DNA of 52,914 bases. Origin: Terramyces sp. JEL0728 (Eukaryota; Chytridiomycota; Chytridiomycetes; Rhizophydiales; Terramycetaceae). Position numbers and translations under genes: made by a program. The stretch spans positions 1 to 52,914 of the forward strand of contig JADIIU010000090.1 of assembly GCA_027603945.1 (NCBI GenBank). The letters are read 5' to 3'. Below are positions 1 to 52,914 of the stretch, one piece after another. The notes under the pieces were generated by a model, which saw only the letters and a list, made by a program, of their open reading frames with translations, had not been told where the DNA came from and did not search any database. Positions within the stretch are counted from its first letter, which is position 1, and every line of letters begins with the position of its first letter.

Positions 1-97
1 TCTGCTTGTAATGTCGCAAGATTAACATATCCAAGAGAAAACTTTTATCTCATCATATAATCAAGCGATCTGTAATATAAAAGGAATGTATTAGGTA

Positions 98-413
98 TTA
101 ATCAAAGTCAGAATCCTCTTGTTCCTGTTCTTCTCGCGGTTTATGATTCTTGTTTACTTCCTCACACACATCCAACCAGTCAGAATACACATCTACAGGT
201 TCAGTCAACGCTAAATCAGTAATATTTACATGTAATTGTCGTTTGCCAATCTACTGAACATGCTGAGCATTTCAACGACGCTATTTTTTGCTGTTGGTTG
301 AACTTTACCGTTACTGTATCTTCGTGGGAACAAAAGAAGCATGGAAATGATTTGTCAAGAACTGTCTTTAGTTTTTTCTGTGGTTTTCTAGTTGTGGATT
401 TGCGTTTTCCCAT
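98..413 (-). CDS. ELF1: Transcription elongation factor Elf1/ELOF1 homolog
   Basis: Small zinc-ribbon factor that travels with elongating RNA polymerase II. The 98-residue protein begins with the basic tail MGKRKSTTRKPQKK, followed by a zinc ribbon with cysteines at about 25, 28, 49 and 52 (PCFFC and LKCSAC). After the ribbon comes PVDVYSDWLDVCEEVN, which is diagnostic of the Elf1 family, then an acidic C-terminus. A 19-nt intron at 211-229 (GTAAATATTACTGATTTAG on the coding strand) must be removed to join the zinc ribbon to the PVDVYSDW block; without splicing the frame stops 5 codons after WQTTI. Length is typical of Elf1. Family call is firm; the splice sites are inferred from conservation. 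Confidence 0.93.
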
Positions 414-1006
414 TCAAAAAATTAAAATTCTGTTTCATGAATGAAAAATTAATGAATTAATTACTGTGAGTGCGACCCAATACTGATCGACATGGATGCA
501 AACCTTTGTGATTACAACATAGTCCGTTCCTGCTTGAGGATGGTATACTAGTTAACCTGTGCATTCCAATCGAATAGACTGGTTGTAATTATCAATTTAG
601 AGCAGCTCAGCAACAAGATCAAGTTTAGCAAAGTCGAATTAACCAGCATTATTATTGCACGAGGAATCACTTGACATCGAATTGGTTTGAAACAGCTTTC
701 CTGTGCCGGCTTTTTTAATTAAAAAGCATAAAGCAAAATAGTCAACTGACTGCATTTGACTATTATCAAAGCTAATTCTACGCGAACAACTGTCGAACAA
801 CTGTCGAACAACTGTCGATTGCTATCGATTGCTATCGACCAGTAATACCAAATTTCAAGTATATCTCAAACTTGTAAACAATGACGTAGCTCAATCGAGA
901 AGCAAATCATCAAGCAATGGTTGCACATGGATATATTTGGTATTCATCTCTCCCGAACACTGCCGATCGTTGACATAAATAGCTGTATAGCAAACAACGG
1001 TATTAA
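414..1006. other. Intergenic region between Elf1 and the secreted-protein gene
   Basis: About 590 bases without a convincing gene on either strand. It serves as the divergent upstream region of Elf1 (minus) and the secreted protein (plus). A short tandem repeat lies at 784-836. An ATAAATA stretch at about 976, some 30 nt before the plus-strand start codon, could be a TATA-like element. Confidence 0.5.
784..836. repeat. Short compound tandem repeat
   Basis: Three direct copies of the 11-mer GAACAACTGTC (784-816) are followed at once by two copies of the 10-mer GATTGCTATC (817-836). All copies are exact. It lies about 170 nt upstream of the secreted-protein start. It could be replication slippage or clustered binding sites; nothing decides between these. 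Confidence 0.85.
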
Positions 1007-1597
1007 ATGTCTCTCTTGTTCTCTGCTTTGTTATTCGTGGGCTCTAATGCATGGACTACCAAGCAAGCTATCTGTCCTTTCGTTGGAACTGGCACCATCT
1101 GTGTTCAAGCCAAATTCACCGACTATGGATCTGCAACTAAAGGTGCTGGTCAGAATGGATTGTCCTGCAATGTAGGTAGTATCGCCAACCTGCTCTGGGA
1201 CGGTTGCGATGCTGCCCAATGCAATGTTGACGGTTCTTCGCAAGGTATCACGGTAAAGGCTCACGGAAACTACAACAACGACTGGAACTTGCGCAACACC
1301 GCGCTTACTGCAATGCAAAAAATATTGAACAATGCTCCTCACGATCACGTCCACAACAACTGTGGTGGTTTCTGTAACCAAGATTACTACAATTGCGCTG
1401 CCCCAACTAGTGCTACCTTGACCATTTATAGAGATATTGGTGACTACACTTATGAAATGCAAGGAGAGATCTACATTGATTTCACTGGGAGTTTAAATGA
1501 CTCTACCAGTTGGTGTCCAATCGTTATGCCGTTGGTAGGAATGATTCCTGAGGTTGGCGCTCCTGTTCAAACTGCATTCTCAATGGCTGGATGCTGA
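1007..1597 (+). CDS. Small secreted cysteine-rich protein, unknown function
   Basis: 196-residue protein with a probable signal peptide (MSLLFSALLFVGSNA, cleavage near residue 16). The mature part has no transmembrane segment and about a dozen cysteines, clustered in the first half (CPFVGTGTICVQ, NCGGFCNQDYYNC) with one at the extreme C-terminus. No family is recognised. A single uninterrupted frame covers it. The stop codon is followed directly by AATAAA (TGAAATAAA). The 430-nt open frame antisense to it is a shadow. It may be an effector or wall-associated protein, but only the secretion signal and cysteine content support that. Confidence 0.7.
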   Translation: MSLLFSALLFVGSNAWTTKQAICPFVGTGTICVQAKFTDYGSATKGAGQNGLSCNVGSIANLLWDGCDAAQCNVDGSSQGITVKAHGNYNNDWNLRNTALTAMQKILNNAPHDHVHNNCGGFCNQDYYNCAAPTSATLTIYRDIGDYTYEMQGEIYIDFTGSLNDSTSWCPIVMPLVGMIPEVGAPVQTAFSMAGC

Positions 1598-1890
1598 AAT
1601 AAATCCTTTTGTTTTACTTTTCCAGAGCCTATCCACACAACTTGTTTCTGACTGTTAATATGGCTCTATTTGACAATGACAAAAATCTACTAAAGATATC
1701 CATAACTTGTGGTTTGAAAATTGCATTGACGTGAGAAATGCATACTCTCTGCGATCATCCAGTTGGCAAAAGATCTCCAATTTCTGCGCTTGCTGGAATC
1801 ACTTGCGGTGTAATTATGATGATTTGCATTGGCGGAAAATGGCTCGGTTGTACAAAAGCAATTTCCACGACATTCGAACCTCATCTTCAA

Positions 1891-3765
1891 ATGAACATTT
1901 TAGGTTCCCATTGATTCACCCTAGGCTACATTTTAACGCAGTTCTTTCAGATGGTACTGTCGCTCTTTTTCAAAGAAATCAGAGTGCGAGGTGATTCGAA
2001 TATTCCCTCTGGACCAGTGCTTTTCGCTGTAGCACCTCATGCGAATCAATTCATCGACCCTGTAATGCTATTCACTACTTGTGGTAGACAAGTTGGTTTC
2101 CTTGCTGCAAAGAAATCCATGGATTTGTTTTGGATCGGTTTATTCGCCCGAGCGTTCAATTCCATTCCAGTTGAAAGACCACAGGATTTGATAAAGAAAC
2201 AAAAAGGAAAGATTTACATGGAGGATGACGAATTAAAGGTATTTGGAGAGGGAACTACATTCACAACCATCAAACCAAAAAGCGCTATTACTGTTAACGG
2301 TGAAGAAACCATGATTGCAGAAGTTATTTCAGACTCGGTTTTGCTGTTGCAGAAACCATTCAAGCCAGATACATTTGCAGAGTTAAAGAAACAAAGGATA
2401 GAGTTCAAAATCACGCCCCATGTTGATCAAGGAAAGATGTTTGACGAAGTTGTAAAGAGGTTGTCCAAAGATGGGGCTGTAGGCATCTTTCCTGAAGGCG
2501 GTAGTCATGATAGATCTGAAATGCTGCCTCTGAAAGCTGGCGTTGCTATTGTAATTTTTACTCACATAGATGGCTCTTGAAACTCTGGTAAAATTCCCAG
2601 GCACCAAGTTGAAAATTATTCCTGTTGGCTTGCATTATTTCCATGCAGACAAATTCAGATCCCGAGCTGTTATTGAATACGGCGAGCAGATTGAAATCCC
2701 GCTGGAACTAGTTGATCAATACAAAAACGGCGGCCAAGACAAGAGACAGGCTATTGGATTATTGATGGACACCATTCAAGTCCATTTGAAATCATTGACT
2801 GTTCAAGCAGCAGATTACGACTCGCTGATGGTAATTTTTAATAATATAGATTGCCCAAGCTGCCAGGAGATTGTACCAGCCAGAAAAGATTGATATTGAC
2901 TCTTCTTTGATCATGTCCAGAAGATTTGCGCAAGGTTATTTTTATTAATACAGCGTTTGAAAAGGAAAAGAATAATCCTCTCGTCCAGCAGTTGAAACAA
3001 GAGGTTTCTGAATACAACCGAATGCTGAAATTCTATGGGGTGAAGGATCATCAAGTCAAAAACACCAGCATCAAAGTTTCAAGAGCAATTTATTTGATTG
3101 TTCTTCGATCGTTGCAATTCATTGCATTGATTGTCTTGTCTGCGCCAACGTTGATTTTGGCTTGGCCGTTAATCTTTTTGACTCGCAAAGTATCTCACGA
3201 AAGAGCAGCCACTGCACTTGCAGGTTCAAAAGTCAAGATCAGTGGGAAAGATGTGGTGTCTACATGGAAGCTATTGACTGGCATTGCTGTCACTCCGCTC
3301 TTGTGGTTTGCATATTCATTCCTGGCATTTATCTACTACTACATTACCGTTTCATACAGCTCTGGTGTAACTGCTGGTTTCGCCGTATTTATTACTTTGC
3401 CAATCCTGTCAATGGTTACAATCAGGTCAAGTGAAAACGCATACAATATTTTAGCTTCAATCAGACCATTAATAGTATCAATTGGAAATACTATGTCTTC
3501 AAGCGAACCTCTACGAGTGTCTCGTCAGAAACTCCAACAAAAAATCAGAGATCTAGTCAACCATCTTGGCCCCGAAGTATTCCCAAATTTTGAAGAAATG
3601 AGACTTGTGGGACAGGACGGACAGGTTAATTTCAATAAAATTGCGGCTAGCAAGTTGGGAAGAGGAAATGTTGATGGCACTGCTGTTACCAAGTTGGGTC
3701 AGGATGATACTTATGCGCTGAATACTGTTTTTGGAGAGGAGTTGGATAAAGTCAAATTGAAATAA
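1891..3765 (+). CDS. GPT2: Glycerol-3-phosphate O-acyltransferase (Gpt2/Sct1 type), copy 1
   Basis: Catalyses the first acylation of glycerol-3-phosphate in phospholipid and triacylglycerol synthesis at the ER. The predicted protein has 598 residues. It starts MNILGYILTQFFQMVLSLFF (membrane-proximal helix), then FKEIRVRG, the APHANQFIDP block (acyltransferase motif I), IPVERP, and FPEGGSHD (motif III). A hydrophobic hairpin follows in the middle (ALIVLSAPTLILAWPLIFL and the SFLAFIYYYI region), then a basic, partly helical tail. Four introns: 1904-1924, 2551-2569, 2831-2849 and 2935-2953 (21, 19, 19, 19 nt). The ATG at 1891 was chosen because removing the first mini-intron gives an N-terminus with the expected hydrophobic helix; an ATG at 1951 would lose it. 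The stop lies inside AAATAAA. Confidence 0.92.
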
Positions 3766-3896
3766 ATTGGTTCTTGGATTTGTTATTGCCCGTTGATCTT
3801 GTACTTTGAAACCCCAATTAAGACTGGCGATTCAATGTCTAGTGTGGCTATTTATCCGCACATTGCATAAAAACAAGTAGAATCAGGTTTTCTAAA

Positions 3897-4181
3897 ATGC
3901 CAACTGCTGAATGGAACGGAAAGATTATCGCATCGTCGGCCACTTTTGAAAAAGTAGAAGGCAACATTTATTTCCCAATCGATTCAGTTGATAAACAATA
4001 CTTGAAAGAGTCAAATACACATACTATGTGCGGATGGAAAGGGATAGCTTCCTACTATACGCTATCTGTTGATGGAAAGGATAATGCGGATGCTGCATGG
4101 TACTATCCTGCTCCCAAACCCGCAGCTGATAACATCAAGGGATATGTTGCCTTCTGGAAAGGAGTCAAAGTTACCGCTTGA
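3897..4181 (+). CDS. DUF427 family protein, copy 1
   Basis: 94-residue single-domain protein. The family pattern is clear: WNGKIIASS at the start, a YFPIDSVDKQYL strand-helix, then HTMCGWKGIASYY and AWYYPAPKPAADNIKGYVAFW. DUF427 proteins are small beta-rich proteins of unknown function, frequent in bacteria and present in fungi. Intronless. The stop is part of TGAATAAA. The gene lies 131 nt downstream of the acyltransferase on the same strand. The two window copies differ at five residues, far more than the neighbouring genes. Confidence 0.85.
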   Translation: MPTAEWNGKIIASSATFEKVEGNIYFPIDSVDKQYLKESNTHTMCGWKGIASYYTLSVDGKDNADAAWYYPAPKPAADNIKGYVAFWKGVKVTA

Positions 4182-4409
4182 ATAAATATATCAATTTCAG
4201 CTTGTTTTTATTGAAATATTCCAGTTTGCTGCTCGTTTGATAGTTGCGTGTACAATTAATATGAGAAACTTGCTCTTTCACTGCAACTGCACTAATATTC
4301 TCATATGTTCCTGCCTATGGGGAATATCAGAGCGATCTATGCATGATGATAGCCAAAGTCACTCGAAATCAATTTTCGGACATGAAATTTCTTGTAAAAA
4401 TCTTTTTGA

Positions 4410-7400
4410 ATGGAAGAGGAAGACTTTTCAAAAATTGATTTGCAAGGCCGATTAGCCCATAAAGTACTCTGTTATTAACCAGTCATGGAAAGCTAGGATA
4501 TCAGGCTATGAGGAAATACAGAAACTGTTGAAACTAGGTGAAACTATTGATTCTGGATTCATACTGAAGGCTATTTCTGATTCAAATCAGATCGCTTTAG
4601 AACAAGTACGTTGATTCTCAACCGTAGGGCATATTGGCGACTTTGGAATACTCAAAAACCAATACGCTGTCGCAGAAACAGCTGAATCAGTTGGTTATTT
4701 GTCTGGCTTCGACTAGACAGACTACTAAACAGACTGCGCAGGAGATTATCATGTTGAATATTGAAAAATCTGATCCAGCGACAGTATTGGAAATTCTGGT
4801 GGAGGCTTTTGGACACAAAACACCAAGGAATGTTGCAAGTGCTGTAAATTGCCTTGCACTAATCATCAATAACTTTGGTGTTCCTAGTATTCAAATTAAG
4901 CCTGTCCTGGGGAAATTATCTTTCCTCTTTGATCACAAAGATAAAAATGTTAGAGCTGAAGCTACTGCAATGACTGTGGAAATATTTAAATGGATCAAGA
5001 ATGCGATTATGCCTTCTTTGCAAGAATTGAAGCCAGTGCAATTGAAAGATCTAGAGACTTTGTTTGAACAAAATAGAGATACTGTTCCTGCAAAGCAAAG
5101 GTATTTGCATTTAATCCAGGTATTTATCTAATGAAAAACCTAAAGCTGTGACTGACGCTGCAGAGGAAACTGTGGAAGAAGCCGCTGAGCAGACTGTTCC
5201 TGACGCCTTTGATTTTGCCGATCCTGTTGCGTTCATTGACAAAATTCCAAAATCATTTTATACAGATATTCAAAGTGCAAAGTGGAAAGAAAGAAAAGAA
5301 GCGCTGGAACTATTGCTTGGTTTACTATCTTATCCGAAATTGGAAGACGGTCGGTACCACGAACTTGTCAATATACTCAGTAAGAAATTAGCCGACCCAA
5401 ATGTAGTTGTGTTGATTGTCGCTGCAAATTGTTTGGAAAAGTTGGCTTCTGGATTACGGGGTTCGTTTAAAGAGTACAGAAATATCGTTGTTTCGCCAAC
5501 TTTAGATCGTCTCAAGGAAAAAAAGACAAATGTCATTGAAGCTTTACGAGCGCTGCTTGATTCAACTTACAAGAGCGTAAGTTCTTTTTTTACTGTAGAT
5601 AAACAAAGTAGGTGATATACTCGAAGACGCTTTGGCTGGAATGAACCACTCTAACCCTGTAGTAAAGAATGAATCTATCCAGTGGCTGGTCAGAAGCATG
5701 TCCAGCAAATCAAAAACGGAACTCTCAAAGCCAGAGATGAAACAATTGATCGAAAAGTTGTTGAAGCAGATGGATGATGGTTCTGCAGATATTAGAGACT
5801 CTACCGCGCAATGTTTAGCTGTAATGATGAAAGTGTACGGTGAAAAGCTGGTCAACCCATTCTTGGATAGATTAGATAAAGTAAAACTGCAAAAAGTAAC
5901 GGATCACTTTGAAAAGGCAAAAGGAGGTGCACAAAAAGTAGTTGGAGCCCCGACTGAAAAGAAACCTCCAACAGCTCAAAAAGTGCCATCCCCAAAACCA
6001 CTTTTAACTCGGCAGTCAAATTCAACTCTCGCCACTGTGTCTCCACCAGCTAGTCCAAAGCCAGTGAAAACTCTGAAAAAAAAAGTCACTGGATCGCCGT
6101 CAGTAGCAACTGTTGGACCAAAATCAAACTCCCTTCCAGAAGAGGTCAAATACAGATACAGTGACGATAGTGCGATTGAATACATTGAAACTAATTTCAA
6201 CAAAGAGGCTTTTGCTCAGCTTGGTGATTCATTGTGGAAGATTCGACTGGAAGGTACAGTCTAACTAATTGAAGGAATTCACAAAATCCTTGAGGTATTC
6301 AAAGAAGAGGAATTTGATACTGAAGCTCTCATTCGATATCTATTGAAAAAGCTGACTTGGAAGGAATCAAATTTCCAAGTAATGGTTGGAATGGTCAATG
6401 TTTTCACTATGACAACCACAAAGCCAACTTTTGATAGAGGATCTGGTGTTTTACTAGCTCACGGATTGGTAGAGAAATTGGGAGACATGAAAATCAAAAA
6501 GGTAGCCGCCAATTGTCTGGATGAAATTTCAACAAAAATTTCCCTTAATGCCGTATTGGATGAAGCTTACCCAGCCATTAGGCAAATGAAAGCCCCAAAA
6601 ATCATTGCAGACACATTACTCTGGATCAATCAGAGTATAAAAGAATTTGGAGTTGCCGGGTTGAGTGTCAAAAGACTTGTTGGCTTGTGTAAAGAAATGC
6701 TGAACAGTCCTGCTGCCCCTGTAAAAGCTCAAGCAATTAATATTCTGGCTACACTTAGACAATTTGCTGGACCTAGTAAGATATATATTTAATTCAGGTA
6801 TTCGTGACATGTTGGCGGAATTACCTGCCAATGTACTATCAAACATTGATGCTGAATTTGGTAAAGTCGAAAAGTTGGCGCCGCCAGTTCCTACAAGAAC
6901 GCAAGAAGCAAAACCCTTGATCAAAGAAGTGTTGGTAGCAAAATCTGACCTCAATGTTTCTCCAGAGTTGCTGAACAAGATGAATGATGCTAATTGGAAA
7001 GAAAGGAAAGAAGGCATGGAAGAATTCTCCAAATTATTATCAATGACTTTTGCATTAACTGCTAATTTGTCCTCTGAAATCATAAATACCCTCAAAGCTC
7101 GGTTGAACGACAACAACAAAATCATTGCCACTTTTACCGTAGAAATTTGCACTGCGTTAATTAAATTAGTTGGCAAAGGATTTGATAGACATATAAAGAT
7201 GTTAATTCCAGCTATATTGTCTCAATTGTCAGATCAAAAGCAGCAAATCAGAGATAAAGTCTTGGTGTTACTGGACCAAGCTAATTCTGCAATCGGAATA
7301 GGATCAATCTTGGTTAATATTTCACAATCACTCTCTCAAGATCAACCTCAAGTCCGCAAAGATTTATTGAAATGGCTGGCAGATAATAACAGCGCGCTCA

Positions 7401-10266
7401 AAGGTGAACAAGATAATGCGAGTCTGGTGCAGCCTTTGCTTGCATGTCTGCAAGATCGAAATGCTGACGTGCGCAAGTTGGCTCAAAGTGTAATTACAAT
7501 CTTGGCAGAGTATGTTGACGTGGCATTCATCAGACAAAAAGCTGGAGATTTGTACCGCGGTGCGCAATTGGCATCAATAACCCCTGTCCTTGAATCTTTA
7601 GGAGGGAGCAGCGAATCGACGCCTACAAACCCATCTACTGCTTCGGCAGTAACAAAGCAAGTATCGGAAAAGAAAAAAGTAGCAACCAAAGTAGCCAAAC
7701 CAGCGGCAGTATCTGCCCCAAAGAAAGAACCGGCTGTGGAGGCAGTTAATGATGGTAATTTGTTGGCTGGTAGCGATCTTAAACTCAAAGAACAACGTGC
7801 TTCAATGGACAGAGGTGTTTATAAATGGACTTTTGACGCTCCAAGAAAAGATTTACAGGATTTACTTGCAGATCAGTTCCAACCTAATGTGTCTCCAGAT
7901 TTGTTTGCGTTGTTGTTTAGTGCTGATCACTACAAGGAAAAGGACTATCTCAATGCGCTAAAGATGCTACACGCTTACATCACGGATCCGCAAACGGACA
8001 AGCAAATATTGATAGAAAGATGTGTTGCAAACTGCGACTTGATACTCAAATACACAACTATTCGATTCTTTGACACCAATACTTCAATATTCATCAAGTG
8101 TTTAGATTTACTGGAAAGTTTCTTGCTAGTCTTGGATGAAGCCGGGTACTATTTCAACGAATATGAAGCCTCAAGCTTCCTCCCGTTCTTCATCAACAAG
8201 ATGGGAGATCCAAAAGAAACTATGCGGGTCAAATTGCGTGCAATCATGAAGCAAATTGGACGGCTCTACCCTGTTTCTAAGCTACTGTTGTACTTGCTCA
8301 AAGGACTTGATTCTAAAAACTCGAAAACCAGGACAGAATGTCTGGATGAAATTGCATATTTGATTCAAAGAAATGGTTCCAGCGTCTTTGTTCCGTCGAA
8401 AACCGTTCCTGTTATTGCGCAACAAGTTGGCGACCGCGATGCTTCCGTTCGTAACGCTGCTTTGAATGCAATCTGTCAGGCATATTCTGGATTAGGCGAT
8501 GATGTATTTAAACACCTGCAGAAAATCACCGATAAAGATCGTGATATGATCAATGAAAAGATTAGACGCATGGGGCCAAGAGCTGCAACTGTGCCTGCGG
8601 TTATTCCTTTGCCTCAAGGGTCGCCTCTTATAGCTAGAAAAATACCAGTGTCCTCAAGAAGTGCCACTCCGCTTAGCAGCTTGCCGGTTGAAGCAAAGAG
8701 TCCATTGTCTGCCAACCTACCAATTACTGTAAAGAAGGAATTTTCGTTAAACATTGACGAAATCTTTGAAAATAAGCCTGTAGAAGCTGCTCCTCAAAAA
8801 CTAAACCGATTGGATCATTTGGAGAATCTGGAAGACAGATTAGAGGTTCGTTTGGAATTAGTCACAACACAGTTATTCAGCAGCGACAACGAAGTGGTTT
8901 TAGAGGCCGTTCGTCATTTGGAAAAGCTGATAGTTGCCAACTCTAACTCTGATACTATCCACTCTCGTAATCTTGTTGGATTGATTACGCCTTTGATGAA
9001 CAATTCGTTTGCGAACCTCGGAACTGACAATGTGGTTAGTCGTATTTGCAAACATTTCATTTCGGTATTAATCGGCATCTTTTCCAGCAAAGAACAAGCT
9101 GTGTTTGTGGAATACGAAGCTTTGGAGGGCTGCATAAGAAGTGTATTGACAAGGTTAGTTGATCCAGCCCTCAACTCATTTGACCCATCTAAAACCTTGT
9201 CAAGGGCTCTCAATATGTTGATGGTCCGTATTATAGAAAACTGTCCCCCAAACGCTACTTTTAGGTATTTATCAGTTGATCATAGGGCATTGTTGCAAAT
9301 TCTCAAAGAAGCCTCTCTAGAACCTGAAAGCTTTGAAGAATCCACCACTCTAAGCCAGAAGAAATACACAGAGCTGGTAATGAAATGTTTGTGGAAAATC
9401 ACCAAAGTGCTGTCCGCCTTTATTGAAGGTAATCAATTACAAGTTGATGCCCTGCTCTTGGATATTCACCTGTTCTTGTCAGCAGCATCACCACAATTTT
9501 GGAAAGCTAAGGTTGTTGAAGGAAAGTCTGCGCAGCCAGATATGCCTCTGCGCACAGTCAAGACCATTATGCACGAATTAGTCAATATTTTAGGCGATAG
9601 TGTACTATTGCATACCGGAGCGATTCCAAACAATAGTCAGAATCATGTTTACAACTACCTTACCCAGATGATATCAAATTTAACCAAAAAGAAACTGGGA
9701 GAAAGCCCAGGTAAAACACCTTCGCCTAAATATAACCGTGGTCCCACCGACTCTGAATTGTTGAATATTCTGGATGAGATTTTCAAACAAATTTCAGACA
9801 CGGAATCCAGCAAAGTTGGATTAGGTCGTTTGGCCAAACTTCAGAAACAGCATCCAAATGTTTTGCCATTGCTAGAAGTAAGACTGTCAAAGGAAGGTTC
9901 GTTCTTGCAATCGTATATCAGACGGGGGCTAGCTGCTATTTCACAGGAAGAAGTAGCAAAGAATACAGGCAAGCTGGCTTCTTTTGCGAAACCAACCCAA
10001 GACACTGTTGTCGCCAATATGTATGACCAAAAACTCCAAACATTACAAAAGATGTTTAAGAGCAACCAGATATCAGTAAACATTAACTAATCTAGCATGT
10101 GTCTACCGCCTCAATTAACAGGACTGTTCCTGCCCCGAGTATTACAGGAAATCCTATTTCATCAGTCAAAGATGTACAAAATGAAAAGACTTTGATGGAT
10201 CTCAAGGAAAGATTGGCTAAAATGAAAAGACTGGCCAGTAACTCTGTGGAGAACCTAGATCAATAA
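4410..10266 (+). CDS. XMAP215/Stu2/CKAP5-type microtubule polymerase, copy 1
   Basis: Processive microtubule polymerase and plus-end/centrosome factor that binds tubulin through TOG domains. Predicted 1903 residues, the length of the five-TOG animal and plant proteins rather than two-TOG yeast Stu2. TOG1 occupies about 1-220 (SWKARISGYEE), TOG2 about 245-490 (KWKERKEALE), TOG3 about 570-790, TOG4 about 810-1040 (WKERKEGMEEF) and TOG5 about 1095-1330 (YKWTFDAPRKDL). A basic Ser/Pro linker (PPASPKPVKT) separates TOG2 and TOG3. The C-terminal helical region ends in LKERLAKMKRLASNSVENLD. Seven introns: 4464-4482, 4606-4627, 5101-5119, 5577-5598, 6254-6274, 6776-6797, 10076-10095 (19, 22, 19, 22, 21, 22, 20 nt); removing them gives one frame. 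The stop lies inside CAATAAAA. Confidence 0.94.
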
Positions 10267-10354
10267 AATAGTTGTTCTTTGAAGGCTTTCTTTCCAATAC
10301 TCAAGACATCTGCCATAATAGTGTTGGCAATTTTAGGATCTTTTGTCAAAAAAA

Positions 10355-11065
10355 ATGAATCACTATCAAATACTTGGAATAGAATTTGCAGCAACAGATA
10401 AAGAAATTAGGAAAGCAGTGCGTGAGAAATCATTAATATACCATCCGGATAAAGTTGGTGATGACCAAAAAGCCGCTGAGCAGTTCCACTTGATTCAATT
10501 GGCAAAAGAAACTCTCCTTGATCCAGTCCTAAAACCGACATATGATTCCAAAATCAAAGCAGAACAGCTAAAGGATTTGAGGTTCAAGGAAATGAATGAA
10601 CAAAGGCAAAAGGAGAAAATCAACTTGGAAAGGAGGGAAGAAGAGGCACGGAAACGAAAGTATGGAGATATGAATGAAAGAGAGCAAAAGCAGATTAAAC
10701 TGCAGCAAATGAGAGAAAAGAATCTTCAAAGAACTCTCGCAAAGAAACAGCAAAAACAACAAGAGCGGATACGATTGCAGCCAGTAAACACAAATGATTT
10801 ATCAATAATAGTCAAATTTAAAGATACTGATTCTATTGCACTGAAGAATTATTTTTCCAATTATGGTGAAATTAGTGATTTGATTTATAAACCAAAACAA
10901 GCGATAATCATTTACAAGGAAATCAATAGTGTCAAGGAAGCAGTAAAGTGTACGGATTTCACAGTCAAATCACTCACCGATCGGTATCAAGGCGTGCACC
11001 TGAGTAGCGAGGGCAAAGGGAAAGAGTACGAGGATATCACTCTTAATAAACTAGGTAATTTATAG
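10355..11065 (+). CDS. DNAJC17/Cwf23-like J-domain protein, copy 1
   Basis: 236 residues. The N-terminal J domain (about 1-65) starts MNHYQILGIEFAATDKEIRK and carries the HPD tripeptide in YHPDKVGD. It is followed by a long, strongly charged helical stretch (about 70-145, rich in K, E, R, Q) and an RRM-like C-terminal domain (about 150-230, LSIIVKFKDTDS). This J-helix-RRM order is that of DNAJC17, a spliceosome-associated Hsp40. A splicing role fits a genome crowded with tiny introns but is inferred from the family. Intronless. The ATG lies 89 nt after the XMAP215 stop. The protein sequences of the two copies appear identical. Confidence 0.85.
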   Translation: MNHYQILGIEFAATDKEIRKAVREKSLIYHPDKVGDDQKAAEQFHLIQLAKETLLDPVLKPTYDSKIKAEQLKDLRFKEMNEQRQKEKINLERREEEARKRKYGDMNEREQKQIKLQQMREKNLQRTLAKKQQKQQERIRLQPVNTNDLSIIVKFKDTDSIALKNYFSNYGEISDLIYKPKQAIIIYKEINSVKEAVKCTDFTVKSLTDRYQGVHLSSEGKGKEYEDITLNKLGNL

Positions 11066-11131
11066 ATGGAGTGACTTTTTGGTATTACAGCCAGCACAAC
11101 CAAGACTATCTAAAATATAATTTATTAAAGC

Positions 11132-12300
11132 TTATTTTGAAGCTACAAAACTGAATCCTTCGAAAGGATTCGAGTCAATTAACAATAGCTGATCATTCAA
11201 AAGACTGTTGCTGGACATTTCAGTAAATTCAGCAGCGAAATTACTGGTATCTAATAAATCATGGAGAACTGGTTTGTATGGCGGATCGTACTGCTTTTCC
11301 ATCACCTTTTTCCAGTCTAATTTTTCAAAGAATGAGTGAGATTTGATCTGATCTATTCCTTGACTGCCCAACCTAACCCCAGGGTGTTTCTTCAACAGCT
11401 AATATTAATAGCAAGTACTTTGGTCAATAAATCTCTGCTCGAAGTAGTAAGATATTTGGGGAAATTTGGTTTCTTCTTTAGCACGTTTTCCATTATTTTC
11501 TTTCTATTACTTCCTGAAAATGGTGGCGATCCGGTAAGCATATCATATAGCATTATCCCCAGACTCCAGTAATCAACCACTTTGCCATATGGCTGCTCTT
11601 GGATAATTTCTGGAGCCATAAATTCTATTGTTCCGCACACTGTATGAGCGTCAATTGCCACTTTAGACAATCCAAAATCAGTTAATTTAATGTGTCCTTC
11701 GCAGTCCAACATTACATTTTCAGGCTTCAAATCGCGATAAATAATCCCCAAGGAGTGCAAATGTTCAATACCCAACAGTAATTCGGATATATAAAATCTG
11801 CTTGCATCTTGAGAAAACATTCGTTCCCGATTTAAAAGAGTAAATAACTCCCCTCCTGCACAATAGGTGAGGATCAAATACAGTCGAAATGGGCTTTGAA
11901 ACGCATAATACAGCTTCACAATAAATGGCGAATCAATATCCTTTAAAATACTCCTTTCGTTTCTAGTTTGTTGTTCATGTAATACAATACTTGCTTTTTT
12001 TAATACCTTCATTGCAAACGATTGTTTGGTTTCAATTTCCCGCACCAAATACACTTTACCATAAGCTCCCTTGCCAATGACTGAGAGGACATGAAAATCT
12101 TCCAGCTGCACCCTCTTGCCGAGTGAATAGTTTTTTATTGGCAGGACAATATCGTCTTTTTGTATTTTGGAAAATGACGAATTAATTGGTTCGGATTCCA
12201 GACTAGTGTGCATATCATCGAATTGAAATATTTCTTGTTTGTCGTCTGAATTGTCTGATTGCACTGATTCATTGTCGTCCATTTCTGAAAAAACGTGCAC
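11132..12300 (-). CDS. AGC-family S6-kinase-like protein kinase, copy 1
   Basis: Ser/Thr kinase of the AGC group, closest by eye to p70 S6 kinase / fission yeast Psk1, a TOR effector. 382 residues (376 if the second Met, MDDNES, is used). Acidic N-terminus, then RVQLEDFHVLSVIGKGAYGK (glycine loop), AMKVLKK (ATP lysine), YRDLKPENVM (catalytic loop), DFGLSK, the T-loop HTVCGTIEFMAPE, and after the kinase core an AGC C-tail ending in a hydrophobic motif NPFEGFSF. One 20-nt intron at 11399-11418 joins LLTK to LLKKHPGVRLG; without it the kinase lacks its C-tail. Convergent with the J-protein gene, 66 nt apart. AATAAA occurs just after the stop. Confidence 0.92.
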
Positions 12301-12428
12301 TTTTGGAAAAAATAAAACAATGGCAACAGTATTATAGAATAACCCCTGTGCTACTGTGATAAGAAAGCTTAAATAATCATAATTAAACTTTGAGCAAACT
12401 ATAAATAGTCCAGCGTGCAGATGTAGGT

Positions 12429-12592
12429 ATGGACGACTTTAATCATTTGGATGGGATTGGAACTCGAGAACTCCACGAGCTGTTTCCAGAACTAGCTCGC
12501 GAACAGGACTTGCAATTGCTTGATCCCGCCCATAGATCTTGCGAATCTAATCAACGCTGCCAATTTCAAAATGCCCAACAAAGCAATAATGT
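12429..12592 (+). pseudogene. Truncated 5' fragment of HFM1/MER3 at the duplication junction
   Basis: First about 54 codons of the HFM1 gene (MDDFNHLDGIGTRELHELFP onward), matching the intact gene at 23154 with two residue changes (R for Q, A for V). The frame is cut at 12590-12592 and runs on into the acyltransferase 5' flank, giving 13 foreign residues before a stop at 12635. No helicase motif is retained. It is the right-hand remnant of duplication copy 1. Its upstream DNA is the HFM1 promoter region, so this now stands in front of acyltransferase copy 2. Confidence 0.9.
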
Positions 12593-12631
12593 ACAAAAGC
12601 AATTTCCACGACATTCGAACCTCATCTTCAA

Positions 12632-14506
12632 ATGAACATTTTAGGTTCCCATTGATTCACCCTAGGCTACATTTTAACGCAGTTCTTTCAGATGGTACTG
12701 TCGCTCTTTTTCAAAGAAATCAGAGTGCGAGGTGATTCAAATATTCCCTCTGGACCAGTGCTTTTCGCTGTAGCACCTCATGCAAATCAATTCATCGACC
12801 CTGTAATGTTATTCACTACTTGTGGTAGACAAGTTGGTTTCCTTGCTGCAAAGAAATCCATGGATTTGTTTTGGATCGGTTTATTCGCCCGAGCGTTCAA
12901 TTCCATTCCAGTTGAAAGACCACAGGATTTGATAAAGAAACAAAAAGGAAAGATTTACATGGAGGATGACGAATTAAAGGTATTTGGAGAGGAAACTACA
13001 TTCACAACCATCAAACCAAAAAGCGCTATTACTGTTAACGGTGAAGAAACCATGATTGCAGAAGTTATTTCAGACTCGGTTTTGCTGTTGCAAAAACCAT
13101 TCAAGCCAGATACATTTGCAGAGTTAAAGAAACAAAGGATAGAGTTCAAAATCACACCCCATGTTGATCAAGGAAAGATGTTTGACGAAGTTGTAAAGAG
13201 GCTATCCAAAGATGGGGCTGTAGGCATCTTTCCTGAAGGCGGTAGTCATGATAGATCTGAAATGCTGCCTCTGAAAGCTGGTGTTGCTATTGTAATTTTT
13301 ACTCACATAGATGGCTCTTGAAACTCTGGTAAAATTCCCAGGCACCAAGTTGAAAATTATTCCTGTTGGCTTGCATTATTTCCATGCAGACAAATTCAGA
13401 TCCCGAGCTGTTATTGAATACGGCGAGCAGATTGAAATCCCGCTTGAACTAGTTGATCAATACAAAAACGGCGGCCAAGACAAGAGACAGGCTATTGGAT
13501 TATTGATGGACACCATTCAAGTCCATTTGAAATCATTGACTGTTCAAGCAGCAGATTACGACTCGCTAATGGTAATTTTTAATAATATAGATTGCCCAAG
13601 CTGCCAGGAGATTGTACCAGCCAGAAAAGATTGATATTGACTCTTCTTTGATCATGTCTAGAAGATTTGCGCAAGGTTATTTTTATTAATACAGCATTTG
13701 AAAAGGAAAAGAATAATCCTCTCGTCCAGCAGTTGAAACAAGAGGTTTCTGAATACAACCGAATGCTGAAATTCTATGGGGTGAAGGATCATCAAGTCAA
13801 AAACACCAGCATCAAAGTTTCAAGAGCAATTTATTTGATTGTTCTTCGATCGTTGCAATTTATTGCATTGATTGTCTTGTCTGCGCCAACGTTGATTTTG
13901 GCTTGGCCGTTAATCTTTTTGACTCGCAAAGTATCTCATGAAAGAGCAGCTACTGCACTTGCAGGTTCAAAAGTCAAGATCAGTGGGAAAGATGTGGTGT
14001 CTACATGGAAGCTATTGACTGGCATTGCTGTCACTCCGCTCTTGTGGTTTGCATACTCATTCCTGGCATTTATCTACTACTACATTACCATTTCATACAG
14101 CTCTGGTGTAACTGCTGGTTTCGCCGTATTTATTACTTTGCCAATCCTGTCAATGGTCACAATCAGGTCAAGTGAAAACGCATACAACATTTTAGCTTCA
14201 ATCAGACCATTAATAGTATCAATTGGAAATACTATGTCTTCAAGCGAACCTCTACGAGTGTCTCGTCAGAAACTCCAACAAAAAATCAGAGATCTAGTCA
14301 ACCATCTTGGCCCCGAAGTATTCCCAAATTTTGAAGAAATGAGACTTGTGGGACAGGACGGACAGGTTAATTTCAATAAAATTGCGGCTAGCAAGTTGGG
14401 AAGAGGAAATGTTGATGGCACTGCTGTTACCAAGTTGGGTCAGGATGATACTTATGCGCTGAATACTGTTTTTGGAGAGGAGTTGGATAAGGTCAAGTTG
14501 AAATAA
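12632..14506 (+). CDS. Glycerol-3-phosphate O-acyltransferase (Gpt2/Sct1 type), copy 2
   Basis: Paralogue of the gene at 1891, with the same 598-residue protein and the same four introns (12645-12665, 13292-13310, 13572-13590, 13676-13694). Only two residue differences were noticed: GETT for GGTT before the FTTIK segment, and ITISYSS for ITVSYSS. All catalytic blocks (APHANQFIDP, FPEGGSHD) are intact. The upstream region differs completely from that of copy 1 beyond about 42 nt before the ATG: it is the HFM1 promoter and first codons. Its expression may therefore follow a different programme. Confidence 0.92.
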
Positions 14507-14626
14507 ATTGGTTGTTATTGCCCGTTGATCTTGTACTTGTTTCCATTAAGACTGTGGCAATTCTATATCTAGTGTGGCTATTTATCCGCACATTGCATAA
14601 AAACAAGTAGAATCAGGTTCTCTAAA

Positions 14627-14911
14627 ATGCCAACTGCCGAATGGAACGGAAAGATTATCGCATCATCGGCCACTTTTGAAAAAGTAGAAGGCAACATCTA
14701 TTTCCCAGTCGATTCAGTTGATAAACAATACTTGAAAGAGTCAAATACACATACTACGTGCGGATGGAAAGGGGTAGCTTCCTACTATACGCTATCTGTT
14801 GACGGAAGGGATAATGCGGATGCTGCATGGTACTATCCTGTTCCCAAACCCGCAGCTGATAACATCAAGGGATATGTTGCCTTCTGGAAAGGAGTCAAAG
14901 TTACCGCTTGA
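14627..14911 (+). CDS. DUF427 family protein, copy 2
   Basis: 94 residues, same family blocks as the gene at 3897. Differences from copy 1: V for I in YFPVDSVD, T for M in HTTCGW, V for I in WKGVASYY, R for K in DGRDN, V for A in YPVPKP. The open frame and the stop within TGAATAAA are kept. The excess of replacements over those in the flanking genes suggests relaxed constraint or simply a region not homogenised by conversion. Confidence 0.84.
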   Translation: MPTAEWNGKIIASSATFEKVEGNIYFPVDSVDKQYLKESNTHTTCGWKGVASYYTLSVDGRDNADAAWYYPVPKPAADNIKGYVAFWKGVKVTA

Positions 14912-15132
14912 ATAAATATATCAATTTCAGCTTGTTTTATTGAAATATTCCAGTTTGCTGCTCGTTTGATAGGTACAATTAATATGAGAAACTTGCTCTT
15001 TCACTGCAACTGCGCTAATATTCTCATATGTTCCTGTCTATGGGGAATATCAGAGCGATCTATGCATGATGATAGCCAAAGTCACTCGAAATCAATTTTC
15101 GGACATGAAATTTCTTGTAAAAATCTTTTTGA

Positions 15133-18100
15133 ATGGAAGAGGAAGACTTTTCAAAAATTGATTTGCAAGGCCGATTAGCCCATAAAGTACTCTGTTATTA
15201 ACCAGTCATGGAAAGCTAGGATATCAGGCTATGAGGAAATACAGAAACTGTTGAAACAAGGTGAAACTGTTGATTCTGGATTCATACTGAAAGCTATTTC
15301 TGATTCAAACCAGATCGCTTTAGAACAAGTACGTTGATTCTCAACCGTAGGGCATATTGGCAACTTTGGAATACTCAAAAACCAATACGCTGTCGCAGAA
15401 ACAGCTGAATCAATTGGTTATTTGCCTGGCTTCGACTAGACAGACTACTAAACAGACTGCGCAAGAGATTATCATGTTGAATATTGAAAAATCTGATCCA
15501 GCGACAGTATTGGAAATTCTGGTGGAGGCTTTTGGACACAAAACACCAAGGAATGTTGCAAGTGCTGTAAATTGCCTTGTACTAATCATCAATAACTTTG
15601 GTGTTCCTAGTATTCAAATTAAGCCTGTCCTGGGGAAATTATCTTTCCTCTTTGATCACAAAGATAAAAATGTTAGAGCTGAAGCTACTGCAATGACTGT
15701 AGAAATATTTAAATGGATCAAGAATGCGATTATGCCTTCTTTGCAAGAATTGAAGCCAGTGCAATTGAAAGATCTAGAGACTTTGTTTGAACAAAATAGA
15801 GATACTGTTCCTGCAAAGCAAAGGTATTTGTATTTAATCCAGGTATTTATCTAATGAAAAACCTAAAGCTGTGACTGACGCTGCAGAGGAAACTGTGGAA
15901 GAAGCCGCTGAGCAGACTGTTCCTGATGTCTTTGATTTTGCCGATCCTGTTGCGTTCATTGACAAAATTCCAAAATCATTTTATACAGATATTCAAAGTG
16001 CAAAGTGGAAAGAAAGAAAAGAAGCGCTGGAACTATTGCTTGGTTTACTATCTTATCCGAAATTGGAAGATGGTCGGTACCACGAACTTGTCAATATACT
16101 CAGTAAGAAATTAGCCGACCCAAATGTAGTTGTGTTGATTGTTGCTGCAAATTGTTTGGAAAAGTTGGCTTCTGGATTACGGGGTTCATTTAAAGAGTAC
16201 AGAAATATCGTTGTTTCGCCAACTTTAGATCGTCTCAAGGAAAAAAAGACAAATGTCATTGAAGCTTTACGAGCGCTGCTTGATTCAACTTACAAGAGTG
16301 TAAGTTCTTTTTTACTGTAGATAAACAAAGTAGGTGATATACTCGAAGACGCTTTGGCTGGAATGAACCACTCTAACCCTGTAGTAAAGAATGAATCTAT
16401 CCAGTGGCTGATCAGAAGCATGTCCAGCAAATCAAAAACGGAACTCTCAAAGCCAGAGATGAAACAATTGATCGAAAAGTTGTTGAAGCAGATGGATGAT
16501 GGTTCTGCAGATATTAGAGACTCTACCGCGCAATGTTTAGCTGTAATGATGAAAGTGTACGGTGAAAAGCTGGTCAACCCATTCTTGGATAGATTAGATA
16601 AAGTAAAACTGCAAAAAGTAACGGATCACTTTGAAAAGGCAAAAGGAGGTGCACAAAAAGTAGTTGAAAACCCAACTGAAAAGAAACCTCCGACAGCTCA
16701 AAAAGTGCCATCCCCAAAACCACTTTTAACTCGGCAGTCAAATTCAACTCTCGCCGCCGTGTCTCCACCAGCTAGTCCAAAGCCAGTGAAAACTCTGAAA
16801 AAGAAAGTCACTGGATCGTCGTCAGTAGCAACTCTTGGACCAAAATCAAACTCCCTTCCAGAAGAGGTCAAATACAGATACAGTGACGATAGTGCGATTG
16901 AATACATTGAAACTAATTTCAACAAAGAGGCTTTTGCTCAACTTGGTGATTCATTGTGGAAGATTCGACTGGAAGGTACAGTCTAACTAATTGAAGGAAT
17001 TCACAAAATCCTTGAGGTATTCAAAGAAAAGGAATTTGATACTGAAGCTCTCATTCGATATCTATTGAAAAAGCTGACTTGGAAGGAATCAAATTTCCAA
17101 GTAATGGTCGGAATGGTCAATGTTTTCACTATGACAACCACAAAGCCAACTTTTGATAGAGGATCTGGTGTTTTACTAGCTCACGGATTAGTGGAGAAAT
17201 TGGGGGACATGAAAATCAAAAAGGTAGCCGCCAATTGTCTGGATGAAATTTCAACAAAAATTTCCCTTAACGCAGTATTGGATGAAGCTTACCCAGCCAT
17301 TAGGCAAATGAAAGCCCCAAAAATCATTGCAGACACATTACTCTGGATCAATCAGAGTATAAAAGAATTTGGAGTTGCCGGGTTAAGTGTCAAAAGACTT
17401 GTTGGCTTGTGTAAAGAAATGCTGAACAGTCCTGCTGCACCTGTAAAAGCTCAAGCAATTAATATTCTGGCTACACTTAGACAATTTGCTGGACCTAGTA
17501 AGATATATATTTAATTCAGGTATTCGTGACATGTTGGCGGAATTACCTGCCAATGTACTATCAAACATTGATGCTGAATTTGGTAAAGTCGAAAAGTTGG
17601 CGCCGCCAGTTCCTACAAGAACGCAAGAAGCAAAACCCTTGATCAAAGAAGTGTTGGTAGCAAAATCTGACCTCAATGTTTCTCCAGAGTTGCTGAACAA
17701 GATGAATGATGCTAATTGGAAAGAAAGGAAAGAAGGCATGGAAGAATTCTCCAAATTATTATCAATGACTTTTGCATTAACTGCTAATTTGTCCTCTGAA
17801 ATCATAAATACCCTCAAAGCTCGGTTGAACGACAACAACAAAATCATTGCCACTTTTACCGTAGAAATTTGCACTGCGTTAATTAAATTAGTTGGCAAAG
17901 GATTTGATAGACATATAAAGATGTTAATTCCAGCTATATTGTCTCAATTGTCAGATCAAAAGCAGCAAATCAGAGATAAAGTCTTGGTGTTACTGGACCA
18001 AGCTAATTCTGCAATCGGAATAGGATCAATCTTGGTTAATATTTCACAATCACTCTCTCAAGATCAACCTCAAGTCCGCAAAGATTTATTGAAATGGCTG

Positions 18101-20988
18101 GCAGATAATAACAGCGCGCTCAAAGGTGAACAAGATAATGCGAGTCTGGTGCAGCCTTTGCTTGCATGTCTGCAAGATCGAAATGCTGACGTGCGCAAGT
18201 TGGCTCAAAGTGTAATTACAATCTTGGCAGAGTATGTTGACGTGGCATTCATCAGACAAAAAGCTGGAGATTTGTACCGCGGTGCGCAATTGGCATCAAT
18301 AACCCCTGTCCTTGAATCTTTAGGAGGGAGCAGCGAATCGACGCCTACAAACCCATCTACTGCTTCGGCAGTAACAAAGCAAGTATCGGAAAAGAAAAAA
18401 GTAGCAACCAAAGTAGCCAAACCAGCGGCAGTATCTGCCCCAAAGAAAGAACCGGCTGTGGAGGCAGTTAATGATGGTAATTTGTTGGCTGGTAGCGATC
18501 TTAAACTCAAAGAACAACGTGCTTCAATGGACAGAGGTGTTTATAAATGGACTTTTGACGCTCCAAGAAAAGATTTACAGGATTTACTTGCAGATCAGTT
18601 CCAACCTAATGTGTCTCCAGATTTGTTTGCGTTGTTGTTTAGTGCTGATCACTACAAGGAAAAGGACTATCTCAATGCGCTAAAGATGCTACACGCTTAC
18701 ATCACGGATCCGCAAACGGACAAGCAAATATTGATAGAAAGATGTGTTGCAAACTGCGACTTGATACTCAAATACACAACTATTCGATTCTTTGACACCA
18801 ATACTTCAATATTCATCAAGTGTTTAGATTTACTGGAAAGTTTCTTGCTAGTCTTGGATGAAGCCGGGTACTATTTCAACGAATATGAAGCCTCAAGCTT
18901 CCTCCCGTTCTTCATCAACAAGATGGGAGATCCAAAAGAAACTATGCGGGTCAAATTGCGTGCAATCATGAAGCAAATTGGACGGCTCTACCCTGTTTCT
19001 AAGCTACTGTTGTACTTGCTCAAAGGACTTGATTCTAAAAACTCGAAAACCAGGACAGAATGTCTGGATGAAATTGCATATTTGATTCAAAGAAATGGTT
19101 CCAGCGTCTTTGTTCCGTCGAAAACCGTTCCTGTTATTGCGCAACAAGTTGGCGACCGCGATGCTTCCGTTCGTAACGCTGCTTTGAATGCAATCTGTCA
19201 GGCATATTCTGGATTAGGCGATGATGTATTTAAACACCTGCAGAAAATCACCGATAAAGATCGTGATATGATCAATGAAAAGATTAGACGCATGGGGCCA
19301 AGAGCTGCAACTGTGCCTGCGGTTATTCCTTTGCCTCAAGGGTCGCCTCTTATAGCTAGAAAAATACCAGTGTCCTCAAGAAGTGCCACTCCGCTTAGCA
19401 GCTTGCCGGTTGAAGCAAAGAGTCCATTGTCTGCCAACCTACCAATTACTGTAAAGAAGGAATTTTCGTTAAACATTGACGAAATCTTTGAAAATAAGCC
19501 TGTAGAAGCTGCTCCTCAAAAACTAAACCGATTGGATCATTTGGAGAATCTGGAAGACAGATTAGAGGTTCGTTTGGAATTAGTCACAACACAGTTATTC
19601 AGCAGCGACAACGAAGTGGTTTTAGAGGCCGTTCGTCATTTGGAAAAGCTGATAGTTGCCAACTCTAACTCTGATACTATCCACTCTCGTAATCTTGTTG
19701 GATTGATTACGCCTTTGATGAACAACTCGTTTGCGAACCTCGGGACTGACAATGTGGTTAGTCGTATTTGCAAGCATTTCATTTCGGTATTAATCGGCAT
19801 CTTTTCCAGCAAAGAACAAGCTGTGTTTGTGGAATACGAAGCTTTGGAGGGCTGCATAAGAAGTGTATTGACAAGGTTAGTTGATCCAGCCCTCAACTCA
19901 TTTGACCCATCTAAAACCTTGTCAAGGGCTCTCAATATGTTGATGGTCCGTATTATAGAAAACTGTCCCCCAAACGCTACTTTTAGGTATTTATCAGTTG
20001 ATCATAGGGCATTGTTGCAAATTCTCAAAGAAGCCTCTCTAGAACCTGAAAGCTTTGAAGAATCCACCACTCTAAGCCAGAAGAAATACACAGAGCTGGT
20101 AATGAAATGTTTGTGGAAAATCACCAAAGTGCTGTCCGCCTTTATTGAAGGTAATCAATTACAAGTTGATGCCCTGCTCTTGGATATTCACCTGTTCTTG
20201 TCAGCAGCATCACCGCAATTTTGGAAAGCTAAGGTTGTTGAAGGAAAGTCTGCGCAGCCAGATATGCCTCTGCGCACAGTCAAGACCATTATGCACGAAT
20301 TAGTCAATATTTTAGGCGATGGTGTACTATTGCACACCGGAGCGATTCCAAACAATAGTCAGAATCATGTTTACAACTACCTTACCCAGATGATATCAAA
20401 TTTAACCAAAAAGAAACTGGGAGAAAGCCCAGGTAAAACACCTTCGCCTAAATATAACCGTGGTCCCACCGACTCTGAATTGTTGAATATTCTGGATGAG
20501 ATTTTCAAACAAATTTCAGACACGGAATCCAGCAAAGTTGGATTAGGTCGTTTGGCCGAACTTCAGAAACAGCATCCAAATGTTTTGCCATTGCTAGAAG
20601 TAAGACTGTCAAAGGAAGGTTCGTTCTTGCAATCGTATATCAGACGGGGGCTAGCTGCTATTTCACAGGAAGAAGTAGCAAAGAATACAGGCAAGCTAGC
20701 TTCTTTTGCGAAACCAACCCAAGACACTGTTGTCGCCAATATGTATGACCAAAAACTCCAAACACTACAAAAGATGTTTAAGAGCAACCAGATATCAGTA
20801 AACATTAACTAATCTAGCATGTGTCTACCACCTCAATTAACAGGACTGTTCCTACCCCGAGTATTACAGGAAATCCTATTTCATCAGTCAAAGATGTACA
20901 AAATGAAAAGACTTTGATGGATCTCAAGGAAAGATTGGCTAAAATGAAAAGGCTGGCCAGTAACTCTGTGGAGAACCTAGATCAATAA
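15133..20988 (+). CDS. XMAP215/Stu2/CKAP5-type microtubule polymerase, copy 2
   Basis: Full-length paralogue of the gene at 4410: 1903 residues, five TOG domains, seven introns at the same places (15187-15205, 15329-15350, 15824-15842, 16300-16320, 16976-16996, 17498-17519, 20798-20817). Intron 4 is 21 nt here against 22 nt in copy 1, one T being absent from its T-run. Residue differences cluster in the first third (for example VENPTEKK for VGAPTEKK, TGSSSVATL for TGSPSVATV). The large exon from about 17519 has only two changes (G for S in LGDGVLL, E for K in RLAELQK). It appears functional. Confidence 0.94.
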
Positions 20989-21073
20989 AATAGTTGTTCT
21001 TTGAAGGCTTTCTTTCCAATACTCAAGACATCTGCCATAATAGTGTTGGCAATTTTAGATCTTTGTCAAAAAA

Positions 21074-21784
21074 ATGAATCACTATCAAATACTTGGAATA
21101 GAATTTGCAGCAACAGATAAAGAAATTAGAAAAGCAGTGCGTGAGAAATCATTAATATACCATCCGGATAAAGTTGGTGATGACCAAAAAGCCGCTGAGC
21201 AGTTCCACTTGATTCAATTGGCAAAAGAAACTCTTCTTGATCCAGTCCTAAAACCGACATATGATTCCAAAATCAAAGCAGAACAGCTAAAGGATTTGAG
21301 GTTCAAGGAAATGAATGAACAAAGGCAAAAGGAGAAAATCAACTTGGAAAGGAGGGAAGAAGAGGCACGGAAACGAAAGTATGGAGATATGAATGAAAGA
21401 GAGCAAAAGCAGATTAAACTGCAGCAAATGAGAGAAAAGAATCTTCAAAGAACTCTTGCAAAGAAACAGCAAAAACAACAAGAGCGGATACGATTGCAGC
21501 CAGTAAACACAAATGATTTATCAATAATAGTCAAATTTAAAGATACTGATTCTATTGCACTGAAGAATTATTTTTCCAATTATGGTGAAATTAGTGATTT
21601 GATTTATAAACCAAAACAAGCGATAATCATTTACAAGGAAATCAATAGTGTCAAGGAAGCAGTAAAGTGTACGGATTTCACAGTCAAATCACTCACCGAT
21701 CGGTATCAAGGCGTGCACCTGAGTAGCGAGGGCAAAGGGAAAGAGTACGAGGATATCACTCTTAATAAACTAGGTAATTTATAG
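21074..21784 (+). CDS. DNAJC17/Cwf23-like J-domain protein, copy 2
   Basis: 236-residue paralogue of the gene at 10355 with the same J domain (HPD in YHPDKVGD), charged middle helix and RRM-like end. By eye the protein is identical to copy 1, with a few silent base changes. The run of A before the ATG is shorter here, which also removes the in-frame upstream TTG seen in copy 1 and supports the ATG used. Confidence 0.85.
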   Translation: MNHYQILGIEFAATDKEIRKAVREKSLIYHPDKVGDDQKAAEQFHLIQLAKETLLDPVLKPTYDSKIKAEQLKDLRFKEMNEQRQKEKINLERREEEARKRKYGDMNEREQKQIKLQQMREKNLQRTLAKKQQKQQERIRLQPVNTNDLSIIVKFKDTDSIALKNYFSNYGEISDLIYKPKQAIIIYKEINSVKEAVKCTDFTVKSLTDRYQGVHLSSEGKGKEYEDITLNKLGNL

Positions 21785-21841
21785 ATGGAGCGACTTTTTG
21801 GTATTACAGCCAAGACAATCTAAAATATAATTTATTAAAGC

Positions 21842-23010
21842 TTATTTTGAAGCTACAAAGCTGAATCCTTCGAAAGGATTCGAGTCAATCAACAATAGCT
21901 GATCATTCAAAAGACTGTTGCTGGACATTTCAGTAAATTCAGCAGCGAAATTACTGGTATCTAATAAATCATGGAGAACTGGTTTGTATGGCGGATCGTA
22001 CTGCTTTTCCATCACCTTTTTCCAGTCTAATTTTTCAAAGAATGAGTGAGATTTGATCTGATCTATTCCTTGACTGCCCAGCCTAACCCCAGGGTGTTTC
22101 TTCAACAGCTAATATTAATAGCAAGTACTTTGGTCAATAAATCTCTGCTCAAAGTAGTGAGATATTTGGGGAAATTTGGTTTCTTCTTTAGCACGTTTTC
22201 CATTATTTTCTTTCTATTGCTTCCTGAAAATGGTGGCGATCCGGTAAGCATATCATATAGCATTATCCCCAGACTCCAGTAATCAACCACTTTGCCATAT
22301 GGCTGCTCCTGGATAATTTCTGGAGCCATAAATTCTATTGTTCCGCACACTGTATGAGCGTCAATTGCCACTTTAGACAATCCAAAATCAGTTAATTTAA
22401 TGTGTCCTTCGCAGTCCAACATTACATTTTCAGGCTTCAAATCGCGATAAATAATCCCCAAGGAGTGCAAATGTTCAATACCCAACAGTAATTCGGATAT
22501 ATAAAATCTACTTGCATCTTGAGAAAACATTCGTTCCCGATTTAAAAGAGTAAATAACTCCCCTCCTGCACAATAGGTGAGGATCAAATACAGTCGAAAT
22601 GGGCTTTGAAACGCATAATACAGCTTCACAATAAATGGCGAATCAATATCCTTTAAAATACTCCTTTCGTTTCTAGTTTGTTGTTCATGTAATACAATAC
22701 TTGCTTTTTTTAATACCTTCATTGCAAACGATTGTTTGGTTTCAATTTCCCGCACCAAATACACTTTACCATAAGCTCCCTTGCCAATGACTGAGAGGAC
22801 ATGAAAATCTTCCAGCTGCACCCTCTTGCCGAGTGAATAGTTTTTTATTGGCAGGACAATATCGTCTTTTTGTATTTTGGAAAATGACGAATTAATTGGT
22901 TCGGATTCCAGACTAGTGTGCATATCATCGAATTGAAATATTTCTTGTTTGTCGTCTGAATTGTCTGATTGCACTGATTCATTGTCGTCCATTTCTGAAA
23001 AAACGTGCAC
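21842..23010 (-). CDS. AGC-family S6-kinase-like protein kinase, copy 2
   Basis: Paralogue of the kinase at 11132; 382 residues, one 20-nt intron at 22109-22128. All catalytic motifs (GKGAYGK, AMKVLKK, YRDLKPEN, DFGLSK, CGTIEFMAPE) and the NPFEGFSF hydrophobic motif are intact. One replacement was noticed (L for S in YLTTLSRD, end of the kinase core). It is divergent from HFM1 across about 140 nt, whereas copy 1 is divergent from the truncated HFM1 fragment. Confidence 0.92.
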
Positions 23011-23153
23011 TTTTGGAAAAAATAAAACAATGGCAAACTATCGGCAGTATTATAGAATAACCCCTGCTACTGTGATAAGAAAGCTTAAATAATCATAATT
23101 AAACTTTAAGATGTCGAGCAAAACTATAAATAGTCCAGCGTGCATATGTAGGT

Positions 23154-26100
23154 ATGGACGACTTTAATCATTTGGATGGGATTGGAACTCAAGAACTCCA
23201 CGAGCTGTTTCCAGAACTAGCTCGCGAGCAGGACTTGCAATTGCTTGATCCCGTCCATAGATCTTGCGAATCTAATCAACGCTGCCAATTTCAAAATGCC
23301 CAACAAAGCAATAATGTTCTTGGAAACACACACAAAATCAAGACAAGTTCAATTGCAAACGGTTCTTTCTTTAAATTCGAGTACTTTAACGAAATACAAA
23401 CAAAATCATTTGATATAGTATACAACACTCGAAGCAACTTCTTGCTGGTTGCTCCAACTGGATCAGGAAAAACAGTAATATTCGAATTAGCAATTTTGTC
23501 TTTATTACGAACCAACACATCCCCAAAGATTGTTTATATAGCACCTACAAAAGCATTATGCCAAGAACGATTCGAAGATTGGCAAAAAAGATTCAGCTTT
23601 CAAGTATCATTGATAACTGGCGACGTATCTCAAAGCAGCAATTACAATCTACTAGTTACAACTCCCGAAAAGTTTGATTCTATTACAAGAACTAGTAGTA
23701 CGATATTTCACCTTGTTCTTGTTGACGAAATTCACTTTATTAAAGATCGAACCAGGGGTAGTTGTCTTGAAGTACTCTTAACAAACTTGGAACCAAGAAT
23801 AATCAGTGTGTCTGCAACAATCTCAAACATTCACGACATATCAATCTGGCTGAATGCAAAATTACTCTATTTTGGACAGGAATACCGGCCTGTACAACTG
23901 CAAAAGCACGTATTTGGATTTCCCGTTAACAATACACTGTTTGCTTTTGAGGATGGGTTAAAGTACAAGTTGTTTGGGCTGATTAGCACGTATTGGCAAA
24001 AGAAACCTGTCCTTGTGTTTTGTTGTACACGCAAATCTGTTGTATCAACTGCTGAATATATTACCACGCAAACCAATATGTTTACTTCTTGTGATGCAAA
24101 AGTTGTAGATAAAAAACTTGGGTTGTTGTTGAGAAAAGGGGTTGGATTCCATCATGGAGGTATTTACCATTTAATTTAGGTTTGTGTTACAATGATCGAA
24201 AGATTGTTGAAGAACTATTTCTCACTGGTAAGCTATTATGTTTATTTACTACCACCACATTAGCAGTTGGAGTTAATTTACCAGCACATCTGGTAATTAT
24301 CAAAGGAACAATGCAGTACAACTTCAATACTGGTAAATTGGAAGAATACTCTGATTTGGATCTGTTGCAAATGATTGGCAGAGCTGGTCGGCCACAATTC
24401 GATAATGCTGGGACTGTGGTTATCCTAACAACATCAAACAGAAAAAAGTATATTGAAGATATAGCCGATGGAAAAGACATAATCGAAAGCAGTTTACATT
24501 TAAACCTAATTGAACACTTGAACACGCAAATATTCAAACGTAAGTATATTTTAATTAGAAACAATTGCAAGTATTGAGACGGCAATGGAATGGCTGAAAG
24601 CTACGTTCTTGTACTTGCGAATACAAAAGAATCCGGGATATTATCAATTCAAGAATATTGCTAAAGAAGATGGATTAAAGACAGCTGAAAATAGACTAGT
24701 TTCGATATATAATACCGAATTAAGCAGACTTGTTGATGCAGGGTTTGTGAAAACCAATCCAGATCGGTCAATAATGTCGGTGACAAGTACTGTTGTTTAA
24801 TGTAGAATATGGTGATATTATGTCTCGATATTACTTGAAATTCCAAACTGTGGTGAATTTCACGAAACTATCTGATTACAAGCAGCAGAAAGTATTTAAT
24901 TGTCTATGCAAAGCACAAGAGTTTGATGAAATTAGGTTCCATTCGGATAAAGCGGTTTTAAACCAAATCAACAAACTCTCTGGAATCAAATATCCAATCA
25001 AAGGCAAGGTAACTGAATTGTGGCAAAAAGTAAGCTTATGTCTGCAAGTATCTATTGGAAACATTTCTTTATCTGATATAAAATCGAGCACTATACAATC
25101 GGATATTACTAGCATCTTGTCTATTGCAAAACGGTTACTTGGAGGAATGAAGAGCATATTTATTGAAAAAGGTGAGGTTGAAGGAGTAATTTCTGCTTGC
25201 AAGTTATCGCAGTCTATTAACTGTCAACTTTGGACTACTGGACCAATATTAAAACAAGTAGAAGGCAATTATTCTTAATTTAGGAGTTGGTTTGCAGTTT
25301 TGCAGAAAGCTGGAGCTGTCTAAAGTGTTTACATTTGAAGATTTGCAAAACCAATCCTCCCAAAATATTGAATCGATGTTAGGTAGAAACCCCCCTTTAG
25401 GCAAAAGCTCTTTAAGATAGGTACAAAAATTTTGGCAAGTGTCAACAAAATCCCACGACCTTTTATTCAAATTCACTCGCTTTCCTCTCATGAGATTGCT
25501 GTGGGACTAGAAAACCCTGGGACTTCCTTAAGGGTATTCAAGTCTCGGCAGATTTCTTTTCAGTTAGTTATCTATTCGTCTGCCACGATTCTGAAACAAA
25601 CTAACTTGACTGTAAACAATCTCATTTCCAGGTATACAACCAGGGTCAAATCTCCTACAATAACAGTTGAATTAATTTGCAACGATTATGTTGGAATAGA
25701 TATCATCAAGAATTGTGCAAACCCAGAAACCAGCAAGTTTTTCAAGAGTACATCAATTGAGTTTGAAGGTGATGATATTTGGAACTCTGTCAATTTTGAT
25801 GATTTGATGGATATGGCAGACGAGAAATGTTGCAATCATAAATGCGTTGATAAATCGAAATGTGCACATAAATGTTGTAATGATGGTGTTTCTCAACGAA
25901 CTTTAAAGAAACGTCAGGCTTCCAGAGATTTGGAAAATCTTATTGATATTGACAATGGCCAACCCAATATCAAGAAGAATAGCACTATTGATAAAGCGGA
26001 TAAAACACTTGTGATTAATCCAAAGAAGAGACTGATTGCTACATTTGAACATTACAACGATAGCCCATTCTCTGACGTCTTTGATCAAACTATGCTTGGG

Positions 26101-26439
26101 TTGGATTCAAGTGAATCTACAAAAGGTAATGCTCCAATCGAGAGTATTGAGAACAATTCTCCAAAGATTACTGAAGCCTATTCAGACCTGTTTAATTTCA
26201 ATGTCAACACAGCGGATTTCGATGATATCGACCTTCAATTGTCAGATAAAGCCAGGGAAACCTACAATAAGCTTCATGGTATTTCCTCTGTTCCTAGGAG
26301 TGAATCAACAGACCCAGACACGGTTCCACTCCTTCCTTCAAAAGTTATCGGTTTGCAGGCTTTAAAAGAGGAATGGAATGATGAAGCAGATGAACTGGCC
26401 AGCCAAGATGATCTTGCAGCAATTATTAGCATGTTTTAA
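23154..26439 (+). CDS. HFM1: MER3/HFM1-type meiotic DNA helicase
   Basis: Ski2-like superfamily 2 helicase that stabilises recombination intermediates and promotes meiotic crossovers. Predicted 1062 residues. Walker A TGSGKT at 102-107, DEIH box at 191-194, SATISN motif III, FHHGG and motif VI QMIGRAGRPQFD near 405. A winged-helix and Sec63-like region follow (RSIMSVTSTKYGDIMSRYYL, NPPLGTKI). Near the C-terminus is a cysteine/histidine cluster (CCNHKCVDKSKC, HKCC) typical of HFM1. Five introns: 24160-24179, 24540-24558, 24787-24805, 25265-25283, 25401-25420 (20, 19, 19, 19, 20 nt). The last two start with GC instead of GT, and both are needed to keep the Sec63-region frame. Unlike its neighbours this gene is present once in full. 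The first 54 codons lie in the duplication. Confidence 0.93.
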
Positions 26440-26455
26440 TTTGAATAAATTTTCA

Positions 26456-27751
26456 ATGTCGAAAGAAAATGAGCACAATCTTAACACCTCAAATTCTGGA
26501 AATACAAGAAAACTATGGGTAGATGAAGCAAGGGAACCTGAAAGAAAACGAGAAACTAAACGACGAGGAGATGGTGAAAGAAGGAGGGAAGACAGCGATA
26601 AAAGAACTGATGGACGCAGTGATTTTGAAGGACGAGATCCATCAGAAAGAAAGCTGTGGACGGACGATAAAAGAGAACAATTTAAAAAAGATAGGGACGG
26701 AAGAACCAGAGCACTTTGGATTGGAGACAAGGAAAACCGAAAAGCCAAGCATAGTACTAGGGAAGAGAAAGACTGGGACATCCTCTTGTTCAACATGTTC
26801 CCAACCAACGCACATAAACGTCCACAGCCAATTAAATTACTTGACCAGCAGTTTAAATTTACCGATTCTGCACCAAAGCTGTTATCTGAAAGCGCAGGAT
26901 CTTTTGTAGTCGGGGTATTGGGGAGAAAAGGAGTTGGAAAATCAACTATAATTTCCAGTTTATCAAACTTTAAGAAGCAAAAAGCGTCATCTAACTGGAT
27001 TGATTTGCTTAGATTGCCCGAGGGAATAATGTTGCTTGATTCGCCTCCAATTTTGCACTCCAAGGACAATACTCAGAGTGCAAAAACAGCACTATTTATG
27101 TTGTCAGTATGTCATATTGTGATACTGGTTGCAGAAAAGCATGATTTGCCAATGCTAAATTTCATCAAACGAGTCAATGATCTGAAGACTTCCCTAAACC
27201 AACAGGGATCAAAGAAGCAAGACTTGTTTACCAAAAGCCAATTTGAACCGCATCTGGTTTATGTTGTAAACAAACAAGATGTCACTTTGAGCTTGTACAA
27301 CAACATCAAGACAGACTACCAGCAGATTTTTGAATCAACGAGTATAATTACTCAAAATAGTATACCAAAACAATCTCTTATCGCAACTCTTGAGCAGGAT
27401 GAAACTTACGATTTCAATCAAGAGCAGATATTATTTCACAATGTAGAATCTTCCAGCAGTATTTCCGAAATCGTGCTTGAGGATATAAAGGAAGAAGAAG
27501 TTACAAAAACTCCAAATCTGTTTTTATTACCAGATAAGAATGATCACGGATGGATATGCGAAAGATTTGAAACAGCACTACAGAATTTTACCAATCAGAT
27601 TAAAGGATTTCCGAGAATGACAACTTTTGGCAGCAGGACTAGTTTCAATATCAGCGAAAAGGAATGGTTTCAAATTGCAACTGGGATTCATGAAAAGATT
27701 ACTTTGTTTGAAATGACTTGGCCAAAAGCTTTTGAAATCAGCGAGGAATAG
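26456..27751 (+). CDS. SMG9: SMG9-like nonsense-mediated decay factor
   Basis: 431 residues. The N-terminal about 110 residues are highly charged and low-complexity (R, E, K, D). A G-domain-like core follows: IKLLDQQFKFTDSAPKLL, then a P-loop VVGVLGRKGVGKSTII, LLDSPPIL (switch-like), VCHIVILVAE and VVNKQD. The order of a conserved LxDxxxxxxDSA block before the P-loop is that of SMG9, the partner of SMG8 that regulates SMG1 kinase in nonsense-mediated decay. The ATG lies only 17 nt after the HFM1 stop, so its promoter must sit inside HFM1. An upstream in-frame ATG at 26378 would overlap the HFM1 coding region and is less likely. Intronless. Confidence 0.78.
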   Translation: MSKENEHNLNTSNSGNTRKLWVDEAREPERKRETKRRGDGERRREDSDKRTDGRSDFEGRDPSERKLWTDDKREQFKKDRDGRTRALWIGDKENRKAKHSTREEKDWDILLFNMFPTNAHKRPQPIKLLDQQFKFTDSAPKLLSESAGSFVVGVLGRKGVGKSTIISSLSNFKKQKASSNWIDLLRLPEGIMLLDSPPILHSKDNTQSAKTALFMLSVCHIVILVAEKHDLPMLNFIKRVNDLKTSLNQQGSKKQDLFTKSQFEPHLVYVVNKQDVTLSLYNNIKTDYQQIFESTSIITQNSIPKQSLIATLEQDETYDFNQEQILFHNVESSSSISEIVLEDIKEEEVTKTPNLFLLPDKNDHGWICERFETALQNFTNQIKGFPRMTTFGSRTSFNISEKEWFQIATGIHEKITLFEMTWPKAFEISEE

Positions 27752-27955
27752 ATACGTTCTTGCTCTCCAATATCGAAAGATACTTTAGATAACTCGACAT
27801 CAATAAACCCTTAAATTTCCCCCATATAATTATCAGTTGGACGAGGATTTGGCATTGATGTTGTAACTTGTCGTTTAAATATTCGAGTAAATAGCCAGGA
27901 ATTAATAGTGTATTATCTCAGAGATTTACTCATCACCCACCAAAAAAAGTTTTGA

Positions 27956-28897
27956 ATGCAAAAAACAGATCCCAAAGAATATTTAAAGGATTACGAATCC
28001 AGGATACCATCAATAGAGTTCAAACAAGTAGTACTCAAGCACAGATATTTCCTGTTTGAATTGTTTGAAAAATTAGTAAAGCCTGAAGAAACAGACAAGG
28101 AATTTATTACCCAGCAATTTACCGAGTTTCTGGATCAAATTATGCAAGAAATCTCGCTCAAATATTCCTTTTTTGGATACATTTTTCATTTATATTATAT
28201 TTGGTGGGCTTGGACGAGGGTATTATACTGTCAGGAATCTTTTTTTTGGGAAATGAACTTTCCCTGTCCATCAAGAGCCAATACTCTTGTTCAAACCAGT
28301 GGGGTGATACAAGCGATATTTTACAGTTTAACTATATTGCCGCAGCCGAAACTAAGACAATTCATGTTTTATCATGGAATTTTAATATTGAATGGAATTA
28401 TATTTATGACATGGTGGTTGGTCGATTACCACGGCAGCTGGACTTTGACCAAAGGTATTTATGGAACTTGGAATTCCGTCTGGATTCCTAGTTTCTACTA
28501 CTTGTTTTTCAATTGGGTGTTTAGATCAGAGATAGGATTGGCAGATTGGATGGTTCATAACGATAAAGACGCAGGAGAAGAAAAAGGTTTAAACAAAGTA
28601 CTGCGGACCATTTATTTTTGGACTTGGCGAATCAGTGTATTTTTTGAACCACTAATCCCATTGATTATTCACTGGATGTTTGTCAAACAAAAGCACTTTA
28701 AAGATACTGATGATGTATTTGCATGGCCTGGGTATTTTTTTGTTTTCTGGAGTCTAATTTATCTTTACTTGATCAATGTGCTTTGGACATCCTTCTTGTC
28801 ATTTCAATATCGGCTGATAGTGTGGGATGATCCATTCAAAATCGGGCTTGCAATCATGATGTATGAAAGCGAGCTTTCAGTTGGAATAATATACTAA
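27956..28897 (+). CDS. Multipass membrane protein, unknown function
   Basis: 313 residues with six or seven aromatic-rich hydrophobic segments: near 78-97 (YIFHLYYIWWAWTRVLY), 112-130, 140-160 (GILILNGIIFMTWWLV), 172-192, 205-230 and 250-275. Short soluble N-terminus (about 65 residues, charged, helical). No family is recognised; the density of Trp, Tyr and Phe is striking. Intronless in a region where most genes are split. No signal peptide, so probably a signal-anchor topology. Confidence 0.65.
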   Translation: MQKTDPKEYLKDYESRIPSIEFKQVVLKHRYFLFELFEKLVKPEETDKEFITQQFTEFLDQIMQEISLKYSFFGYIFHLYYIWWAWTRVLYCQESFFWEMNFPCPSRANTLVQTSGVIQAIFYSLTILPQPKLRQFMFYHGILILNGIIFMTWWLVDYHGSWTLTKGIYGTWNSVWIPSFYYLFFNWVFRSEIGLADWMVHNDKDAGEEKGLNKVLRTIYFWTWRISVFFEPLIPLIIHWMFVKQKHFKDTDDVFAWPGYFFVFWSLIYLYLINVLWTSFLSFQYRLIVWDDPFKIGLAIMMYESELSVGIIY

Positions 28898-29020
28898 ATG
28901 TAACATTAGCGTGATTGATATCATGTTGCTTCTACTTTAATAATCTTGTGACAACAGTAATATTTAAACACATGTTTTCATACCAAAGTATCTTTTAATT
29001 TCTGTGGTTGAAATTTTTGA

Positions 29021-30327
29021 ATGCCAAATCTTGAAATGAGCGCAATATCGTTTCAGTGTTCATGCGGATTAAATCAGGATTATTTCAGCATGTATTATTG
29101 CCGGGATTGCAATAAAATCAAATGCAATGGATGCGTAAAGGTCGAATTTACAGGGACATATTGTCCACTCTGTCTCTTTGAAGTGCCTTCAACATCAGTA
29201 AAGGCTGAAAAAGCTTTGTAAATGTTTTTAATTCAAGCTGTGGACGGAATTGCTTCAAGTGCCCCACTTGTTCGACTTCATTGCAAGTCTATTCAGACCA
29301 CGGACATTACTTGATTTGCGGAAACTGTGGATGGGAATCGCACTCTGCTGGAATGATATTTGAAAGGCCAACAGGATTGAATGGTACTTTAGATTAATTC
29401 AGCACAAATACAAAGGATGGATATCGACAGGAAGGATATTGTGGAATTTGAAGGGTTAAAAGAACACTACGAAATGTTGCTTCAATACCATCGACCGCCA
29501 GAAAAGAAATTTGAGAAGCAGTTCTTTTCTAGTTCATTCTCCAACTACGGCTTTCAGGATAGTCGCCGAATAAAAATAGACAGAGTATCAGACACAGTAC
29601 CAACTTATCAACTAAAGTCAATAGCGCTGAAAGCGAATGACGCTCAGAAAAGAGAGGAAATCAACGCTGACAAGATGCAATATGACGACATGGACTTGGA
29701 AAGTAATTGTTGCCTCATATAGGTACAACCACTCTGAGGCAGAGACTGGACCAAATTACCTCTGGTCAGAATATAGTGCATGTGCAGGATCTAAAACCGC
29801 TTCGTGTGCAATTACGAACAAAAAATACAAAGAAATGCGACTGCAACAAAATACTTGCTAAACCCGATACAAAAGCCCAGTCGCTGGCATTCTTGGCCAG
29901 GTCTATGCTTAGTGGTATAGTCCCTAAAGCTACTGTCCTTGAATTTAAACCATACGCCAGTAATCAGTTCCAGCTGACCCTTAAATATGTAAATACCTCG
30001 CAAATGAATGTGCAAGTAGAAGTTGCCCAATTTGAAGACCCAAATATTACGGTAATCTCGTTCTTATTCAAGTTGGAATTAAACTCTTCCTTTAATCTTC
30101 AAAAGTATCCAAAGGAATGGCCAAAATTCAACAATGGACACGTTGCGAATGTAGTTATAAATGCCTCCGCCGAATTGACTGTTGATGTTGTATTCTTTGT
30201 CCTAAATTAGATAACAATCAGAAACAGGGTTACATTTGTTATTCCTGACGAATACAATGAGGAAAATACTTTGGACTACCAATTCGAAATTAGTTTAGAT
30301 CAAGTCAAGAAACATTTCAAGCAATAA
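29021..30327 (+). CDS. DCTN4: Dynactin subunit 4 (p62) homolog
   Basis: Component of the pointed-end complex of dynactin, the cofactor of cytoplasmic dynein. 408 residues. The N-terminal cysteine-rich zinc region has CSCGLNQDYFSMYYCRDC, KCNGC, YCPLC, then FCGRNCFKCPTC and YLICGNCGWESHSAG, in the p62 order. A helical middle (MDIDRKDIVEFEGLKEHYEM) and a beta-rich C-terminus follow. Four introns: 29218-29237, 29384-29402, 29703-29722 and 30190-30210 (20, 19, 20, 21 nt). Two of them lie inside the zinc region, and the Cys spacing is correct only after splicing. The stop TAA lies inside AATAAA. Convergent with the chitinase gene, 41 nt between stops. Confidence 0.9.
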
Positions 30328-30368
30328 ACGGTAAAATTTATTTCAAAAATTATAAGAAAATATTTGCT

Positions 30369-33300
30369 CTAGCTCTCGAATTTAACGAAAATGTTGGAGA
30401 ATTGCCATTGGGTCTGTGATATTCCGCTGGCAGCAGAGTTGTCCCTGTTTGCAGACCAGAAAGAAAGCATGCCAACCCAAGCATTGTTGTTTGCAAAAGT
30501 AAATAGCGCGTTCGCATCTGCAATGCTGAACCGTTCGGATGCAACGTCATTTTTACCTATCATTGGAACGATACCCAATTTAGTGTTCAATCCTAACGTT
30601 TGTACTTGCTTGAAACAGTTGGAGGCTGCTTGAATGACATAGCCGCCTTCAGCAGTTGCACCATTTGGAGCCAAAGTACTACCAAAGTTCATTGTCAATA
30701 GCAAAACGAAATCTATACGGACACCATAGTTGATTGCTGATTGTAATATATAAGTTGCAGTGGTGGTAAAGCCGGAAGGAGTGACTGGCAGCGAGAAACT
30801 AACTCGCAAGTTTGGATCAATAACTTGCATTGTTCTCAATACTTGGTTTCTGAAATCAATCACAGCATTAGAGTCTGTGCCAACTTCGAAATTGATCCAT
30901 TCAACGGAATATGCATCAATAACATTCTGGTAGTGCATTTGCAATGTGTTTGCATCGGTAACAACATTTGCCAATTCGGTTCCTTTTGGTCCTCCAAAGG
31001 TGATTATTGGCTCGCCTCCAAATTTTCTAATTGTCTGGATTTCGTCAAAGTACCAATTTTGAGAAAGAGGAACTGTTCCTCCCCAAGCTGGAGCTTTGTC
31101 TGTGCCAGCGGTAATGTAAGCCAGAATATAATGTCCCGAACCAACTTGGTACTTCATGTTTGCTACATCAAATGTTGGGGTTGCCGAAACATCCACATAA
31201 GGTGCAAAAATTTTGCTGTTCCAGATGTAGCGTCCAATATAACTGGTGTCAGGCTGGACCGGTATTGGAGGAGTAGGAGCAGTTGGGAGCTGAGTGGATT
31301 GGGCTGGTGGGTTTGCTGGTTGATTTGAAGTAGATTGTTGAACTGGTGATGGAATCTGAGAAGAGGTAGAAACCTTGTTAAAGATCTTTGCAAAGTCAAA
31401 GTCATTTTGAGTAATTCCAGAAGATGCATATAGTGCACCACCCTTTGATGTATCCCTGTTGATTGACCAGAATGCGAGCAAACCGACCCAGCTTGTAGTC
31501 TGAGCAAATGTAAGAACTTGTTGCGCATTTGCGAGAGTGAATACCTCTCCAGCAACATCGTTATTTCCAATCATTGGAGTCAACCCAACTTTAAAGTTGG
31601 TCATTCCACATTGCTGACCTTGTTTATAAGTGTTCTGAGCAGCTTGGATAGAGTAGGTACCCATAGAATTAGCACCATCAGGAGCAACTCCAGAGCCATA
31701 ATCCATGGTCATAATATTGATGACTAGATTAGATAAAACTCACCATCATATTGTAATTTGTTAGCAACTGCATTCTTTAAAATATTGATTCCCTGGGACA
31801 CTAAACCACTTGGTAATACCGGCAATGTAACAGAGATAATCAATCCAGGATTTGCAGCTTTCAATGCAGCCAAAGCTTTATGTCTTCTATCAATTGCAGC
31901 AGTATCGTCACCAGCTGACCCTTCAATGTCAAAATCAATATAATTGGCTTTGTACAATGTCAACACGGACTGATATTGACTTTGCAACGTGGCTACATTT
32001 GTCGTGACATGTGCAAGTTCAGTTCCTAAAATTATTCATTAAATACCTGAAGCACCGCCAAAAGAAATAATAACATCACCACCGTTATTTCTTAGCGTCG
32101 TGATCTTGTCCAAGTAGAAAAGTTGTTTAATATCAACTATACCACCCCAGGCTGGATTACCACTGGTTCCAGCTTGAATAAATGCAAGGGTAAAGAATCT
32201 AGTTCCAGTTGCAACGTTGACTGCGTTAATGTCAAACGTTGGATACAGTAATATGTCACAGTATGGAGCAAAGTTTTTGTTGGCAACCGACAATTTTCCA
32301 GTTTGCGTTGATGGAGTTGAAGGAGTATTAGTAGTAGATGGTGTACCTGCTTGCGTGGTAGCAACTGGTGGGATTACAACCACTGGAGGATTTGTAACTT
32401 TTGGAGGGGTTACTGTCGTTGTGATTGGTGCAGGTCCAGTTGCTGCTTGAACTCCAAGAGGTATTTTAGCCCCACAGTTACTGAATCCAAAGTATTGGCA
32501 AACGATAGATGAAATAGCATTAGGATCAGGGTAGGCTGCGTATTGTGATTCAGGCTGCTTTTGAATTGCCCAGATCATAATACCTCCTCCTTTATGAGAA
32601 GTAATAAATCCTAAGAGATATTGCAATTCAGCAACTGTCAAGCAATGTCCTAGTTTGCAAGGTGTAGTCGGAGAATCTTTAGGATATCCTTCCATTGGAG
32701 GTTCCACACCTAGAATAATTGGTCCAGTAAAGTATTTCTGATATGACAATAAAGCCAAAGTTGGATCATAGAAGCCGACATTGACATTGTTGTTGTTTGG
32801 ATTGACGATATAAGTCTTTGAGGAAGGACTCCAATAAGTATTTGAATCGTAGGACATTACGTTGAGGAAATCTAATTTGGTACCAGATGCTTTCAACATT
32901 CCAATTGCCATACCACCGTTCCACCAACATCCGCACCATCCAGCCGCCTACATTAATGAAAATTACCATATGCACGTTGTCATAAGCTCCTTCACCGAAA
33001 GCACCATATCCATGAACAGCACTTGAAATCAAGTATGGTTTTGGGAAAGCAGAGCGGTATTGATTCACAATATTGATGTACTGAGTATCAGCCTTGCAGG
33101 TTTGGCTCAAAGTGGTGCCTGGAGCTACCCAGGATCCACCACCATTAGAAGGAGCACAATTTGCTTGAGAGTTCATATTGGAAGGATATCCATTCGTTTC
33201 GAAATCGACATCAACACCGTCAAGACCAAAATCATCGACAAATGCTCTCATTGCTTGTAAACTTTGAGTAACACGAGCTGCGTTATATCTAGAGTCTTTA

Positions 33301-36052
33301 GGGTCGTATATGGCCCATCTGGTTTGCGATGGGGTGATTCCCATAGCATTGCAAGTAGCATCACCGTCGACAGAGAAACACCAACCACCAGCAGACACGA
33401 TAACCCTTGCACCTCGAGATCGAAGAATAGCAATTCCTTTCTTGAGGTTTCCAGCAGCACTAGGAATAAAGTCCAAACCAGTTTTTGAAATATCGTAGGA
33501 ACCTTTAGTGTACTGCATCATAGGGTCGACAAATGAGAGTATAACAACATTGTAGTAAGACGGAACTTGGCACAATAATGAAGCAGTTGGATCTGCCCAT
33601 GACTCGTAGTAACCTACGTACAAGTTGCCGGTTGGTAGAGTATTTGGAGATTGTGGGAGTGCTAACAAACTAGGGCAAGAACCAGATGACGCAGGTGGAT
33701 TTGTAGCAGGGTTAGTTGCCGCAGTCGGCTGGACAACAGGAGCAGCGGTTGTTTTAACAGGAGCAACAGGAGGTTGAACAACAGGAGAACTTGTACCAGA
33801 CAGCTTGTTGAAAATATTAGAAAAGGCGAAATCAGCTTGCGATATTTGCGATGATTGATACAAAGGACCATTAACAGAAGTATCTCTTTGCATAGACCAG
33901 AAAGACAAGTACTGCACCCAACTGGTAGACTGTGCAAATGTAAACACTTCCTGAGCGTTGGCTAAAGTGAATATTTCACCAGCAACGTCGTTTACACCAA
34001 TCATTGGAGTGATACCAATCTTGATATTGTTAAATCCGAGTGCGACTACTTGTGTATAAGTGTTTTGAGCCGCTTGGATTCCATACTTGCCCATTCCATT
34101 TGCCCCATCAGGCGCTACAGAAGCACCGCCGTAGTCCATAGCCATAATATTCAATACATCAATAGCAAGCCCGTATTTTTGTGCAGATTGTACAACATAT
34201 AAACCAGCAGAAGTCAATCCACTAGGTAAAGCAGGCAGAGTAATTGAGATATACAATCCTGGGTTAGCAGCTTTGAGTTTAGCCAGTGCTTGTGACCGTC
34301 TATCAATTGCAGCTGTATTGGATAATCCATTTCCTTCAATATCAAAGTCTAGCCATCTGACATTGTATTTATCAATGACGTTCTGGTACTGTTGCTGTAA
34401 TTTGGTAATGTCGGTAGTGACGGTTGCAATTTCTGCGCCATTGTATCCACCAAACGAAACACAAACGTCGCCGCCCATGTTACGCAAGTACTGGATATTG
34501 ATTAGGTAAAAGGGTGATGTGATTGCAGTCTGGCCTCCCCAAGCCGGGTTGCCGCTGCCATCGGCGATGATGAAAGCAAGTACAAACCATTTGGTTCCGG
34601 CATTTGTAGCGAATTTGTATATTTCTGGGGTAGGGAATGCCATTATATCTACATATGGGGCCAAAAATTTCGATGGGATTGCAGGTGCATTTGGTGGTGG
34701 TCCAGCAGGCGGTGGTGTGCCTGTACATGTACCGTAACTCCATTGACACCCAGCTCCACAAAAGCCAGCCGAGGTACCACAATAACCGAATTGAGAACAA
34801 CAGTAATTTCCTCCACAGGCATAGTTGCCGCCAGTAGCACCGCAGCTACTAGGTGTAACTCCATTAGCAGGTTGGATAACAGTAGGCTTATATATAGGTA
34901 TAGGCGCACTAGTAGTAGCCAAGAACCCAGCCTTCTTTTGCCCAAACTGGCTAAAGATCTTGCTAAAAGCGTAATTGTCCTGCGCAATCATCGAGGACAG
35001 CCCCAGCCCTTTCATGCCGCCGTTATCCCTGTTCAAACTCCAAAATCCGATATAGCTGATATAATCAGTCTTTGCACTGAAATCAAGCACTTTTTTAGCA
35101 TTGGCAAGAGTAAATATTTCACTTGAATAATCGTTTTGTCCAATCATTGGAGTAATTCCAAGAGTGGTATTGTAAAAGATTTTAGTCACTTGTGTAATTG
35201 CATTTGACGCAGCTTGAATAGCAAAATCACCCATATCGCCATTCACGCCGTAGTCCATAGTCATCAAATTAATTACATCAAGTTTAATGTACATTTTAGT
35301 GGCTTGTAAAAGTGCAATGACGTTTGCTTCAAAGCCAGCAGTGTCCACAGGTAGAGTGAACGAAATCTTTATCTTTGGAAAGTGCTGTTTGAGTAAATAT
35401 AGTGCTTTTGCTCTTATTATTGATGAATCCAAGTCTGATAGCGCTTCACCTTCAATATCAAAATCGATCCATTTTAAAGAGTATTTTTCAACAACGCGTG
35501 CGTACTTGTACATTAAATCAGTTTCGTTTGTGTATTTTGTAGCCAGCTCTGCTCCGACGGCTCCACCAAAGGATACAATAACGTCACCACCAGCTTGGCG
35601 TAAATTCTTTATATTTTTCATGTACAAGTTCGAGTCCATTGATATTTGGCCACCCCAGCTCGGTTGGTTATGCGAATCAGCGGTAATAAAAGCAAGGTTA
35701 AAGTATTTTGTGTTGGTTAGATTGTAAATGTACGCCAAGTCCAAGTCTGCCATTGTAACATCAATGTATGGCGCGAATACTTTTTGCGGCATTGGCTTTT
35801 GTGTGGATGTAGGTTTAGGGCCACCTAATGGAGGAGGACTATTCATGCCAGTATCACATTTTCCGTATTCTTGTTGACAACCGATTCCACAATGGTCGGT
35901 GGATACTCCACACCTGAAATTAAAAATGTTTACCAGCCATACTGCGAGCAACAGCTGTTTTTACATACTTGCGGGTTGCAAGCAAATCCATTATCGGAAG
36001 TAGAAAAATTGCCTGGCTGAGCTAATGCCAAACCAATTAGCAGTAATTTCAT
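30369..36052 (-). CDS. Giant secreted chitinase-like protein: 2 CBM18 + 5 GH18 modules
   Basis: Predicted 1867 residues. Signal peptide (MKLLLIGLALAQPG). CBM18 at about 25-60 and again at about 397-437 (CCSQFGYCGTSAGFCGAGC). GH18 modules start at about 86, 456, 805, 1248 and 1589, joined by Pro/Thr/Gln-rich linkers. Modules 1, 2, 4 and 5 are one subtype (FAPYxDV start, SFGG, DFDIEG). Module 3 is a different subtype with the full DGVDVDFE active-site motif (Glu near 945). Catalytic Glu is present in modules 1 (about 194), 2 (about 566) and 4 (about 1357). Module 5 has INFEVG and no Glu at that position. Introns at 35914-35933, 32948-32966, 32026-32046 and 31724-31743 (20, 19, 21, 20 nt). Acts on chitin outside the cell: own wall remodelling or host/prey wall attack. 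Confidence 0.92.
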
Positions 36053-36242
36053 TAAATTGTAAAAGTAGCGACGCGTTTTTTGATAGATATAAACAAATAA
36101 CATCAATCAGGGGGGTTAATTCATGCTTTCGTTTGATTAATCCGTTCGATACTTTGACGCTGTGTTAGTTCATGTCTCTGACATTCAAGCACAGCCAAAC
36201 ATCTACACAAGAAAATCATCAAATTAAAAAACAAAACCAAAT

Positions 36243-37084
36243 TTATAAATAAACGTTATTCAAATTAATACGAGAAAGCGTTGCAGGATGCTAAATAAAT
36301 ATAAGAATACCACGTTCTTTACAGTCAATTCCTCTACTTGTTTTTCAGTTTGCTGAATCAATTCATCCTGTTTTTCAAGCAATTTTTGTAAATCGTTTCT
36401 GATTTTTTGTCTTGCTTTTAGTTCTGATTGTAGTATTTGTAGCAGTTGGTCCTTGTCATCTACGGTAAGTGTTTACTTGGGTTGTGATTATGTAACCATT
36501 GCTAATCCAAAGAGTACGTACCTTTTGACTGGTGTTTTTGTTTAGTAACCATTAGTGCTTTCAGTGTATTCATTCCATTTGTTATGCTGACCAATTCATC
36601 TTCCTGATCATTCAACAGATTGGATAATTCATCTATAAATGACTGCGAATAAATATTTCTTTCCTTCCACACATTTAGTATCCTTGATATCTTTTGCTTT
36701 GTTTCTTTTTTTGTGTGTCTATTGTTAGATAATGTCTTTGTCACAAACAAGAATAGATATAAACAACCATATCTCTTGTTGTAAACTCTAGCTTACTTTA
36801 GACAATCTTTGAAGACAGAGGGTAGTACTTGCTTGAACAGAGGAATAAACTCTTTTTTCTAATTAAATAAATAATACCTTAGACTGTACAAGATCATTAC
36901 ATAAATACAGCAAATACAGTCTCTTTTCTCCTACTAGTTTACTGATCTGCTCAACCCACGTATCAACCGATTCTTTGCGTTGAGAATGAAACTGGATCCA
37001 CATACTGGTAATCTGGATTGATTCCTGAGTTGCAGAGAGTTTATCTAGTTTCTGAATCAAAATATCCTTTGTATAGTTTGCCAT
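36243..37084 (-). CDS. Rtt103/RPRD1-like CID-domain protein
   Basis: 220 residues in the preferred model. The N-terminal CID (RNA polymerase II CTD-interacting domain) has LIQKLDKLSATQESIQITSM, WVEQISKLVGEKR, LYLCNDLVQ, IPLFKQVLPSVFKDCL and ISRILNVWKERNIY. A coiled-coil tail follows (LLQILQSELKARQKIRNDLQ). This is the Rtt103/RPRD/Rhn1 layout, involved in transcription termination. Introns: 36859-36877 (19 nt), 36719-36796 (78 nt), 36460-36521 (62 nt), 36291-36310 (20 nt). The 78-nt intron gives the CID spacing expected for the family; a 24-nt alternative would insert about 15 hydrophobic residues. The last intron and C-terminus (HPATLSRINLNNVYL) are less certain. Divergent from ING, 32 nt between start codons. 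Confidence 0.8.
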
Positions 37085-37116
37085 TGATCAATTTGTGAAA
37101 AATTAAAATCTTTGAA

Positions 37117-37894
37117 ATGCCTGAAGGTGTGGATTATTATACTTTGCTGGAAGAGTTTGTACCTACCATTGACAATTTGCCTAATGAGCTTGGACATGTA
37201 TTTACCGAACTTATAAAGTAACATTATAGTAACATAGGTAAACTGTACTAACACATAGGTAAACTGTATACTAAACTATAGGTAAACTGTATACTAAACT
37301 ATAGGCAAGTATTACCTAACATAGGTAATAAAGAGATAACCGCAGCTCTTCAAATGACTTGCTGGCAATAGAACAACGAGTAAAAAGCCAGGACAATATC
37401 TTTAAAAAACAATTGAAAACAGGAATTAACCAAGAGTGGGGAGAAGACTTGAAATTGCACCAGGGCATCCTGTCAGAGTACGAAAAGAACACTGCAATAC
37501 AAAAAGACAGGATTGAACTGGTAGAAAGAATACGAGATCTAGTAACTATCACTAACGAGGTGGACAAGCACTTGAAGAAACTTTCAACCGAACTGGATAA
37601 ACTGTACGACCAAGATCCCAACCAAATCAAATTAGAAACACCAGTACCAAAGAGAAAGATTCAACCACCAATAAGAAGCTTGCCAATGAAAAAAAAGAAA
37701 CGAGAAACAGAGGACGAGCAGCTGTATTGTACTTGCCATCAAGTCAGCTATGGTGAAATGATTGCTTGTGACGGAAAGAACTGTATTTATGAATGGTAAT
37801 TAATGCTAATTTTAGGTTCCATTTGGATTGCCTGGGAATGGTTGAGCCTCCTACTGGGATATGGTACTGTGATTCTTGTAAAAAGAATAAATGA
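37117..37894 (+). CDS. ING-family PHD-finger chromatin protein
   Basis: 209 residues. The N-terminal ING helical domain begins [19 protein letters not shown] and continues after the first intron with [18 protein letters not shown] and a long coiled coil. A basic linker (PMKKKKRE) and a C-terminal PHD finger follow ([36 protein letters not shown]), which reads H3K4 methylation in this family; ING proteins are subunits of histone acetyltransferase or deacetylase complexes. The PHD finger is split by a 20-nt intron at 37796-37815. The first intron, 37218-37345, is 128 nt and consists wholly of six intron-like units (see separate entry). AATAAA sits directly before the stop TGA. Confidence 0.92.
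37218..37345 (+). repeat. Head-to-tail array of six mini-intron-like units inside the ING gene
   Basis: Six contiguous units, each beginning GT (unit 5: GC), carrying a TAAC/TAAAC-type branch motif and ending in AG: 37218-37237 (20 nt), 37238-37258 (21), 37259-37281 (23), 37282-37304 (23), 37305-37324 (20), 37325-37345 (21). Units 3 and 4 are identical; unit 2 shares GTAAACTGTA with them and is two nt shorter. No bases lie between units. The flanking exon ends in AA (phase 2) and resumes with C, giving a clean frame ([14 protein letters not shown]). Stop codons in the array forbid translation through it. It may be removed as one 128-nt intron or stepwise. Confidence 0.85.
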
Positions 37895-38067
37895 TTTCTC
37901 TTATTGTCTAATACATTTATACTAGCGGTGCCATGAGTAGAAACTGGTGGTGCCATGAGCAGTAGCCGGTAGTAATAGCTCGAGCTGCCAGTACAGCTTA
38001 CCAAGAGTACTATTACCATTCACAATCAACAGTTTCTTGCCACCTCACAAAAATTTCCAATTCAAAA

Positions 38068-38912
<845 letters not shown>

Positions 38913-39056
38913 TAAAGTCATGCGAGTTGATTTTTGTCGTGCGAGTTGATTTTGTGGATATTGCAATGGTTATAGCGGCACCAATTAATTCGGTCCAAAA
39001 AAGATCAACGAATACATAGTTTATTCATAGCTTGGAGCTGGTTTAACACTGGCTTA

Positions 39057-40141
39057 CTATGGATGCTTCTTGAACCATGCTTCGATAGCTTCGACTTCTT
39101 CAGTAGTTCCCAAAAAGATTGGCGACCGATCATGGATAGATTTAGGTGTCAAGTCCAGGATACGTTGTTTGCCGTTGCTGGCCTTACCACCACAAGCTTC
39201 AACCAACATTGCCATTGGGAAACACTCGTACAACTGGGATTAGTTAATAGCTACCATTCTTAGCTTTGCTCCTGGGTACAAGAATATACCTCCGTATAAT
39301 AGCGTGCGGTGCATCTGGATTAATCAATAGTTACATCTGCTACCATACTGCCAACATATCTGGCGCTATAAGGAGTAAACTTGCCCTCGAATCCTTGTGG
39401 CGGATACTTGAGTGTATCCAAGTATCCTTTTACGGCTGGATGGAAAGAATGAGCATACCCTTCATTCAACGAATAAATCTTTTTTTTACCCAATTTCATC
39501 TGCGTTAATTAAAAGTACTTTGGGGTGGGTCAGTAGGAACTCTCCCACATTTGGATCAAGTGTATATCCATTTGCTTCGCCTCCGAATGACATTACAAGT
39601 GCAGAGCAACTACCGTACATGCAGTAACCTGAATAAATAAAAATGTACCTCCGCATACCATCTCGGACCCAGGCACAAGTACTTGTTCAAGCAATGGCTT
39701 ATCAGACAAAACATCGAGTTTATAAATACCAAAGATGGTACCAACAGACACACCGCAGTCGATATTACTTGACCCGTCAAGTGGATCAAACACTACGCAA
39801 TAATGACCGCGTTTATCTTTTGGAACTACGATTGCATCGTCAACCTCTTCGGAAATCAATAATGCTGTTTTTTTGCTTCCAATCAACATATTGACCATGA
39901 TTTCGTTGGATAACAGGTCGAGTTTTTGGACATTTTCAGCTTGGATGTTTTGGCCTCCTGTTTGTCCAAGAACCTGGAGTAATTCTGCTTTGCGCACGAC
40001 GTTAGTTATCCATTTGCATGCTGTTGCTATTGAGGAGAGCAAGACTGATAAGTCGCCTGTTGCCTCTGGGTGTTCTTGTTGGAATGAGAGAATGTGGTTG
40101 GTTACAGTTATAATATCGGTTTTCAAGTCTCCTTCTCCCAT
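39057..40141 (-). CDS. FBP1: Fructose-1,6-bisphosphatase
   Basis: Gluconeogenic enzyme, hydrolyses fructose-1,6-bisphosphate to fructose-6-phosphate in the cytosol. 334 residues, normal length. Motifs: LDVLS-like [24 protein letters not shown], metal-binding [54 protein letters not shown], and [19 protein letters not shown]. Four introns: 39629-39648, 39500-39518, 39315-39334, 39234-39254 (20, 19, 20, 21 nt). Removing all four gives an uninterrupted match to the family; without them the frame breaks repeatedly in the second half. The ATG at 40141 (MGEGDLKTD) gives the usual N-terminus. Confidence 0.95.
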
Positions 40142-40357
40142 TTTGTTTTTCTGATTACAAGTGTAAATCCGCGTGATTTTCCAGGAAGCCAAAACCTTTC
40201 CGCAATCATATGCCCCTTCAGCTGATTCAATTTTGAATCCTTGTTCTCTAAAAAGTTATGACTGCAAATTTAACTGGTAGAGATATTGTTACCCTGCGCG
40301 AGTCTTGCAAATAAGATTGCAGTCTCGAATAGCACGCACAGAGGTCTATTATAGATT

Positions 40358-42430
40358 CTATTTATTAAACAAACCTTTAATATCCCCCTTTTCAAACAGC
40401 TCAACTCCATGCTGAAACTCTTTGACAATACTGCCCAAGTTGCTTCCAACCATGCTCGTACAATTCCTATCTGCTTCAAACGGATCTAGGACAAACAAAC
40501 AATCTGCTTGCCCAACCATTCCGCCCTTGACAGATATAATTTTATCATAGGTGAATTTGTATCCAAAGTAAATAAGGAATTCGTAGAATAAATCATCGAT
40601 TGGCTTGGTAATTGGGCTGTAGTTTTGGATTGTCGGATGCTGTGTGTCTGAGATGAATGTAACATCCACTGATCGCATTTTTTTATCGCCATTAGTTTCA
40701 GGCACTTTGATTACATTCCGCTGTCCACCTTCCTCTTGCAATACAGCCAGCCCTTCAAACTCTTGTAAATAACTGATAACCATTAACGAGTAAGCGTACG
40801 ACGATATGGAATCTAGTTAAAAGAGTAGTACTTGAAGTAGGATCATTGATATCCCTCCTTTTTGCAAAGTCTTTTACCAGTAGAATCAACTGTCTGCATT
40901 TTGGCTCAACTATCGTATAAGCTCTAATTAATTGAGAATTGAATACTCCAAGACAATGGCCGAAATTAACATCACAGTCAACATTCGATTTTGGATCGGT
41001 GAATTTGCATATTGGTACACGCGCTCTTCGAATTGGGTTTACATTTTCCATTCCGTGATATTTCAGTGCTGACGCCAATTTAAACATGTTTTGTAGAGGA
41101 TGCTTTTCTGGCTGCGTTACAAGCGTAATATCAATATCAGAGTCTTTGAATCCGAGGTTGTTTACCGATGATCCAAAGAGCATAACTTGAACTTTGGGGT
41201 ATCTACCCCTATCCAACATTTTTTGGAGCTTCTTTACAAATGCTTGTCTTGTATCTGACAGTAGGAACGGTTTAATAGCAGTCTATGTCAACATGAATGT
41301 ACTTTGTAATAGTGAGCAACAAATGTTGTTTTTACAGGCTTCTTTTCATAATTGGGATCCAGAGTAAAACTAACTTGCTTAATTGGTTTCCGGAAATAAA
41401 CATGTTCAAGATATTCAGGGTCAATCACCAGAATATCCCTTGGGTCTTCTTCCTCTTGATCAATTTCAAACAGTGTAAATCTGCCATCACCGTTTCGTAT
41501 TTTTTGGTAATCCAAACTAAACACCGCATCATTGATTGATACTCTATGATGCACCCCTTCATTAAAGTGAACAAACGGCCTTGTCGGTAGATTATCAAGC
41601 TCAAACCCATTTCCTATCAAGTTGCTCACAAAATCCCGAATTTCACTGCCCAATGTTGAAGATGTCGCAGTATAATCCTCCTTGCTGTATAGCAATGCGG
41701 AAATCAACATTACCACGGCTGGCTTAGGACCGAGAGACAGCTTTGAAGCAGCTTTCAAATACTCTTTTTGTAGCACAATTTGCTTTAGCGATTCATTATC
41801 CGTAGGTTCACATTTGAACGCATTTGATCCCTTTTCGTACGAGATTGCATACTTGATTCCTTCGTTTACGACTGCAAAATCTTCTTTCATGTCTTGAAGT
41901 AGTTTCTTTGTTGGTAGCACTGGTAATTGGATTCCATTGCTTGTCAGCTCATCAAAAATCATCCGCACATCTTCAGATAATTTGCCTACTTCCCTTTCTC
42001 CAAACACCTGCAATACAACATACATCAACTGTCCCAAAGTATCAAACAATCGAGATTTACTTTTTCCTCTGGTTTCCGTTGATTCAACTGTCCCTCCACT
42101 ATATCCTGCCGATTCTCCCTTTTCAAATGGTTCAATAGATGATGCTAGTTCCAACAACTCTGGTTTCGCATACAATACAAATGAAGATGGCTCCACATCT
42201 GTCTCTGTCAGTTGGTGCCCAGCAAATTGATACAACCCTCCATTGACAAGTATCAAATCATTGGTGCATCGTGGCAAACTGCTTATACTAATAGCACTGA
42301 TTTTCTCTAGTAGTCTATTCATACTATTAACTGTGAGATTGTTTGATATAGCCAGAGCTGCAGCTAATACGGTCATTTCCTGCTCCCGATTCATTAATAT
42401 TTTTTTGATTTTGAAAGAGAAAATAGACAA
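40358..42430 (-). CDS. Cid1-like poly(A)/poly(U) nucleotidyltransferase with repeated N-terminal region
   Basis: 677 residues (665 from the second Met, MNREQE). The C-terminal about 300 residues form a non-canonical nucleotidyltransferase: LFGSSVNNLGF, DSDIDI with metal aspartates about 425 and 427, VDCDVNFGHCLGVFNSQLIR, NDPTSNSISSYAYSLMVISY, and a PAP-associated domain ending in DPFEADRNC. This family adds U or A tails to RNA. The N-terminal about 375 residues are not a known partner domain to me. They contain at least two related blocks of about 70 residues sharing LxxNGxxLxxLPT and a following VNEG/FNEG. Introns at 41283-41302 (20 nt) and 40813-40831 (19 nt). The first fuses the N-terminal region to the catalytic domain in frame, so this is one gene. 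Confidence 0.86.
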
Positions 42431-42654
42431 TCAGCTTAAACGCTTATTCTTTAGTTAGACAATCCTCAATCCGCAAACTGATCTACTGTGCATTATCTTG
42501 CAACTATACCATAAAATTACTCGTGGAATAAACATCAAAGAATACATCATCTCTATAACCTTTTGTAAGTCGTTCAGCAGTTACAAGTGGAATCCCAGTT
42601 CGTCCGGCTGCATTCCATTCAACCAAAGTTCAGAAATTTTGTCGAAAAAGCAAA

Positions 42655-43986
42655 ATGCAGCAATCAGGTTTGGAGCGATTCATGACCATGTACGATGGCA
42701 GGTCAACGAAAATCGCCCATATATTTTTGCTTAGTGGGAATACAAACGATTTAGTGGATAAACTCCCACGAGCATTCATGAACGTAATTAACAAGAATCC
42801 TCGAATGCGGTCAAAGAGTATTACAGGATCATTTAAAATCATTACCTCGCCAAAAGTAGATTTATCGCAAGCTCAGAAACTTGTTGCTGTTGTAAATGAA
42901 GATTGGAAAGAATTTGTTCAAAGTGAAGCCGAAATACCATTTGATCGGTTCAACGAGTTGCCGTACAAAATCAGCGTTGTAGCCGAAAGCGAATCGAAAT
43001 CAAGATTGATTGTATGGTCTGATCACTATATGGCTGATGGCTATTCTGGATTGATTGTCTTTAATGATTTATTAACAAATATCAGGGATGAATGCATAGA
43101 ACTGCCAGAATTACCACTCAAGAAATCCATATTTGAATTTGTAGTCAAAAAGAATTGGTTTGCTTATCAGATAAACAAATTCCTGTGCAAAATAATGGAG
43201 AAACCAGTGCTGGCAGAAATGAAGGAGTTCAGAACTACTTTGAACATTAGTTCCAAGATGCCTGTAGATCCAGATGCCGAACAATGTCCTACATTTGCAT
43301 TTTTCGCTGATGGTGAATCTGAAAATTTAAAGAAATCCATAGCAAGATGCAGAGCAGAAAAGACTACTCTGAATGCAGCTATACTAGTACTTGTAGCGGT
43401 TGCGTTTGCAAAAACAGTTGGAGTCAATGATAAACTTAAACTTGCGCTCGATATCGACTACAATATGCGCAACAAAGTAAAAGGATTAGATGAAAAAGAC
43501 ATTGGATTCAATATCACAATTGGAACAATAGAGTCATTGAAGAAGGGATTAGACTTCAGTGGCAAGTTTTGGGACGCAGCAAAGGAGCTTAAAAAAGAAT
43601 CATTGACAGCAAACACATCATTCTTGGCAAAGATGGTCCAAACATTTGTCCACTTGAAATTCAATCGATTTTCCAGCTTTGAAATTCCCCACCATCAAAC
43701 TTGTATCAATGACGTGAACTTGTCAAATATCGGGAGATATCCATTTGAAAAACAGGTTGGAGGTTACAATTTAGAGAGTTTCCATGTTTATAACACTACT
43801 CCATACGTTGGTCCGTCGGTTATTCTCTATCTATGCAGCACTGATCATATTGGATTCAGTATGGCTTCAAAGGTAGAGGACACGCAAGCAAAGAAGGTGT
43901 TTGATTTGTTTGTGTCTCTAGTTGAAAAGATCCACGAAATCAGTTCTGATCTTACAATCAGGCAAGTACTGGATCAAATAAATTGA
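42655..43986 (+). CDS. Condensation-fold (CoA-dependent) acyltransferase-like protein
   Basis: 443 residues, intronless. The active-site motif of the condensation/acyltransferase superfamily is present as DHYMADGYSG (HxxxDG). It is preceded by KISVVAESESKSRLIVWSDH and followed at a normal distance by CINDVNLSNIGRYPF, which resembles the second conserved block. Relatives include alcohol acetyltransferases, PapA-type acyltransferases and NRPS condensation domains; the substrate cannot be told. It is a stand-alone protein with no carrier domain. Divergent from the nucleotidyltransferase gene across about 220 nt. A natural-product or lipid-esterification role is only a possibility. Confidence 0.75.
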   Translation: MQQSGLERFMTMYDGRSTKIAHIFLLSGNTNDLVDKLPRAFMNVINKNPRMRSKSITGSFKIITSPKVDLSQAQKLVAVVNEDWKEFVQSEAEIPFDRFNELPYKISVVAESESKSRLIVWSDHYMADGYSGLIVFNDLLTNIRDECIELPELPLKKSIFEFVVKKNWFAYQINKFLCKIMEKPVLAEMKEFRTTLNISSKMPVDPDAEQCPTFAFFADGESENLKKSIARCRAEKTTLNAAILVLVAVAFAKTVGVNDKLKLALDIDYNMRNKVKGLDEKDIGFNITIGTIESLKKGLDFSGKFWDAAKELKKESLTANTSFLAKMVQTFVHLKFNRFSSFEIPHHQTCINDVNLSNIGRYPFEKQVGGYNLESFHVYNTTPYVGPSVILYLCSTDHIGFSMASKVEDTQAKKVFDLFVSLVEKIHEISSDLTIRQVLDQIN

Positions 43987-44040
43987 TTGTTTTTAAAAGT
44001 TTCAAGTACATGTTATCTGTCCTAACATTAATTTCTTTAT

Positions 44041-44979
44041 TTTGTACTTTTGACATTTTTTGCAAGATTTTGCTAATTAAGGGTTCCCAATAGGACAGCT
44101 AATCTGAGAGAAACCTGGCAGAAAATGTCAACAGCATCGCCTGACCAGTACTTTTGCTCTCTAAACGGTAAAATGTTGCAGGGACTGCTTGATTCAAACG
44201 AGGGTTTGTGGTATAAATATCCAGGCGTATCTGAATCTATACTTACAATAAAATGATCTTCTCTACTGCTCTCATTGCTACCATCATCTCTTCCGTTGCT
44301 GCCATCGACTGGAACCGCGATCAAAACGGAGACTGGGCTTCCAACTGTGATTTCCCTGGAAACGACATTTCTTGGCAACAAACCGAAGGTCCGCAATGTT
44401 CCGCTTACTGCAGATCCGTTCCAGGCTGCACTCAATACTCCTACTACCAGGGATGGTGTTATGCCAAGTCTGGCGGTTTGGGCAGAAACAATGCCATCGA
44501 CAAGCAAGATGTAACTTGTGGTATCAACAACCCACCAAGCACTCCGCCTCCTCCATCTGGAAATGGATACTGCCAAGCTGAACTCTCTGCCAAACGTCAG
44601 CAATACAGAGGAATCAACTCTCCATTGAGCTGGAACCAAGACTTTGCAAACAGAGCTGCTTCTGTTGCAAATCCATGGGTTGGACACCACGATCTTGGAA
44701 ATGGAGCTGGCGGGTTTGTCGGAGGACAAATCATGGCAGGAACTGAAGACTGTAACTACGCAATCCAACTGTGGGTTGAAAATGAAATGACAGCTTGGGG
44801 AAATGGTGTGTGCAAAGACGGCGAAGCTGGTGGACACTGCAGAATCATTTTGAATCCAGGCTACCACAACGTTGGATGCGCTCACACTGGCGGCAATGCC
44901 GTTTGTGATTTCAATTAAATAAATAGACTTTTCACAATGATTTTCGTTTCTATTATGCTAAAGATAGTATCGTTGGATT
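44041..44979 (+). repeat. Inverted duplication, arm A
   Basis: About 940 bases matching the reverse complement of 51973-52914. Homology starts at TTTGTACTTTTGACATTTT and ends at AGTATCGTTGGATT; it includes the whole PAN-CAP gene and about 200 nt of upstream DNA. By eye identity is above 97%, highest in the coding part. The outer edge of the partner arm is cut by the window end, so the repeat may be longer. Confidence 0.9.
44253..44918 (+). CDS. Secreted PAN/apple-like + CAP/SCP-like protein, copy A
   Basis: 221 residues, intronless. Signal peptide (MIFSTALIATIISSVAA, cleavage near 17). Residues about 25-75 resemble a PAN/apple module (GPQCSAYCRSVPGCTQYSYY, GWCYAKSGG). A short Pro-rich linker (PPSTPPPPSG) follows, then a compact CAP/SCP-like domain: CQAELSAKRQQYRGINSPLS, NRAASVANPWVGHHDLGNG, CNYAIQLWVENE, and a C-terminal HNVGCAHTGGNAVCDF. 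CAP proteins are secreted, lipid- or sterol-binding in some cases. The copies differ at one residue (N here, D in copy B, before PGYHNVG). The stop is followed by ATAAATAG. Confidence 0.75.
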   Translation: MIFSTALIATIISSVAAIDWNRDQNGDWASNCDFPGNDISWQQTEGPQCSAYCRSVPGCTQYSYYQGWCYAKSGGLGRNNAIDKQDVTCGINNPPSTPPPPSGNGYCQAELSAKRQQYRGINSPLSWNQDFANRAASVANPWVGHHDLGNGAGGFVGGQIMAGTEDCNYAIQLWVENEMTAWGNGVCKDGEAGGHCRIILNPGYHNVGCAHTGGNAVCDFN

Positions 44980-45265
44980 GACACAATAACCCACCAATAT
45001 ACTTCACCTTGAAGGTGTAACAGTCTCATGTTATTCTTTGTATTAATGGATCATTTTTTGGTCCATGTTCAGCGATTTGGTTTCTATGGTTGAAAATATT
45101 CACCAGCTAGGACAAGGTGTTACATTAGAGATACTTGCCAGCATTTCTCAATAAAATGGTAACTTTGATTATCCAATTGCTTTACGTGGTGCTGTTGCCC
45201 ATCCTCCCTTACTAATTGGAAAGTTACGTAGATCAGGAGCTGTAATAAATGTGAAAGCAAATAAT
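44980..45265. other. Intergenic stretch, no supported gene
   Basis: About 285 bases between the PAN-CAP gene and the propeptide gene. A short frame from 45066 (MFSDLVSMVENIHQLGQGVT) and a second one just after it are open, but I see no start-to-stop gene or family. It may be remnant coding DNA, as the reductase fragment on the other side of the propeptide gene is. Confidence 0.4.
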
Positions 45266-45817
45266 TTAATTAATAGATTGTACGAGATTCAATAGCTGAA
45301 CCATTTCGCCAGTACATTGATCAACAGATACACGAACTTGATCTTCATTCTTTTGTAATTGAAAAGACAGAGTAGGAACAAGGCTGCTACCAACATCCAC
45401 GTATGTATCGCTAGTATCCCCTTGAATAGTCATTCCCAACTCCCCCTCTGTTTTCGTTACTAATCCCTCTTGAAATTTCAAACAACGGGATATATTCTGC
45501 TTTCCTTGGAAATTGTATGAATAGGCTATAACTTTGGTTGTTGCTAATTGAATACTCGCATGATGGTTTTCAACTATTCGTCCATCCACCAAATGCGAAT
45601 AATATATATGTTGTAATATATCTGTATAGGAAGACGATTCTACTAGTTCTGATTTGTCCACATGAAGTTGAGCTGCCATGAAATTGAGAGGATCGGCAGT
45701 GTCAGCATTGGAATTAGTGATAAATTGCGAAGGGGGAGAGTATACTTTTTGGTGATATCTGCGAGCCGATTCCATTATTAATCCACTTGCAGCTGTCATG
45801 AAAATGAAATGGCGCAT
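45266..45817 (-). CDS. Stand-alone fungalysin-type FTP propeptide domain protein
   Basis: 183 residues. A hydrophobic start (MRHFIFMTAASGLIM) could be a signal peptide. The centre matches the FTP fold of M36 (fungalysin) and thermolysin propeptides: HIYYSHLVDGRIVENHHASI followed by VIAYSYNF. The C-terminal part resembles the following propeptide segment (LVPTLSFQLQKNEDQVRVSV, then TGEMVQLLNLV). No HEXXH metalloprotease domain follows; the frame stops at 45266 and no continuation is visible downstream. It is either a truncated protease gene or an independent propeptide-like inhibitor or chaperone. Confidence 0.62.
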   Translation of the reverse strand: MRHFIFMTAASGLIMESARRYHQKVYSPPSQFITNSNADTADPLNFMAAQLHVDKSELVESSSYTDILQHIYYSHLVDGRIVENHHASIQLATTKVIAYSYNFQGKQNISRCLKFQEGLVTKTEGELGMTIQGDTSDTYVDVGSSLVPTLSFQLQKNEDQVRVSVDQCTGEMVQLLNLVQSIN

Positions 45818-45858
45818 AGTTTTTCGTGGATTTTGTCCAAGATTATTCGTAGCTCTAA

Positions 45859-46062
45859 TATCTACTGATTCCAGAGAGCATTGATGCTAAAAGTGACATC
45901 AACCTTGGCAGATTACAATTTGATAATGGCCACAAAGGAGTGGGAATATTTGTTTGTGGTCCAAGTGATTTTATTCGCGATGCAACGAATGCTATTGTTC
46001 ACTTCCAAACAAAGATGAAAGACACTAATGTGCGGTGTTTTGCAGAGACGTATGACATGTAA
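45859..46062 (+). pseudogene. 3' fragment of a ferric reductase/NADPH oxidase-like gene
   Basis: Open frame of 67 codons with no start codon, ending at TAA (46060-46062). The translation holds GVGIFVCGPSDFIRDATNAI and ends CFAETYDM, like the last NAD(P)H-binding segment of FRE/NOX-type flavocytochromes (the CGP motif). The membrane and FAD domains are missing: upstream lies the start of the oppositely oriented propeptide gene. Probably a remnant left by rearrangement. Other ferredoxin-reductase-fold oxidoreductases would look similar over so short a stretch. Confidence 0.5.
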
Positions 46063-46525
46063 CAATCAATAGCGAATCACCCACTACTTGCTCAAGAATA
46101 AACTAATGAATTCTTGAAATTCCAAGAGCTTTGAGAATGAGACTTTGAATCGGTGGAATAGCCATCAAACAAGTAATTGACTGGCTCGTAAAGAACGCAA
46201 ATGTGAAGCCGAGCTGTTTTGTATTTTTAATTTTGAACGCGTAAACAAGCAACATTGTCACAAACCAGTGGAATTCAATTTTAGACAAAGTTGCCAAGAT
46301 TTAGCTGGTGTGCTTAGTTAGATGAGAGCTATGGATATCGGAAATTCACTGTTGGTGATCCGCTCGTCTACCAAAAATTGAAATCTTTTGAAAATATTAT
46401 AACACCGTGACAGACTCGTCACCAGTGCTGTCTATGAACCAAAAACAGATAAATTGAATCACGAAACAAAAATTATGCACGTAATTTAAACTTTTAACTC
46501 ATACCCCTTGATCTACCACTGCAAA
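46063..46525. other. Intergenic stretch, no supported gene
   Basis: About 460 bases between the reductase fragment and the mannosyltransferase. A minus-strand frame of 64 codons (46103-46297) is hydrophobic but opens with TTG and has a stop just upstream. A plus-strand frame of about 29 codons ending near 46411 (GYRKFTVGDPLVYQKLKSFE) looks protein-like but is isolated. Neither is annotated. Confidence 0.4.
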
Positions 46526-47902
46526 ATGTTGATCAGATTGCCCTTTAAAATGCAAAAAAAGATAGTCAGACGATGGATTATACTAATTATTTTAGCGATG
46601 ATTACTTATTTTGTATTTGCAAATTTTACTGATGATGTGGAAAGTGGTTCGTGTTATCAACAAGATGGCAAGATAAGTAGCTGGCATAGAGCCAGGAATT
46701 TTCGTCAGTGTGTTTCCAGTTTATTAGACGATTATGATTTCAAGGATATGAATAAAACAAAGGAACTATTGATTAATTTCAACCTCTTGAACAGAGCCCT
46801 AACAGATTCTGGAATCGGCAGCGGAATATTCCATTTGATCAAAACACTACATGCGTTTGAACAGTCGAAATTACTGGATTGGTTTCTACCTGGAATAACA
46901 ATCAGCAAGCTATCCGAAAAGTTTATTGGAAGAGCGTTTGTGATTTCCGCGCTTGATACGTGGTTCGCAACAGCTTATTTTTCTGTTCTGCATATCCGCA
47001 ACTACCACAAGAATACACTTCCGATCTATATATTTCACAATGGGACGGAATTATCTGCCAAAAATATAAGATTGCTAAGGAAAATCAAAGACGTATCAGT
47101 ATTTGACTTGCAAGAGTACTACGACGATACCAAAGTATCCTTTTCTGGGTATGCTACTAAAACCGCCGTAATCCTAATCGCACCATGTCAAGAATGTATC
47201 TTTTTGGATTGTGATGCTTGGTTCTTCCAAAACCCCCTTGTAATGTTTGAACAAAACGCTTATAAAGAGACTGGACTAATGCTCTTCAAAGATAGATCCA
47301 AGGATGGCAGTACTGACGGGATGGAATGGGTAAAGGACCTTGTCCCAGAAAGTGAACTTTCAAAGATTGACAAGCTGCGTATATATAACGGCAAGACTTT
47401 CCACGAAGCAGAGTCTGGAATGGTGGTGATTGACAAGAAGAGGAGGTTTATCAATATGCTTGCCATTGCCTACATGAATGAGGCTACAATAATCCCGCAG
47501 TCGCACGATGGGTTCCATGGCGATAAAGAAACATTTTGGATTGGCTCTGCAATGGTTCAGCAACCATTTTCGTTCAACGAGCGTCTCCCGTACACCATTG
47601 GGAATTTTGAACCAAACTACAATCCAGGTCGATTCTGTAGCACGCAAATGGCACACGCTGATAGCAATGGAAAGCTACTTTGGATCCACGGCGGTGTTAC
47701 CAAAAACAAGTATATTGTAAACTCTACCCTGCAGGAATTTAATCACTGGAGTCCTGAAGTTGGCGACTACCATTGGATGGAAAAGGACGGCCAGTTATGT
47801 ATGGAGCTGAACAGAAATCCCGTGCACGAACTCACTAGTGATGCTAAACTTGTGTTTACAAAAGCGCAGCTACTCTGGAACGAGGCCATTAAAAATATCT
47901 GA
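46526..47902 (+). CDS. MNN1-type alpha-mannosyltransferase (GT71 family)
   Basis: 458 residues. Type II membrane topology: short basic cytoplasmic tail (MLIRLPFKMQKKIVRRW), one transmembrane segment (IILIILAMITYFVFANF), then a luminal catalytic domain. The DxD-like metal site is in FLDCDAWFFQNP. Also family-like are GYATKTAVILIAPCQE, EAESGMVVIDKKRRF and GDKETFWIG. GT71 enzymes add mannose to glycoproteins in the fungal Golgi. The first ATG after the preceding in-frame stop is at 46526; a second (MQKK) at 46550 would also keep the membrane anchor. Intronless. Confidence 0.85.
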   Translation: MLIRLPFKMQKKIVRRWIILIILAMITYFVFANFTDDVESGSCYQQDGKISSWHRARNFRQCVSSLLDDYDFKDMNKTKELLINFNLLNRALTDSGIGSGIFHLIKTLHAFEQSKLLDWFLPGITISKLSEKFIGRAFVISALDTWFATAYFSVLHIRNYHKNTLPIYIFHNGTELSAKNIRLLRKIKDVSVFDLQEYYDDTKVSFSGYATKTAVILIAPCQECIFLDCDAWFFQNPLVMFEQNAYKETGLMLFKDRSKDGSTDGMEWVKDLVPESELSKIDKLRIYNGKTFHEAESGMVVIDKKRRFINMLAIAYMNEATIIPQSHDGFHGDKETFWIGSAMVQQPFSFNERLPYTIGNFEPNYNPGRFCSTQMAHADSNGKLLWIHGGVTKNKYIVNSTLQEFNHWSPEVGDYHWMEKDGQLCMELNRNPVHELTSDAKLVFTKAQLLWNEAIKNI

Positions 47903-47972
47903 ATAATATAACCCGCTCATTTACAGTTATGGTTCAGGATAAAGTTGGCATCTCAAAAAAATTTTAATCAAA

Positions 47973-48247
47973 ATGAGAGTAATTCAAAAACTAAAAGAAC
48001 CAGTAAAATTCACTAACAACAGGTTGTATTACGGCCAAAGAGAATAATCAAAGCTACACCATGCGCAACAGAAGTTTCAAACTTGTTCAACTGTTGGAGA
48101 AATGGTAAAATTGATGCAGAATCGTGCGCAGTACTAGCAGCACAATTAACAGCCTGCATGGCTTCTAAAAAAAGAACAAATACTAAAGAGACAGCAGAGG
48201 AAATTAATACATGGTTGAGGAAATCGTTTACTGGAAAGCAATTGTAA
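47973..48247 (+). CDS. MRP10: Mitochondrial small-subunit ribosomal protein mS37 (MRP10/CHCHD1)
   Basis: 84-residue twin CX9C protein, too short and too split for a simple frame search. Exon 1 (47973-48002) encodes MRVIQKLKEP. A 20-nt intron at 48003-48022 (GTAAAATTCACTAACAACAG) follows; exon 2 encodes VVLRPKRIIKATP and then two CX9C pairs, CATEVSNLFNC (24/34) and CAVLAAQLTAC (45/55), with a basic C-terminus. This is the layout of Mrp10/CHCHD1, imported through the MIA pathway and part of the mitoribosome. The stop overlaps AATAAA (TTGTAATAAAT). Convergent with the DSC1 gene: 18 nt between the two stop codons. Confidence 0.85.
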
Positions 48248-48265
48248 TAAATACTATCAAATTAT

Positions 48266-50016
48266 TTATGGATTGGGAAGGGTTGATCGACATATTGGAC
48301 ACTAAATTAGCTTTTGATTACTTCTAAGCGTACTTCCATCCACTGTTCTAGACAGTGTGAATGGTAGAGATGATTGCACGGAGTTACCATTACTTCCATT
48401 GGGTCTGTATCATCCAATTCAATCATTCCAAAGCATATCGCACACTCAGTGTTGTGTAGTGCGTTTTGTGGTAAAAGCGATTCCAAATCACCTTGGTCTA
48501 ATTTGGGGTGATAATCATATACTACCGGCAGCCAACTAGCGGGTATGAGTTTTCTTATCGCCATTGGAGATGGGAGTAGCATGAGCCACACCTGCAGCAC
48601 AACAAACACCGTTAGCAGCACTCCAAAAGTGTAGTTGGTTGGCAACAGCAGCATGTTGTCTGGGCAGCAATAGAAATACAGGGGTGCCACTAATCTGCAA
48701 CAAGACATAGTGACAATGAATCGCTTTGAGAATGATTTTCTGTTATTCTTTAGGATATTCTTGGCTATTTGAGGAATCCAGAATCCATGCAGGACAAGTA
48801 CGCAGTAAGGTATGGCAAATGGATAATTAACTACCAGTTTGAATCCCATGAACGCGGAACTAAGAAACATGAAATCTAAATTAACTAAAAGTACATATCT
48901 GGACATGTGCCCCAAAAGAACTGAGATCTTGGTCCACACTCTGCGATTTCAAAATGGCAAAGATATACTTTAGTTCAAAAACTTCAAATAAAATGAAATT
49001 CAAGAATGCTATCGCGATCGAGGATTGAAAAACGGAATCTGATTAACTCGTGGTTACCATAAGCGAATGCATAGGCAGAGTTTAACAGACATATAAACAA
49101 GTCTGTAAATGCCATGAGTCCTATTGTGACTGACGACAGCTTTGATCTGGCGGATTGCGAACTAGTTACCTCAATTTCTATTGCTGTCACGTATAGCTCT
49201 ACCAGTATCACCGCAAACAAAATAACAAATATCTTGCGGGATTTTTGGAATAGAACATCCTGTCTTATCCCCATTACGGTTGTCCCCCAACTTATATTAC
49301 AGTCCCGAGAAGTGAAGTTTACATTTGCTTGCAGCGGTAGTGGTTCAATGACTTCAACCCCCACGCTTAATTCCATTTCTATGTTAACCAAAGCTACCTT
49401 GCTCAAAATCGATTATTTCACCCTGTGTAGCACTTAGAGGCTCCATTTGCATATAGATATCAAATTCGCAATTCATGTGGTTTTTCTTTATCACTTGTTT
49501 TTTGATCTTCAAATCGCTCTGTAGATCTCGTTCCAATTTATCTATATACACTTGGTTGATCTGCAGCAGCATCTGTTTTGTTTCATTGTTTGTTATTGGC
49601 AGTGACAAGAGAGTAAAATTAAGGTCCCACTCTTTGAATGATGTATGAAGATAGACGGTTGAAGTATTTACATATTGAATTCCATATACAAAATAAGAGT
49701 CTGCTCCAATATCCGTTTCACCACGCACGAAATAATAATCTCTAAAAGTCCGGTTGGTGGAGATATGTATTGCCAACGGCTGATCTAAAACAGTACCGTA
49801 CATGCTCCCGGTGATATTCCTATAGTAATTCTGCACTTTGCCCAATGGAAATTGCGACTCTCGGATAGTTGCGTTTCCCAATTGTTCTTTCTGTTCTTTG
49901 AAATGTGTTAGGAGGGATGGGATTTCTACATTTTCTATTACTATTGAAGAATCGAAAAAGTAGAATAAAAAGTATCCAATCCAGAATAATATGAACAAAT
50001 AAACGATTTTCATCAT
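48266..50016 (-). CDS. TUL1: DSC1/Tul1-type transmembrane RING E3 ubiquitin ligase
   Basis: 557 residues. Signal anchor at the N-terminus (IVYLFILFWIGYFLFYFF), a luminal domain of about 260 residues with several N-x-S/T sites, then multiple transmembrane helices. The conserved helix FELKYIFAILKSQ follows, and a C-terminal RING: CAICF, CNHLYHSHCLEQWM, ECPICRSTLP. Dsc1/Tul1 ligases act at the Golgi/endosome on membrane proteins and sterol regulators. Introns: 49379-49397, 49039-49057, 48921-48939 (19 nt each) and 48302-48321 (20 nt). The last splits the RING; unspliced RNA loses its final CPIC pair. The third starts GTGTGG and lacks a clear TAAY branch motif, but without it the frame breaks right after the FELKYIF helix. 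Confidence 0.87.
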
Positions 50017-50294
50017 TTTGCTTTTGAAAATTTGAGGTTAATTAATGGCGCCATGAATGATGACATCTCCCAATGGTAAATACAATGCGCCATTGCAGAT
50101 AGATTTTCTCTGGTATATACCGTTCTACTCTCAGTTGCTCTGGGATATACTTCCTAGCTCTTGTATTAACATTAAACGGAATGTCTTTGGCAAATATCCT
50201 ATGGCATGCTTTTCAGCTCTGTTGGTGTTCCACGTTGGCATTTGAGACGCTGAATTACAAATATCTGTCCGACAAAAGTTAATCCTGATCTTGA
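50017..50294 (+). other. DSC1/epsilon-tubulin divergent spacer with possible small membrane-protein gene
   Basis: 278 bases. One frame ends at 50280-50282 with FLALVLTLNGMSLANILWHA and then FETLNYKYLSDKS: a hydrophobic helix pair that looks like the end of a small membrane protein. No reliable start or splice pattern links it to an upstream ATG (candidates at 50057/50060). An alternative unspliced frame of 62 codons (50057-50245) is also open. A perfect 10-bp palindrome ATGGCGCCAT at about 50044 may be a regulatory site. Undecided. Confidence 0.3.
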
Positions 50295-51727
50295 ATGCCA
50301 CAATCAATAGTGCTCCAAGTTGGACAGTGCGGGAACCAGGTAACTGAGACTAATATCCAGATTGCAAGCAAATTCTGGAACCTGGCTCTTCAAGAAGAAG
50401 CAAAATATAATAATACAGGAGTATATAATGATTCACTGTCTACATTTTTCAGGAATGTAGATCCTAAAAAAAGGATTGCAAATATAAACGTTGGAAACCC
50501 AATTACAGCTCTAAAAGCTCGCGGGATAATGATTGATATGGAGGAAGGAGTAATTAATGGAATTGCGTCTTCGCCATTGAATGATTTGTTTGATTCACAT
50601 CAGAAAATAGTTTCCAATTCTGGATCTGGAAATAACTGGGGTCAAGGTTATCATGAATATGGAGATAAATACCAGCAAGATATATTGGATTCAATTCGAA
50701 AAGAAGCGGAATGGTGTGATAGCCTCCAATCTTTCATGCTGTTGCATTCAACTGGCGGAGGCACTGGATCAGGATTAGGAAGCTATATTTCAACACTATT
50801 AAAAGATAACTATTCTGAAGTATACAAGTTTGCAGCTGGAATAGTGCCAAGTGCTAATGATGACGTTGTTACTTCGCCTTACAATAGTATATTGACGCTA
50901 TCTAAACTTGTTCAGAATGTAGATTGCATTTTGCCTTTGGATAATGAATCATTGTTCAACATATATGAAAAGGTTAGCAATCTAAAGAAAAAGAAATCTG
51001 CTTCAACCCTGACTGATAATGGAAGCGCAACATGCAAGATTTACGACCGATCAAAGAATGCAGCATTCAACACAATGAATAATATAGTCGCCAATTTGTT
51101 GCTGAACATGACTAGGTATTGGTATTCTAACAAGCTCGTCGCGATTTGAAGGATCCATGAATGTCGATATAAACGACATAGTTACAAACCTGATTCCTTT
51201 TCCAAAATTAAATTTTATATCCTCCAGTATGACCCCATTTAGTATGCAACCAGACGTTCGAGTAGCACCGAAAATGTAATTGTTTGCTAAGTAGAATTGA
51301 CCAATTGTTTACAGATTTGATATCACCTGAAGCTCAGTTGATATCGGTTCATCCCAAGCAATCAACTTATCTTGCGTCCACTATAATTGTACGTGGCCAA
51401 GTAACGTTATCAGATTTAAGAAGAAATATAGATAGAATTAGACATCAGCTGAATTTTGTGCCTTGGAATGTAGACGGATGGAAGACTGGGCTTTGTGATA
51501 TACCACCACTGGGACAAAAATACTCTGTGCTTTCCCTCTCCAACGGTTCAGGAATGTGGAGAATTCTTGATAGATTAAAAACGCGGTATTTAAAACTGTA
51601 TAAAAGAAGAGCACATCTACACCATTATCTTCAATATATGGAGAAGGAGGAGTTTGAAATCGCCTGTAGAGAAATTAGACAAGTAATTGCAGAGTACCAG
51701 AAAATAGAAACCAGCGTTGAAAGATAA
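50295..51727 (+). CDS. TUBE1: Epsilon-tubulin
   Basis: 457 residues. Epsilon-tubulin is needed for centriole triplet microtubules and is kept almost only by organisms with centrioles/basal bodies. It begins MPQSIVLQVGQCGNQ; epsilon-type blocks are STFFRNVDPKKR, LKARGIMIDMEEGV, SGSGNNWGQGYHEYG, the tubulin signature GGGTGSGLG, DDVVTSPYNSIL, NTMNNIVANLLLN, LSDLRRNIDRI and WNVDGWKTGLCDIPPL. Three introns: 50340-50360 (21 nt), 51116-51134 and 51276-51294 (19 nt each). The first is a multiple of three without a stop, so unspliced RNA would insert VTETNIQ between GNQ and IASKFW; family alignment shows it is intron. Confidence 0.95.
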
Positions 51728-51734
51728 AGCATGC

Positions 51735-51833
51735 ACTGTCGTGGGCCATTAGAAACTGTTATTCATTATGCCTTAATAAACCTATTTATTGTGTACAAGT
51801 GGTTAAAAATTGAATCCTATAGCCCACGACAGT
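51735..51833. repeat. 99-bp unit with 12-bp terminal inverted repeats
   Basis: Perfect inverted repeat ACTGTCGTGGGC (51735-51746) and GCCCACGACAGT (51822-51833) around a 75-nt AT-rich core, seven nt after the epsilon-tubulin stop. It could be a miniature transposon remnant, though no target-site duplication is obvious, or a 3'-end hairpin of the tubulin transcript. Confidence 0.6.
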
Positions 51834-51972
51834 AAATGTATATATTAATCAATTTAATGTGGAGTTGGAAAGACTGAAAGAGTTACAACGAAGGGATACC
51901 ATAGCAACCGAGCCGAATTGATGTACTTGCTTTACTAAAGCTGTTGGAATACTACAACTTTGAGGGATATGT

Positions 51973-52914
51973 AATCCAACGATACTATCTTTAGCGTAAT
52001 AGAAAACGAAAATCATTGTGAAAAGTCTATTTATTTAATTGAAATCACAAACGGCATTGCCGCCAGTGTGAGCGCATCCAACATTGTGGTAGCCTGGATC
52101 CAAAATGATTCTGCAGTGTCCACCAGCTTCGCCGTCTTTGCACACACCATTTCCCCAAGCTGTCATTTCATTTTCAACCCACAGTTGGATTGCATAGTTA
52201 CAGTCTTCAGTCCCTGCCATGATTTGTCCTCCGACAAACCCGCCAGCTCCATTTCCAAGATCGTGGTGTCCAACCCATGGATTTGCAACAGAAGCAGCTC
52301 TGTTTGCAAAGTCTTGGTTCCAGCTCAATGGAGAGTTGATTCCTCTGTATTGCTGACGTTTGGCAGAGAGTTCAGCTTGGCAGTATCCATTTCCAGATGG
52401 AGGAGGCGGAGTGCTTGGTGGGTTGTTGATACCACAAGTTACATCTTGCTTGTCGATGGCATTGTTTCTGCCCAAACCGCCAGACTTGGCATAACACCAT
52501 CCCTGGTAGTAAGAGTATTGAGTGCAGCCTGGAACAGATCTGCAGTAAGCGGAACATTGCGGACCTTCAGTTTGTTGCCAAGAAATGTCGTTTCCAGGGA
52601 AATCACAGTTGGAAGCCCAGTCTCCGTTTTGATCGCGGTTCCAGTCGATGGCAGCAACGGAAGAGATGATGGTAGCAATGAGAGCAGTAGAGAAGATCAT
52701 TTTATTGTAAGTATAGATTCAGATACGCCTGGATATTTATACCCACAAACCCTCGTTTGAATCAAGCAGTCCCTGCAACATTTTACCGTTTAGAGAGCAA
52801 AAGTGCTGGTCAGGCGATGCTGTTGACATTTTCTGCCAGTTTCTCTCAGATTAGCTGTTCCATTTGGGAACCCTTAATTTAGAAAAATCTTGCAGAAAAT
52901 GTCAAAAGTACAAA
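51973..52914 (-). repeat. Inverted duplication, arm B
   Basis: Reverse-complement copy of arm A (44041-44979), reaching the window end. The inner boundary is at AATCCAACG (51973-51981). The roughly 7-kb interval between the arms contains the propeptide gene, reductase fragment, mannosyltransferase, mS37, DSC1 and epsilon-tubulin. Confidence 0.9.
52035..52700 (-). CDS. Secreted PAN/apple-like + CAP/SCP-like protein, copy B
   Basis: 221-residue paralogue of the gene at 44253 in inverted orientation. The signal peptide, PAN-like cysteines, Pro-rich linker and CAP-like domain are unchanged; the only residue difference noticed is D for N before PGYHNVG. About 200 nt of upstream DNA is also conserved, so both copies probably share promoter elements. 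The long open frame antisense to it is a shadow, as in copy A. Confidence 0.75.
   Translation of the reverse strand: MIFSTALIATIISSVAAIDWNRDQNGDWASNCDFPGNDISWQQTEGPQCSAYCRSVPGCTQYSYYQGWCYAKSGGLGRNNAIDKQDVTCGINNPPSTPPPPSGNGYCQAELSAKRQQYRGINSPLSWNQDFANRAASVANPWVGHHDLGNGAGGFVGGQIMAGTEDCNYAIQLWVENEMTAWGNGVCKDGEAGGHCRIILDPGYHNVGCAHTGGNAVCDFN

Follow-up and report, generated by a model that had tools for sequence, protein, structure and literature searches.

Zero-exon stacks of complete mini-introns in genes of the chytrid Terramyces sp. JEL0728

In Terramyces sp. JEL0728 (Chytridiomycota), the first intervening sequence of an ING-family gene is a row of six complete mini-introns that abut directly, the exons between them having zero length. 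Such stacks are a real feature that occurs genome-wide and is not a product of chance. The six units are probably removed one by one, and arrays of this kind probably change by tandem duplication and deletion, as far as sequence features can tell. On a broader and bolder reading, held to be slightly more likely than not, the stacks represent an undescribed genome-wide architecture: polymorphic rows in which complete 20-nt introns multiply in place like minisatellites, each independently spliced and all invisible in mRNA. The ING-family gene lies in the window, meaning here the whole stretch of DNA that was analysed, 52,914 nt long (contig JADIIU010000090.1, referred to below as C90).

The ING-family gene (37117-37894) encodes a product of 209 aa when all 128 nt of the stack are removed (Table 1). 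In the spliced product, the ING N-terminal domain (Pfam ING, E 7e-7, residues 11-119) spans the stack junction, which falls in codon 34, and the PHD finger matches YNG2 as well as ING proteins and structures (best E 3.1e-22); both matches bear out the ING identity that a first-pass annotation had given the gene. In the sequence parse, six GT/GC...AG units of 20, 21, 23, 23, 20, and 21 nt exactly fill positions 37218-37345, in the order GTAACATTATAGTAACATAG / GTAAACTGTACTAACACATAG / GTAAACTGTATACTAAACTATAG / GTAAACTGTATACTAAACTATAG / GCAAGTATTACCTAACATAG / GTAATAAAGAGATAACCGCAG. The re-parse thus agrees exactly with the earlier description in coordinates and unit sizes, in the presence of one GC donor, which belongs to unit 5, and in units 3 and 4 being identical. 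Four of the five joints are AG|GT and one is AG|GC; a GC donor is also found in 5/359 solo introns (window and C1 model). The first-pass annotation had also seen a TAAC-like branch motif in every unit. This applies to units 1, 2, 5, and 6, which carry TAAY near their end, but not to units 3 and 4, which carry TAAA (CTAAAC). With the length term included, units 3 and 4 fall under the 5% point of solo introns (2.73 vs 4.2). No second copy of the ING array exists, as the 161-nt stretch that contains it has one place in the whole genome.

Table 1. Features of the ING-family gene and of the neighbouring CID-domain gene, in window positions.
Feature	Position	Strand	Basis or remark
ING-family gene, exon 1 (ATG at 37117)	37117..37217	+	gene model; Pfam ING residues 11-119
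Unit 1, 20 nt, GTAACATTATAGTAACATAG	37218..37237	+	intron score 7.54 vs solo median 8.54
Unit 2, 21 nt; initial 10 nt common to units 3 and 4	37238..37258	+	parse, unit comparison
Unit 3, 23 nt, GTAAACTGTATACTAAACTATAG; branch region CTAAAC, not TAAY	37259..37281	+	weak score, 2.73 with length term
Unit 4, 23 nt, GTAAACTGTATACTAAACTATAG, equal to unit 3 letter for letter	37282..37304	+	parse
Unit 5, 20 nt, GCAAGTATTACCTAACATAG, GC donor	37305..37324	+	parse
Unit 6, 21 nt, GTAATAAAGAGATAACCGCAG, CAG acceptor	37325..37345	+	parse, intron score
ING-family gene, exon 2	37346..37795	+	gene model, frame test
Ordinary solo intron of ING-family gene, 20 nt	37796..37815	+	intron score 11.68
ING-family gene, exon 3: PHD finger end and stop	37816..37894	+	gene model, PHD match
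Two unstacked introns of CID-domain gene, 62 and 78 nt	36460-36521, 36719-36796	-	three to four times normal size

Ordinary introns were described with a purpose-built semi-Markov gene model comprising codon usage, donor, branch, acceptor, and length terms. In the window and C1:1-200000, with 17-26 nt allowed and a CDS of at least 450 nt, the model called 144 genes with 369 introns of 19-24 nt (mode 20), and the statement that the units have the size of the window's ordinary introns, about 20 nt, holds. Gene models under 450 nt or, in later runs, under 300 nt were discarded, and the later stack-aware model permitted 18-25 nt only, so that its upper length limit is built in. Among 263 gaps between neighbouring introns in the same sample, seven were exactly 0 nt and none were 1-8 nt. 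Internal stack units are longer than solo introns (mean 21.8 vs 20.2 nt, P 1e-15), and last units average 20.8 nt. Donors in C1 and the window begin with GTA, positions 5 and 6 being mostly T, and G5 appears in only 18 of 139 preselected candidates; G at donor position 5 is the usual eukaryotic consensus.

The genome (15.0 Mb, 231 contigs) was scanned for joint patterns. The pattern TAGGTA...TAGGTA...TAG with intron-sized gaps has 42 matches vs 9 for its reversal, and AGGTA...AGGTA...AGGT has 91 vs 54. For the latter, 83 of the 91 rows were scored (eight further rows of the C128 arrays being left out), together with 33 of the 54 reversed rows (15 without letters and six repeats being left out). 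Both units reached the 5% point of solo introns, length term omitted, in 59/83 rows vs 1/33 controls, and the sole passing control row sits on the C48 array itself. The 59 rows correspond to 42 arrays on 33 contigs, with gene copies (C37/C56 and two places on C100) counted separately. Other AG|GT-joined arrays, for which the first-pass annotation had proposed a genome search and whose absence would have spoken against its reading, are therefore present. Stricter two-unit patterns containing both branch motifs gave 28 vs 2 and 18 vs 4 matches (forward vs reversed, whole genome). As these strict patterns capture 7 of 90 known joints, the genome-wide total may be roughly 500, although this estimate is crude and biased.

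The stack survey covered C1:1-200000, the window, and 16 array loci, about 300 kb of sequence in total. The array loci were drawn from 30 pattern loci after 14 that repeated these or the window were set aside; L048 and L051 overlap. In this sample, the stack-aware model called 31 distinct zero-exon stacks with 121 units and 90 joints: nine stacks of two units, six of three, eight of four, one of five, three of six, two of seven, and two of eight, with total lengths of 40-182 nt. In C1:1-200000, the one long stretch not picked for stacks, they are rare, with two in 200 kb. Of the 28 stacks at array loci, 17 were found through pattern joints and 11 lack the search pattern. The pattern-free stacks amount to 11 in 34.7 kb of predicted CDS at array loci vs 2 in 160 kb on C1, whereas the density of solo introns is much the same (1.64 vs 1.95 per kb); stacks thus seem to cluster by locus.

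Several host genes are conserved. In the gene for PSMA6, a four-unit stack with three identical units separates the codons of RSQ from those of VQRA, and solved PSMA6 chains align gap-free at this place. The gene for U2A' carries two stacks, and its spliced protein aligns without a gap at either junction; the spliced USP7 protein likewise aligns gap-free at its stack junction. A dynein heavy chain gene (DHC_N1) also carries a stack, and a gene for a HOOK-domain protein carries stacks of 7, 3, 6-8, and 3 units. This HOOK-domain gene (L051 1462-3045, on C128) has about 1.1 kb of CDS interrupted by at least 22 introns, most of which lie in its four stacks, and a predicted gene with an eight-unit stack lies on the opposite strand.

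Unit-wise splicing of the stacks is likely. The spliceosome of this organism would recognise introns of ~20 nt by intron definition, and units would be taken out singly or in small groups, without a fixed order. Each removal would create either another AG|GT joint, with the unit that follows, or the final junction of the exons, so that all paths would lead to the same mRNA. With the mRNA unaffected by the number of units, duplicating about one unit in tandem would be close to neutral, and since all donor-acceptor choices end in the same mRNA, unit number would be free to drift. Sequence similarity between adjacent units bears on whether the sites are in use. Nineteen of 90 adjacent pairs exceed the 99% point of random pairs, while 67 are at or under the 95% point with their joints still standing, though the model calls only stacks with intact joints and decayed stacks would appear as long introns. 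Offering the model long introns as an alternative left 29 of 31 stacks unchanged; one acquired a different first donor, and one absorbed a 44-nt piece. Together, the dissimilar pairs and the unchanged stacks speak for preservation of each unit's sites through use. The 44-nt piece (L048, minus strand, 2089-2151) resembles two 22-nt units, the first of which ends in CTCTG instead of AG; loss of the acceptor may have merged this first unit with the one after it.

Alternatively, the 128 nt could be a single intron, excised in one event with the donor of unit 1 and the acceptor of unit 6, with internal sites that are passive leftovers of duplication. The identity of units 3 and 4, the head common to units 2-4, and the scores of units 3 and 4, the weakest of the stack, would all fit such an intron. 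In a model with 10% long introns and no stacking bonus, one 66-nt piece was preferred for units 3-5; all six units were recovered once stacking and long introns were each given a probability of 5%. Longer introns also exist next door. The CID-domain gene that adjoins the ING-family gene (minus strand, 36243-37084) has a Pfam CID match of E 6.4e-30 across its 78-nt intron, and neither this nor its 62-nt intron could be parsed into units, even with nesting, at any threshold tried. Because these introns are unstacked, the spliceosome apparently removes longer introns at once, so that removal of 128 nt in one step is possible. However, passive sites should decay, yet similarity has been lost in 67 of 90 pairs whose joints stand (only intact joints being callable), and 1 of 31 stacks took up a longer piece when this was permitted. 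Removal in a single step is accordingly considered unlikely, though it is to be taken seriously, and stepwise removal is the preferred reading.

Across the survey, 13 long introns were called when they were allowed (one locus being counted twice), two of which are backed by homology or context. In other model runs, six long introns were called on C1 (29-246 nt) and three in array loci (60, 61, and 207 nt). From the flanks of five of the six, the C1 calls were judged to be mostly merges of adjacent genes; the C1 introns of 61 and 29 nt may be real. A stwintron-like nested peeling of the two CID-gene introns and the 61-nt C1 intron was tried and failed at every threshold. It may be speculated that the 62- and 78-nt introns are decayed stacks.

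Sequence comparison gives good support to tandem duplication as the process by which arrays gain and lose units. Pair similarities indicate that arrays range from fresh (C30, C128, and ING units 3-4) to fully diverged, and identical units also occur in L034 and L048. The clearest difference in number is seen in the dynein gene, which is present in two copies, on C56 and C37. A 99% identical stretch before the stack ends at C56:21388 and C37:35246, and another after the stack begins at C56:21302 and C37:35353. Between them, the stack measures 85 nt on C56 vs 106 nt on C37; the two differ by 21 nt, and a 21-nt unit is present twice on C37 and once on C56 (L043). Over the whole 3-kb dynein query, the copies are 96% identical and that on C37 is 48 nt longer, with 27 nt of the excess outside the stack difference. 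The matches between C37 and C56, which run in opposite order, suggest that tens of kb are shared, as haplotype contigs or alleles or through a large duplication. The earlier proposal that arrays may expand and contract is borne out by this one-unit difference between near-identical copies and by the other arrays across the genome.

Copying has not always involved a whole unit. In L037, unit 5 is a chimera, with an 18-nt head equal to that of unit 6 and an 11-nt tail equal to that of unit 4; in L036, unit 2 joins a 16-nt head of unit 4 to a 17-nt tail of unit 3. Such an arrangement is what a tandem duplication would produce if both of its breakpoints lay within neighbouring units. Several chimeric units thus indicate that breakpoints also lie inside units and not always at the AG|GT joint. 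Copies bounded by AG|GT are present as well (ING units 3 and 4, L034, L048, and the C37/C56 difference). Where the first-pass annotation had proposed tandem copying of a whole intron through the AG|GT joint, tandem copying therefore stands, and the restriction to whole units does not. Arrays would lengthen and shorten through slippage or through tandem duplication and deletion mediated by microhomology. Breakpoints would fall at AG|GT or at corresponding positions within neighbouring units, and those of the second kind would yield chimeric units. We infer both this duplication mechanism and the near-neutrality of unit number.

The exons around stacks may hold a clue to how arrays begin. The exon before a stack ends in G in 24/31 cases vs 170/366 for solo introns, and the exon after it starts with GT in 11/31 vs 24/366 (P 1e-5). 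Either a first duplication aided by the short G|GT repeat or insertion at sites of this kind fits the bias. Under the duplication model, the founding intron would have lain at an exonic G|GT, flanked by a short direct repeat that favoured the first duplication. An exonic origin of the units themselves was also considered: between downstream exons and the heads of the units that precede them there is no resemblance (4.52 vs 4.54 permuted), and upstream exons resemble unit tails only slightly (5.03 vs 4.71, a value reached by 4.7% of permutations).

The flanking bias would also be expected if the units were mobile, introner-like mini-introns that inserted independently at AG|GT sites, existing joints included, so that stacks arose by repeated insertion. 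The dissimilarity of most neighbouring units (67/90 pairs) agrees with this, as do near-matches across loci with one to four interior mismatches, of which 5, 34, 119, and 460 were counted after removal of duplicates vs 0.8, 10, 72, and 291 in column shuffles, an excess for which shared base composition is a possible but uncertain explanation. Against it, among 477 introns in ~300 kb identical introns at separate loci were found only within the tandem duplication of the window, the 161-nt stretch of the ING array is single-copy, and identical and chimeric neighbours are marks of duplication. Repeated insertion is therefore regarded as improbable, and in-place duplication is retained. The ten identical cross-locus pairs are all solo introns; two were placed in the window's tandem duplication and eight were assigned by matching numbering. 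The introner-family reading was thus discarded, as identical copies occur only within this duplication as far as placed, though near-matches exceed the shuffle.

The duplication in question (window 1849-12592 and 12590-23317) is about 10.75 kb long and 98.5% identical, and its genes, by eye, encode a large TOG-type (XMAP215-like) protein, a J-domain protein, and a protein kinase. The window also contains an inverted repeat of about 947 nt (44041-44983 and 51970-52914, 98% identical) with a near-identical 227-codon ORF in each copy, and a long tandem run of ORFs that look chitinase-like (GH18) by eye on the minus strand (30369-35960).

It is very improbable that part of 37218-37345 is exonic, with some units serving as alternative coding segments. 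Units of 21 nt could in principle keep the frame, but the ORF is kept in 0 of 63 retention patterns and the reading frame needs removal of all six units; the N-terminal alignment to YNG2 also crosses the stack junction, although it is weak alone (domain score 10.4 bits, i-Evalue 3.7).

Over-parsing was addressed with two further controls. When the stack-aware model was asked for introns separated by a spacer of fixed length, the 90 joints at 0 nt compared with 1, 0, 0, 1, 0, 3, 1, and 0 at 1, 2, 3, 4, 5, 7, 9, and 12 nt. Random GTA...TAG sequences with the dinucleotide make-up of the sample were parsed in full in 2/20000 cases at 40 nt, 1/20000 at 42 nt, 0/20000 at 63 nt, and 0/5000 at both 85 and 128 nt. 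GT, AG, and TAAY are short and frequent in the AT-rich sequence here, but these random-sequence and spacer controls, together with the reversed patterns (42 vs 9, 28 vs 2, and 18 vs 4), refute a chance parse of the ING stack and leave over-parsing of AT-rich sequence with next to no credence.

If the proposed architecture is correct, the pair of splice sites is itself a unit of tandem copying, and the number of introns at a site evolves fast and almost neutrally. Reconstructions of intron gain usually reach into deep time; stacks would allow gain and loss of whole introns to be followed as changes in copy number, with identical, slightly diverged, chimeric, and fully diverged units coexisting in one genome. 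Intron birth and step-by-step splicing would both be directly testable in stacks. Stacks also pose a mechanistic question: how can a spliceosome, whose size far exceeds that of 20 nt of RNA, process as many as eight complete introns set end to end, and do exons of zero length impede it? Gene-prediction software that assumes a minimum exon may also mis-annotate genes with stacks.

No description of side-by-side mini-intron stacks was found in a literature search devoted essentially to stwintrons and in a few related papers. Introns near 20 nt occur in the nucleomorphs of chlorarachniophytes, in Stentor, and in Paramecium, and stack units resemble these ultrashort protist introns in size; we know of no report of stacking among them. 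Introners are a known source of many new introns in one genome, with self-copies spread genome-wide (PMC9860276). Unlike introners, the 477 introns sampled in ~300 kb include no such copies spread over many loci, and the ING array is single-copy. In tandem genomic duplication, exon sequence generally becomes intron, the AG|GT ends making the duplicated copy an intron; here existing introns have themselves been duplicated into stacks. Tandem duplication is cited as the one mechanism of intron gain shown in vivo (Hellsten et al., 2011, cited in PMC8469720).

The stwintrons of fungi are described as two U2 introns in one intervening sequence that are removed in consecutive reactions (PMC5639578, PMC7138796, PMC12403724). 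They are nested, as the internal intron interrupts the donor, branch, or acceptor of the external one, hence an inside-out order of removal (PMC5639578, PMC7138796, PMC12403724, PMC9024468, PMC8469720). In contrast, the 128 nt of the ING stack are six complete units side by side, none of which is nested.

In long Drosophila introns, recursive splicing proceeds at ratchet points, where 3' and 5' splice sites are juxtaposed around AG/GT, and the segments give the same ligation product as removal in one step (PMC6110457). The hosts are described as very long introns, predicted mostly above 10 kb, the longest 3% of fly introns (PMC6110457). The first-pass annotation had known of no established description of a zero-exon stack; none was found for stacks, but the AG|GT joint as such is known from these fly sites (PMC6110457). 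At the 90 joints, as in flies, AG|GT is the acceptor of one segment and the donor side of the next. Unlike the fly hosts, stacks are not very long, totalling 40-182 nt, and their segments are complete introns of ~19-25 nt, up to eight in a row, in ordinary conserved genes.
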